A DNA stretch of 37,874 bases from Pseudomonadota bacterium (GTDB taxonomy: Bacteria; UBA10199; 2-02-FULL-44-16; JAAZCA01), in NCBI GenBank assembly GCA_016927275.1, contig JAFGMW010000035.1, forward strand, positions 1 to 37,874, in the 5' to 3' direction. The translations under genes and the position numbers were made by a program. Below the pieces are notes generated by a model. The model did not search any database and had not been told where the DNA came from. It worked only from the letters and a program-made list of their open reading frames with translations. This document shows positions 1 through 37,874 of this stretch, piece by piece (within the stretch, counting starts at the first letter, position 1; the number at the start of each line of letters is the position of its first letter).

Positions 1-163
1 ATTACCAGGCACCAAATTCCAAACAAAACCATTTGATCATTGGGATTTGGTGCTTGGAATTTATTTGGAATTTGGGATTTGGTGCTTATTTGGAATTTGG
101 GATTTGGTGCTTGGAATTTGTCGAATGGGGGTGAGCCCGGCGACAGGACCCGAAGCGGCCAAA
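1..163. repeat. AT-rich dispersed palindromic repeat, copy 1 (cut by window edge)
   Basis: AT-rich block in an otherwise GC-rich region, built from iterations of GGAATTTGGGATTTGGTGCTT (first 20 bases GGAATTTGGGATTTGGTGCT). The left part carries the complementary form (GCACCAAATTCCAAA at about 9-23), so the element can fold on itself. Bases 106-132 match, in reverse complement, bases 23504-23530 of the second copy, and the similarity continues through the GC-rich flank containing GACAGGACCCGAAGC. It contains no plausible gene; the open frames through it are low-complexity translations of the repeat. Confidence 0.8.
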
Positions 164-565
164 TCATTTCCCGTAACTTGCCTTTGCAGTATCCGATTCC
201 CAGACATCGACCCTGATGACAGGGAGGTTGAAGGACTTCGAGCGCTCGAAGAGCATCCTTGCGATGTTCTCGGCGGTTGGGTTCTCCTTCATCTCCATGA
301 ACCTCTCGCCCGCGTCCCTGAGGCAGGCGGCTGCGGGGTCGCGCTCGCACAGAAGCATGCAGTGGTCGAGGTTCTCCTCGATCCACCGGCCGATCGTCTC
401 CTTGAGGCGGTCGAAATGGAGCACCATGCCGTGTTCGTCCAGCGAGCTCGAGGCGAGGGTGAGCGTGGCCCTGGCCGTGTGGCCGTGCAGGTGGCGGCAG
501 CGGCCCGGATCGCCCAGGAGCCTGTGGCCGTAGCAGAACGAGAATGTCTTGGATATGGTGAACAT
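164..565 (-). CDS. queD: QueD/PTPS-like 6-carboxytetrahydropterin synthase
   Basis: A 133-residue protein of the 6-pyruvoyltetrahydropterin synthase / QueD family, which converts 7,8-dihydroneopterin triphosphate to 6-carboxy-5,6,7,8-tetrahydropterin (queuosine route) or a related pterin. The zinc-binding histidines are visible as H14 and the pair H27/H29 in the C-x3-HGH signature, with catalytic Cys23 present as in QueD. The family 'LDH' motif and a C-terminal WE-S-D-T segment are also present. The length is normal. It lies downstream of an SDR gene on the same strand (57 bp gap filled by heptamer repeats), which suggests a small pterin operon. Other queuosine genes are not in the window, so the end product (queuosine or another reduced pterin) is uncertain. 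Confidence 0.88.
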   Translation of the reverse strand: MFTISKTFSFCYGHRLLGDPGRCRHLHGHTARATLTLASSSLDEHGMVLHFDRLKETIGRWIEENLDHCMLLCERDPAAACLRDAGERFMEMKENPTAENIARMLFERSKSFNLPVIRVDVWESDTAKASYGK

Positions 566-573
566 AATGAATC

Positions 574-615
574 CGTGACTCGTAACTCGTGACTCGTGAC
601 TCGTGACTCGTGACT
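574..615. repeat. Heptamer tandem repeat CGTGACT x6
   Basis: Six tandem 7-bp units, five CGTGACT and one CGTAACT (581-587), fill the gap between the SDR stop codon and the queD start codon. Two other arrays of the same family (core GTGACTN) occur at 2501-2521 and 29186-29248. It is a short tandemly repeated sequence rather than a CRISPR: there are no spacers. Confidence 0.95.
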
Positions 616-622
616 CGAAGGA

Positions 623-1354
623 CTATCTGAGAAGGCGGCCGCCGTCGATCGATATCACCTGGCCGGTCATGGTCTCAGACTGCGCAACGGCCTTCACGAT
701 CGCGGCCACCTCCTCGGCGGTCGAAGCCCGGCGCATGGGCGTCCTGTCGAGCACCCCCTGCCACTCGGCGTCGGTCATGCCCCTGGGCCTCGTCACTATG
801 TACGGGGCGACGGCGTTGGCCGTGACCGACGGGGCCAGCGCCCTCGCGAGGCCGCGCACCAGGGCGTCTATCCCGGCCTTTGATATCGAGTGGGGGATAT
901 AGCCGCCGTAGGGCCTCTGCCCTGCGATGTCGGAGATGAGGACTATCGAGCCGCCCCCAGCCTGGGCCTGCATCCTCATGCCGGCCGCCTGCGCGAGGAA
1001 GAAGGCGGCCTTGAGGTTCGTGTCCAAGATCCGGCCCCACTGGTCGTGGGTCACGGTGCCGAGCGGAGTCTTCTCAAGAGTTGCGGCGCAGTGCACGAGC
1101 AGGTCCACCCCGCCCATCCTGGCGCAGCAGAGATCGACGAGCGCCTCGCACGCCCCGTCCAGCGAGAGGTCCTCCCGGGCGAGGTGCACGTCGCAGAGCC
1201 CGGAGAGTTCCCCCTTGAGCGCTTCGGCCCTCTCGCCCCTGCTCTTGAAGCAGAGGGTCATGGAGGCGCCGGGGAGGGCGAGCGCGCGGGCCGCGGCGGA
1301 GCCTATCGTTCCGGTGGCCCCGGTTATGAGGATCTTTCTGCGCCTGTGCTCCAT
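623..1354 (-). CDS. Pteridine reductase-like short-chain dehydrogenase with His in place of catalytic Tyr
   Basis: A 243-residue classical SDR. The Rossmann glycine motif is GATGTIG (residues 12-18) and the structural Asn is N113. The active-site segment reads ISDIAGQRP, with Asp at residue 142 where most SDRs have Ser. That Asp is typical of pteridine reductases (PTR1, FolM), and its neighbour here is a QueD/PTPS-like gene. The YxxxK motif is unusual: Lys159 is present, but the position four residues earlier is His155. A Tyr lies three residues further upstream (Y152), so the proton donor is either His or shifted. The ATG at 1354 is chosen because a GGAGGG lies upstream; an in-frame TTG at 1390 would only add a basic tail. 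The likely role is NADPH-dependent reduction of a pterin, but activity is uncertain because of the missing Tyr. Confidence 0.8.
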   Translation of the reverse strand: MEHRRRKILITGATGTIGSAAARALALPGASMTLCFKSRGERAEALKGELSGLCDVHLAREDLSLDGACEALVDLCCARMGGVDLLVHCAATLEKTPLGTVTHDQWGRILDTNLKAAFFLAQAAGMRMQAQAGGGSIVLISDIAGQRPYGGYIPHSISKAGIDALVRGLARALAPSVTANAVAPYIVTRPRGMTDAEWQGVLDRTPMRRASTAEEVAAIVKAVAQSETMTGQVISIDGGRLLR

Positions 1355-1507
1355 GGCACGGGTCTTAACCCTCCGGCGGGCGGTAGTCAATCGTCAGGTG
1401 CCGGCCGAACGTCGCAGGGTGAGGATTTTTTCGATACCCATTCAACGGGATTTGGGATAAACTTCCGCACGACATCGCATGATTTTGTGCGAACAAAGGG
1501 AGGAATC

Positions 1508-2515
1508 ATGAAGAGAGCCATCATCTGCGTCGCGTCTTTATCGGCATTTGCCCTGTGCCTGGCGGCAGCATATGCTCAGGAGCGCAGTGCCGATCCCAAG
1601 GTCCCGGAGTTCACCTTGACCCAAAAGACGATCGAGGTCTCGCCGGTAGTCCCGGCCGAGCAGCTCTTCTTCGGCTTCAAGGCGGAGGAGGCGAAGAGGG
1701 TGCCCCTCGCGGAAAAGGTGTTGCCTCCGGAGAAGCTCTGCCCGAAAGACGAGCGGAGGCTGATGAGCGACGACCCGGAAGACTATTACTTCACGTTCAT
1801 CCCTACCGACGACGGATCGATGAGCCTCGGTGTCCTCTACGGCAGGCTCGCCGAGGGCGTCCTGATGTCGGAGCTCAAGCCCGCGTCCACCCTGGACGTC
1901 ATGAAGGAGAAAAAGCTCTGGAACGCCCAGATCGGCAACGAGAAGATCTTCGTGTGGTTCTTCCCGAAGGATTTTGTCGGGGATCGCTGGACCTACGCGC
2001 TCATGCAGAGTTTCCTCTACAAGCCCCAGTGCATATCGCTCGGCAGAAAAGAGGGCGAGGATAAGGGTGAGCTGTTCCGCTGCGTCTACGGCATGACGAT
2101 GAAGGGCAAGGCGAAGGACCTGATCGCAAAGGCGAACGAATCGGAGGGGCAGCTCTGGATCAGCGGCACCAACGTCTACTGCCCGGCACCCCAGCAGCCG
2201 CTCAAGGACATGGTCGCCAGGTTCGTCGACGCTGACAAAGACGCGGTGCCCGACGGGATCGACAACTGCCCAGACATGCCCAACTTCTCGCAGGAGGACA
2301 CGGACGGGGACGGCGCAGGCGACGCCTGCCAGGCCCTTGCCGAGTGCGAGGCCAAGGTAAAGGGGATGACCCCGTCAGAGGAGCCGGCCGAAGCGCCGGT
2401 CGGGCCTTCGGGCACCGAAGCGGACGCTGCGAAGATGGCCGAAGCTGCCGCGGGCTCCTCATTCACCGAGTCCCTGGGCGGGTGCAGCCTGATTAAACCC
2501 GTGACTGGTGACTAG
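1508..2515 (+). CDS. Exported TSP3-repeat protein lacking its C-terminal anchor
   Basis: A 335-residue protein with a cleavable signal peptide (basic start, hydrophobic core, AYAQ cleavage region near residue 23). A unique N-terminal domain of about 210 residues is not recognised. One thrombospondin type 3 calcium-binding repeat (DADKDAVPDGIDNCPD...DTDGDGAGDAC) follows, then an Ala/Glu/Pro-rich spacer. The end reads GGCSLI and then KPVTGD-stop. GGCSL is the start of the sorting tail shared by three neighbours and the protease at 32897, but here the transmembrane and Arg-rich parts are missing and the final residues are encoded by GTGACTG heptamer repeats. The start is the ATG at 1508 with GGGAGGAATC upstream. 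Probably periplasmic or secreted; function unknown. Confidence 0.85.
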   Translation: MKRAIICVASLSAFALCLAAAYAQERSADPKVPEFTLTQKTIEVSPVVPAEQLFFGFKAEEAKRVPLAEKVLPPEKLCPKDERRLMSDDPEDYYFTFIPTDDGSMSLGVLYGRLAEGVLMSELKPASTLDVMKEKKLWNAQIGNEKIFVWFFPKDFVGDRWTYALMQSFLYKPQCISLGRKEGEDKGELFRCVYGMTMKGKAKDLIAKANESEGQLWISGTNVYCPAPQQPLKDMVARFVDADKDAVPDGIDNCPDMPNFSQEDTDGDGAGDACQALAECEAKVKGMTPSEEPAEAPVGPSGTEADAAKMAEAAAGSSFTESLGGCSLIKPVTGD

Positions 2516-2521
2516 TGACTG
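2501..2521. repeat. Heptamer tandem repeat GTGACTR x3 at a gene end
   Basis: Three 7-bp units (GTGACTG, GTGACTA, GTGACTG) span the stop codon of the TSP3 protein gene. The TAG stop at 2513-2515 is formed by the junction of the second and third units. It belongs to the same family as the arrays at 574-615 and 29186-29248. Confidence 0.9.
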
Positions 2522-2852
2522 GCGGTTCCTCCCTGCCACCCGAAGCCGGTGATGACAAATGATTCACGTTTCACGGCGTTTTGCGGGCGAGGGGTCAAGG
2601 AATTGACGATTTTATCATAGCTGGAAAGGGTGTCTGCAATTAACCCATTGATATAACACATATATTTTATTCTCATCAGCAGGCACGGATCTTGCTTGTT
2701 TCTTATTTTGCCTGATATCAGTGAATCATCGGGGCCTTCAGGGGAGGGCGGCAGAGGCAGGTGCGATGCGGGTCCCGAGAGGATAGCTGTGGAAATCGGA
2801 GGGCGTTGATAGTAAGGTGGCAGACACAATCGGTGGGGGAGGAGGAGGAGAG
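2522..2852. other. Long intergenic leader, no gene
   Basis: About 330 bp without a convincing gene between two exported-protein genes. It starts with a GC-rich piece containing CCACCCGAAGCCGG, which also occurs at the right end of the palindromic element at 23479-23697. It then becomes AT-rich (2610-2710) and carries a -24/-12 type promoter match at 2682-2695. The remainder is a leader of roughly 150 bases before the next start. A 105-residue reverse frame across it has no protein-like features. Confidence 0.6.
2682..2695 (+). promoter_or_regulatory. Candidate sigma-54 (-24/-12) promoter
   Basis: The sequence AGGCACGGATCTTGCTTG has the invariant GG at 2682-2683, exactly ten bases, then GC at 2694-2695. 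The surrounding bases match the sigma-54 consensus TGGCACG-N4-TTGC at all but the first position. It lies about 157 bp upstream of the exported TSP3 protein gene at 2853 in an AT-rich intergenic stretch. No enhancer-binding protein gene is in the window. Confidence 0.6.
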
Positions 2853-3860
2853 ATGAAGATCAAGGCAACGACGGTGTTGTTCCTGGTGCTGATCGCGACC
2901 ATCGCATACGCGAAGCCCGCGTGGACCTGCACCCAGACCGATATACTCTCGAACAGTCAGGGAGACTACCTTTTCCTCAAGTGGAAGACGAGCCAGAACA
3001 AATGGCGCGTCACCGTGAAGGGCAAGATGGCCGCGAACAAGAAATTTTCAGATTATAAGTATTTCAACTATACGACCACGCCCCCCACGGTCAGCCTCAC
3101 GGCGGATCTCTACAAGGACACGCAGAGCACTCCGCTAAAGAGCTATGACATGAGTCCTTTCTTCAGTGCGTCGAAGGACGACACGAATTTCATGTGTCTT
3201 TTTCTCGTCGAGCCTACGGATATGCCCGCCAACGCCAAGCTGGTCTTCAAGGTCAACAAGGACGACAAGTGCGATGAGTCCCCTAAGATTGCGATCAAGC
3301 TGGATACCGACGGCGATTTTTGGCCCGACGATTCGGATAATTGTCCCAATGTCAGCAACTACTATCAGGAGGACGCCGACGGGGACGGTGTTGGAGACAA
3401 GTGCGACAACTGCGTGAATGTGGCCAATCCCGACCAGGCAGACGCGGACGGGGATAAAGTGGGGGACGCGTGCGAGGAAGCGGTTGCCGAAAGCGACACT
3501 GACGGCGACGGGGTGGCGGACAGCCTCGACCAGTGTCCGGGCACTCCGAGCGGGACGCAGGTGGACGCAACAGGCTGCGAAGTCCAGGCCGAACCGGCCC
3601 AGTGCGACCTGAGCGACCCCGAGGCCGACTGCGACAATGACGGGGTGATCAACCTGGCCGATTCATGCCCAGAGGAGGCCGGCACAGGCAGCGACGGCTG
3701 CCCGGTTGTCGACACCGGAGCGGGCGCCGTCACGGCCCCGACCACGACCATCAGCGACGGCGGGTTCTGCAGCGTCATGCCCGCTGCCGTATTCAACCCC
3801 GCGGGGTTCGCGGCCATCGCCCTCGCGCTTGCGGCGCTCGTGGTGAAGAGAAAAAGATAG
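2853..3860 (+). CDS. Exported TSP3-repeat protein with MYXO-CTERM-like tail
   Basis: A 335-residue precursor. A signal peptide occupies residues 1 to about 20 (MKIKATTVLFLVLIATIAYA). The N-terminal domain of about 120 residues is unrecognised. An array of TSP3 calcium-binding repeats (DNCPN..., DADGDGVGD, CDNC, DQCPG, DSCPE) covers roughly residues 145-290. The C-terminus has the tripartite sorting layout: a GGFCS motif, a hydrophobic helix, and a KRKR end. The ATG at 2853 is preceded directly by a GGAGGAGGAG Shine-Dalgarno stretch. It is the first of three consecutive genes of this type, with a strong terminator behind it and a candidate sigma-54 promoter in front, so it is probably its own transcription unit. 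Likely cell-surface or secreted after processing at the Cys motif; the function of the N-domain is unknown. Confidence 0.88.
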   Translation: MKIKATTVLFLVLIATIAYAKPAWTCTQTDILSNSQGDYLFLKWKTSQNKWRVTVKGKMAANKKFSDYKYFNYTTTPPTVSLTADLYKDTQSTPLKSYDMSPFFSASKDDTNFMCLFLVEPTDMPANAKLVFKVNKDDKCDESPKIAIKLDTDGDFWPDDSDNCPNVSNYYQEDADGDGVGDKCDNCVNVANPDQADADGDKVGDACEEAVAESDTDGDGVADSLDQCPGTPSGTQVDATGCEVQAEPAQCDLSDPEADCDNDGVINLADSCPEEAGTGSDGCPVVDTGAGAVTAPTTTISDGGFCSVMPAAVFNPAGFAAIALALAALVVKRKR

Positions 3861-3888
3861 CTCAAGATTTGTAAAAGTTGATTTTTCA

Positions 3889-3917
3889 GGCCCCGCAGCC
3901 CTGCGGGGCCTCTTTTT
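3889..3917 (+). terminator. Rho-independent terminator
   Basis: A perfect GC-rich stem GGCCCCGC...GCGGGGCC (3889-3896 with 3903-3910) is followed by TCTTTTT, 28 bp after the stop codon of the preceding TSP3 gene. Confidence 0.93.
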
Positions 3918-4038
3918 ATCTTATTGATTTTATTATATATTTAACTTTTCTCTGGCAAAGGCCGCCGGTTTCAAGCAACTTTTATACGCCGCAACCGATA
4001 ATAGAGCTGGAGGGGAGGTATCTTCAGAGGAGTTCTCC

Positions 4039-4833
4039 ATGAAGAAGGTACTCACAGTGTTTTTCATATTTGCGGCGGTTTCGATCGCGCTGCCCGCCTT
4101 TGCCCTCGACGGCGACGGCGACGGGACATGGGACGGGCTGGACAACTGTCCCACGGTGCGCAACGGCGACTGCACGGCCTATCTGCTCTATTGCGACATC
4201 AACGGCGACTTCTCGGTGACCGTCGATGAGAAGCGGGCCGGCTATCAGAAGGATTGGAACGGGAACGGCCTCGGCGATGCGTGCGAGGACTCGGACGGCG
4301 ACGGCATCATGGACTACCTCGACAACTGCCCGGGCGTCCACAACCCAGGCCAGGATCCCTCCGCGTGCTCCGACTTCGACGGCGACAAGGTCTACGACGA
4401 CATCGACAACTGCCCTGAGCAGTACAACCCGGGCCAGGAGGACCGCGACCTGGACGGCGCAGGGGACGCGTGCGACAATTGCCGCTTCGTCGCAAACCCG
4501 GACCAGCTCGATTCGGACGGCGACGGGTTCGGCGACGCCTGCATATCCGATTCGGACGGCGACGGGATCCCGGACAAACAGGACAACTGTGCGACCGTGC
4601 CCAACCCGCTCCAGGAGGACTCGGACGGAGACGGACGGGGCGACGCCTGCGAGTGGACCGGGACCGCATCGGAGGTGGTGCCGCAGGGGCAGGACGCCCG
4701 ATATCTCGCCCAGTATGACAGTTCGCGCTGCAGCCTGACACAGGGAGCAGCGTTCGGGCCCGCGGGTGCGTTTTCGATCTATGCGCTGGCTGCCGCGATA
4801 GCTTTTATAGCGGCGGGCCGCAGGCGCGGCTGA
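4039..4833 (+). CDS. Exported TSP3-repeat protein with MYXO-CTERM-like tail
   Basis: A 264-residue precursor consisting almost entirely of TSP3-type Asp-rich calcium-binding repeats. A signal peptide of about 22 residues ends at ALPAFA. Repeats with DNCP and DSDGDG motifs run from about residue 24 to 215. The tail is RCSLTQ, a hydrophobic helix, and GRRRG. The order of repeat units, including an inserted NGDCTAYLLYCDINGD segment followed by an EKRAGYQKDWNGNG stretch, is matched by the next gene, so the two are tandem paralogues. The ATG at 4039 has GAGGAG upstream; the gap to the next gene is 21 bp, consistent with one transcript ended by the terminator at 5689. Structural or adhesive surface role inferred. 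Confidence 0.87.
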   Translation: MKKVLTVFFIFAAVSIALPAFALDGDGDGTWDGLDNCPTVRNGDCTAYLLYCDINGDFSVTVDEKRAGYQKDWNGNGLGDACEDSDGDGIMDYLDNCPGVHNPGQDPSACSDFDGDKVYDDIDNCPEQYNPGQEDRDLDGAGDACDNCRFVANPDQLDSDGDGFGDACISDSDGDGIPDKQDNCATVPNPLQEDSDGDGRGDACEWTGTASEVVPQGQDARYLAQYDSSRCSLTQGAAFGPAGAFSIYALAAAIAFIAAGRRRG

Positions 4834-4854
4834 GATTGGAGAAGGGGGCTTTTG

Positions 4855-5664
4855 ATGAGAGTCGCAAAGACGACGATAGCGCTGGTCTTCATGGTCATGC
4901 TCGCGGCCCCGGCCACGGCCCTCGCCCAGTGTTACATCAATGACTACGGCGTCCTCCGCCTCGACACCGACTGCGACGCTGTCATCGACAACACCGACAT
5001 GAACGACGCCGATTTCGACGGGATCCCTGACGGCGATCCGGTGGACAACTGCCCCGCGGTTCCAAACGGGAACTGCGGAGCTGATCAGCTCAACTGCGAC
5101 GCCGATATGGACAGCATCGTGACCGCAACGGAGCTGCAGGCAGGGTATCAGAGGGACTGGAACGACAACGGCATAGGCGACGTGTGCGACGACTCCGATT
5201 ACGACGGGGTCACGGACCACCTGGACAACTGCAAGACCGTGTATAACCCTTCGCAGGATCCGTCCGTATGCACCGATTCGGACGGTGACAAGTTCGAGGA
5301 CCCGATCGACAACTGTCCCTCCGACTACAACCCGAATCAGCTGGACAGCGACGACGACGGGGTGGGCGACGCCTGCGACAACTGCAGGATCGTCTACAAC
5401 CCCGGACAGGCGGACGCGGACGGAAACAAAGTCGGCGACGCGTGCGAGGGCGAGGGGTATGTGCCGCCGGAGATCAACCAGGACGAGAGCCAGGATGTGA
5501 ACCCGTACGACAGGCCGATCTCCGACCTGGGGCCGGACGAGATAGAGGGCAACGGGTTCGGCAAGGGCGGCTGCAGCCTGATCGGCCCACAGGCGACCGG
5601 GTGCGGCGCCGCACTCATCATGGCCGCGCTGGGCGCGCTCGTCGCGTGGCGCCGCAGGCGGTAG
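4855..5664 (+). CDS. Exported TSP3-repeat protein with MYXO-CTERM-like tail (tandem paralogue)
   Basis: A 269-residue precursor and paralogue of the preceding gene. A signal peptide ends near ATALAQ (about residue 25). TSP3 repeats (DNCPA, DNCKT, DNCPS, DNCRI, with DSDGDK and DSDDDGVGD loops) run to about residue 200. An acidic linker is followed by KGGCSLIG, a hydrophobic helix, and the RRRR end. The ATG at 4855 is preferred over an in-frame TTG immediately before it; AAGGGGGC lies 6-13 bases upstream. The complete CxxL-helix-Arg4 tail makes this the clearest example in the window of the shared C-terminal signal. Likely processed and surface-anchored; the sorting protease is not in the window. 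Confidence 0.88.
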   Translation: MRVAKTTIALVFMVMLAAPATALAQCYINDYGVLRLDTDCDAVIDNTDMNDADFDGIPDGDPVDNCPAVPNGNCGADQLNCDADMDSIVTATELQAGYQRDWNDNGIGDVCDDSDYDGVTDHLDNCKTVYNPSQDPSVCTDSDGDKFEDPIDNCPSDYNPNQLDSDDDGVGDACDNCRIVYNPGQADADGNKVGDACEGEGYVPPEINQDESQDVNPYDRPISDLGPDEIEGNGFGKGGCSLIGPQATGCGAALIMAALGALVAWRRRR

Positions 5665-5688
5665 GGCAATCCTAGAGAGACCACAGAT

Positions 5689-5716
5689 GGCCGGCCATGT
5701 GCCGGCCCTTTTTTTT
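5689..5716 (+). terminator. Rho-independent terminator
   Basis: A stem GGCCGGC (5689-5695) pairs with GCCGGCC (5701-5707) over a CATGT loop and is followed by C and eight T residues. It ends the TSP3 gene pair. Confidence 0.93.
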
Positions 5717-5791
5717 GCCTGTATCGCAGCGCCGGCCCCGCTTGCCTAGCTCTGTCCCCCGTGTTAGGCCTTGCCGATACCTGGAGATGGA

Positions 5792-8323
5792 ATGCCTGCC
5801 GAGTTCAGAAAGAGGGCTGAGATGGGCGCGGTCATATTCGACGGCGCGATGGGCACGATGCTCGATGCGCACGGGTCCGCCCGCCCCTGCAACGAGTCGC
5901 TTAACATCGAAGATGCGGAGGCGGTGGCGCGGGTGCACAGGGAGTACCTCGCCGCGGGGGCGGAGGTCATAATCACCAACACCTTCGGAGCCTCGCGCGT
6001 GGCCCTCGCGGAGCACGGGCTCTCCGGCCGCGTGCGGGAGATAAACCTCGCCGCTGCGGCGATCGCCCGGAGGGAGGCCGATGCAGCTGGCGGCGCAAGG
6101 TTCGTGGCCGGCGAGCTGGGCCCCACGTCGAAGCTCCCGACCCTCGGGCACATTCCCCATGCGGAGCTCTACGAGGCGTATCTCGAGCAGGCCTTGGCGC
6201 TCGCTGAGGGAGGGGTGGACCTCTTCATCACCTCGACCAGCCAGGACCCCCTGCAGGTCAAGGCGGCGCTCGCCGCCGTTATGGAGGCGAAGCGGAGAAA
6301 GGGGCTCGACCTGCCGGTCGTCGTCTCGGTCACGGTGGAGCCCTCAGGCACGATGCTCCTCGGCACGGAGATCCTCGCGGCGCTCGCTGCCGCGGCGCCG
6401 TTCTCTCCCATCGCCTTCGGCATCAACTGCGCAACGGGGCCGGCCGCCATGGAGGAGCAGCTCCACGCGCTGGCAGCCTCTTCGCCGTTTTTGATCGTCT
6501 GCCAGCCCAACGCTGGCATGCCGGAGAATGTGGAGGGCAGGCCCGTCTACTCGATGGGGCCGGAGGAGTTCGCCGGGGAGCTGGGCGGGCTGATCGAGCG
6601 CTTCGGGATATCGTTCGCCGGCGGGTGCTGCGGGACGACGCCCGCACACATCGCCGCACTCGCCGGGGAACTCAAAGGCCGAAGGTCAAAGTTCAAAGTG
6701 CAAAGATCGAAGGCCGAAGCGAGGGCGTTCGATTTTGTGTCGAGCCTGTTCACGGCATATCCCCTGGATCAGGAGCCGAGGCCGTTCATCGTCGCCGAGC
6801 AGACCAACGCGAACGGTTCCAGGAAATTCAGGGACCTGGTCCTGGCGGGGGAGTTCGACGCCATGGCCGACGTGGCCAGGGGGGCCGCGCAGTCCAGCCA
6901 CGCGCTCGACCTGTGCGTGGCGTACGCTGGCAGGGACGAGGCGGCCGACCTGTCGAGGGCGGTGGGCAGGATCGCCGTGAGGGCCGATGCGGCCATAATG
7001 ATCGATTCCACGGATCCCGGCGCGATAGAGGCGGCGCTCTCCCGTGCGCCTGGCCGCTCCATCATAAACTCCATCAACCTCGAGGACGGCGGCGCGAAGG
7101 CCGGCTCGATCCTCTCTCTCGCCAGGAGATTCGGCGCAGCGGTGGTCTGCCTCTGCATAGACGAACATGGCATGGCGAAGGGCCCCGCTGAAAAGCTCGA
7201 GGTCGCCGAGAGGCTCGTGGATATGGCGGAGGGGGCGGGGCTCTCGAGGGGCGATCTGCTCATCGACCCGCTCACCTTCACGCTCGCCAGCGGCGACCCC
7301 GGGCTTCGCACCGCAGGGGCAAAGACCCTCGAGGCGCTCTCGCTCATCAAGCGGAGCATCCCGGGGGTGCGCACGATCCTCGGCGTGAGCAACATATCGT
7401 TCGGCCTGCCCGCGCCCGCGAGGGCGCAGCTCACGAGCGCCTTCCTCGATCGCGCGCTGAAGGCGGGGCTCGACGCGGCCATAATCAATCCTGCGCGGAT
7501 CGTGCCTCTCGACAGGATACCGGAACGGATGAGATCAATGCTGGATCGGCTGATCGACGGCGACTTCTCAAACGGCGACCCTCTCGCGGAGGTCATCAGG
7601 TCTCTCTCCGCGGATGCCGCCCCCGATGAAGGGAAGGCCCGCGGCGGCGCGCCGCTTTCCTCGGCCGACGCCCTCGCACAGAGGGTGATCGAAGGGAGCA
7701 GGGACGATATCGCCCGGCTGGTCGACGATCTCCTCTCCGAGATGCCCGCCCGGGAGATCGTGAACAGGGTCCTTTTGCCGGCGATGCAGAGGGTGGGGGA
7801 GGAGTTCGGGGCCGGACGCACGCCGCTGCCGTTCGTGCTCGCCTCGGCGGAGGCGATGCGCGCCGCGATCGATCTCCTCGCCCCGCACATGAGCGGAGGC
7901 GAGGCCTCTCACAGGGCCACGATCGTGCTCGCCACGGTGCGCGGCGACGTCCACGACATAGGCAAGGACCTGGTCGACGCGATCCTGGCCAACAACGGCT
8001 TCAGGGTCGTGAACCTCGGCATAAGGCAGCCTGCGGCAGCGGTCATCGCCGCGGCGCGCGAGCACAAGGCGGACGCGATCGGCCTGTCCGGGCTGCTCGT
8101 CAGCTCCACGGAGGTGATGCGGGAGGATTTGTGCATCTTCCGCGAGGCGGGATTGAACGTCCCGGTGCTCTGCGGGGGCGCCGCCCTCACCGGCTCCTTC
8201 GTGAAGGGCAGGCTCTCCCCGGCCTACGGCGGAAGGGTCGCTTACTGCCCCGACGCGTTCGCAGGGCTCAGGGAGATGGAGATAGTGGCGAAGGGGCTGG
8301 AAGCTGAGAAGCTGAGAAGCTGA
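5792..8323 (+). CDS. metH: Cobalamin-dependent methionine synthase, catalytic part (no reactivation domain)
   Basis: An 843-residue protein that transfers the methyl group of methyltetrahydrofolate through cob(I)alamin to homocysteine. The domains are in order. The homocysteine methyltransferase barrel (about 10-290) has the zinc-ligand pattern C213 and C279/C280 (GGCCGTTP). The pterin-binding domain (about 325-590) follows, then the B12 cap four-helix domain (about 625-705) and the cobalamin-binding Rossmann domain with DVHDIG, where His721 is the lower cobalt ligand. The AdoMet reactivation domain of E. coli-type MetH is absent but is encoded by the next gene. The linker between the first two domains carries a short repeat-derived insertion (6675-6719), and the stop codon lies inside an octamer repeat. 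The ATG at 5792 has GGAG upstream; another ATG at 5822 is possible. Confidence 0.95.
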   Translation: MPAEFRKRAEMGAVIFDGAMGTMLDAHGSARPCNESLNIEDAEAVARVHREYLAAGAEVIITNTFGASRVALAEHGLSGRVREINLAAAAIARREADAAGGARFVAGELGPTSKLPTLGHIPHAELYEAYLEQALALAEGGVDLFITSTSQDPLQVKAALAAVMEAKRRKGLDLPVVVSVTVEPSGTMLLGTEILAALAAAAPFSPIAFGINCATGPAAMEEQLHALAASSPFLIVCQPNAGMPENVEGRPVYSMGPEEFAGELGGLIERFGISFAGGCCGTTPAHIAALAGELKGRRSKFKVQRSKAEARAFDFVSSLFTAYPLDQEPRPFIVAEQTNANGSRKFRDLVLAGEFDAMADVARGAAQSSHALDLCVAYAGRDEAADLSRAVGRIAVRADAAIMIDSTDPGAIEAALSRAPGRSIINSINLEDGGAKAGSILSLARRFGAAVVCLCIDEHGMAKGPAEKLEVAERLVDMAEGAGLSRGDLLIDPLTFTLASGDPGLRTAGAKTLEALSLIKRSIPGVRTILGVSNISFGLPAPARAQLTSAFLDRALKAGLDAAIINPARIVPLDRIPERMRSMLDRLIDGDFSNGDPLAEVIRSLSADAAPDEGKARGGAPLSSADALAQRVIEGSRDDIARLVDDLLSEMPAREIVNRVLLPAMQRVGEEFGAGRTPLPFVLASAEAMRAAIDLLAPHMSGGEASHRATIVLATVRGDVHDIGKDLVDAILANNGFRVVNLGIRQPAAAVIAAAREHKADAIGLSGLLVSSTEVMREDLCIFREAGLNVPVLCGGAALTGSFVKGRLSPAYGGRVAYCPDAFAGLREMEIVAKGLEAEKLRS
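6675..6719. repeat. Short repeat insertion inside metH linker
   Basis: Two identical 10-bp copies of AAGGCCGAAG (6675-6684 and 6710-6719) flank a 25-bp A-rich block with CAAAGTTCAAAGTGCAAAG. In frame it encodes a basic stretch (KGRRSKFKVQRSK) between the homocysteine and pterin domains. The base composition is unlike the surrounding GC-rich coding sequence. Confidence 0.75.
8300..8323. repeat. Octamer tandem repeat GAAGCTGA x3 containing the metH stop
   Basis: Three perfect tandem copies of GAAGCTGA. They encode the last residues of MetH (EAEKLRS), and the third copy supplies the TGA stop at 8321-8323. Confidence 0.9.
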
Positions 8324-8331
8324 GAGGGAAG

Positions 8332-9051
8332 ATGAAGGCACCGTTTTTCGGAACCAGGATCGTGAAGGACATTCCGCTCGACGAGGTCGAGGCGCTGCTC
8401 GACAAGGAGGCGCTCTTCGCCTCGCGCTGGCAGTTTCGTCGGGGTATTTCCGCGGACGAGTGGGAGGGGCTCAAGGCCGAAAAGGCGATCCCCATATACG
8501 AGAGGCAGATGGCGCTGGTGCGGGCTCAGTCGGCCATAGCGCCGGCGATCGCTTACGGCTACTTCGAGTGCAGGCGCATAGGCAACGGGCTTCTGGTGAA
8601 GGGGGAGCGCCGCGAGTTCCGCTTCGATTTCCCGCGCGAGAGGCAGACGCCCAACCGATGCATCGCCGACCTCTTCGGTCGCGGCTTCGCGGCGTTCCAG
8701 CTCGTGACCGCAGGGGGCCGCGCCTCCGAGATATCGGCGAGGCAGTTCTCGGAGAAGAGATACAGCGACTCGTTCTACCTCAGGGGGCTGGCGGCGCAGT
8801 TCGCGGAGGCGACAGCGGAGTTCTGCCAGCGCATGATAAGGGCCGAGCTCGGCGCGGGGGACGTGGTGGGCTTCCGCTTCAGCCCCGGCTACCCGGCGTT
8901 CCCCGACCTCATGGACCAGCGAAAGATCTACGAACTGCTGGGCGCCGACAGGATCGGCGTGAGGATCACCGAGACCTGCCAGCTCATTCCTGAGCATTCG
9001 ACCTCGGCCATCGTGTCGGTCGACGAGGAGGCGGCCCCGTTCAGGCCCTGA
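8332..9051 (+). CDS. Stand-alone methionine synthase reactivation-domain protein
   Basis: A 239-residue protein matching the C-terminal AdoMet-binding activation domain of MetH. The hallmark stretch is SPGYPAFPDLMDQRKIYELL, followed by GADRIGVRITET and PEHSTSAIV. In the family this domain binds S-adenosylmethionine and reductively remethylates cob(II)alamin that has become inactive. It lies 8 bp after metH, with GAGGGAAG as ribosome binding site, so the two halves are certainly co-expressed. The same gene split is known in Thermotoga maritima. The 3' end overlaps the convergent gene by 11 bp. The electron donor is not evident from the neighbourhood. Confidence 0.93.
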   Translation: MKAPFFGTRIVKDIPLDEVEALLDKEALFASRWQFRRGISADEWEGLKAEKAIPIYERQMALVRAQSAIAPAIAYGYFECRRIGNGLLVKGERREFRFDFPRERQTPNRCIADLFGRGFAAFQLVTAGGRASEISARQFSEKRYSDSFYLRGLAAQFAEATAEFCQRMIRAELGAGDVVGFRFSPGYPAFPDLMDQRKIYELLGADRIGVRITETCQLIPEHSTSAIVSVDEEAAPFRP

Positions 9052-10432
9052 GCGCGAGGCTCATGGTGAAGAACGGCGCGCTGCACTGACCCACCGTTAT
9101 GATGTTCGATTTCGAGAGCGAAGTGATCCTGTCGAGGTGGCCGTTCCAGCACCCGCTGGGGGTCGCCAGCGCCCCGCCTTGCGGCGCCCCCCTCGCCGGC
9201 TGAAGGCGCCGGGTCCTCCGGCATTCGTCGTCGAGGCGCGTCTTCGCCCCCTTTTTCCCGCTCATCGACATCTCCTCCTCGAGGGCGTCCGCCAGCCGCG
9301 AGAAGACCCCCGGCAGCATGGGGTTTTTTCTCGACAGGTCCTTTATGAAATCGGGGCCGTGCGGGATGGATTCGGCGAGCATCCCCCTCTCCCCGAAGAT
9401 TATCTGCTCCGCCTGCCTGCTGTTCAGGGCCTTGTGGTCCACGGCGAGCACCGCAATCTCGCCGCGCAGCCCGGCCTCCGAGAGGGCCTGCCCGATTTTT
9501 TTCGCCGCAGCCTCGTGCGGGGCCAGCCCGGTCTCGGCGACGATGAATATCCTTGCCGAGTTGCCCAGGCCCCCTGCGACGGCGGCCAGCGCCGCAGGGC
9601 TCACCATGGCGACGCCGCCGAAGCCGTCGAGGTCGCGGCGCGCCGCATCGAGGTCCTGACCTGCGCCCGTGAAGTCGGCGACTGGTGTGCCGGACGAGGA
9701 GAGCTTCAGCTTGAGGGTCTCCATCCAGAGGTCGAAGCCGCGCGCCACGGGCCTCCATCCCGGGTGTCCCAGCACCATGCTGAGCCTGTTCCCTTCGATG
9801 AGCGAGAGCGCCCTCTCGAGCTCGGCCTGCCTGAACTCCCTTATGCCGTTCAAATCCAGGTCCTCCTCATAGGGGTGGACGAACTTGACGTGGGAGCTAT
9901 CCCTGTCTGCGAGCTCGTAGAAGAGGCGCGGCGGTTTGAGGTTTCGGTCGTCCTGGCCGCCGGGGGCGAAGAGGAATTCCCATGTGGAGGCGAGCTCCCC
10001 TGCCCAGCGCTCCTCGACGCGCAGCTTGCGCATTCTGGACAAGAGGGCATCGGCGCGCGCCTCCTCCGAGGGGCGGACTGCGAAATCGATCCAGTCTTTG
10101 GAAAGGACCCTGCTCAGGGAGAGCCCGAACCTCAGCGCCACCGACTCAGCGCAGATGCGGAAGATCCTGAGCGCCGGAGTCCTCACGGGGCCCGCGTCGC
10201 ACAGCTGCCTGTACCTTTTGAACTGCGGTTCCCATCTTACGCGCAGCTCGGAGACGACGTGATGAGGCACGCCGCCCGAGGCCAGCGTCGAGTAGAGGGA
10301 GCTCTCCCACATCCTGTTCGCAGGGCTTTCGTTGAGCCCAGCGACCTCCCTCGCGCACTTCTCCTCGAGATCGACGAATTGCGCCACGGCCCTCGACGCG
10401 TCGGCCAGGAAATCCTGGATCGAGAAACCCAT
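9041..10432 (-). CDS. Unknown protein, 463 residues
   Basis: No family recognised. The protein has no signal peptide or membrane segment and is rich in Arg, Glu and Ala. A helical N-terminal half (about 1-200) is followed by a region with alternating hydrophobic strands (ARIFIVAETG, GEIAVLAVDH, about 275-335), perhaps an alpha/beta domain. The tail after about residue 385 is basic and low in structure. The ATG at 10432 is used; upstream bases show no strong Shine-Dalgarno. It is the last of three minus-strand genes and converges with the reactivation-domain gene, overlapping it by 11 bp. Codon usage is GC-rich like its neighbours. Long frames on the opposite strand are shadows. Confidence 0.7.
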   Translation of the reverse strand: MGFSIQDFLADASRAVAQFVDLEEKCAREVAGLNESPANRMWESSLYSTLASGGVPHHVVSELRVRWEPQFKRYRQLCDAGPVRTPALRIFRICAESVALRFGLSLSRVLSKDWIDFAVRPSEEARADALLSRMRKLRVEERWAGELASTWEFLFAPGGQDDRNLKPPRLFYELADRDSSHVKFVHPYEEDLDLNGIREFRQAELERALSLIEGNRLSMVLGHPGWRPVARGFDLWMETLKLKLSSSGTPVADFTGAGQDLDAARRDLDGFGGVAMVSPAALAAVAGGLGNSARIFIVAETGLAPHEAAAKKIGQALSEAGLRGEIAVLAVDHKALNSRQAEQIIFGERGMLAESIPHGPDFIKDLSRKNPMLPGVFSRLADALEEEMSMSGKKGAKTRLDDECRRTRRLQPARGAPQGGALATPSGCWNGHLDRITSLSKSNIITVGQCSAPFFTMSLALRA

Positions 10433-10503
10433 GGCATCTGCCTAACACAGGGGCGGTGCGCTTTGAAGCCCAATCTTCACTTTGATTACAACCGGTTGCG
10501 GGT

Positions 10504-10914
10504 TCAGGAGAGGGCCACGGCGGTCGCCTTGACCCATGGGTAGATGTGCTCCACGCCCAGCCCCGCCGCAAACCACAGGGGCGCGTCCGAGACGCGAACG
10601 AGCCCCCCGAGCGACCCCCTGCCGGAGTAGTTCCAGGGGCAGCGGTTGAGCTTGGTGAGGATGAGCCCCGCCGCGTACTGCGCGGCGAAGAAGGCGATCA
10701 TGTAGACCGCGCCGCGGCCGTACCACGGCATCGCAGAGACGCGGACCGCGATGATCGGGTATATGAGGGCGATGAGGCCGAAGAACGGGAAGAGCAGAAG
10801 AGAGGTCTCCGCATCGAGATCCATGCGCCTTGCTGCGTACGACTTGCGGGCGGCGCTCACTACGAGGGCCGCAAAAACCCCTATGACCCCGAAAAGTGCT
10901 ATGCGCACGAGCAT
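10504..10914 (-). CDS. Small integral membrane protein, CmpB-like (putative ABC-transporter type IV family)
   Basis: A 136-residue protein with about four hydrophobic helices (residues 4-22, 38-58, 68-86, 112-128). Between helices 3 and 4 the sequence KLNRCPWNYSGR resembles the conserved 'W-x-Y' loop of the ABC_trans_CmpB family (PF06541), whose biochemical role is poorly defined. The ATG at 10914 is preceded by a near-perfect AAGGAGG. It lies 81 bp downstream of the BrnQ-kinase fusion gene and 71 bp upstream of the unknown gene on the same strand. The family assignment rests on one motif and topology only. Confidence 0.6.
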   Translation of the reverse strand: MLVRIALFGVIGVFAALVVSAARKSYAARRMDLDAETSLLLFPFFGLIALIYPIIAVRVSAMPWYGRGAVYMIAFFAAQYAAGLILTKLNRCPWNYSGRGSLGGLVRVSDAPLWFAAGLGVEHIYPWVKATAVALS

Positions 10915-10995
10915 ATGGCCTCCTTTTACCCCTTGCGCACATTATCACATCTCGTGGAGAAGTCCATCCGCACTCACGACGCTTCAGGACGACAG

Positions 10996-13350
10996 CTAGG
11001 CGGGGTCGTACTCCAGCAGCTCCTCTTCGCCGCGGAGGACGCGCAGCGCGCCGCCGACGATGGCCGAGGTCTCCGATTCGCCGGGGTACTCGAAGATCGG
11101 CGCCAGGAACTCGCAGCGCGCCTTGATGGAGCGGGTGAGGAGCGGGATCGCGGCGTAGGCGCCGGTGATCGCGATCGCGTCCACCCTGCCGCGCAGCGCC
11201 GCGGCGAGCGCGCCGATCTCCTTGGAGACCTGGTAGGCCATGGCCTCGACGACCCCGGCAGCCTTCTCGTCGCCCGCTTCGATCATGCGGTTTATCTCCT
11301 CCACGTCTGTGACGCCCAGATAGGCGATGAGCCCTCCCGCGTTTCGGATCTTGTGGAGCACCGACTCCTCGGAGGCCCCCTCCTGGAAGCAGAGCCTCAC
11401 CACGTCGACCGTGGGGAGAGACCCGGCGCTGAGGGCGGAGAACGGGCCGTCCCCGTCGAGTGCGTTGTTCACGTCCACGACCTTGCCCTGCCGGTGGGCG
11501 CCCACCGATGTCCCGTCGCCGATGTGCGCGACGATCGCGTTGATCCTGTGCGGCGGCTTCCAGATGTTGCCGGCCATGCGCCTGATCACCGCCTTATGGT
11601 TGGAGGCGTGGAAGATCGAGGCGCGCCTTATCTCTGGCATGCCGGAGAACCGGGCGAGATCGTCCATCTCGTCGACCACGACCGGGTCCACGATGAAGGC
11701 GTCGATGTCGTTGGCCTCCGCGATCTCGTTTGCGATCACCGCACCCCAGTTGGAGGGGTGCTGGCGCCAGGCGTTCTTCACCAGATCGTCGACCATGGAC
11801 CGCGTGACGCGGTAGACCCCGCCCGGCAGCGGGTGCAAAAATCCCCCCCTGGCCGCTATCGCGTCGATCGTGGAGAGGTCGATGTTCAGCTGAGAGAGCC
11901 TGCGCGCGAGTTCCTCCTTGATGAGGTTGAGCTCCGATTCGCGCTGAGCCGCGTCCATCGCCCGGTCGAGCCTGTGGGGGATGGCGGTCTCGAAGACCGC
12001 GACGTCGTCGTCGAATATCGCGACGTGGGTCGCCAGCTGGCTCGGGCAGACCGCCAGCACCCTGAAGCTCTTGATCACGCGCCTCGGCCTCACCAGCGCG
12101 CCGAGCATGGCCAGCAGCGCCGAGGGGAGCACCCAGCCGATGCCCAGGTGGGTGAGAGGCAGCACCTCCCAGATGCGGTCCGCGACCGCTATACCCGCGC
12201 CGCTCGCGTGCGCCGCCTCCACTATGCCGGAGATGAGGGCGCCGGCCGCGGCCCCCCGCCATATGTTGCGGTTGGAAAGCCTCCAGCCGACGAGGCACAG
12301 TATCACGATCACCATCACGACCGGGTAGAGCGTGACCAGGAGCGGCACGGCCAGGGATATGATCTTCTCCACGCCGGCGTTGGCGAGGATGAAACTCACC
12401 GCTGCGATCGCGACGCAGACGAGCCTGTAGTTGAGTCTCCCGTAGGAGAACTTGTTGAAGTACTCCCCGCACACGACCGTGAGCCCTATGGCCGTGGTGA
12501 GGCACGCCATGGCTACAGCGACGCCGAGGAAGAGGCCGCTGGCCCGCCCGAGCAGCGAGTGCGAGATGAAGATCATGAGCTCGGTGCGGGTCATCTGCTC
12601 CGCGAGCACGCTCGTGGTGGCGCCGAGGTAGTTGAGCCCGCCGTAGATCAGAGCGAGCGACACCGCTGAGATTATGCCCGCCCTTATGATGATGCTCAGA
12701 TGGGCCGAGCGCTCGAATATGCCCTTGCTGCGCAGGTCGTTGAGTATGACGATGCCGAATATGGTCGCGGCCATCAGGTCCATGGTCTGATAGCCCTCGA
12801 TGAGCGACTTCCCGAAGGCGTGCGGCGCGTCGGTGACGATCGGCGAGGCGATGGGGCTCGCTATGCCCCTGGCGATCATTGCGGCCAGCGAAGCCAGGAG
12901 AAGCGGCGTGAGGATCTTGCCGATCCTGTCTATCACCGAGAGGGGGTTGAGCGCGAAGAAGAGCACGGCGCCGAAGTAGAGGGCGGAGAACAGCCAGGAG
13001 TTGATCTGCGGGAAGTTGGGCGCGATCGCGAGCTCGAAGGTGGTGGCGCAGGTCCTGGGTATCGCGAGAAACGGGCCGATCACCAGCATGAGGGTGAGCG
13101 AGAGCGCCTTTGCGAAGCGTGGGTCGATCCTGCGGGCCATGTGGTCGATGCCGCCCTCGGCCCTGGCCACCGAAAGCACACCGAGGAGCGGAAGCCCGAC
13201 GCCGGTGATCACGAATCCCAGCAGAGAGAGGCCGAAGCGGTCGCCGAAGAGCCTGCCGAGCGACGGAGGGAATATGAGGTTGCCCGCGCCGAAGAACATC
13301 GCGAAGAGGGCGAACCCCAGGACCAGCGCTGTCTTTGTGTTTCCTCGCAT
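10996..13350 (-). CDS. Fusion of BrnQ-type branched-chain amino acid carrier and butyrate kinase-like domain
   Basis: A 784-residue single frame with two full-length modules. Residues 1 to about 420 are an LIVCS/BrnQ cation-coupled branched-chain amino acid carrier, with about 12 membrane helices and N-terminal FAMFFGAGNLIFPP. Residues 429-784 align along their length with butyrate kinase of the acetokinase superfamily: RGGFLHPLPGG at 501-511, NNALDGDGPFS at 629-638 and an RVLRGEE end. The phosphate-binding NPGSTSTK motif is replaced by CPSQLATH (435-442). AHxGGG has become AHIGDG (Asp612), and the family Arg before the GxLP motif is Ser641. Catalysis is therefore doubtful, and a sensing or regulatory role is possible. 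The ATG at 13350 is chosen; upstream in-frame residues are not carrier-like. It is divergent from the complex I-like operon. Confidence 0.9.
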   Translation of the reverse strand: MRGNTKTALVLGFALFAMFFGAGNLIFPPSLGRLFGDRFGLSLLGFVITGVGLPLLGVLSVARAEGGIDHMARRIDPRFAKALSLTLMLVIGPFLAIPRTCATTFELAIAPNFPQINSWLFSALYFGAVLFFALNPLSVIDRIGKILTPLLLASLAAMIARGIASPIASPIVTDAPHAFGKSLIEGYQTMDLMAATIFGIVILNDLRSKGIFERSAHLSIIIRAGIISAVSLALIYGGLNYLGATTSVLAEQMTRTELMIFISHSLLGRASGLFLGVAVAMACLTTAIGLTVVCGEYFNKFSYGRLNYRLVCVAIAAVSFILANAGVEKIISLAVPLLVTLYPVVMVIVILCLVGWRLSNRNIWRGAAAGALISGIVEAAHASGAGIAVADRIWEVLPLTHLGIGWVLPSALLAMLGALVRPRRVIKSFRVLAVCPSQLATHVAIFDDDVAVFETAIPHRLDRAMDAAQRESELNLIKEELARRLSQLNIDLSTIDAIAARGGFLHPLPGGVYRVTRSMVDDLVKNAWRQHPSNWGAVIANEIAEANDIDAFIVDPVVVDEMDDLARFSGMPEIRRASIFHASNHKAVIRRMAGNIWKPPHRINAIVAHIGDGTSVGAHRQGKVVDVNNALDGDGPFSALSAGSLPTVDVVRLCFQEGASEESVLHKIRNAGGLIAYLGVTDVEEINRMIEAGDEKAAGVVEAMAYQVSKEIGALAAALRGRVDAIAITGAYAAIPLLTRSIKARCEFLAPIFEYPGESETSAIVGGALRVLRGEEELLEYDPA

Positions 13351-13435
13351 ATTCGCAGTCGGAAGCGGGGCAGACCTATAGAAAACACGACGCGAGTGCA
13401 ACGGTAATAATGGGGCGGGCGCCATTGGGTTTGTG

Positions 13436-13464
13436 TTGTATTAACTATTCGGAATTGTTAAAGT
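13436..13464 (+). promoter_or_regulatory. Candidate sigma-70 promoter for the complex I-like operon
   Basis: TTGTAT (13436-13441), 17 bp, then TAAAGT (13459-13464), in the AT-rich 121-bp gap between the divergent carrier-kinase gene and the first operon gene. The predicted start of transcription falls at or just before the ATG at 13472, and no Shine-Dalgarno is visible, so the first gene could be read from a leaderless mRNA. Confidence 0.35.
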
Positions 13465-13471
13465 ATGTCAC

Positions 13472-13675
13472 ATGCCGTTCTTCCTCATGGCATCTCTGTT
13501 TCTCGTCTTTGCGACCGGCTTCGTCCTGCTAGTGCCGTGGGCCCTCGCCTTCAGGTGGGCGGCGGATTCAGGCGCTGCCGTCGCTGCCTTCGTCCACATC
13601 GCGGCGTTCCTCTTCTTCATGGGGATCGCCCTGGCCTTCGCGCTCGGCGGCAGGGCCCTTGACCGTGAGGGGTGA
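13472..13675 (+). CDS. Short NuoA-like membrane subunit
   Basis: A 67-residue protein with two membrane helices, first gene of the complex I-like operon. It resembles the C-terminal two thirds of NuoA. FVLLVPWALAF lies where NuoA has the FDVEVxFLYPWA helix, and the second helix ends in GGRALDRE, where NuoA has a RKGALxW-type end. The normal first helix and loop are missing (NuoA is usually 115-150 residues), and the conserved acidic pair of the second helix (D-x-E) is absent. It is followed after one base by the nuoB-like gene. Identity rests on position, topology and the PWA and GALD motifs. An alternative is an unrelated small subunit occupying the NuoA site. Confidence 0.6.
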   Translation: MPFFLMASLFLVFATGFVLLVPWALAFRWAADSGAAVAAFVHIAAFLFFMGIALAFALGGRALDREG

Positions 13676-13676
13676 G

Positions 13677-14132
13677 ATGTCCCTGGATTTCTTCGGAGCG
13701 CGGGCAGGGGACCTCGTGGCGTGGGCCAGGCGCAGGGGCCTGGCTGCGGTCGAGCTCGCGTCGTGCTGCTGCGGATGCACGGATGCGCGGCCCTGCCGCG
13801 GCTTCATGTTCCCCACGGTCGAGAGGCCGGAGGAGGCGGACCTGCTCATCGTCTCCGGCCCCGTGGGCGCGAAGAGGGCAAGGCTCTTGAGGGATTTCTA
13901 CGACAGGATGGGCGAGCCCAGATGGGTGATCGCGCTCGGGACGTGCGCGTCGTCAGGCGCGCTTGCCGCTCCCTACGCCGGGAACTGCGGCGCCGATCGC
14001 GCGGTGCCGGTCGACGTGCGCGTCCCCGGCTGCCCGCCCGACGCCGGGGAGCTCGTGCGCGCGGTCGAGAAACTCGCATCCATGATCAGAAGGCCCGCTC
14101 CGGTGGAGGAAGATGATCAGAAATCCGATTGA
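13677..14132 (+). CDS. NuoB-like subunit (cluster N2 protein) with cysteine-rich loop
   Basis: A 151-residue member of the NuoB / small hydrogenase subunit family, the peripheral-arm protein that binds the terminal [4Fe-4S] cluster N2. Ligand positions are retained: a tandem Cys group C30-C32, C90 in GTCASSG and C119 in VPGCPP. EADLLIVSG and PRWVIALGTC are canonical. Unusual: the loop after the tandem cysteines, normally carrying the RFG and SPRQ motifs near the quinone, is replaced by a shorter segment with extra cysteines (C34, C40). The ATG at 13677 is preceded by GAGGGG; an upstream in-frame TTG is less likely. It overlaps nuoC by 20 bp. Confidence 0.88.
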   Translation: MSLDFFGARAGDLVAWARRRGLAAVELASCCCGCTDARPCRGFMFPTVERPEEADLLIVSGPVGAKRARLLRDFYDRMGEPRWVIALGTCASSGALAAPYAGNCGADRAVPVDVRVPGCPPDAGELVRAVEKLASMIRRPAPVEEDDQKSD

Positions 14133-14553
14133 GGCGGTGGGGGATGGGATCCGCGGGGCGAAGGTGAGCGGCGAGGGGGCCGCCGCGCGCGCCGAGGTGC
14201 CCCCCGAGAGATGGGAGGATGCGGCCGCGATCCTCAAGGTGCAGTCGGGCCTCTCCGCCCTCATGGACCTCTTCTGCATCGACCGCGAGGGGGAGGGGCT
14301 GCGCTTCGAGATCGTGGCGAAGCTCAGCGACGGCGGCGGGGGGTCTCGATTCACGCTCACGGCGCGCCTCCCCGAAACCGGTTCGGAGATCGCATCGCTG
14401 GTCAGGGTGCACCCGGCTGCGGAGTGGTACGAGAGGGAGTGTTTCGATATGTTCGGCATATCGTTCAGGGGCGGCCCTGCGCATAAGAGGATACTCACGG
14501 AGGACGATTTTCATGGTCATCCGCTGAGGAAGGATTTTCGAGGGGTATCATGA
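14113..14553 (+). CDS. NuoC-like (30 kDa) subunit
   Basis: A 146-residue homologue of NuoC, a structural subunit of the peripheral arm that packs against NuoD. The family signature is clear near the C-terminus: W-Y-E-R-E-C-F-D-M-F-G-I-x-F, then H-K-R-I-L, then DFHGHPLRKDF. The N-terminal half is shorter and more divergent than usual. Translation is coupled at both ends: it starts inside nuoB, and its TGA overlaps the nuoD ATG (ATGA). Because a NuoC-like protein is characteristic of complex I and its closest relatives, it supports an origin from that branch. Confidence 0.88.
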   Translation: MIRNPIEAVGDGIRGAKVSGEGAAARAEVPPERWEDAAAILKVQSGLSALMDLFCIDREGEGLRFEIVAKLSDGGGGSRFTLTARLPETGSEIASLVRVHPAAEWYERECFDMFGISFRGGPAHKRILTEDDFHGHPLRKDFRGVS

Positions 14554-15722
14554 CCGGCTCCGCCGCAGATGCGCATGAGATCTCGATCCCGGCCGGCGAT
14601 CCCGGTTCCGGCATGCCGTTTCGCCTTGTGATCAAGGCCCGAGGCGCCCGGGTCGAGGCGGCCCGGTCCGAGATCGGCTTTGCGCACCGGGGCCTCGAGA
14701 AGCTCGCCGAGTCCATGACGTGGCATTCGGCCAGGGCGGTCGCGGAGAGGGCGGGCTGCGCGTCGCCCGGCATCGCCGGCACCTGCTGCTGCATGGCGGT
14801 GGAGTCCCTCTTCGGCGTGGAGGTCCCGGCGAGGGCGAAATGGCTGCGCACGATCCTCTGCGAGGCGTGGAGGATACGCGAGGGGCTGTCGCACGCGGGC
14901 CGCACGCTCGCGCACGCCGGTCTCCCCTCGCGCGCCGCCCTCCTCCTCTCGTGCAGGGATTCGGTCGAGGGGTGGGTGCGCGCCTCTTTCGGCGCCTCCG
15001 GCTCCTCATCCAGGATAGGGGGCGTGGCGCGCGACCTGGGCGGCGCGGAGAGCAAGAGGGGCCGTGCGCTCATGCGGAGGGTGAGGGACGAGGCAGGCGG
15101 TGCTGCCTCTGCCCTTGCGGGAGACCGGATCTTTTCGGACAGGACGCGAGGAGTCGGCGTGATTTCGGCCGACGCCGCCTCCGCATGGGGCGTAACGGGG
15201 CCATCCCTTCGGGCCGCGGGGCAGGCAAGGGACCTGAGGAGGGACCTGCCGTATCTCATGTACGCCGGGCTCGATTTCGAGGTCCCGGTAGGGGCGGAGG
15301 GGGACGTGTTCGACCGGACCGTGGTCCGGCTGCTTGAGTCGACGGAGTCCGCGCGCATAGTGGAAGAGGCGATGGCGATGATGGAGCCGGGGCCGCTGAC
15401 TGCAAAGGAGGGGGCGGTCGTCCTCCCCCCTGCGCACGAGGTGTACGGCGGCGGTGAGGGCTTGGCGAGGCACAGGCGCATCATGGCAGGCAAGCAGCGG
15501 CTCCCGGCCGGGGAGGGATGCGCATTGGTGGAGGCGGCTTCGGGCGAGATGGGGTTTCACCTGGTCTCCGACGGCTCCCCCCGGCCTTACAGGTTCAGGG
15601 TGCGGTCGCCGTCGTTCGCGCTCTGTCAGGCGGCCCCGGTGATTCTGAAGGGGTGCGCGGTCGAGGACGTGCCCATGATCGTTGCGAGCCTCGGGGCCTC
15701 GGCCTCTGAGGCGGACAGGTGA
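14550..15722 (+). CDS. NuoD-like (49 kDa) subunit without quinone-site or NiFe-site residues
   Basis: A 390-residue homologue of NuoD / hydrogenase large subunit. The fold signature is visible: IGFAHRGLEKLAE (42-54), AVESLFGVEVPARA, RIGGVARDL, the DVFDR region, and RSPSFALCQ near the end. The N-terminal HPSTHG motif is replaced (GSGM), so the quinone-site His (His38 of Thermus Nqo4) corresponds to Gly21. In an ungapped block ending in AVES, the quinone-site Tyr87 corresponds to Cys70. The hydrogenase CxxC pairs that bind NiFe are also absent, and the usual SLDPVMGEVDR end reads SLGASASEADR. It therefore appears to be neither a quinone reductase nor a hydrogenase subunit. The ATG overlaps the nuoC stop. 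Confidence 0.88.
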   Translation: MTGSAADAHEISIPAGDPGSGMPFRLVIKARGARVEAARSEIGFAHRGLEKLAESMTWHSARAVAERAGCASPGIAGTCCCMAVESLFGVEVPARAKWLRTILCEAWRIREGLSHAGRTLAHAGLPSRAALLLSCRDSVEGWVRASFGASGSSSRIGGVARDLGGAESKRGRALMRRVRDEAGGAASALAGDRIFSDRTRGVGVISADAASAWGVTGPSLRAAGQARDLRRDLPYLMYAGLDFEVPVGAEGDVFDRTVVRLLESTESARIVEEAMAMMEPGPLTAKEGAVVLPPAHEVYGGGEGLARHRRIMAGKQRLPAGEGCALVEAASGEMGFHLVSDGSPRPYRFRVRSPSFALCQAAPVILKGCAVEDVPMIVASLGASASEADR

Positions 15723-15732
15723 GGGGGATCGA

Positions 15733-16791
15733 TTGGACCCGATAGAGATCTGGACGGCGGCCCTCTCCGCGGCGCTGGCGCTCGCGGTGCTGTGCGGGCT
15801 CATGCGCGCCGCCTCGGCGCTCGACCGCTGGGCCGCATCCCCCTCCGGCCGCTGCGGGCCGGCGTACGGCACAGGCCTCGTCCGCGCCGCGGCCCTGGCG
15901 CTCTCGCTCGTGTCCAGGGGGCCGAAGAGGAAGCCGGGCGTCGCCGCGGCGTTCGCATTCGCGCCGGTCGCGGCGCTCGTCGCGGCGCTCGCCGCCGCAG
16001 CGCCTGTGCAGCTTGCGCCCGCGATATCCGCCGGCGCCTGGCGGTTCTCCTTCACGGTCTGGGAACCGGGCGCGGGGCTTCTTTTCTCCCTCGCCATGGT
16101 CTCCCTGTGGGCGTGCGCGTCGTTTCTCTCCATGGCCGGCGAGGGCGACCGCGCCTCGCGCGCGGTGGCGGTCGGATCGGCCGCGGCGTACTTCTCGTTT
16201 TTTCCGGCGATGATGCTCGCCCTGGCCTCAGTCGTCCTCCTCTCGGGGAAGATCGATCCGGCGGGGCTGGTCGCGGACCAGGGCGATGCGATCTGGAGAT
16301 GGAACTGGGCGAGGCAGCCGGTCGCGTTCGCCATATTCGCGGCCAGCTCATGCATGGCCCTGCGCAGGGTCGAGAGCGGCCGCTTCGCGGGGCAGGATGT
16401 GGCGCGCATCCATCCCCAGACGGCCGCTGCCGCGGGATTTGTACGGCGCCTCTCGTTCAGCGCGCTCGCGGCCGCGCTCGCTGCGGTCGGATGCTCCGCG
16501 TTCCTCGGCGGCTGGCAGCTGCCGTTTCTGCCTGTGTCGTCCCTGGCCGAATCCCTCCGGGTGATCGTGCCGGCCTGGGCGGTGGAGCCGTCGGTCGCCG
16601 TCGCGGGCCTTGCGGCGATGGCGGCTAAGAGCGCCCTGCTCCTTGTGCTGTTCGCATTCGCGCGGGCGTCCATCGCCTCCCTCAGGGGGGACCGGCTCGT
16701 GCGCTTCGCGTGGAGGGCCCTCATGCCTTTGGCTATGGCAAATCTTGCTGCGACCGCCTATATTGTGACCGTCCTGTCGAAGGGGGATTAG
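15733..16791 (+). CDS. NuoH-like membrane subunit, divergent
   Basis: A 352-residue protein with eight or so membrane helices, in the NuoH position between D and J. GRCGP (40-43 region) and the WEPGAGLLFSLAMVSL block fit NuoH topology. The signature motifs are badly eroded. The loop that normally reads A-E-T-N-R-x-P-F-D-L-x-E-x-E-S-E-L is replaced by a basic stretch around residues 210-240 (MALRRVESGRFAGQD...), and the Glu in the S-Y-E motif is lost (SFFP). Those acids line the quinone chamber and the E-channel in complex I. Translation starts at TTG 15733 behind a GAGGGGG ribosome binding site. The stop overlaps the next GTG by one base. No nuoI gene follows, unlike the usual order. Confidence 0.8.
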   Translation: MDPIEIWTAALSAALALAVLCGLMRAASALDRWAASPSGRCGPAYGTGLVRAAALALSLVSRGPKRKPGVAAAFAFAPVAALVAALAAAAPVQLAPAISAGAWRFSFTVWEPGAGLLFSLAMVSLWACASFLSMAGEGDRASRAVAVGSAAAYFSFFPAMMLALASVVLLSGKIDPAGLVADQGDAIWRWNWARQPVAFAIFAASSCMALRRVESGRFAGQDVARIHPQTAAAAGFVRRLSFSALAAALAAVGCSAFLGGWQLPFLPVSSLAESLRVIVPAWAVEPSVAVAGLAAMAAKSALLLVLFAFARASIASLRGDRLVRFAWRALMPLAMANLAATAYIVTVLSKGD

Positions 16792-17288
16792 TGGAGGCGA
16801 TCGTCTTCTACATCCTTGCGGCGGCCGCGACCTCATCGGCGGTCATCGCGCTCTCCAGGCGCGACCCGCTCAGCTCCGCGGTCTGGCTCCTGGGCCTCGT
16901 GATACCGGTCGCTGCCATCATGGCGCTGATGCGCGCGCCGCTGGCGGCGTCGGCGTTTCTCATCGTCGCCGTGGGATCGACCCTCTCGTTCTGCCTCTAC
17001 GTCCTCATGCTCATGGAGCCGGGCAGGAGGGCGAGGGCCCGGCAGATAAAATTCGGCAAGGTGCTCGCGGCCGTGGCCGCCGGCTACCTCGCCATCGTCA
17101 TGTCGATAGCGGTCGCGGCGCCCCCGTTTTTTGCGGCGCCGGCGAGCGGCGTGCACTTCGATTCGCCGCTCACCGTGGGCAAGGCCATCGCCTCCGGGTA
17201 CGCGCTCGCCTTCGCGTTATCCGGGCTCATGCTCATGGCCGCGGCCGCGGCCTCGGTGGTAATGGCGGGCAGGGAGGGAGAGGGATGA
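16791..17288 (+). CDS. NuoJ-like membrane subunit
   Basis: A 165-residue protein with five predicted helices. The family N-terminal pattern (SRNPxxSAL) appears as SRRDPLSSAV. The helix that has a conserved Y-V-G-A segment with a pi-bulge in NuoJ reads AVGSTLSF here. The C-terminal Y-x-x-x-F-E-x-A-S helix reads YALAFALSG, so its glutamate is Ala142. It starts with GTG at 16791 overlapping the nuoH TAG, with AGGGGG upstream, and ends in a 4-bp overlap with nuoK. It follows nuoH directly, with no room for a ferredoxin-like NuoI. Confidence 0.82.
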   Translation: MEAIVFYILAAAATSSAVIALSRRDPLSSAVWLLGLVIPVAAIMALMRAPLAASAFLIVAVGSTLSFCLYVLMLMEPGRRARARQIKFGKVLAAVAAGYLAIVMSIAVAAPPFFAAPASGVHFDSPLTVGKAIASGYALAFALSGLMLMAAAAASVVMAGREGEG

Positions 17289-17590
17289 CGCTCACCCTTC
17301 AGCACCTGCTCCTGCTTTCGGCGGCCCTCTTCGCGATCGGCGCCGCGGGAGCGTGCGTGCGCAGGAACGTCCTCGTGGTGTTCATGTCGATCCAGACGAT
17401 GATGGCGGCGGCGATGCTCGCGATGGCCTCCTTCGCGCGGTGGAACCTCCTGCCGGAGGGCAAGGCGGCCATGTTCTTCCTGATAGCGGTGCTCGCCGCG
17501 CAGGCGGCGGCGGGGCTGGCCCTTCTGGTGGCGGTCTTCAAGAGATGCGGGACTGTGCACGGAGACGAGCTGAGGCTTCTGAGGGACTAG
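17285..17590 (+). CDS. NuoK-like membrane subunit with both key glutamates replaced by glutamine
   Basis: A 101-residue, three-helix protein of exactly the normal length and easily aligned with NuoK. LQHLLLLSAALFAIGAAG, the MSIQxM helix, the third helix (LAAQAAAGLAL) and the GTVHGDELRLL end all match. In E. coli NuoK the membrane glutamates E36 and E72 are needed for proton pumping; the matching positions here are Gln37 and Gln73. The rest of the protein is well conserved, so the change is specific rather than general decay. ATG at 17285 overlaps the nuoJ TGA. Confidence 0.92.
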   Translation: MTLTLQHLLLLSAALFAIGAAGACVRRNVLVVFMSIQTMMAAAMLAMASFARWNLLPEGKAAMFFLIAVLAAQAAAGLALLVAVFKRCGTVHGDELRLLRD

Positions 17591-17591
17591 G

Positions 17592-19577
17592 ATGCTCGAA
17601 CTCATATACAGCCACGTTAGCCTGCAGGCGATGATATGGCTCGTGGTCGCGATGCCGCTGGCCGCAGCCGCGGCGAGCGCGCTGGTCGCCGCCCTCTACT
17701 CGGGCAGCGAATCGCCGGGACCGAGGCCCCTGGTCTCGCTCCTGAGCGTCTGCGCGCCTCTCGGGTCCCTGGCCGCCACTGCGGTGATCTTCTTCACCCT
17801 GACCGGCTTCGACGCCGTCTCGCCCTCCGCCATCACCGGGCCTCTGTTCCGGTGGGCCGCGATACCCGGCTTCAGCGTGGACGTTGGGCTTCGCGTGGAC
17901 GAGCTGGCCATGTTCATGGCGGCGCTCGTGGCGGGCGTGGGGTTTCTCGTGCAGCTGTACTCGATCGGCGACATGTGGAACGACGACGGTTTCTTCAGGT
18001 ACCACGCCGTATCCTCGCTCCTCATATTCTTCATGCTGCTGGCGGTGCTCGCCGACAACCTGGTGCTGGCCATCGCAGGGTGGGAGGGGGTCGGGTTCTC
18101 ATCCTGCGCGCTGATCGGTTCCCGCAGGGGAGAGGGGGCCGATCTGCGCTCCGGGCTGCGCGCCTTCGCCATAAACGCGATAGGCGACGCCTCCCTGCTC
18201 GCTGCGGCGTTCGTGATATTCGGCGCCATGTCCGCCTCGGGGGCCGACGCGGATTCGGGCCTCTTCAACTTCGAGACCATGGAGCGCCAGGTCGCCTTCT
18301 TCATGCCCGTGGCCTCCGCCGTCGCCCTGCTCATATTCGGCGCCGCGGCGGCCAAATCGGCCCAGATCCCGCTGCACCTGTGGATGCCGGAGGCGGCGCT
18401 CGCACCGACCCCGGCCTTCGCCCTGATGGGCACGGTCACCACCGCGGCGCTCGGCGTCTACATGGTGATCAGGCTCAACTACATATTCGCGCTGGCGCCT
18501 GCCGCCCTCTCGGTCATGGCGTGGGCGGGCGCGGCATGCGCCCTCCTCTCCGCCACGATGGCGCTGGCCGAGAGGGACCTGCGCAGGATACTCGCCTATT
18601 CCACCGTATCCCAGTTCGGGCTCATCTACATGGCTGCGGGCATGGGCGCGTTCATCGCGGCCTCGTTCCATCTGGCGACGCACGCCCTCTTCAAGTGCCT
18701 GCTCGTGCTCTCGGCCGGCAGCGCCATAAAGGCCTCCTCCGGCGAGAGCGACGTCCTGTCGATGGGCGGGCTCGTGCGGAGGATGCCGATAACCGGATGG
18801 GCCTTCGTGGTCTCCGCCGCGGCGATGGCCGGGATCGCGCCCGCATCGGGCTTCTTCAGCGAGCAGGCGATACTGGGCAGGGCCTTCGAGCGGGGGCACG
18901 TCGCGCTCTGGATCATGGGGCTCGCCGCCCTCGGCGTGACCGCCTTCTACATCTTCAGGGCCGCGGGCGCGGTATTCTTCGGCGACAGCGCGCTGGACGC
19001 GTCGAGGTACAAGAGGGTGGCGGAGCCGTCCATGAGCATGGTGCTGGCCACGATGCTTCTAATCTCGCTTGTCGCGGGGGCCGGCTTCGCAGGGCTGCCG
19101 CATTGTCTGGGAGGCTCCGATTGGATAGGCGGCTGGCTCGGCACGCTCATACCGTCTGAGAGCGGCAGCGCGTTCTCAGACGGATCCTGCGGCACGTGGA
19201 TGGTCCTCGCGGCGGTCTTTCTGCTGTGGTCGGCGCACTTCGCCGTGCTCGGCTGGCTCATCTACGCGCAGAAGCGCGACTGGCCCGCCCGGGTGGCAAG
19301 GCGCATAAGGCCGCTCGCGCAGCTGGCGGCCAGGAAATATTACTTCGAGGAGATCTGCGGCCTTGTAATAGTCGGGCCTGTCGAGTGGTTCGCCCGCGTG
19401 ATAGTGAAGCGGGGGGTGGACAGGACCGCGATCGACGGGATAGCGGCGGGCGGCGTGGCGAGGACGGTGGGGCTCGGCGCCTCGATCGCGCGCGCCGCGC
19501 AGAGCGGCATGCTCTATCACTACATGCTCTATTTTCTCATCGGCGCCGTAGCGATAATCGCGCTGGTGGCGCTGTGA
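17592..19577 (+). CDS. NuoL-like antiporter subunit
   Basis: A 661-residue, multi-helix antiporter-like subunit. Pumping residues are present: Glu165 in GWEGVG (helix 5), Lys255 in AAAKSAQIPLHLW (helix 7), and the Lys in HALFKCLL. The helix that usually has ALIHAAT reads ALMGTVT, so its His is Gly280. The C-terminal KYYFEE motif and following helices suggest the long lateral helix that clamps NuoM and NuoN is retained. The ATG at 17592 lies one base after the nuoK stop. By conservation this is a potentially functional cation-translocating subunit. Confidence 0.93.
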   Translation: MLELIYSHVSLQAMIWLVVAMPLAAAAASALVAALYSGSESPGPRPLVSLLSVCAPLGSLAATAVIFFTLTGFDAVSPSAITGPLFRWAAIPGFSVDVGLRVDELAMFMAALVAGVGFLVQLYSIGDMWNDDGFFRYHAVSSLLIFFMLLAVLADNLVLAIAGWEGVGFSSCALIGSRRGEGADLRSGLRAFAINAIGDASLLAAAFVIFGAMSASGADADSGLFNFETMERQVAFFMPVASAVALLIFGAAAAKSAQIPLHLWMPEAALAPTPAFALMGTVTTAALGVYMVIRLNYIFALAPAALSVMAWAGAACALLSATMALAERDLRRILAYSTVSQFGLIYMAAGMGAFIAASFHLATHALFKCLLVLSAGSAIKASSGESDVLSMGGLVRRMPITGWAFVVSAAAMAGIAPASGFFSEQAILGRAFERGHVALWIMGLAALGVTAFYIFRAAGAVFFGDSALDASRYKRVAEPSMSMVLATMLLISLVAGAGFAGLPHCLGGSDWIGGWLGTLIPSESGSAFSDGSCGTWMVLAAVFLLWSAHFAVLGWLIYAQKRDWPARVARRIRPLAQLAARKYYFEEICGLVIVGPVEWFARVIVKRGVDRTAIDGIAAGGVARTVGLGASIARAAQSGMLYHYMLYFLIGAVAIIALVAL

Positions 19578-19590
19578 TCCGGAGGGGCGA

Positions 19591-21153
19591 TTGGCTGAGA
19601 TGATCTCGAGGGCGGCGGAGTTTATGTCGGCGCATATGGTGAGCGCGGCCGTGGCGCTGCCGCTGGCGGGCGCGATCGTCTCGCTCGCGATCCCGGCCGG
19701 GGCGAGGGCCGCGGCCAGGGTCGCCTCGGCGATATTCTCCGCGGTCGGCGCCGGGCTGTGCGTCGCCGCCTTCGCCAGGATCCGCGGCAGCGGGGAGATA
19801 GAGTTCGCGGAGATGGCGCAGTGGATACCGTCGCTCGGGATCTACTACAGGGTCGGGTTCGACGGGGTCTCGGGGCTGCTCGCGGCTGCAGCGTCGGCTT
19901 CGTGCTTCGGCTCCATCATATTTTCCCTGAGGCGGGAGGTCCCGAGGGAGCGCCTGTCGCTCGCCCTCATGCTCTTCGCCCAGGGGTGCCTCACCGGGAT
20001 ATTCGCCTCGCTCGACGGGTTCCTCTTCTACCTCTTCTGGAGCGGCTCGGCCGCTGCCCTGTGCCTTTTGACGGGGGTGTGGGGTGAGGGCGGGAGGATC
20101 GCCGCCGCTACGAAATTCATGGCGTTCGCAGCGGCGGGCAGCGCGGCTATGCTCCTCGCGTTCGCCTTCGCAGGGGCGAGCGCAGAGTCGTTCTACATCG
20201 TGGACTGGATGGCCCACCGGTTCGGCCTCTTCGACCAGATGTGGATGTTCTGGGCGCTCGCGCTGGCCTTCGGGGTCATGATGCCGATAGCCGGGCTCCA
20301 CACCTGGCTCGCGGATCTCTGCGAGCAGTCGTCTCCTGCGGGGGCGGCGCTCGCCGGGGGGGCGATGCTGGCTGCCGGCGCCTACGGATTCTTCAGGATC
20401 GGCATGCCGATAGCGCCGGTGGCGGTCGCGGTCTTCGCGCCCGCCATGTGCTGGCTCGGCGTGGCCGCGGTGTTCATGGGAGCCATGCTGGCCCTTGCCG
20501 AGAGGGATCTAGCGCGGATCGCGGCGGCGGTCTCGCTCTCGCAGATGGGGATCGTGCTGCTGGGTCTCTTCTCGCTCCAGTCCGTGGGGGTTTCCGGCGC
20601 GGTGCTGCTCATGGCGGCCAACGCACTGATAGCGTGCGGGGTCCACATGGTCTCGGGCACGCTCAGGGCGAGGGCGGGCGGCTCCGACCTGGCGAACGCA
20701 GGGGGGATATGGCGCGCGATGCCGGCCGTGGCCGCTGCGCTCGCCCTCTTTGCTGCCGCGGCGGTCGGCCTGCCAGGCCTCGCCGGATTCTCCGGCCAGT
20801 TCACGCTGCTGCTGGGCAGCTTTCAGGTGCGCACGCTGCACGCGTCGCTGGCCCTTGCGGGGCTCGCCATTCTGGCATCCGCGATCGCGGTCAGGGTGGT
20901 CATCGCCCTCTTCGGCAGGCGCGCGGCCGGGGATGAGCGGCGCCGGTCCGACGCTGGGCCGGCGGAGATCACGGCGATGGCCGCTATCGGGGCGGTGATC
21001 GTGCTGGCGGGCCTCTGGCCGCAGCCGCTGCTCGGCAGGATAGAGAGGCCTGCGGAGGCCTTTGTGAAGCTCTCGAAGAGGGTGGAGATGATAATCCCGG
21101 CGGGCCGTTCGCCGGTCCCGGATGAGGCGGCGCCCGAGGGGAGGGGCGAGTGA
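19591..21153 (+). CDS. NuoM-like antiporter subunit with pumping residues replaced
   Basis: A 520-residue protein aligning with NuoM along most of its length (LHTWLAD, AGAYGFFRI, AERDLARIAAAVSLSQMG, GLPGLAGFSGQFTLLLGSF). At the four positions essential or important in E. coli NuoM the residues differ: Ser151 for Glu144 (FWE to FWS), Met230 for Lys234 (FAVKMP to FGVMMP), Ala261 for Lys265, and Gln403 for Glu407. The helix with a conserved SHG reads ANA. The scaffold is well kept, so it probably still assembles. The TTG start at 19591 sits behind GGAGGGGCGA; an ATG at 19600 is the alternative. It overlaps nuoN by 4 bp. Confidence 0.9.
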   Translation: MAEMISRAAEFMSAHMVSAAVALPLAGAIVSLAIPAGARAAARVASAIFSAVGAGLCVAAFARIRGSGEIEFAEMAQWIPSLGIYYRVGFDGVSGLLAAAASASCFGSIIFSLRREVPRERLSLALMLFAQGCLTGIFASLDGFLFYLFWSGSAAALCLLTGVWGEGGRIAAATKFMAFAAAGSAAMLLAFAFAGASAESFYIVDWMAHRFGLFDQMWMFWALALAFGVMMPIAGLHTWLADLCEQSSPAGAALAGGAMLAAGAYGFFRIGMPIAPVAVAVFAPAMCWLGVAAVFMGAMLALAERDLARIAAAVSLSQMGIVLLGLFSLQSVGVSGAVLLMAANALIACGVHMVSGTLRARAGGSDLANAGGIWRAMPAVAAALALFAAAAVGLPGLAGFSGQFTLLLGSFQVRTLHASLALAGLAILASAIAVRVVIALFGRRAAGDERRRSDAGPAEITAMAAIGAVIVLAGLWPQPLLGRIERPAEAFVKLSKRVEMIIPAGRSPVPDEAAPEGRGE

Positions 21154-22637
21154 CGGCTGCGATCCTCGACATCGCACACGCGTGGTTCCCCGGCGCGGCG
21201 CTTCCGCTGGCGGTGCTCGCGATCGCCGCGGCCGCGGCACTGATCTCCTCCGCGGCGACCAGGGGCGCGGGCCGATGGGTCGACGCCGGGATCTCCGTCG
21301 CCGGGCTTCTGGCGGCCGCTGCGCTCGCATGGCGGACCTGGCCGGAGGCCGGGACCGCCGGGGCGGCGATCCTGATCACCGACCGGCTCGGGCTGGCCGG
21401 CATGATCGTGGTGCTTGCTTCGGCGGCCTGCTCGGCGCTCATATCGAGCCCTTATCTCGGGCACCGCGAGCGGACGGGGATCGGATTTTACGGCCTGCTG
21501 ATGCTCTCAGCCTTCGGCATGGCGGCGCTGTGCTTCGCAGGCGACCTCATCGCCATCCTCATCGCCATGGAGACCGCGTCGATCTCCCTCTCGGCGATGG
21601 CCGGCTACGCGCGCACCCGGCCGCAGTCGGTCGAGGCCTCGCTCAAGATGTTCATGATGTCCGCGTTCTCGACCGCGTTCTACTGCATGGGGCTGGCTTT
21701 CATATTCGGCAGCCTGGGCAGCACGTCGCTCGCGACCATCGCGGAGAGGTTCGAGTACGTCCTCTCCGGCGAGGGGAGGGGGATGTTCCTCTTCGGGCTC
21801 GCGATGGTGTTCTCGGGCCTTTCGCTCAAGGTCTCCGCTGCGCCGTTCCACTCCTGGGCGCCGGACGTGCTCGAGGGGTCGCCCATGCCCGTGTCGCTCT
21901 TCATCGCCACATCGGCCAAGGCAGCGGGCCTCGTCGCGCTCCTTCGCATCGCCATGGCTATTGCGGCCCCCGGCGGCGCGCTCTGGCACGGGCTCGCCTC
22001 CGCGGTCGCGGCAGTCACGATCCTGTGGGGGGCGCTGGCCGCGATGCGACAGGAGAATCTCAAGCGGATGCTGGCCTATCTCTCGGTCGCAGCCGGCGGG
22101 TTCATGCTGGCTGCGCTCCCTTCGCTGGCCCTTTCCCACGCGCCAATGGCGCGCGCCCTCCTCATGAACCTCGTGGCCTACTGCGTCTCGATGGTGGGCG
22201 CGTTCGCGGCGCTGGCCGCCCTGGCGCCGGGCGATGGGCTGGACTCGAGACGCCTGTGCGGGCTCTCCAGGCGCAGGCCCTGGGCCGCGGCCGCGATGTC
22301 GCTGTTTCTTCTCTCGCTCGCCGGCGCGCCTCCCACTCTGGGGTTTGCCGGGAGGTTCTATCTCGTGATGGAGGTTGCGCGCGCGGGCGACATAATGCTC
22401 GCGGCGGTGGTGTCGCTCGGCACGGCGATCATGTTCATCTGCGTCTTGAGGCCCATAGTCTCGATGTACATGAGGGAGGCCGGGGCGGCGCCCGCCCTTG
22501 AGGGGCAAGAGGCGGCAGGCGGGGGGTCGAACGTGCTCACCGGCGTCATGGCCGCAGCGGCGCTGGCGGTATCGGCCTTCGGCCTCTTTCCGCAGGACCT
22601 GATGGCCTTCGTCTACGCCTCCTCGGCCCTTTTGTGA
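21150..22637 (+). CDS. NuoN-like antiporter subunit
   Basis: A 495-residue protein, last subunit gene of the operon. Pumping residues are retained: Glu141 in IAMETASISLSAMAGY, Lys227 in SLKVSAAPFHSWAPD, Lys257 in SAKAAGLVALLR, with LEGSPMPVS in between. Near the C-terminus GFAGRF has Arg where family members have Lys. A low-complexity cytoplasmic loop (GQEAAGGGSN) precedes the last helix. It starts with GTG at 21150 overlapping the nuoM stop. Together with NuoL it is one of only two antiporter-like subunits here with intact ionisable residues. Confidence 0.92.
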   Translation: MTAAILDIAHAWFPGAALPLAVLAIAAAAALISSAATRGAGRWVDAGISVAGLLAAAALAWRTWPEAGTAGAAILITDRLGLAGMIVVLASAACSALISSPYLGHRERTGIGFYGLLMLSAFGMAALCFAGDLIAILIAMETASISLSAMAGYARTRPQSVEASLKMFMMSAFSTAFYCMGLAFIFGSLGSTSLATIAERFEYVLSGEGRGMFLFGLAMVFSGLSLKVSAAPFHSWAPDVLEGSPMPVSLFIATSAKAAGLVALLRIAMAIAAPGGALWHGLASAVAAVTILWGALAAMRQENLKRMLAYLSVAAGGFMLAALPSLALSHAPMARALLMNLVAYCVSMVGAFAALAALAPGDGLDSRRLCGLSRRRPWAAAAMSLFLLSLAGAPPTLGFAGRFYLVMEVARAGDIMLAAVVSLGTAIMFICVLRPIVSMYMREAGAAPALEGQEAAGGGSNVLTGVMAAAALAVSAFGLFPQDLMAFVYASSALL

Positions 22638-22693
22638 GGAGGATTTTCATCTCCCTTCACTGAGCTGGACAGCCGCGGGGCCTTTGGGATACG

Positions 22694-23446
22694 ATGCCTC
22701 CCATGATAAAGCCGGGCGCCAGAGGCGGGCTCACCACCCCCACGGGGCTGGACGACTTCCTGGACGAGAAGAGCCTGCGCGGCCAGGTGGTGGGCAGCTG
22801 GGGGTTCAACGCCAACATCGACTTCACGCGCATGAGCGCTGAGCAGTCCAATGTCTGGTTCTTCGAGCAGATATTCAATTTCCTCCGCTCCTTCTTCGGG
22901 CTCGTCGTCCCGGACAACATGGAGATAAGCACCACCGGCGGGAAGAGGCAGGTGACAAGGGACAACCTCAACCAGATGACCTTCCTCGACGAGCTCATGC
23001 TCGTCATGAAGGGGCTTTCGGAGCCGATCTGGTGCATAAGGCTCAACCTCAACATCGTGGGGTTTCTCAGGACCGAATACGATCCCGACAAGCCGGTGAG
23101 GCTGCACATCCAGGAGCCGGCCAGCTTCATCGTGTGGGGTGGGCCGGACGAGACCGGGTTCCAGACCTTCTCGCTGGGATATCGGCTCTTCGCGGAGCAG
23201 AAGATGAAGGGGGAGCACACGCTCCTGTGGTCAATGAACCAGCCGCTGCTCGAGAAGGGGCTCAGGAAATGGGAGCGCCAGTCGCGCCGCAGGATCGAGG
23301 TCGTGCGCGGAAACTCCGACGACCTCCCGCTCTATCGCCACGGCTTCTCCAAGCCGGCGCCCGCCCGCCCCCGCGCGAAGCCGAAGCCCAGGGACGAGGG
23401 CCCCGTGGTCGACACCCTGCCGGATTTTGATGATTTGATGTTGTAG
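22694..23446 (+). CDS. Unknown soluble protein, 250 residues
   Basis: No family recognised. The N-terminus (MIKPGARGGLTTPTGLDDFLDEK) is followed by a mixed alpha/beta region with aromatic clusters (VWFFEQIFNFLRSFFG). A basic segment comes next (RKWERQSRRRIEVVRGN), and the tail is Pro/Lys-rich and ends in acidic DFDDLML. There is no signal peptide or membrane helix. The ATG at 22694 or the one at 22703 could be the start. It lies 56 bp after nuoN on the same strand and may belong to that transcript, which makes it a candidate accessory factor, but nothing in the sequence shows this. Confidence 0.65.
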   Translation: MPPMIKPGARGGLTTPTGLDDFLDEKSLRGQVVGSWGFNANIDFTRMSAEQSNVWFFEQIFNFLRSFFGLVVPDNMEISTTGGKRQVTRDNLNQMTFLDELMLVMKGLSEPIWCIRLNLNIVGFLRTEYDPDKPVRLHIQEPASFIVWGGPDETGFQTFSLGYRLFAEQKMKGEHTLLWSMNQPLLEKGLRKWERQSRRRIEVVRGNSDDLPLYRHGFSKPAPARPRAKPKPRDEGPVVDTLPDFDDLML

Positions 23447-23769
23447 CATTCCGCCTCATCTGACGGAGCGGAAAGTGGCGGCTTCGGGTCCTGTCTGCGG
23501 ACCACCCCCATTCGACAAATTCCAAGCACCAAATCCCAAATTCCAAATAAGCACCAAATCCCAATTATCGAATAATCGAACGCAATATTTTTGTTTAATA
23601 ATTGGAATTTCGTTTATTGGAATTTATTTGGAGTTTGGTGCTTGGGGCTTGGAATTTTATTTGTGGGGTCCCCCGCTCCGCAGCCACCCGAAGCCGGAAA
23701 TAGCCCCGCTGCGAAGAGCACCCCGACCCGCTACGTCATGTGGCACTCAGCGCCGTGGTCAATTAATAA
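23447..23769. other. Intergenic region occupied by a palindromic repeat
   Basis: About 320 bp with no credible gene between the unknown gene at 22694 and the toxin gene. Most of it is the palindromic element at 23479-23697. The remainder (23698-23769) is unremarkable and turns AT-rich toward the toxin stop codon. Confidence 0.75.
23479..23697. repeat. AT-rich dispersed palindromic repeat, copy 2
   Basis: An element of about 219 bp whose arms are imperfect inverted repeats. The left arm 23479-23530 has CGGCTTCGGGTCC, then TTCGACAAATTCCAAGCACC. The right arm 23638-23697 has GGTGCTTGG...GGAATTTTATTTG, ending in CCACCCGAAGCCGG. The AT-rich centre is built from AAATTCCAAATAAGCACCAAATCCC-type units (shown here as AAATCCCAAATTCCAAATAA). 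It is shared with the copy at 1-163. No open frame looks like a transposase, so it is a non-autonomous dispersed repeat. Confidence 0.8.
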
Positions 23770-24099
23770 TCATATTTTCAGTAATTCAACGATTCTTTCA
23801 TGGCTTTCACGCTCCTGGTCGCCCTTGAAGTACAGTTCAATGAAGACAATCTGCTTAGCCTGTTTATCATACGCATAAACGACACGAAGCGAAGTTCCTC
23901 TGAGGTATTTGCAAAATAAACGCGCTTTGATGACGTCGATGTCTCCATGTTGGCGCAATACCGTAAAGTGTTTGCTGCTGCCGAATGGGACAGCCGCGAC
24001 TACTTTTTTGAATTCGGAAAAATCTTCGGGCAGGGACCTATATTTTTTCGAAAGGTGTTTTAGATCTTTGGTGAATTTGGGAGTCTCACTAAAGTTCAT
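23770..24099 (-). CDS. RelE/HigB-like toxin of a toxin-antitoxin pair
   Basis: A 109-residue basic protein with the RelE/ParE-type pattern: F-x-x-T-P-x-F-x-K-D-L-K-H-L-x-K-K-Y at the N-terminus, a central basic strand (VIKARLFCKYLRGTSLRVVYAYD), and I-V-F-I-E-L-Y-F-K-G-D near the end. In the family such proteins inhibit translation, usually by mRNA cleavage. It overlaps the antitoxin gene by 11 bp, which indicates coupled translation. Base composition is distinctly less GC-rich than the genome, consistent with horizontal transfer. Confidence 0.78.
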   Translation of the reverse strand: MNFSETPKFTKDLKHLSKKYRSLPEDFSEFKKVVAAVPFGSSKHFTVLRQHGDIDVIKARLFCKYLRGTSLRVVYAYDKQAKQIVFIELYFKGDQERESHERIVELLKI

Positions 24100-24874
24100 C
24101 GTCGTAGCTTCTCACGGAATGCTCATAATCGCGGTAGAAGACGCTCTCGTAGCTGATCTTCTCCCCTTGTTTATGGACCTTCCAGGGCATATCCTCATGG
24201 GAATAATCGTTCAACTCCTTCGCGCTCTTGTCCGAGAGGCGGGCGAGCACATCGTCGATGTGCCTGACCTCCCTCGCAGATAGAGCGGACATGTCGGGCC
24301 CTCTCAATGGCAAGTATTTTTTCTGCTCGTACTGAAAATACGAGCTTGAAACCTGTTCGATCTCTTTCTTCTTTTTCATATCATCGACGATCTTCACGAA
24401 TTCAACAGGTGTAGGGCCAAACCGGTTTTTTATATAGGTCGCCCCGACCAACTGCTCCTCAAATTTTTCATAGTAGTCAAAATCGATGAAGTAGAGGAGC
24501 TTGTAGATCGCCGTTTCCCCGATATTTGATTTTGCCCCGACCTTCTCAAGGATATAGAGAAGGACCTCTTTGAACTTTTTCAAATTTCTCTGGGGCACGC
24601 TGATGCGGATGTCTGAAACTTTTTTCCCGGTTTTCGAGGGAGGTTCAATGACAACATTCGGAACGGATGCCTCCCTGGCCCGCAGAAAATCCGGCAAATC
24701 GACATCAAAGAGTTCAGAGAGCTTCTCCGCTTCAGAGATAGTCAATTCCCGATCATTTTTCTCGATTTGAACGTAGGTGGGTCGTGAAACGCCAATTTTT
24801 GCAGCCACATAATCCTGTGAAAAATCGGCATGTTCTCTAAGCTGTTTTAGATATGCCCCAAAATTTTTCTTCAT
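24089..24874 (-). CDS. XRE-Panacea antitoxin (DUF4065-type)
   Basis: A 261-residue protein. Residues 5-62 are an XRE-type helix-turn-helix (QLREHADFSQDYVAAKIGVSRPTYVQIE). Residues about 100-245 match the Panacea/DUF4065 (SocA-like) domain, with KLLYFIDFDYYE and GPTPVEFVKIVDDM as hallmarks. Panacea proteins with an attached HTH are known antitoxins that neutralise varied toxins, here the RelE-like protein encoded just downstream. The antitoxin gene comes first, the usual order in PanAT pairs. The helix-turn-helix probably autoregulates at the palindrome between the promoter and the start codon. Codon use is AT-richer than the flanking housekeeping genes. Confidence 0.85.
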   Translation of the reverse strand: MKKNFGAYLKQLREHADFSQDYVAAKIGVSRPTYVQIEKNDRELTISEAEKLSELFDVDLPDFLRAREASVPNVVIEPPSKTGKKVSDIRISVPQRNLKKFKEVLLYILEKVGAKSNIGETAIYKLLYFIDFDYYEKFEEQLVGATYIKNRFGPTPVEFVKIVDDMKKKKEIEQVSSSYFQYEQKKYLPLRGPDMSALSAREVRHIDDVLARLSDKSAKELNDYSHEDMPWKVHKQGEKISYESVFYRDYEHSVRSYDDEL

Positions 24875-24886
24875 GGTTCACCCCTG

Positions 24887-24898
24887 ATATCCGGATAT
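24887..24898. promoter_or_regulatory. Candidate operator of the toxin-antitoxin pair
   Basis: The perfect 12-bp palindrome ATATCCGGATAT lies between the -10 box and the antitoxin start codon, the expected site for autoregulation by the XRE domain. Two direct repeats GATATTTTACA (24929-24939 and 24953-24963), 24 bp apart, lie behind the -35 box and may be further sites. Confidence 0.5.
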
Positions 24899-24928
24899 AT
24901 TGTATACGATCAATCTGTTGGTTGTCAA
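24898..24928 (-). promoter_or_regulatory. Sigma-70-type promoter of the toxin-antitoxin pair
   Basis: On the minus strand, a consensus -35 TTGACA (24923-24928) is followed after 16 bp by TATACA (24901-24906), extended to TATACAAT, in an AT-rich region upstream of the antitoxin ATG. Confidence 0.7.
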
Positions 24929-25034
24929 GATATTTTACAATTAACTTGTTGGGATATTTTACATGTCTGCGGCGGCGGGCGGTGCGGCCAAAAACGGTCA
25001 TTAATATTTTCACTTACCTACAGCCTTTGCTTTG

Positions 25035-25207
25035 GCAGACGGAGAGGGTCGATCTACTCTTCGCAGCGTGGCTCGAGCCTGCCTGCCGGCAGGCAGGGAG
25101 GCTGGATTCAGCAGCCTATATGACCCGGCCGACGAAAGCCCCCGGCCGAGACGGCGTATGAGTCGAGGAGGGATAGCGAGAAGGGTAGATCGAACCTCTC
25201 CGTCTGC
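25035..25207. repeat. Palindromic repeat element abutting metG
   Basis: A 173-bp element with inverted ends: GCAGACGGAGAGGGTCGATC (from 25035) pairs with GATCGAACCTCTCCGTCTGC (to 25207), and the inner sequences ACTCTTCGC and GCGAGAAGGGT also pair. Inside is a perfect 20-bp palindrome CCTGCCTGCCGGCAGGCAGG at 25078-25097. The right end touches the metG stop codon, so it may act as its transcript terminator. It has no coding potential and does not fit a tRNA. Confidence 0.8.
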
Positions 25208-27160
25208 TTACTTGACCTTGGAGCCTATCTTGACGTCCTTCAGCGGCGTGAGGATGGAGACGGTGTTCTCGTCGGAGGCGGCGAGAAGCATTCCCTGCGA
25301 TTCGATGCCGCGCAGCGTGGCGGGTTTCAAGTTCGCCACGACCACGATGCGTTTGCCCACGAGCTCCTCGGGCGAGTAGTGCTTGGCGATGCCGGCCACG
25401 ATCTGGCGCTCCTCCTCGCCGAGCGTCACTTTGAGTTTTAGCAGCTTGTCCGCGCCCTCGACGCGCTCCGCCGCGATTATCTCCGCGACCCGCAGGTCCA
25501 CCTTTGCAAAGTCGGTTATCTCTATCTGTCCGCCTGCCGTCATCTTCCCCTCCCCCTTCTGCTTAACCTTAACCTCAGCCTTAGCCTCAGCCTTCTTTTC
25601 TTCCTCTATCCTCGGGAAGAGGCCGCTTGCGGCCTTTACGACGATGGCCTTTGAGAGCGCGCCGAAGCGGAGATTGTCAAAATCGACGCCCTGTGATTCA
25701 AGCGCGCCTGTCGCATCAAACCCCATGGACGCCCAGATCGCGGCCGCTGTCTTAGGCATGAACGGTCGGATCAAAATCACGGCGCTGCGGATAGCTGTCG
25801 CCACGCGCCAGAGCACTGCGTTGATCTCCGCGGCATTCCCTGCCTTGGCCATCACCCACGGCTTCATGTCGTTGATGTGCCTGTCGGCTGCGGCCATGAC
25901 CTCCCAGATCGAGGCCAGGGCCTGGTGGAACTCCACCTCCCCGCTGGCGTGATCGAGCGCCGCCGACACCCTGCCGAGCAGCGCGTCGGTCGTGTCGCGC
26001 AGCTCGCCGTGGAATGGCGAGCCTGCCGCGGGATCGATCCTGCCGTCCTGGTACCTCGTGGCCATGCCGATGGTGCGCGCGACGAGGTTGCCGACTCCGT
26101 TGGCCAGGTCGCCGTTGTAGCGCTCGATGAAGTGCTCCCACGTGAAGTCGGCGTCGCGGCCGAAGCCTCCCTCGCGCATGAGGTAGTAGCGCAGTGGGTC
26201 TGCGCCGTACTTGTCGATCACGTCCATGGGAGTGACCACGTTGCCGAGCGATTTCGACATCTTCTCGCCCTTCAGATATACGAAGCCGTGGCCGAAGATG
26301 GTCCTGGGCAGCGGGACTCCGGCGCTCATGAGCATTGCGGGCCAGATAACGCAGTGGAAGCGCGTGATGTCCTTGCCTATCACATGCATGTCGGCCGGCC
26401 ACCACCGGGCGAACTTTGCGTCGTCCCAGCCGTACCCCACTGCGGTGATGTAGTTGATGAGCGCGTCGAACCATACGTAGACGATGTGGTCCGGGTCGTC
26501 CGGCAGGGTGACGCCCCAGTCGAAGGTGGAGCGTGAGACGGAAATATCCTGCAGCCCCTCCTTGAGCAGCGAGACTATCTCGTTGCGCCTAATCTCCGGG
26601 AGGATGAAATCCGGGTTGTTCGTAATATGGTCGAGCAGCCGGTCGCGGTATTTCGACAGCGCGAAGAAGTAGTTCTCCTCGGAGAGCCACTTGGGCTTCG
26701 ACTTGTGGTTGGGACACAGCCCATCCTCGAGGTCCTTCTCGGTGAGGAACGCCTCGCACGATTCGCAGTACCATCCCTCGTAGCGGGACCTGTAGATGTC
26801 GCCCCTGTCTATGATGGCCTTGAAGAGTTTCTTCACGCCTTTTTCGTGTTTCGGGTCCGAGGTCTGGATGAATCCGTCGTACGATACGTCGAGTCTCTTC
26901 CAGATATCCTCGAAGCGCTCCCGCATCTGGTCGCAGTACTCCTTGGGCGAGAGCCCCTTCTCCTTCGCCGCCTTCCAGACGTTGACCGAGTGCTCGTCGT
27001 TGCCCATCTGGAAGCGGACCTCGCGGCCCAGCATCCTGTTCCAGCGGGCGAGCACGTCGGCGCCGATCTTCTCGTAGGCGGTCCCTATGTGAGGGAGGCT
27101 GTTTACGTAGTCGATCGCCGTGGTGATGTAGAATTTATTTCTTCTCGGGTCCTTTGGCAT
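25208..27160 (-). CDS. metG: Methionyl-tRNA synthetase with C-terminal tRNA-binding domain
   Basis: A 650-residue class I synthetase charging tRNA-Met. The HIGH motif is HIGT (24-27) and the KMSKS motif is at 300-304. The zinc knuckle region reads CESC...CPNH, so one ligand would be His. An anticodon-binding helical domain follows, then a Lys/Glu/Ala-rich linker encoded by degenerate hexamer repeats (25562-25597). The C-terminal EMAP/Trbp111-type domain begins IEITDFAKVDLRVAEI and ends in KIGSKVK. The start ATG lies within the end of ricT (26-bp overlap). Last gene of the tmk-holB-ricT-metG run. Confidence 0.96.
   Translation of the reverse strand: MPKDPRRNKFYITTAIDYVNSLPHIGTAYEKIGADVLARWNRMLGREVRFQMGNDEHSVNVWKAAKEKGLSPKEYCDQMRERFEDIWKRLDVSYDGFIQTSDPKHEKGVKKLFKAIIDRGDIYRSRYEGWYCESCEAFLTEKDLEDGLCPNHKSKPKWLSEENYFFALSKYRDRLLDHITNNPDFILPEIRRNEIVSLLKEGLQDISVSRSTFDWGVTLPDDPDHIVYVWFDALINYITAVGYGWDDAKFARWWPADMHVIGKDITRFHCVIWPAMLMSAGVPLPRTIFGHGFVYLKGEKMSKSLGNVVTPMDVIDKYGADPLRYYLMREGGFGRDADFTWEHFIERYNGDLANGVGNLVARTIGMATRYQDGRIDPAAGSPFHGELRDTTDALLGRVSAALDHASGEVEFHQALASIWEVMAAADRHINDMKPWVMAKAGNAAEINAVLWRVATAIRSAVILIRPFMPKTAAAIWASMGFDATGALESQGVDFDNLRFGALSKAIVVKAASGLFPRIEEEKKAEAKAEVKVKQKGEGKMTAGGQIEITDFAKVDLRVAEIIAAERVEGADKLLKLKVTLGEEERQIVAGIAKHYSPEELVGKRIVVVANLKPATLRGIESQGMLLAASDENTVSILTPLKDVKIGSKVK
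25562..25597. repeat. Degenerate hexamer repeat in the metG linker
   Basis: Six consecutive 6-bp units of CTTAAC / CTCAGC / CTTAGC type. Read on the minus strand they encode the alternating Lys/Glu/Ala/Val linker before the tRNA-binding domain. Confidence 0.7.
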
Positions 27161-28142
27161 TTATAGGTTCCCTGCGGCCCCTCTCCCTGCGCCTCCCGCG
27201 GCCGCCCATGCGCCTGCGTTCCTCGCCCTCCTCGCGCGCCTGCCTCGCCGCGCCTATGGCCGCCTCGCGCTCGTCCTGGGACATGGTCTGGCACTGGTCG
27301 CAGCTGATGCGCAGCTCACCGCCGCCGTAGAGCCTCACGGTGCACTCGCGCTTGAGGACGTTGTGTCCTATCACCTTTCCAGGCCCCTTGGGCGAGCGCA
27401 CCGCGGCCCCGACCTTGGGCAGCCCGTGGCGGCACTCGTCGTAGGCGGCGCTCTCGTAGTCGAGGCAGCACTTGAGCTTCCCGCACATGCCGGTGAGCTT
27501 GGCGGGATTGGGCGCGAGCCCCTGGTGCTTGGCCATGGAGATCGATATGGATTTGAACTGGCGCAGGTGCGTGGAGCAGCACGTCGTGAGCCCGCACGGC
27601 CCTATGCAGCCGATCATCCTCGACTCGTCGCGGCTGCCCACCTGGCGCATCTCGATGCGCATGCGCAGAAGGCCGGCGAGGTCCTTGACCAGGGCCCTGA
27701 AGTCCACGCGGTCCTCCGCGAAGAACACGAAGACCGCCTTCTTGCCCCCCTCGGACATCTCAACGTCCACGAGCTTCATGGGGAGCGAGCGCGATTTGAT
27801 CCGTTCGCGGCATGCCTTGAAGCACTCGAGCGCGCGTTCCCTCTGTCTCGCCGCCTCTTCCGCGTCCTCCTCGGTCAGCCTGCGGATGAGCTTTCTCGCG
27901 TTGTGCGGGAGCTCGGATTCGCGCGCCTCCCTGGGGGGCGCGGCGACGACGCCGAACGACGTCCCCTCCTCCGCCTCGACGAGCACCCTCTCGCCGCCCT
28001 TGAGGGTCGGGTCGTCGGTCAGAAAGGTGTAGATGTGCCCGGCGGTGCGGAACTTCACGCCGACCGCCAGCCTCTTCGGCGCGGCCTCTGCCTGCGCGGC
28101 CTCGGCTGCGGGCCGGCTCTCTGCGGGGGGCGTCTCCTGCAT
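27135..28142 (-). CDS. ricT: PSP1/RicT (YaaT)-family protein
   Basis: A 335-residue protein with the PSP1 C-terminal domain. Conserved cysteines lie in MIGCIGPCGLTTCCSTHL, GMCGKLKCCLDYE and the CDQC region; in the family these bind an iron-sulfur cluster, and in Bacillus the protein acts with RicA/RicF on RNase Y-dependent mRNA processing. A basic Arg/Gly-rich tail (GRGRRRERGRR) follows. The N-terminal 25 residues are Ala/Glu/Pro-rich. The ATG at 28142 has no visible Shine-Dalgarno and sits 8 bases after a hairpin/T-run, so a GTG near 28050 remains an alternative start. Its place between holB and metG is typical. Confidence 0.9.
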   Translation of the reverse strand: MQETPPAESRPAAEAAQAEAAPKRLAVGVKFRTAGHIYTFLTDDPTLKGGERVLVEAEEGTSFGVVAAPPREARESELPHNARKLIRRLTEEDAEEAARQRERALECFKACRERIKSRSLPMKLVDVEMSEGGKKAVFVFFAEDRVDFRALVKDLAGLLRMRIEMRQVGSRDESRMIGCIGPCGLTTCCSTHLRQFKSISISMAKHQGLAPNPAKLTGMCGKLKCCLDYESAAYDECRHGLPKVGAAVRSPKGPGKVIGHNVLKRECTVRLYGGGELRISCDQCQTMSQDEREAAIGAARQAREEGEERRRMGGRGRRRERGRREPINAKGPEKK

Positions 28143-28149
28143 ATTGTCG

Positions 28150-28174
28150 AAAAAAGAGCCCTGCTCGGCAGGGC
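28150..28174 (-). terminator. Terminator-like hairpin between holB and ricT
   Basis: On the minus strand a 7-bp stem GCCCTGC/GCAGGGC with a 3-base loop is followed by TCTTTTTT, which ends only about 7 bases before the ricT ATG. It could terminate tmk-holB transcription or attenuate read-through into ricT-metG. Confidence 0.65.
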
Positions 28175-28197
28175 CTCATCCTCCTTGGATCCGGCGT

Positions 28198-29178
28198 TCA
28201 GGAAGTCAGCGTAAACAGAAGATCCTCAAACATCAACTGTTTATTTGCGGCGGTCTCGGAGGCGATCCTCGCCCCGTTGATCCCCTCGATTGCCCGCATA
28301 AGCTTCGATTCGGCAAGGCGGCCCGCGAGGGCCTCCGCCTCGGGGTGTATCGCGAGCCCGGCGCTGCCCGTCGCCTTCACGCGCAGCATGTCCCTGCAGA
28401 GGCTCATGAGGATGTCAAAGACCAGCGGGAGCCTCTCCGGGCCCTGCGCGGCGAACGCCTGGGCCGCCTCCATTATGTCGGAGCTGGATGCCCTGGAGAA
28501 GAGGGGCAGGAAGCGACCCAGCACCTCGGCCACGAATTCCGGCTCGAGCCTGAGGGCGAGCCCCATGCTCCCGCCGGCGAGGCGGGCTATCCTGGTCGCC
28601 TCCGCAGGCTCCATCGAGCGGCGCCGGACGAGGGCCGCTGCGAGCTCCTCCTCGCCGAGGGGGGAGAATGCGACGAGCCGGCAGCGGGACCTTATCGTGG
28701 GCAGCAGCCTGTGTGGGAGCGGCGTGACGAGGATGAAGTGGGTCCGCTCCGGGGGCTCCTCGAGCGTCTTGAGCAGCGAGTTGGCCGCCTGCGGCATGAG
28801 CCTGTCCGCGCCGTCGATGATCGCGACCTTGGCCTGAGCCTCGAGCGGCTTGAAAATGAGCCTCTGCATCAGCTCCCTGACCGGGTCTGTCTTTATGCTG
28901 GTAACGGCACCCCGCTCCGACTCCTCGGGCTCCAGCAGGAAAAAGTCGGGGTGGTTGCCGGAGGCGAGCTTGCGGCACGAGAGGCATTCGCCGCAGGCGT
29001 CGTGGCCGCGCGATGGCGCTTCCGGGCAGAGGAGCGCGGCCGCGAACGCGTCCGCCGCAAGCCTCTTGCCGACGCCCGCAGGCCCCGCGAAGACGTAGGC
29101 GTTAGGGAGCCTCGCCGATTCCAGCGAGCGCCTGAGCTCCTCTATCTGCCTCTTGTGTCCGACTATCTTGGACCACAT
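28198..29178 (-). CDS. holB: DNA polymerase III delta' subunit
   Basis: A 326-residue clamp-loader subunit of the AAA+ family. The Walker A-like motif is GPAGVGKR, with Arg after the Lys, as in delta' proteins that do not hydrolyse ATP. A zinc module of four cysteines (C-x8-C-x2-C-x2-C, CPEAPSRGHDACGECLSC) follows, then IIDGADRL and LLKTLEEPP. The C-terminal collar domain is helical. The start ATG lies 7 bases after a GTGACTA heptamer array, and no Shine-Dalgarno is visible. It is downstream of tmk on the same strand, the usual arrangement. Confidence 0.93.
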   Translation of the reverse strand: MWSKIVGHKRQIEELRRSLESARLPNAYVFAGPAGVGKRLAADAFAAALLCPEAPSRGHDACGECLSCRKLASGNHPDFFLLEPEESERGAVTSIKTDPVRELMQRLIFKPLEAQAKVAIIDGADRLMPQAANSLLKTLEEPPERTHFILVTPLPHRLLPTIRSRCRLVAFSPLGEEELAAALVRRRSMEPAEATRIARLAGGSMGLALRLEPEFVAEVLGRFLPLFSRASSSDIMEAAQAFAAQGPERLPLVFDILMSLCRDMLRVKATGSAGLAIHPEAEALAGRLAESKLMRAIEGINGARIASETAANKQLMFEDLLFTLTS

Positions 29179-29185
29179 AAATGCC

Positions 29186-29248
29186 GTGACTAGTGACTAG
29201 TGACTAGTGACTAGTGACTAGTGACTGGTGACTGGTGACTGGTGACTG
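29186..29248. repeat. Heptamer tandem repeat GTGACTA x5 + GTGACTG x4
   Basis: Nine perfect 7-bp units form the junction between holB and tmk. The array encodes the last residues of Tmk and provides its stop codon at 29204-29206, and it occupies the ribosome-binding region of holB. It is the largest of three arrays of this family. Confidence 0.95.
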
Positions 29249-29887
29249 GTGAAGAAACTTTTCGACCGCGGCCAGGACCTTTTCGTGTATCTCCTCCACG
29301 GGCCCGAGGGCGTCGATCACAGCGATCCGGTCCGGCTCCTCCCGCGCGATCGAGAGGTATCCGTCCCTCACCCGCTCGTGGAACTCGAGCGCCTCCCGCT
29401 CGAATCGGTCGTGGCCCGGGACCGCTCCGCCTCGGGCGTTTCGGTCTATTGCGCGCGCGAGCCCGTCCCTCGCAGGCAGGTCCAGCAGCACGGTGAGCCC
29501 CGGAGCAAGCCCGCCCGTGGCGACCTGGTGGACCGCCTTTATGAGGGAGGGATCTATCCTTCGGGCCGCGCCCTGGTATGCGGTGGTGGCGTCCGCGTAT
29601 CGGTCGCAGAGCACGGTCCTGCCGCCGGCGAGCGCCGGCTCTATGACCTCCTCGACGTGCTGGTGGCGGGCCGCCGCGTAGAGCATGAGCTCTGTGATCG
29701 GGGTCATGCCCCGGTGGGAGGCGTCGAGCAGCACCGCGCGGATCTGCTCGCCGATCTGCGTGCCTCCAGGCTCGCGGGTCACGACCACATCGAGCCCCTT
29801 TGCCGATAGACTCTCGGCGAGCATGCCGATCTGGGTGCTCTTGCCCGACCCCTCGATCCCCTCGAATGTGATGAACGCGCCCCTCAT
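29204..29887 (-). CDS. tmk: Thymidylate kinase with repeat-encoded C-terminus
   Basis: A 227-residue dTMP kinase, which makes dTDP for DNA synthesis. The P-loop is GIEGSGKST (10-18), with REPGGT, DRYADATTAYQG and LLDLP as further family motifs. Normal enzymes end shortly after the last helix (AAVEKFL here). The remaining residues, HQSPVTSHQSLVTSH, are direct translations of GTGACTN heptamer units and are probably not functional. First gene of the tmk-holB-ricT-metG run. The ATG at 29887 lacks a strong Shine-Dalgarno. Confidence 0.95.
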   Translation of the reverse strand: MRGAFITFEGIEGSGKSTQIGMLAESLSAKGLDVVVTREPGGTQIGEQIRAVLLDASHRGMTPITELMLYAAARHQHVEEVIEPALAGGRTVLCDRYADATTAYQGAARRIDPSLIKAVHQVATGGLAPGLTVLLDLPARDGLARAIDRNARGGAVPGHDRFEREALEFHERVRDGYLSIAREEPDRIAVIDALGPVEEIHEKVLAAVEKFLHQSPVTSHQSLVTSH

Positions 29888-29986
29888 GGCCAGGCGAGGT
29901 TGATAGCCGATAGGGGGCCACGCCTCAAGGGTTTTTAATGCTTGCCATGGCGGGCGTGCCGTGGCCTATAGGGCCCCGGAGGCCGG

Positions 29987-30319
29987 ATGAACGTGAAAAA
30001 AGACCGGGCCGGGTCGGCGCAGGGCAGCATCGACGAGAAGGACATAAAGGCCCTTTTCGACAAAGTGGCGGAGCACTTCAAGGACGCGAGCGACGAGTCG
30101 AAGGATGTGTTCTCCATGCTTGTCGAGCGGGCCCTCTCGTACAGGGACCTCGCGGTCCATTCGAGCGGCCGGCCCCTGACGGTGGGCGAGACCCGCGAGG
30201 CGCTCGACGCATTCATGCACGTGATGGTCGAGCACGAGATGCCGGGCTCCCTCCCCAAAAGGGTGCACGATCTCGTGCTCATGTGGCTCGAGGGGATAAA
30301 GGAGATGAGGCAGCACTGA
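29987..30319 (+). CDS. Unknown small helical protein, 110 residues
   Basis: No family recognised. It is predicted to be soluble and helical, with a charged N-terminus (MNVKKDRAGSAQGSIDEKDIKALFDKV, described by its first residues MNVKKDRAGS). The remainder has regularly spaced Leu/Val/Met (LFDKVAEHFKD, FSMLVERAL, DAFMHVMVEHEM, LVLMWLEGIKEM). The ATG at 29987 has GGAGG 5 bases upstream, which supports a real gene. It is divergent from tmk and 84 bp upstream of the AsmA-family gene. Confidence 0.65.
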   Translation: MNVKKDRAGSAQGSIDEKDIKALFDKVAEHFKDASDESKDVFSMLVERALSYRDLAVHSSGRPLTVGETREALDAFMHVMVEHEMPGSLPKRVHDLVLMWLEGIKEMRQH

Positions 30320-30368
30320 TCACGGCCGATTGCGGGGGGTCCGATTTTTTAGTATGATCGCAGGAAAA

Positions 30369-30392
30369 CGCCCGCGCATCGGCGTGCGGGCG
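30369..30392 (+). promoter_or_regulatory. GC-rich hairpin in the leader of the AsmA gene
   Basis: CGCCCGC (30369-30375) pairs with GCGGGCG (30386-30392) with further GC/GC pairing inside, 11 bases before the GTG start. It lacks a T-run, so it is not a standard terminator; it may limit translation initiation. Confidence 0.35.
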
Positions 30393-30403
30393 CAAGATGC
30401 GGG

Positions 30404-32887
30404 GTGCGTGTGCGCAGGGCAGTGATCATCGCAAGCGCTGTCGTCGTCCTGATCCTGGCGCTGGCCGCGGCCGGTCCCGGCCTCATCCCCAGCGCAACAT
30501 ACAGAGGGATGGTCGAGGATGCCCTCAGGGAGCGGCTGAACGCCCGCGTCGAGATAAAGAAGTTCGCCTTCAGGGTCATCCCTTATCCCGGCTACACTAT
30601 CACCGGATTCCGGCTCATATCGGACGCCCCGCCCTTTCAGGGCATGACCCTCTTGTCTGCCGAAAAGGTCGTGGGCAGCCTCTCTTTCCTCGCGCTCCTG
30701 CGCGGGAGGATAGTCACGGGCATAGAGCTCAGGGACGCTAACCTCGATCTCCGCTTTGCGCAGGGGCTGTCCAATCTCGGCGCCATGCTGAGGCTGCAGG
30801 CCCCTTTGCCCGCCGCGTCCGTCCCTGAGATCAAATCGATAGGCGTGCAGGGGCTGGCGCCCGAGGCTGCGCCCGCGCCGGCGGAATTCCCCGGAGAGGG
30901 GCGGCCTGCGCCTGGCTCCACGCCGGAGGGGTCCGTCCCTGAGTTCAGGTCCATGCCCGCGCCGTCGATGGAGCCGCCTGCCGTGGATGAGGGGGGGGAC
31001 GCGGTGCCCGAGTTCAGGGCCCCCGGCGCCCCCTCCGGCGCGCTTCCCTTCGGCCTCATCAATGAGGCGCAGGCCGCGGGGCCGTCCGGCGGCGGGATGC
31101 CACTGAGCATACGGAGCGTGGATGCGGTCCGCAGCCGCATCCTCATCGATGCCGAGTCCATGCCGCGGCCGGTCGTCATCGGCAACGCATCGTTCTCTCT
31201 CAGGGAGATATCGGCCGAAGGCGGCATCTCCATGAAGATGAAGCTCACCGGGGCTGTCGGCGAGGCGACCTCGCCCAATTTGAGCGCGGAGTGCAGGCTC
31301 TCGATAGACGATGCGAATCGTGAGGCGAGGGCCGAAGGGCTCAGGATATATTTCAACGGCTCCCAGTTCGCAGGGAACGCGTCGGCGAACTACGGGTCCT
31401 CGCCCGTCTCTCTCGACATCCACCTGGCATCGCCCGATCTCGTCCCGGCCTCGGCCGGGGCGCTGCTGGCGTATTCAGGGCGCAGCCTCCCGCCTGCGCT
31501 ATCATGGCAGGGCAGGCTGGCGGTGGACGCCAGATACGCCGGGACAGCAGACGCCGGGCGGCTCTCGCTGAGCCTCGATGCGAGGGACGCCCTGATCTCG
31601 AGCGCGGGCCCGCTGAAGAAGGAGCAGGGGGGCGCGCTCAAGGTCGCATTCGAATCGACGATATCAGACGCTGCGCTTTCGATCTCAAAGGGCTCCGTCG
31701 TGATCGGGTCGGGCGAATTCTCGGTCACAGGCGAGATCGGGCGCGACGACATCCTGAGCGCGTCCCTTGTGCTCTCCGGCAGCGGGCTCGGCGCCGAGGC
31801 GGCCGGGTTCTTCATGCCCGGGCTCTCCGCGGCGGCGGATATCGGAGAGTTCAGCGCCGAGGTGCGAATGACGGGGCCGCTGGCCGGCGACTCCCCGGCC
31901 GCGGTCTCGGGCAGGGTGGAGGCCCCGAAGGTCACCGCGGCAGGGATCGAGATCAGCGATGTCGCGTTCTCGTTCGAGCGCGGGGACGACTCGATCTCGC
32001 TGGTCTCCATCAGGGGGTCCTTCGCAGGGGGGGAGGTGAGCGGCACCGGCAGGATCGCGACGCAGCCCATCCCGTCCATCGAGTTCGACGTGGTCGGCCA
32101 TGACGTCGACGCATCCGGCATCAAGTCCGCGGCCGGCCTCGTCTCAGGGAAAGCCGGGCTCGTGGTCAGGGGCAGGGGCGAGGGGGCAGACGATTACTCG
32201 CTGCAGCAGGACCTCGTCCTCTCAGGCACGATCGTGATGCCTGAATTCGCAGGGAGCGCTCTCCGCTCTCTCGCCGGGTTTTTCGATCCCAAGCTCGTGG
32301 ACCGCATCGCCTCGGCCTCCGGCGTGAAGCTGGAGCCGTCGGCGCTGCCGGGGCGCGAGGGCGAAGAGGCGCCGGGCAGCGACCTCAAGGCCTCGTTCGA
32401 GATAGCGAAGGGGCTGCTGTCGATCGACGGCGCTTCGTTCAGCGGGGACCGGTTTGCCGCGAGGCTCTCCGCGAGCGCGCAGCCCGACACATCGCTTGCT
32501 GGCGAGGGGGAAGCGTGGATCGACGCGGAGACGGCCAGGGGCATCGCGCCCGACCCCGCGGCGCAGAAGGCGCTGCTCGAGAGCGACGGCAGGCTCCTGA
32601 TACCGGTCGAGATCAGGGGCACCATATCCCGTCCTCAGGTGTCGTTCGTGGAGTCGAAGTTCACCGAGATGATGCAGGCGGGCCGGCGGATCAAAGAGCG
32701 GGCAGCCGAGGCCGCGAAGGGGGAGGAGGCAAAGGCAAAGCCAAAGCCAAAGCCTCCCGGGCAGGCCCAGACGCCCAGGCCGAAGCCGAAATCGGCCCCC
32801 AAGAAAAAGGCTCCGACCGGAAAGCCGTCGTCCACCTCGCCGATAGACGACGTGGAGCAGGTCCTTAAAGTGATAGTCGGGGAATAG
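30404..32887 (+). CDS. AsmA-family protein
   Basis: An 827-residue protein with one N-terminal membrane helix (about 7-25) and a periplasmic body. The N-terminal AsmA module follows immediately (TYRGMVEDALRERLNARVEIKKF). A Pro/Ala-rich insert of about 90 residues (140-230) contains three variants of a VPEF/IK-R/S motif. The C-terminal half is the long beta-rich AsmA repeat region, and the tail is Lys/Pro/Ala-rich (hexamer GCAAAG/CCAAAG repeats at 32729-32752) before a final helix. In the family these proteins bridge inner and outer membrane and influence lipid transport. It starts with GTG at 30404; the subtilase gene follows after 9 bp, so the two are probably co-transcribed. Confidence 0.85.
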   Translation: MRVRRAVIIASAVVVLILALAAAGPGLIPSATYRGMVEDALRERLNARVEIKKFAFRVIPYPGYTITGFRLISDAPPFQGMTLLSAEKVVGSLSFLALLRGRIVTGIELRDANLDLRFAQGLSNLGAMLRLQAPLPAASVPEIKSIGVQGLAPEAAPAPAEFPGEGRPAPGSTPEGSVPEFRSMPAPSMEPPAVDEGGDAVPEFRAPGAPSGALPFGLINEAQAAGPSGGGMPLSIRSVDAVRSRILIDAESMPRPVVIGNASFSLREISAEGGISMKMKLTGAVGEATSPNLSAECRLSIDDANREARAEGLRIYFNGSQFAGNASANYGSSPVSLDIHLASPDLVPASAGALLAYSGRSLPPALSWQGRLAVDARYAGTADAGRLSLSLDARDALISSAGPLKKEQGGALKVAFESTISDAALSISKGSVVIGSGEFSVTGEIGRDDILSASLVLSGSGLGAEAAGFFMPGLSAAADIGEFSAEVRMTGPLAGDSPAAVSGRVEAPKVTAAGIEISDVAFSFERGDDSISLVSIRGSFAGGEVSGTGRIATQPIPSIEFDVVGHDVDASGIKSAAGLVSGKAGLVVRGRGEGADDYSLQQDLVLSGTIVMPEFAGSALRSLAGFFDPKLVDRIASASGVKLEPSALPGREGEEAPGSDLKASFEIAKGLLSIDGASFSGDRFAARLSASAQPDTSLAGEGEAWIDAETARGIAPDPAAQKALLESDGRLLIPVEIRGTISRPQVSFVESKFTEMMQAGRRIKERAAEAAKGEEAKAKPKPKPPGQAQTPRPKPKSAPKKKAPTGKPSSTSPIDDVEQVLKVIVGE

Positions 32888-32896
32888 GAGATAGCG

Positions 32897-35176
32897 ATGA
32901 TGAAGATCGGAATGCGCACTGCGATGGTTGCCGCTCTCTTTCTCTGTGCGATGGCTGCAAAGGCGGCCGCGGGCGAGATGGACCTCATGATGCGCAAGAT
33001 GTCCGGGGCCCTCGCTGAGGGCCCGAAGACCTCGTGGTCGAAGTCGACATCGCTCGAGCGCGGCTTTGTGCTCATCCCGTGCTTCGTGCGCACCCGCGAC
33101 GCCGGGTCCACAGCGGCGGCCATAGAGGCGGCGGGCGGGAGGGCCGAGAGGCTCGGGGGGAACAGCGGCGCAGCGATCATCTCCGCGCACGTCCCGGCCG
33201 GGTTCGCGGCCGGGCTTGCGGCGAGGCCCGAGGTGGAGGTGGTCGAGGCGGCGCCCCTGCTCTCGCCCAAGATGGACACCGCGCGCACCTACAGCGACAC
33301 GGTCGCGGTGCAGGACGGAACAGGTCTCGGGGTCGCCTACGACGGCACCGACGTCGTCGTGGGCGCGGTGGATGACGGCCTCGACTACGGGCACCCCGAT
33401 TTCACCTCTGCGACCGGCAAGAGGAGGGTGCAGTACCTCATGAAGACGGTGAACGGAACGAAGGTGGAGTGCAAGCAAGCGGCGATCCAGGACGGGACGT
33501 GCGGGATCGCCGACGGCGGCCAGGGGACCCACCACGGCACACACGTGACCGGCATCGCGGCAGGCAACGACCCGACCTACACAGGCGTGGCACCCAACTC
33601 GGACATCATGTTCGTGTTCAACTCCGCGACCGACGCCTCCACGAGCGACGCGGGGGCCACGTCGTTTGCGACCGCAGTGCTCGATGGGGTTTCCGCCATC
33701 TTCGCCAAGGCGGACGTCGTGGACAAGGCCGCTGTTGTGAACCTGAGCCTAGGCACCTCGATTGGCGCGCACGACGGGACCTCTCTGCTCGAGCAGGGCC
33801 TCACCGAGCTATCCGCCGCAAAGCCCGGCAGGATAATAGTGAACGCGGCCGGCAACGAGCAGGTGACCCCTGCCGCCCAGCCGGCGGCGAGGCGCGACTA
33901 TGTGGGGGGCATCCACGCCTCCATCAGCGCCCCCGCCGGGGAGAGCAGGGGATACCGGATAGGGGTGTGGAGCGGGATCACCGCGGCAGCGACTTATGTG
34001 GGCGGCACCACGGCCGACGTCTGGCTGGAAAAGGGCCAGGCGGGCGACTGCGACGTGGCGGCGTTCGCGTACACGCAGGGCCGCGACCCTTTGGACTTCG
34101 CATTTCCGGGCCTTGCGACCACCGACGATTCCTCTTTCGCGACTGCGGACATCCCTTTTTCAGTGGACTCCTCCAACGTCGAGGCTGCCTCCGATGCGGC
34201 GGTCGCGGTGAGCGTGGACGTGGACTCCTCCGACATACGCAACGAGAAGCCTCATGCGATGGCCATCTTCTACCCCAAGGGAGGTGTGCTTTCGTCCAAT
34301 CTTGAGACGAGGTGGTTCGACGTGGTGATAAGGTCAAAGGGCGGCGCATGCAGCGGCCACATGTGGCTCTACTTCGACCAAGTCTATGTGCACGACTTCC
34401 TCAAGGGGATGGCCGGCGCAGGCCACGACGTGGGCGACGGCGCCTGGGCAGGATACAAGCTCGCGGACGGCGACAGCCTCTACACCGCGACGATCCCGTC
34501 GACCGCGGTCGGCGTGATCTCGGCAGGGAGCTGGATGCCGGAGAAACCGGTGGGATCCGGCGTGAGCGAGTGGACCGGCGACAACGGCGTGACATACGAT
34601 CAGTCCGATCTCTCGGCGCCGGGCGGCACGGGATCGGTGACCGGCGACCTCTCCGCGTTCTCCAGCCTGGGCCCGACTGCCGACGGCCGCACGAAGCCTG
34701 ACATCGTGGCGCCGGGAGAGCCTATCATTGCAGCCCTGGCCGAAGACGCATTCGTCTCCAACTCCGTCAAAGTCGGCGGCGACCACTTCAAGAACGCGGG
34801 CACCTCCATGTCGTCGCCGCACGCGGCCGGCGTCGTTGCGCTTCTTCTGCAGCGCAACAACACCCTCACGGTGGACCAGGTGCGGGCCGCCCTCAGGACA
34901 GGCGCCACGACTGCGGGCATGACGGCAAAGAGCCCTGATCCTGAGAACAGCTTTGGCGCAGGCAAGATAGATGCTGTGGAGGTGCTGAAATCAGCAGTGG
35001 AGGACACCTCCGCATACAGCGGCACAGGCGACCTCAACGGCCAGGATGGCGGGAGCGGCGGCTGCGGGCTCGTGGATGCGAAGGGCTCCCAAGCAGCGAT
35101 GCCGATGGCGCTGATATTGTGTCTTGCGCTTATCGTCATCCCACGGGGCCTGAAAAAAGTCTATAAAATACAATAA
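32897..35176 (+). CDS. Secreted subtilisin-family (S8) serine protease with MYXO-CTERM-like tail
   Basis: A 759-residue precursor. A signal peptide ends near AAAG (about residue 26). A propeptide-like segment follows (about 30-125), then the S8 catalytic domain. The triad is Asp159 (VDDGLDYGHPDF), His213 (HGTHVTGIAAG) and Ser637 (GTSMSSPHAAG), with the oxyanion Asn320 (NAAGNE). A large insertion (about 340-555) lies between Asn320 and Ser637, perhaps a beta-rich accessory domain. The C-terminus reads GGSGGCGLVD, a hydrophobic helix, then Lys/Arg residues (PRGLKKVYKIQ), the same Gly-Gly-Cys-helix-basic layout as the TSP3 proteins. The ATG at 32897 follows GGAG. Confidence 0.93.
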   Translation: MMKIGMRTAMVAALFLCAMAAKAAAGEMDLMMRKMSGALAEGPKTSWSKSTSLERGFVLIPCFVRTRDAGSTAAAIEAAGGRAERLGGNSGAAIISAHVPAGFAAGLAARPEVEVVEAAPLLSPKMDTARTYSDTVAVQDGTGLGVAYDGTDVVVGAVDDGLDYGHPDFTSATGKRRVQYLMKTVNGTKVECKQAAIQDGTCGIADGGQGTHHGTHVTGIAAGNDPTYTGVAPNSDIMFVFNSATDASTSDAGATSFATAVLDGVSAIFAKADVVDKAAVVNLSLGTSIGAHDGTSLLEQGLTELSAAKPGRIIVNAAGNEQVTPAAQPAARRDYVGGIHASISAPAGESRGYRIGVWSGITAAATYVGGTTADVWLEKGQAGDCDVAAFAYTQGRDPLDFAFPGLATTDDSSFATADIPFSVDSSNVEAASDAAVAVSVDVDSSDIRNEKPHAMAIFYPKGGVLSSNLETRWFDVVIRSKGGACSGHMWLYFDQVYVHDFLKGMAGAGHDVGDGAWAGYKLADGDSLYTATIPSTAVGVISAGSWMPEKPVGSGVSEWTGDNGVTYDQSDLSAPGGTGSVTGDLSAFSSLGPTADGRTKPDIVAPGEPIIAALAEDAFVSNSVKVGGDHFKNAGTSMSSPHAAGVVALLLQRNNTLTVDQVRAALRTGATTAGMTAKSPDPENSFGAGKIDAVEVLKSAVEDTSAYSGTGDLNGQDGGSGGCGLVDAKGSQAAMPMALILCLALIVIPRGLKKVYKIQ

Positions 35177-35281
35177 GTTATCTGGCTACCTGAATTTTTT
35201 CAGCAATCATCAAAAAAACCACGAAACCTTTGCGCCCCTTTGCCGAGAACAAAGGTGCAAGTGGCTTTATGCAAAAAAACC

Positions 35282-35310
35282 TTGCAAATACGTCATGTGA
35301 TGCATATTAA
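35282..35310 (+). promoter_or_regulatory. Candidate sigma-70 promoter
   Basis: TTGCAA (35282-35287), a 17-bp spacer, then TATTAA (35305-35310), in an AT-rich 178-bp intergenic region that also holds an ACCTTTG...CAAAGGT inverted repeat. It lies about 45 bp upstream of the small gene at 35355. Confidence 0.45.
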
Positions 35311-35354
35311 TTCAATTTAACGGCATAAATTTTCACTGCTGAAAGGAGATCGAG

Positions 35355-35618
35355 ATGGACGGACCTTACGGGAGAAGGATTTTTGCGGATGCGGGTAAAA
35401 GCCTTTTTGCGCTCAGCGCGGGCAACGGTGCGGTCGCTGAACCGGTGGTCAACGACTCGAAGGCAGACAAGAGCTCCTACGCCGGCGAGCCGAGCCTGTT
35501 CGACAGGTTCATCTGCTTTATGTCCGGCATGGCATACACCATGGGCAGCGAGATAGATGCGAACGGACAGTGCCAGGTGAAGGGTGAGCTCATGCAGAGG
35601 AACTATCGCGGCAGGTGA
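35355..35618 (+). CDS. Unknown small protein, 87 residues
   Basis: No family recognised. There is no typical signal peptide; the most hydrophobic part is FICFMSGMAYTMG near the middle. A strong AAGGAGAT Shine-Dalgarno lies 6 bases before the ATG, a promoter-like sequence lies upstream and a rho-independent terminator lies 35 bp after the stop. It therefore looks like a complete single-gene transcription unit. The expression signals are better than for most genes here, which suggests a real, well-expressed small protein. Confidence 0.68.
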   Translation: MDGPYGRRIFADAGKSLFALSAGNGAVAEPVVNDSKADKSSYAGEPSLFDRFICFMSGMAYTMGSEIDANGQCQVKGELMQRNYRGR

Positions 35619-35624
35619 TTCGCT

Positions 35625-36278
35625 TCAGTCTTTATCCGTGATCTCATGCAGAGGATCCCGCGGCGGAGCATTCCCCGCGGGATCTTTTTGCGTCTTGAGT
35701 TTCCGCCAGTCGTCGGCGACCGGGGAGAAGATTCCCGAGAGCGGCCGTCTCACGAGATAGACCTCGTCCGCCCCTGACCGGCGGATGTAGGTGCTTCCGT
35801 AGTCGGGCCCGCTCTTGCCTATGACCAGTTCGGCGACGGGGCTCCCCCCCTTGTCGACGAGGCGCACCTCAAGCCCCGCGGCCCCGACCTGGAAGAGATC
35901 CCTCCTCTTTGGATTCGTCGAAACGACTATGCCCCTCTCGAGCCCGCCGAATACCCCAAGGGCCGTTGAGACCCTTGAGCTGTCCGCCTCGCCCCAGAGC
36001 CGATCGGGGATCTCGCGGCCCTCCTTCGCGTACAGTTCCCTCTTCAGCGGGGTCGCGTCTTCAGAGACCCTCCAGCAGCCGCCCGCGCGCTCCAGGACCG
36101 CGCCGTCGAGGAGCTGCGAGAGTTCGATCCGCTCCACGTTCGCGCCCTCGAATCCCGGGATGAGCGGCTCCGCGGATGCGTCGTCGGACCTAGGCCTCAC
36201 CGGGCTCTCGAAGATGAGGACGATGGCGGCGGCTGCGATCGCCGCTGCGAGATATGTGGCAGGCCTTGGTATCTTCAT
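35625..36278 (-). CDS. DUF4340-type protein of a GldG-associated ABC system
   Basis: A 217-residue protein with one N-terminal membrane helix (about 8-23) and a periplasmic domain. VERIELSQ..., a WRVSEDATPLKRELYAKEG-like segment, and STYIRRSGADEVYLV fit the DUF4340 family, usually encoded next to GldG-like auxiliary proteins of ABC exporters. It starts 6 bp after the gldG-like gene. Its 3' end contains the terminator hairpin of the convergent small gene, so the last 20 or so residues (GNAPPRDPLHE) are shaped by that palindrome. Confidence 0.8.
   Translation of the reverse strand: MKIPRPATYLAAAIAAAAIVLIFESPVRPRSDDASAEPLIPGFEGANVERIELSQLLDGAVLERAGGCWRVSEDATPLKRELYAKEGREIPDRLWGEADSSRVSTALGVFGGLERGIVVSTNPKRRDLFQVGAAGLEVRLVDKGGSPVAELVIGKSGPDYGSTYIRRSGADEVYLVRRPLSGIFSPVADDWRKLKTQKDPAGNAPPRDPLHEITDKD
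35654..35689 (+). terminator. Rho-independent terminator inside the convergent coding sequence
   Basis: A 10-bp perfect stem GATCCCGCGG (35654-35663) with CCGCGGGATC (35675-35684) is followed by TTTTT. It ends the small plus-strand gene and lies within the 3' end of the DUF4340 gene. Confidence 0.9.
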
Positions 36279-36284
36279 GACCGA

Positions 36285-37868
36285 TCAGGATGCCCCGGAG
36301 TATTTGGAGTCGATCGTCCGCCTGCGCCTTTTGCGGAGCAGGGCCGTGGTGAGGCCCAGCGCCCCCGCTGCGAGAGGGCCCGCCGCGACGTTGGACCAGC
36401 GCAGCAGCCGCTTTGCGCCGTCTGGGAGGATGGCGATCGGCCTGCGCGTCCCCTCGCGCGAGCGGATCCCCACGAGCGCGTCGCTCATGGTGAGATAGTC
36501 CAGCGCGTTCTGAAAGAGCGCCGCGTTCTGCGGGAAGCTCACCAGGAACCTGTCCATGATCCAGCGGGACGAGCCTGCGACGAACAGCCGGGCATCGGCG
36601 CTCCCCTCCGCTATGACTGCAGCGCCCCTCGGGGGGAGCCGGCCGGTGCCGGAGAAATAGCTGTGCAGCGGCCCGGCCACGACGGCCGCGATCGTCTGCG
36701 CCGAGAGCGCGCCCCGTGCGAGTGCCTCCGACGCTCCTCTCGGATCGAGGTCCGCCCCGTCGATCGGCACGCCGGCGCCGGCGCCGGTGCTGCGCGCTAC
36801 CCACGACTCTTCGGCTCCGGCGGAGAGGCCGATGGGCGAGGTCCACGGGAAGACCGCAGACCTCAGGTCCGCGGCGAGCGGGAGGGTCCTGTTGAAGCCC
36901 TCGCCCGTCACCTCGGGCCAGAACGGGTATGGCATGTGGTAGGTCACCGGTCCGCCCCCGAAGGCGGCGGTCGCGTTCGACTCATCGAGCACCAGCGAGT
37001 CCTCCACCCGGGCCCCGTAGTGCGCGATCATGGGCAGGGCGTCGCTCTCGATCGGCGACATCTTGAGCTTCGCGTCGACCTCTGCGCGGTCGATCATGGC
37101 GAGCGCCCTTCCGCCCCGCATGAGGTACTGGTCGATCGTGAAGAGGTCGTCGTTGGAGAGCTTCCCGGGCGAGATGAGCACGAGCGCCGAGATGCGGGCA
37201 GGATCGATATCTTCAGTTCGGCCGAAGCCCGTCTCCGCGACGCGGTATCGCCTCGAGATCGCCTCCCTCACGAACCCGTAGGGCGAAACCTCGTCCTCCC
37301 TGCGCTTCCCCTCCCACCAGGCGATCGCGGGGAGATCTCCTGAGGAGACCTTGATGAGCGACTCCGCGATCTCGTACTCGAGGTTGGCGGCGCTGTGCAC
37401 GACCGGGATCGTCTCCTGCCTGTCGCCGTGGAGCACCGCGATGCCGAGCCAGACCCTCGCCACCTCGACCCTGTCCCCGTCGAAGACGTTCAGCTGCACC
37501 GGCACGATGCCCATGAGGGCGGCCCTCTGCTCCTCCATCGGCGACGACGCGGGGTCCATGTGCTCCACCTTGATCTTTCCCCTGCCGGCGTCGCGGAGCT
37601 CGGAGAGCAGATCGTCCACGTCGCGGCGCACCGCTGCCAGGGCGGAGGGGAGCGGGTTCGAGAAGTAGACGCGCACGGTGGCCACGTCGTCCAATCCCTC
37701 GACTATCCTGCGGGTCGCGTCGGAGAGGGAGAACGCCCCTGTGTCGGTCAGATCGAGGCGCAGGGGACGCCGCGACGCCAGGTAGTTTATCGTCCCCAGC
37801 GCGATCGCCGCAGCCAGCATGGTCAATATGATCGTGATCGTCTTTGTCTTCATCCCCAGCTTCTTCAT
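36285..37868 (-). CDS. GldG-like auxiliary protein of an ABC transport system
   Basis: A 527-residue protein with an N-terminal membrane helix (about 10-27). A GldG-type domain follows, with RRPLRLDLTDTGAFSLSD, VRVYFSNPLPS, and the EYEIAESLIKV/LPAIAWWEGK region, then a C-terminal helix followed by RKRRRR. In related systems this protein forms a periplasmic part together with an ABC permease and ATPase (GldF/GldA in gliding Bacteroidetes; uncharacterised exporters elsewhere). Those partners are expected upstream, beyond the right end of the window, since the start codon is 6 bp from the edge. The substrate is unknown. Confidence 0.85.
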   Translation of the reverse strand: MKKLGMKTKTITIILTMLAAAIALGTINYLASRRPLRLDLTDTGAFSLSDATRRIVEGLDDVATVRVYFSNPLPSALAAVRRDVDDLLSELRDAGRGKIKVEHMDPASSPMEEQRAALMGIVPVQLNVFDGDRVEVARVWLGIAVLHGDRQETIPVVHSAANLEYEIAESLIKVSSGDLPAIAWWEGKRREDEVSPYGFVREAISRRYRVAETGFGRTEDIDPARISALVLISPGKLSNDDLFTIDQYLMRGGRALAMIDRAEVDAKLKMSPIESDALPMIAHYGARVEDSLVLDESNATAAFGGGPVTYHMPYPFWPEVTGEGFNRTLPLAADLRSAVFPWTSPIGLSAGAEESWVARSTGAGAGVPIDGADLDPRGASEALARGALSAQTIAAVVAGPLHSYFSGTGRLPPRGAAVIAEGSADARLFVAGSSRWIMDRFLVSFPQNAALFQNALDYLTMSDALVGIRSREGTRRPIAILPDGAKRLLRWSNVAAGPLAAGALGLTTALLRKRRRRTIDSKYSGAS

Positions 37869-37874
37869 TCTCAG

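Follow-up and report, generated by a model that had tools for sequence, protein, structure and literature searches.

A reduced complex I-like operon with a detached nuoI gene and altered quinone-site, E-channel and NuoM residues

Complex I and its reduced or related forms

Enzymes of 11 subunits that lack the N-module and keep the Q-module are known, according to the available text of the source (PMC11238625). The 11-subunit type, to which the cyanobacterial and plastid NDH-1 belong, has no NADH module, is made up of the same 11 subunits as are found in the genome described here, and is thought to retain Q-module function; in Desulfitobacterium, it carries nuoI inside the operon. In Orbaceae, which are bee-gut Gammaproteobacteria, one study found nuoJKLMN alone in each of its 95 Gilliamella genomes, and the accessible part of that article calls it a possible remnant (PMC11325843). 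Among the related transporters, Mrp has no NuoH, carries histidine where NuoK has its glutamates and differs at the position of NuoJ Y59, and NuoL, NuoN, NuoK and NuoJ are homologous to MrpA-N, MrpD, MrpC and MrpA-C, respectively, as stated in the sections available of the source (PMC7419157). In B. subtilis, deletions of mrpA and mrpD were rescued by NuoL and, under some circumstances, by NuoN, and in the accessible text this was shown for NuoL and NuoN only (PMC4938563). The group 4 [NiFe] hydrogenases (MBH, formate hydrogenlyase) and the complexes related to them also have the NuoB/D/H/I and antiporter ancestry in common with the present locus. Enzymes with 11 subunits and sets consisting of nuoJKLMN only are thus already known; an intermediate with a de-catalysed Q-module is apparently unreported, as neither such an intermediate nor parallel residue losses were found in the literature searched, as far as its available texts go.

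Operon layout and the detached nuoI gene

The window, that is the whole stretch of 37,874 nucleotides analysed here, has a GC content of 0.65 and is contig C35 of a draft genome of 1.81 Mb in 119 contigs, which is about 96% complete. Between positions 13472 and 22637 of the forward strand, it carries nuoABCDHJKLMN as ten packed genes with intergenic spacings of -20 to +13 bp, and the GTG start of nuoJ lies on the same base on which nuoH ends (16791, TAGTG). These coordinates and spacings bear out the tight gene order and the junction reported in a preliminary description of the DNA. The names given there to the ten subunit genes were also those assigned by Pfam and NCBIfam (NuoA, B, C, D, H, J, K, L, M and N), but nuoA is only half a gene, the product of which spans profile positions 41-98 of 99 (Table 1).

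Table 1. Genes of the complex I-like set, with positions in the window (for nuoI on contig C97) and the state of the product.
Gene	Position	Strand	Features
nuoA	13472..13675	+	67 aa; reduced to the C-terminal half, without TM1 and the TM1-2 Q-site loop; D79A, E81G
nuoB	13677..14132	+	N2 cysteines C31, C32, C90, C119 kept; 38/70 class-invariant residues changed
nuoC	14113..14553	+	146 aa
nuoD	14550..15722	+	Quinone site H38>G21, Y87>C70, D139>H122 (Thermus numbering); good conservation in the C-terminal half
nuoH	15733..16791	+	PFDLPE loop lost; 9/9 checked acidic Q-tunnel/E-channel residues lost
nuoJ	16791..17288	+	GTG start overlaps nuoH stop; Y59>A
nuoK	17285..17590	+	Both membrane glutamates replaced by Gln: E36>Q37, E72>Q73
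nuoL	17592..19577	+	Lateral helix retained, as are E144, D178, K229, H334, H338, K342; H254>G, K399>E, D400>Q
nuoM	19591..21153	+	E144>S, K234>M, K265>A, H322>Q, H348>N, E407>Q; 6/6 checked ionisable channel residues neutralised
nuoN	21150..22637	+	E133, K217, K247 kept; H305>A, K395>R; smallest acceleration of all subunits
nuoI	C97:29593-30060		155 aa; outside the operon

It had also been claimed that NuoI, and with it exactly the wire that feeds electrons to NuoB, was lost. The gene is indeed absent from the operon and from the window, but not from the genome, since an orthologous NuoI is encoded on contig C97. The best PDB match of this protein is E. coli NuoI (3e-15), the ORF scores 55 bits in the NuoI profile search, in which the curated cut-off is 113, and it retains both 4Fe-4S motifs with 8/8 cluster cysteines; the N2 ligands of NuoB are kept as well. 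It is located between dcd/DUF2203 and dnaJ/thiolase, gene names that were assigned by reading the sequences. In 7/7 relatives checked, nuoI occupies the same dcd-nuoI-dnaJ(-thiolase) place, flanked by dcd and dnaJ in all seven and with thiolase in five of them, and in the operons of the relatives that were read, nuoH runs into nuoJ without NuoI in between. NuoI-type matches were obtained in 43 of the 45 genomes searched, mostly on a contig other than that of the operon. Therefore, the position of nuoI outside the operon is a clade trait, shared by almost all of the class, and of the complex it is the Fe-S wire that has survived. The orthology and the conserved block assign this gene to the operon, so that a missing wire was rejected.

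The absence of NuoE, F and G, which had been described as well, holds for both operon and genome. A gap of only 10 bp separates nuoD from nuoH, leaving E/F/G absent from the operon, and the three full NuoF-type proteins of the genome are all parts of other enzymes: the first is a NuoE-NuoF-ferredoxin fusion beside a NuoG/GltD-like protein, another is found with oxoacid-ferredoxin oxidoreductase-like and HydB-like genes (read by eye), and the third has an [FeFe] hydrogenase as its neighbour, with Rnf genes on the same contig. The three show about 40% identity to the Nuo-type NuoF of the class and 42-48% among themselves; there is a fourth NuoF match, but it is short and corresponds to the end of an RnfC-like protein. 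The genome encodes one NuoB homologue only, so there is no second complete nuo operon of which the present one could be a decaying duplicate, and this explanation was rejected.

The gene set is an 11-subunit set (A, B, C, D, H, I, J, K, L, M and N, with nuoA halved and nuoI detached) that goes back to one of 14 subunits. In the class, the 14-subunit complex I (for example, that of G002, G005 and G006) is encoded by an orthologous operon with the same A-B-C-D-(EFG)-H-J-K-L-M-N order and likewise a detached nuoI; compared to it, the window lacks E, F, G, a lipoprotein-like gene, half of NuoA, the Q-site and the E-channel. Measured against a 14-subunit NADH:quinone oxidoreductase, NuoE/F/G and the quinone-site His38/Tyr87 are missing. 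Of the features of the 11-subunit ferredoxin type, the gene set and the N6a/N6b/N2 ligands are found, but not the Q-module and the E-channel, and unlike the described enzymes with 11 subunits, this set is the product of secondary loss in which the Q-site residues are gone. NuoD scores as NuoD with 302 bits, carries ERAGCASPG and ends in SLGASASEADR; the two CxxC nickel motifs of the large subunit of group 4 [NiFe] hydrogenases, N-terminal and C-terminal, are both absent from it.

Residue changes, evolutionary rates and the family comparison

The residues of the window were compared with those of 20-31 class genomes in which the sites are invariant. For residues that are not named in the three papers from which the residue roles were taken, the E. 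coli and Thermus numbers were placed by alignment. The roles follow the available parts of these papers (PMC5938582; PMC7419157; PMC13073174). In the accessible text of the first, Tyr87/His38 are credited with quinone reduction, and Asp139 and NuoH with the signal (PMC5938582). For E. coli NuoN, the part available of the last reports that K247 and K395 are essential, that replacement of E133 was without significant effect and that the loss of K217 left pumping intact (PMC13073174). The residues kept in NuoN therefore call for caution, and K395, essential in E. coli, is Arg in the window.

NuoD H38 and Y87 (Nqo4 numbering), invariant in 30-31 relatives, are G and C in the window. In NuoM, 6/6 functional residues are lost as opposed to 4/15 other invariant charged residues (P=0.004), and a close second match to this remodelled NuoM was not found in 46 class genomes (best 41%). 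The NuoK ion-site stretch contains no His, reading MSIQTMMAAA in the window and VSIATMFCAS in G003, a genome of the same family. The Fe-S cysteines kept are eight in NuoI (N6a/N6b) and four in NuoB (N2), 12 altogether, though about half of the NuoB invariants other than the cluster cysteines are lost. New cysteines are present near the old quinone pocket, namely C70 (at the Tyr87 position) and C79-C81 in NuoD and C30, C34, C40 and C104 in NuoB. Many of the replacements lead to residues with GC-rich codons, and NuoL keeps 30 of 33 invariant G/P residues, a number to which the GC-rich mutation bias contributes, as it helps to retain G and P. MenD and MqnA were undetected in the window genome and likewise in those of the relatives G001 and G002, apart from one weak match below the cut-off. 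However, the Q-site residues are canonical in G001 and G002 despite the same Men/Mqn gap, so that quinone loss is not established as the simple cause of the Q-site change; ETF-QO and a MenA-like UbiA are still encoded in the window genome.

The terminal branch of the window, relative to that of the median relative, was lengthened most in B (14.7x), D (10.2x), H (7.1x), I (6.3x), A (6.1x) and M (6.1x), followed by C (4.2x), K (3.1x), L (3.0x), J (2.4x) and N (1.8x). The acceleration that the detached nuoI shares with the operon ties it to the complex. The control genes flanking nuoI, dcd (0.9x) and dnaJ (0.6x), were not accelerated, and fast evolution of the whole genome was rejected on this basis. 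Approximately 2,700 excess replacements stand beside 0 stops, whereas about 50 (with a strongly GC-biased spectrum) to about 110 stops would be expected without selection, which rejects neutral decay for the branch as a whole; GC is distributed normally over the codon positions, with coding GC3 far above GC2. Selection on the operon may have been relaxed recently, the genomes compared including no congener.

The family comparison comprised the window and three other genomes (G001, G002 and G003) from four genera, in three of which modules are lost or damaged. The contig of G002 starts inside nuoB and is otherwise complete, with Ser at NuoJ Y59. In G001, the NuoE match ends half-way and then runs on into NuoF (truncated nuoE), about 8 kb with restriction-modification genes lie between nuoF and nuoG, and NuoJ Y59 is Ala; the NuoK and NuoM sites are intact. 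In G003, which is about 99% complete, the syntenic place adjoins metG and the same hypothetical gene and contains nothing beyond nuoJ-K-L-M-N and the lipoprotein-like gene found between nuoB and nuoC in relatives. Its dcd-dnaJ junction is without nuoI, no nuoI was found in this genome, and its sole NuoD-like gene belongs to a hydrogenase-type cluster. The residues lost in G003 are NuoK E36/E72 (A, M), NuoM E144/K234/H322 (A, A, Y), NuoL E144 (S) and NuoN H305 (Q), and those kept are NuoN E133/K217/K247, NuoL D178/K229/H254/H334/H338/K342 and NuoM K265/H348/E407. Invariant sites lost in both the window and G003 amount to 27 in NuoL compared with 18.0 by chance (P=0.0017), 27 in NuoM compared with 20.7 (P=0.013) and 7 in NuoN compared with 3.3 (P=0.011), where sites differ in mutability and part of the overlap is explicable without common function. 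In the NuoL tree, G003 and G002 are joined (99) and the window stands apart, next to G001, which suggests that the two reductions are probably independent and parallel; in the trees of NuoK and NuoM, which are weak, the window and G003 fall together.

Possible function of the remaining complex

We consider the chances about even that complex I is here in a stepwise, probably parallel dismantling and that the leftover membrane arm has a redox-independent, Mrp-like ion function. The sequences show that, from the 14-subunit enzyme of the class with nuoI already detached, the window lineage has lost NuoE/F/G, half of NuoA, the quinone residues of NuoD, the E-channel in NuoH and NuoK, and the NuoM proton path, with the remaining ten subunits and half of NuoA persisting as open genes; G003, with J-K-L-M-N only, is further along. 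Because of the roles that the available text gives to Tyr87/His38 and to Asp139 and NuoH (PMC5938582), redox-coupled pumping is presumably gone, and electron transfer to quinone would be uncoupled from proton pumping. Since the kept parts match those shared with Mrp, and NuoL and NuoN rescue mrp deletions, the likeliest job by analogy would be to move ions or protons through NuoL and NuoN independently of redox reactions, as in an Mrp-type antiporter or an ion channel, and the peripheral arm (B, C, D, I) of the window may be a remnant that still bears clusters and has a structural or regulatory part. The losses at the Q-site, in the E-channel and in NuoM, the uneven acceleration and the reduced G003 support the earlier view of a remodelled machine, but not its deduction from a lost wire.

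The likeness to Mrp includes the TM5 Glu/TM7 Lys pairs, represented in the window by NuoL E144/K229 and NuoN E133/K217 (G003 NuoL has S at E144), and the version of G003 is redox-free and without NuoH. However, MrpB/E/F/G are absent at the window operon and at the G003 locus, where only nuo-type subunits are found, the MrpC His pair is absent from NuoK of both, the Mrp ion-site residues are lacking, a third, NuoM-type subunit is kept, and the window still has B, C, D, H and I. Judged by its sequences, the window complex is not a member of Mrp, as MrpB/E/F/G and the ion-site residues are absent, and the same absences count against an Mrp-like function, as do the loss of NuoL K399/D400 and NuoN H305, the Arg at NuoN K395 and, in G003, the loss of NuoL E144. 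In addition, the retention of 12/12 Fe-S cysteines would be a better fit to a working electron path than to a remnant.

These 12 cysteines keep a second reading viable, although we regard it as unlikely: an 11-subunit, ferredoxin-fed redox enzyme in which electrons would pass from N6a/N6b of NuoI via N2 to a new acceptor in a rebuilt NuoB/NuoD pocket, possibly uncoupled. The cluster cysteines were kept while other NuoB invariants changed, new cysteines appeared near the old pocket, and the Rnf, [FeFe] hydrogenase and ETF-QO of the genome imply ferredoxin and probably quinone traffic. However, a conserved replacement pocket is not recognisable from a single sequence, the subunits with the strongest acceleration include B, D, H and A, and G003 manages without the entire redox half. 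The state of G003, without nuoI and A-H, would in turn fit plain decay under relaxed selection, with the operon as a late functionless remnant, as proposed in the accessible text for nuoJKLMN of Orbaceae (PMC11325843), which are the same five genes as in G003 after loss of the redox half; the likeness lies in gene content, and the window would be an earlier stage. The damage in three of four genera, including the truncated nuoE of G001 and the halved nuoA of the window, and the many replacements toward residues with GC-rich codons agree with decay, but the open frames and normal codon-position GC after so many replacements, the very uneven rates, lowest in NuoN and NuoJ, and the retained G/P residues of NuoL, to which the GC-rich bias contributes, do not, and we assign it a similarly low probability. 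An ordinary ferredoxin:quinone proton pump with compensating substitutions would account for the 11-subunit gene set and for the kept NuoI and N2; it is very improbable in view of the joint loss of the quinone-site His/Tyr/Asp, both NuoK glutamates and six NuoM channel residues.

A more far-reaching form of the dismantling reading, which we offer tentatively and consider rather doubtful, is that complex I became a redox-independent ion transporter at least twice within one family and along the same path, losing the NADH module first, then the Q-site, the E-channel and the NuoM relay, and last the whole redox half. NuoL and NuoN would then be working ion conduits of a re-evolved Mrp-like machine, and the window an intermediate whose cluster-bearing peripheral arm may gate ion flow by redox state.

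The four genomes form a natural deletion series, from the near-complete G002 via G001 with its damaged NADH module and the de-catalysed 11-subunit set of the window to the bare J-K-L-M-N of G003, which bears on how the quinone site drives the distant antiporter-like subunits and on what the membrane arm is capable of without a quinone site. Two lineages lost the NuoK glutamates and the NuoM TM5 Glu/TM7 Lys and kept the NuoN Glu/Lys and the NuoL TM7 Lys, and this shared pattern predicts which residues would serve redox coupling and which would serve ion movement alone. It also follows for metagenome-assembled genomes that nuo gene content is unsafe evidence of respiration.

Tyr59 of NuoJ and quinone supply

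Tyr59 of NuoJ is invariant in the rest of the class, outside family f1, represented here by the genome of the window and three relatives (G001, G002 and G003). The residue is already replaced by Ala or Ser in G001 and G002, whose complexes are otherwise near-complete. Neither MenD nor MqnA was detected in the four genomes of this family, apart from one weak MenD match below the cut-off in G001, while a MenA-like UbiA was found. Despite this non-detection, the Q-sites of G001 and G002 are canonical.

Variation in nuo operons and related loci

The features are located in the following table.

Positions of the features in the window and in related genomes
Feature	Location	Position
New cysteines, nuoD	window	codons 70, 79-81
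New cysteines, nuoB	window	codons 30, 34, 40, 104
nuoE-nuoF / nuoG region	G001, L054	9022-18793
Lipoprotein-like gene, TPR-like look	G003, L129	16383-17375
Hydrogenase-4/formate-hydrogenlyase-like membrane cluster	G003 C29, L065	8888-16170
nuoM copy with internal stops	G021:C64	23359-24834

In G001, a shortened nuoE runs on in frame into nuoF across a linking stretch with many RSHDR-like repeats; such repeats also occur within the nuoCD fusion. In the same genome nuoF and nuoG lie about 8 kb apart, and the intervening DNA carries restriction-modification and Fic-like genes. The lipoprotein-like gene lies inside nuo operons of the order, namely between nuoB and nuoC in G001, G002 and the class relatives G005 and G006; it is retained alongside the bare nuoJKLMN of G003 and is absent from the nuo operon of the window. 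The separate hydrogenase-4-like cluster of G003 includes a NuoI-NuoB-like fused protein. In G021, from another family of the same class, the nuoM copy is interrupted by one TGA and one TAA and is possibly a true pseudogene, usable as a comparison.

New cysteines in NuoD and NuoB

The new cysteines of the window are grouped around the N2 ligands and around what was once the quinone pocket. They may form an extra metal or cluster site, or alternatively reflect mere drift.

Follow-up and report, generated by a model that had tools for sequence, protein, structure and literature searches.

How quinone reduction in complex I is linked to proton pumping up to 200 Å away is still debated, according to the parts of PMC13324432 and PMC9271201 available to us. 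The nuo cluster described here raises the question of what such a complex can still do when conserved acids of its membrane heel, in NuoH, NuoA and NuoJ, have been lost, as a first-pass annotation had claimed. The window, that is, the whole stretch of DNA analysed (37,874 nucleotides), is an entire contig (JAFGMW010000035.1; G000:C35) of a Pseudomonadota MAG of 1.81 Mb in 119 contigs, with an estimated completeness of 96 per cent.

The nuo cluster and its surroundings

Ten intact genes on the + strand, in the order nuoA-B-C-D-H-J-K-L-M-N, run from 13472 to 22637, and each passes its Pfam cut-off. Homologues of the core subunits of complex I, from both the membrane part and the Q-module, are therefore found together in one cluster. 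Genes for NuoE, NuoF and NuoG were not found in it; 10 bases separate the end of nuoD (15722) from the start of nuoH (15733). In the window's own genome no NuoI exceeded the cut-off (best score 55 bits against 113.05). When eight other genomes were searched, five had a passing NuoI as a separate gene (G001, G004, G005, G006 and G007), and that of G002 fell just below the cut-off at 110.5 bits. A profile search found no second NuoH elsewhere in the window's own genome, which also had no PF00361 antiporter-type gene outside the nuo cluster.

Downstream of nuoN lies a + strand gene (22694..23446) for which no Pfam family was found. It served as a marker of the orthologous locus, as its N-terminus resembles by eye those of the post-nuoN genes of L050 and L042. 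A low-GC3 pair on the - strand (23770-24874), encoding a Panacea/SocA-like antitoxin-type protein with an HTH and a small partner, sits between this conserved gene and that for methionyl-tRNA synthetase; it looks inserted, since in G002 the two flanking genes adjoin each other. Other features of the window are a - strand frame of 809 aa (10996-13425) that fuses a branched-chain amino acid transporter (PF05525) with an acetate/butyrate kinase-type domain (PF00871), a cobalamin methionine synthase carried by two + strand genes (5771-9051; a catalytic/B12 part of 850 aa and an activation-domain protein of 239 aa), and a + strand gene (2817-3860) whose protein contains thrombospondin type 3 repeats.

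Loss of conserved acids from the membrane heel

Residues were compared with those of up to 16 relative genomes (7 for NuoA, 10 for NuoB, 8 for NuoC and 14 to 16 for the rest). G039, G019 and the second cluster of G034 (L040, L053, L059, L058) stayed unaligned, and NuoA to NuoD of G001 stood outside the invariant counts, the key-residue table and the trees, with the identities of NuoB, NuoC and NuoD computed separately. In Pfam profile alignments NuoH, NuoA and NuoJ all scored over their cut-offs. The NADHdh match of NuoH (15733..16791, TTG start, 352 aa; E=9e-20) came in two pieces, profile 10-191 and 229-297 of 298, and skipped the loop between them. As the first-pass annotation had proposed for residues of about 210-240, this loop, canonically AETNRxPFDLPEGESE, is replaced by a basic stretch, ALRRVESGRFAGQDVARIHPQT, in which E215 and D222 are the only acids left. 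The SYE motif was confirmed to read S155-F156-F157, with Glu at position 157 in 16 of the 16 aligned relatives. At the NuoH positions where all 16 relatives share one residue, the window keeps 1 of 13 acids and 34 of 89 other residues (Fisher p=0.03; this and all later p values are small-sample and unadjusted). The loop is hard to align, and a three-sequence alignment that puts E215 opposite a conserved acid may add one more kept acid to that count; the SFF change and those in NuoA, NuoJ and NuoK fall in well-aligned stretches. An AlphaFold model of NuoH from a three-row alignment had a mean pLDDT of 40 and was set aside.

The loss extends to the small subunits. NuoA (13472..13675, 67 aa; Oxidored_q4 1.7e-07, profile 41-98 of 99) is without its first helix and loop, and the D-x-E pair reported as absent indeed reads A14-x-G16, both acids being changed (D>A14, E>G16) where all seven relatives keep them. 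In NuoJ (16791..17288, GTG start; Oxidored_q3 5.7e-14) the FEL motif is FAL, as the first reading of the sequence had it, with Ala142 in place of a Glu present in 16/16 relatives. NuoK (17285..17590; Oxidored_q2 2.5e-18) carries Gln at both membrane Glu positions (E>Q37, E>Q73), at which 15/15 relatives have Glu, and retains 15 of its 16 non-acid invariants. Laboratory mutants with Glu to Gln changes in NuoK exist, and we placed no weight on them. When NuoH, NuoA, NuoJ and NuoK were pooled, 3 of 22 invariant acids were kept, whereas of the remaining invariant residues 71 of 152 were (p=0.005), in line with the earlier claim that the heel, NuoK included, had been stripped of acids. A general loss of acids is ruled out because NuoC (14113..14553; Complex1_30kDa 1.4e-30) and NuoD (14550..15722; Complex1_49kDa 8e-68), encoded in the same cluster, keep 9/9 and 19/25 of their invariant acids, respectively. 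The membrane heel has thus lost its conserved acids: the E-channel acids of NuoH, NuoA and NuoK and the Glu of NuoJ are gone. The stripping is in fact wider than had been claimed, as it also takes in the His and Tyr residues at the quinone site in NuoD, the NuoB loop beside N2, NuoE, NuoF, NuoG and NuoI, and charged residues of NuoM.

Channel residues of NuoL, NuoM and NuoN

In NuoM (19591..21153; Proton_antipo_M 9.8e-35) all six key channel residues are lost: E151S, K230M, K261A, H318Q, H344N and E403Q. These positions correspond to E144, K234, K265, H322, H348 and E407 of E. coli, with H348 assigned by offset and the others from the aligned E. coli chain, and a phmmer comparison with solved chains gave identical replacements. 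E. coli numbering was carried over residue by residue for NuoM only; for the other subunits it came from motifs and from the residue names in the available parts of PMC9271201 and PMC13324432. NuoL (17592..19577; Proton_antipo_M 3.1e-53) keeps six of nine key residues (E165, D199, K255, H360, H364, K368) and loses H280 (G), K424 (E) and D425 (Q), so that the exit pair equivalent to K399/D400 is lost and NuoL may be closed too. NuoN (21150..22637; Proton_antipo_M 7.1e-48) keeps four of six (E141, K227, K257, K305), with Arg at K402, the K395 equivalent, and Ala at H315. Key residues, which were our own choice guided by the available text of PMC9271201, were kept at 0/6 in NuoM versus 10/15 for NuoL plus NuoN (p=0.012), and non-key invariants were kept alike (56/89 versus 147/210, p=0.28). 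Relatives agree with one another at the key residues. The buried ion pair and the central lysines are retained in NuoN and in the cytoplasmic half of NuoL.

According to the parts of PMC11496545 available to us, isolated Nqo12 and Nqo13 of T. thermophilus conduct protons, and conduction is blocked by K235M or E377Q in Nqo13 and by K385I in Nqo12. Matched through the 'middle' and 'terminal' residue names used in the available parts of two papers, these sites carry A261 and Q403 in NuoM; in NuoL the residue is E424.

Electron-transfer subunits and the probable loss of respiratory function

NuoB (13677..14132; Oxidored_q6 2.5e-18) keeps 4/4 of the N2 cluster cysteines (C31, C32, C90 and C119), which we take from established knowledge of the family to be the N2 ligands, and the neighbouring loop is replaced and shortened. 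The quinone site of NuoD carries H>D17, H>G21 and Y>C70, at which relatives with residues there have His, His and Tyr. NuoD scored 302 bits as NuoD versus 20 as NiFe hydrogenase, and it has neither of the two CxxC motifs that we take as the mark of the Ni-Fe hydrogenase large subunit.

The retained cysteines, together with the acids kept in NuoC and NuoD, favour a repurposed redox enzyme, in which N2 would be reduced directly by a soluble donor, a new acceptor would replace quinone, and the reduced membrane arm would be driven conformationally. Cys70 of NuoD and extra cysteines in NuoB have been considered for the new acceptor, and ferredoxin-linked enzymes are encoded in the genome. However, the cluster has no NuoI or other input subunit, and the E-channel and the NuoM axis are gone. 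Cys content is also raised in NuoM (1.3 versus 0.3 per cent) and NuoN (1.2 versus 0.5 per cent), so the extra cysteines of NuoB and NuoD need not mean a new site; a new metal site was not supported on the same ground. We consider such an enzyme improbable.

Because electron-input parts, quinone-site residues and nearly all coupling charges are lost, a normal respiratory function would not be expected, and judging from the sequence the complex should be unable to reduce quinone and pump protons in the usual way. The explanation we prefer, tentatively and at slightly less than an even chance, is a redox-dead, quinone-less and partly proton-sealed descendant of complex I kept for a role in the membrane, perhaps ion conduction by NuoN and NuoL. 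The complex would still be made and assembled in the membrane, and loss of the charged axis in NuoH, NuoA, NuoJ, NuoK and NuoM would seal most proton paths. With the redox part lost, open channels would leak, and closing them would be an advantage. Redox-independent ion conduction or exchange would then be left to NuoN and to the cytoplasmic half of NuoL. Among the observations that count against this explanation, a purely redox-free role leaves the retained N2 ligands unexplained, and the lost exit pair of NuoL and the Arg at the K395 equivalent of NuoN speak against a remaining ion carrier. The more specific version, a redox-free and quinone-free complex whose proton paths were closed one by one, with functional ion carriers left in NuoN and in half of NuoL, is possible but doubtful.

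Relatives and descent of the cluster

In the same-family genome G002 (JABGOS01; contig JABGOS010000052.1, 'Deltaproteobacteria bacterium isolate co234_bin13') B, C and D are followed by three genes called E, F and G type from their starts alone, and these by H, J, K, L, M and N; the next gene has a start that resembles, by eye, that of the gene at 22694-23446. In G001 (JAJZQH01; JAJZQH010000002.1) A, B, a fused CD and further genes precede H and J-N, interrupted by other genes. Identity to G001, a member of the same family, is 62 per cent for NuoK, 57 for NuoL, 46 for NuoN, 45 for NuoJ, 41 for NuoM and 30 for NuoH; for NuoB, NuoC and NuoD it is 36, 42 and 40 per cent. In FastTree trees without support values, NuoJ, NuoK, NuoL, NuoM and NuoN of the window each branch with G001; in those of NuoB, NuoD and NuoH the window forms a long branch, and its placement there was not trusted. 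From the synteny with G002 and the branching of NuoJ to NuoN with G001, we conclude that the family's own complex I was reduced in place. The cluster is the ordinary complex I of its lineage, reduced in place with all ten genes open.

These data also bear on whether the pattern is an artefact of assembly or binning, or a canonical complex misaligned. The contig comes from a MAG and the alignment of the NuoH loop is partly uncertain; nevertheless, G002 matches the gene order and the gene after nuoN, NuoJ to NuoN branch with G001, the replacements are in frame across ten genes, and phmmer against solved chains repeats those in NuoM. We regard an artefact as very improbable.

The stripped complex was seen in one genome only, a single MAG. 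Among 99 genomes and 46 genomes of the class, the window's own included, a NuoH search found no close relative; the best match by score was 30 per cent identical across 300 residues (E 2.5e-27). A motif pattern was applied to 29 relative loci and matched 24; two of the misses (L007, L012) were canonical by alignment, and the others were L017, L031 and L032. Scans of a genome collection, whose reach is limited and which may leave out records of the same or very near genomes, gave 23 pattern matches with NuoD, none confirmed as a second member, and three loci with a NuoL alignment, two of them G001 and G002 themselves, and again no second member. No complex I with this set of losses was found in a literature search that missed most subscription papers. 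Separately, two relatives of the class carry a second, divergent nuo-like cluster with a NuoH of 402 aa (L058, L059; G034:C8, G019:C1).

Decay or retained function

Tip lengths of the window were far above the median of the other tips for NuoB (2.05 against 0.12), NuoH (2.41 against 0.29), NuoD (1.70 against 0.20) and NuoM (1.25 against 0.25), and less so for NuoL (0.70 against 0.26), NuoK (0.45 against 0.17) and NuoN (0.85 against 0.49). Relative to the median of relatives the tips are 17 times as long for NuoB, 4.5 for NuoC, 8.5 for NuoD, 8 for NuoH and 5 for NuoM, and 1.7 to 2.7 times for NuoJ, NuoK, NuoL and NuoN.

RnfC, RnfD and RnfG are encoded elsewhere in the window's own genome, as is a group A6 [FeFe] hydrogenase, cut by a contig end, with NuoF-like neighbours. 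Contig C115 (L069) has pyruvate synthase genes with NuoF-like and short NuoG-like genes behind them, which may specify an NAD-linked oxidoreductase. A heme-copper oxidase was not found in the genome, its one UbiA scores MenA-like, and no PF02621 (MqnA/D) match was present in any of six genomes. ATPase c subunits are of two kinds, F-type on C13 (L094) and V-type on C21; the Gln and Glu-Ser of the former resemble those of sodium-binding c rings, which we treat as a lead only. Apart from the nuo cluster, the genes suggest fermentation with Rnf and hydrogenase.

The very long branches of NuoB, NuoC, NuoD and NuoH are what one would see in an eroding relic, a complex I being lost from a fermenting lineage, its electron-transfer parts first, with frames still open by chance. 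NuoE, NuoF, NuoG and NuoI are already gone, and no NuoH match was found in the same-family genome G003, which means that a near relative can do without the complex and that the window cluster could be a stage of loss. Ala makes up 25.6 per cent of NuoH versus 17.6 in G001, and GC2 is high in nuoB, nuoD and nuoH, as expected where constraint is relaxed in a GC-rich genome, which counts against function. On the other side, none of the ten frames has a frameshift or premature stop, 9 of the 10 starts have a Shine-Dalgarno-like site (nuoA being without one), and GC3 is 0.80-0.91 across the ten genes. When the excess change in nuoB, nuoC, nuoD, nuoH and nuoM was modelled as random mutation, stops arose in 200/200 runs, and in 196/200 at a quarter of the change; the model is crude, with tip lengths taken from approximate trees and indels ignored. 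Hydropathy profiles follow those of relatives with r of 0.79-0.90 for NuoH, NuoJ, NuoK, NuoL, NuoM and NuoN, compared with 0.41 to 0.69 for NuoB, NuoC and NuoD. The rates of NuoL, NuoK and NuoN are closer to normal, and the changes in NuoM are concentrated on charged residues. As far as the DNA can tell, the intact frames speak against simple decay, as do the ribosome-binding sites and the codon periodicity, and we hold the relic to be rather unlikely.

Comparison with known systems

The window cluster comes closest to the respiratory complex I found in its own family and class (G001, G002), with which it shares NuoB, NuoC, NuoD, NuoH and NuoJ to NuoN (NuoA in G001), gene order, locus and N2 ligands. 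It differs in being without NuoE, NuoF, NuoG, NuoI, the quinone His and Tyr, the E-channel acids and the NuoM axis. As far as the available parts of PMC11238625 describe them, 11-subunit complex I-like enzymes of anaerobes such as Desulfitobacterium also work without an NADH module. Compared with them, the window additionally lacks NuoI as electron entry and has lost coupling residues, and its state without NuoE, NuoF and NuoG is a local loss from a complex that has them in relatives.

Ehr complexes and group 4 hydrogenases are likewise relatives of complex I without a nickel site in the available account of PMC6349859; unlike them, the window has NuoA and three antiporter-like subunits, NuoL, NuoM and NuoN. 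An Ehr complex, suggested earlier as a comparison, did not hold up: it was ruled out by the Nuo-type scores of the subunits, by gene order and flank shared with G002, and by the branching of NuoJ to NuoN with G001, which together indicate vertical descent from a Nuo cluster. The likeness to Mrp antiporters (PMC7419157, as available to us) lies in the proposed redox-free ion transport through NuoL/NuoN-like (MrpA/MrpD-like) subunits. The same text gives MrpC two His where complex I has Glu; in contrast, NuoK of the window has Gln at both Glu positions, and NuoB, NuoC, NuoD and NuoH are present.

The window cluster shows what the membrane arm of complex I becomes after losing its redox part. Without the quinone site, the E-channel and the central NuoM axis, but with parts of NuoL and NuoN retained, such a descendant sets coupling residues apart from conducting ones. 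If the sealed reading is true, the cluster would be a natural experiment on which residues serve coupling and which serve conduction, its E to Q and K to M or A changes resembling the blocks made in the laboratory.

Follow-up and report, generated by a model that had tools for sequence, protein, structure and literature searches.

The complex I operon of a Pseudomonadota bacterium (genome G000, 1.81 Mb) encodes a NuoK subunit with glutamine at both positions of its buried glutamates, and we infer from the sequences of its subunits that the complex has lost the ability to couple NADH:quinone redox chemistry to proton pumping. A canonical pump is not expected because single variants in Paracoccus strongly impair or block catalysis, and here four NuoM sites are replaced together with sites in NuoK, NuoH and NuoD. 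Among the explanations that we weighed, a retained, non-pumping complex is favoured over slow decay of the operon, its main rival, and over a reduced ion pump based on NuoN.

The window analysed is one entire contig of this genome, 37,874 nucleotides long, from an assembly of 119 contigs. Three further genomes of the family were compared: G001 (JAJZQH, SKS1.bin41), which represents the sister genus, G002 (JABGOS, Deltaproteobacteria co234_bin13) and G003. The genus of G000 is known from one genome, and no relative nearer to it than G001 and G002 turned up when GTDB 220 contigs were scanned; as the nearest relative belongs to another genus, saturation of synonymous sites is expected at such distances.

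NuoK and its operon

By homology NuoK is a member of its family (PF00420 score of 66.1 bits, cut-off 26.1), and its functional hallmark, the glutamate pair E36/E72, is replaced by Gln at both sites. The protein aligns without gaps both with E. coli NuoK and with 29 relatives, which places Q37 and Q73 of its own numbering, each encoded by CAG, in the E36 and E72 columns, and alignments with NuoK from PDB structures (T. thermophilus, cyanobacterial, mycobacterial and E. coli) give the same columns. These alignments bear out the preliminary description, which had read both glutamates as Gln and had called them nearly invariant within conserved surroundings. Both sites could be aligned in 70 NuoK sequences, that of E. 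coli among them, and 67 of these have the Glu/Glu pair (67 of the 69 other than G000); the remaining three are Gln/Gln in G000, Ala/Met in G003 and Val/Glu in G046, a distant genome (L256 = G046:C66:21863-22156) in which E36 is Val and E72 is kept. Ten columns are invariant in 18 canonical relatives, and those changed in G000 are exactly the two glutamates, with none of the eight others affected (1 in 45 if random). NuoK is 62% identical to its Glu/Glu counterpart in the sister genus and shows no overall acceleration, with 10 unique changes in G000 against 9 in the sister. The idea that the Gln pair might be fixed in the clade did not survive alignment with the family genomes, since NuoK of the sister genus and of G002 is Glu/Glu.

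The genes of the operon are listed in the table below and run in the order A'-B-C-D-H-J-K-L-M-N, where A' is a nuoA remnant; nuoJ, nuoK and nuoL overlap or abut, with an ATGA overlap at 17285-17288 and the nuoL start at 17592. The NADH module of a 14-subunit complex I is missing, as nuoE, nuoF and nuoG do not lie between nuoD and nuoH; there is no full-length NuoG elsewhere in the genome, and PF01512 matches are found on other contigs, mostly within larger open frames. When compared with NuoA of G001, the remnant has lost TM1, the TM1-2 loop and the FDVE carboxylates (FDVE reads FATG). Both G001 and G002 have a full B-C-D-E-F-G-H-J-K-L-M-N set with NuoA and NuoI nearby or elsewhere.

Features of the nuo operon and its flanks in the window
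Feature	Positions	Strand	Evidence
BrnQ-kinase fusion, 809 aa	10996..13425	-	PF05525 (branched-chain amino-acid carrier) and PF00871 (acetate/butyrate kinase)
nuoA remnant	13472..13675	+	PF00507 E=1.2e-6, only profile positions 38-98 of 99
nuoB, diverged	13677..14132	+	quinone-side RFGAE/RFSPRQ segment lost, four N2-cluster cysteines kept
nuoC, well conserved	14113..14553	+	PF00329 E=1.4e-30; 3/24 invariant positions changed
nuoD, N-terminal half degenerate	14550..15722	+	PF00346 E=8e-68
nuoH, strongly diverged	15682..16791	+	PF00146 E=1e-19 in two pieces
nuoJ, diverged TM3 region	16791..17288	+	PF00499 E=8e-14, alignment
nuoK with E36Q and E72Q	17285..17590	+	101-aa frame, PF00420 (Oxidored_q2/NuoK) E=2.5e-18
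nuoL, 661 aa	17592..19577	+	no indel relative to three relatives
nuoM, axis residues replaced	19591..21153	+	alignment to relatives and E. coli structures
nuoN	21150..22637	+	alignment to relatives and E. coli structures
250-aa frame	22694..23446	+	no Pfam family match

Several features of the surroundings were observed along the way. The frame 3' of nuoN is conserved at the same position in a number of relatives from different parts of the class (G002, G003, G029). In three genomes of the family (L102:1254-2174, L035:399-1382, L036:12383-13375) the nuo cluster contains a protein of some 330 aa that looks secreted, placed between nuoB and nuoC; it still adjoins nuoJ in the reduced cluster of G003 and is not part of the G000 cluster. 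In the intact operon of G001 (L102:4001-8000, L034:1-6762), nuoE and nuoF are fused in one frame and an apparent type I restriction-modification cluster is inserted between nuoF and nuoG.

Directly upstream of the G000 operon, in divergent orientation, lies the BrnQ-kinase fusion, from which amino-acid fermentation is plausible. The organism looks anaerobic: heme-copper oxidase is absent from the family and from the neighbouring family f2, and the UbiA matches that were typed in the two families included no heme O synthase. All family members have a gene for a MenA-like prenyltransferase, and MenD is absent from the family as well as from some relatives with an intact complex I; on these grounds quinone loss is a weak candidate for the cause of the changes.

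Proton axis, quinone site and Fe-S wire

We mapped the residues of the membrane arm to E. coli numbering by alignment to relatives and structures. In NuoM, the changes are E144S, K234M, K265A, H322Q, H348N and E407Q; in NuoL, H254G, K399E and D400Q are accompanied by retention of E144, D178, K229, H334, H338 and K342; and in NuoN, where E133, K217, H224 and K247 are kept, H305A and K395R are seen. The charged axis of complex I is broken, with 0 of 2 listed sites kept in NuoK, 1 of 7 in NuoM, 6 of 9 in NuoL and 4 of 6 in NuoN. Gln variants at the Paracoccus equivalents of NuoM E144, K234, K265 and E407 each singly reduced NADH:quinone catalysis severely or blocked it, and no uncoupling was seen in any membrane-arm variant of that study (PMC9802314). 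All four of these NuoM sites are replaced together in G000.

The quinone-site features of a 14-subunit complex I (NuoD His38/Tyr87/Asp139 and the NuoH motifs) are likewise replaced. His34, His38, Tyr87 and Asp139 of NuoD (T. thermophilus numbering), which we take to be quinone-site residues, read D, G, C and H, respectively. NuoH, with 41 of 65 invariant positions changed and 15 of 22 ionisable ones, has lost the E-channel glutamates as well as the quinone-site motifs AExxRxPFDLPE and RWTLPRFRYDQ. Reversion of NuoD to a [NiFe] hydrogenase can be ruled out, since the CxxC motifs L1 and L2 are missing: the alignment has RAGCAS at the place of L1 and SEADR at that of L2, and a paired-Cys NiFe motif is present at neither.

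The ligands of the Fe-S clusters, in contrast, are retained. NuoB retains all four N2 cysteines with 34 of 61 class-invariant positions changed. An apparent loss of nuoI, suggested by a TIGR01971 score under the cut-off in G000, was dismissed, as the syntenic locus L250:5558-6058 (G000:C97:29557-30057), which like nuoI elsewhere in the order lies apart from the nuo operon, holds a diverged nuoI whose product keeps all eight cluster-ligand cysteines, with 27 of 67 invariant positions changed. For the two proteins pooled, 12 of 12 Fe-S ligand cysteines are kept while 61 of 128 invariant positions have changed (p = 0.00025, for 12 sites only), and the predicted Fe-S wire N6a-N6b-N2, formed by NuoI and NuoB, is intact.

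A second lineage and the constraint on the genes

In G003 the cluster (L036:6464-12332) is reduced to nuoJ-K-L-M-N, its B, C, D and H genes having been lost, and the only NuoD/NuoH-type matches of this genome are those of a separate group 4 hydrogenase (L103). A tree of ribosomal proteins (2879 sites) pairs G000 with G001 and G002 with G003 at 98-100% support, and the NuoL tree gives the same pairing at 96-99%; the species topology was not recovered by NuoM, NuoK or NuoJ, probably because of long-branch effects. Since each degenerate genome has an intact sister, the losses in G000 and G003 are independent, and since both NuoK glutamates went in this second lineage as well, their loss is genuine and has happened more than once. 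The ionisable sites listed for NuoK, NuoL, NuoM and NuoN number 24; 13 are lost in G000 and 9 in G003, with 8 in common (a manual calculation gives a hypergeometric p of about 0.011).

This second case also bears on data quality. An error at the two NuoK sites is very unlikely because the assembly is 96% complete with 0.44% contamination and many other key sites in the operon are altered; sequencing error as a general explanation is ruled out by dozens of coherent changes and by the second case. The wider artefact reading, in which the contig was wrongly assembled or sequenced or is foreign DNA binned by mistake, and which the fragmentation of the assembly would allow, is one to which we attach almost no weight: the changes occur in open frames, an independent case exists in another genome, the NuoL tree places the genome as the ribosomal one does and contamination is low.

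The rates of change bear on the constraint acting on the genes. Branch lengths for G000 and its sister are 0.198 and 0.141 for ribosomal proteins, 0.83 and 0.14 for NuoL, 1.30 and 0.30 for NuoM, 1.03 and 0.45 for NuoN, 2.20 and 0.06 for NuoD, and 0.39 and 0.26 for NuoK. Of 302 invariant positions in NuoJ to NuoN, 100 are changed in G000 and 103 in G003, as against 0-9% in eleven control genomes, a level of change that, at the sequence level, is strong relaxation of function. Stop codons are nevertheless absent from nine G000 genes, where 7.5-14 would be expected if only the excess amino-acid changes are simulated as neutral, and none was seen in G003, where about 10 are expected under neutrality. 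NuoL is 661 aa long and ungapped in all four family members, and GC by codon position is still strongly coding (GC3 0.81-0.91, GC2 0.45-0.60). The data show that the constraint presumed to keep proton transfer has been lost, with the constraint on the fold apparently continuing.

The preliminary description had gone further, taking the Gln pair as a sign that selection had favoured a NuoK that no longer transfers protons. What stands of this is that both glutamates were lost from a conserved NuoK and lost again, to Ala and Met, in G003. However, the NuoK change sits in a wholesale dismantling, and ionisable sites are weakly enriched among the losses in G000 (OR 1.75, p=0.04), an enrichment that G003 lacks; because of this, we read the change as a loss of the proton-transfer constraint and not as positive selection, which the data do not by themselves show. 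The pattern specific to NuoK (2/2 Glu against 0/8 others, and a Glu pair lost twice) leaves room for selection against proton transfer, which is thus partly supported.

Interpretation and known systems

Our favoured reading, to which we give slightly less than an even chance, is that complex I of G000 is retained as a membrane-anchored, non-pumping complex for electron transfer through Fe-S clusters, which would be fed by a soluble donor at NuoI and would pass its electrons on near N2 to an acceptor other than a quinone. The complex would survive as an 11-subunit type, non-pumping or at most weakly coupled, in which electrons enter at NuoI, for instance with ferredoxin as the soluble donor, and pass from N2 to a non-quinone acceptor, donor and acceptor both being guesses, and in which the membrane arm (NuoN, NuoL and NuoK) would be kept for a role in fold and assembly. 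Once the pump was uncoupled, the NuoK Glu-to-Gln changes may have become harmless, or even advantageous in that they would block a leak of protons. The hardly changed NuoC, the full set of Fe-S cysteines, the open frames and the loss of the same key sites in G003 argue for such retention; the change of about one third of the invariant J-N positions, whatever their chemistry, counts against it, and the extreme divergence of NuoD and NuoH fits slow decay as well. Under slow decay, a substantial possibility although one that we hold to be well short of even, the family turned anaerobic, complex I became useless and its operon is eroding under relaxed selection, with the NuoK Gln pair as a passenger and G003, in which J-N is all that is left, as a later stage. 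Decay of this kind would explain the share of invariant J-N sites changed in both genomes relative to the controls, the long NuoL branch beside a modest ribosomal one (0.20 vs 0.14), the absence of heme-copper oxidase from the family and of heme O synthase from its typed UbiA matches, and the gene losses of the G003 cluster, but it is difficult to square with genes free of the stops expected, a NuoL without indel, the retention of every Fe-S cysteine, the lack of overall acceleration in NuoC and NuoK, and key sites that are the same in two lineages.

It is also conceivable, if rather doubtful, that complex I has become redox-only, its Fe-S wire being under purifying selection, its quinone site turned into the site of another acceptor and its proton axis shut off in NuoK and NuoM, with G003 keeping a bare J-N arm in which mostly the same sites are closed. 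If true, this would be a natural uncoupling of complex I, with the membrane arm kept twice for a non-pumping role. A reduced ion pump, in which NuoN and part of NuoL move H+ or Na+ through another redox drive or by passive antiport and NuoK and NuoM are inert spacers, seems improbable to us. It draws on the ionisable core of NuoN (E133, K217 and K247 kept in both degenerate lineages, K395 changed to Arg in both) and on NuoL K229, D178, H334, H338 and K342, also kept in both; yet the elements that would couple the redox site to NuoN are gone (the NuoH and NuoA carboxylates and the NuoK glutamates), as are the NuoL exit residues K399/D400 in G000.

A lineage that lacks the NuoK pair and the NuoM axis and keeps its frames and Fe-S ligands offers a natural experiment on the role of the membrane arm without pumping, and the parallel case of G003 makes this question testable by comparison. 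Were the operon only decaying, it would document the order in which complex I is dismantled in an anaerobic lineage, the first parts to go being the NADH module together with the residues of the quinone site and the proton axis, and the most durable ones NuoC, the Fe-S ligands and the core of NuoN.

Compared with canonical 14-subunit complex I (E. coli Nuo; G001 and G002), the G000 system has the same A-B-C-D-H-J-K-L-M-N order, subunit fold families and N2/N6a/N6b cysteines, and it shares a NuoI outside the operon with the sister genomes; it differs in having no NuoE/F/G, a truncated NuoA, replaced quinone-site and most proton-axis residues and a Gln/Gln NuoK. The absence of NuoEFG, the NuoI-NuoB Fe-S chain and ferredoxin as a candidate donor are features in common with the 11-subunit complex I of Desulfitobacterium hafniense and photosynthetic NDH-1, but the 11-subunit complexes of anaerobes conserve the quinone and pumping features (PMC11238625) that G000 has lost. 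MrpC is homologous to NuoK and by nature carries two His in place of the glutamate pair (PMC7419157). In G000, by contrast, NuoK has Gln and not His and lies among nuo neighbours, which rules out membership of an Mrp antiporter, and none of the Mrp-specific E/F/G/B subunits was seen in the nuo cluster. A precedent for complex I relatives in which electrons pass from an N2-like cluster to a non-quinone acceptor is provided by the energy-converting group 4 hydrogenases and by MBX.
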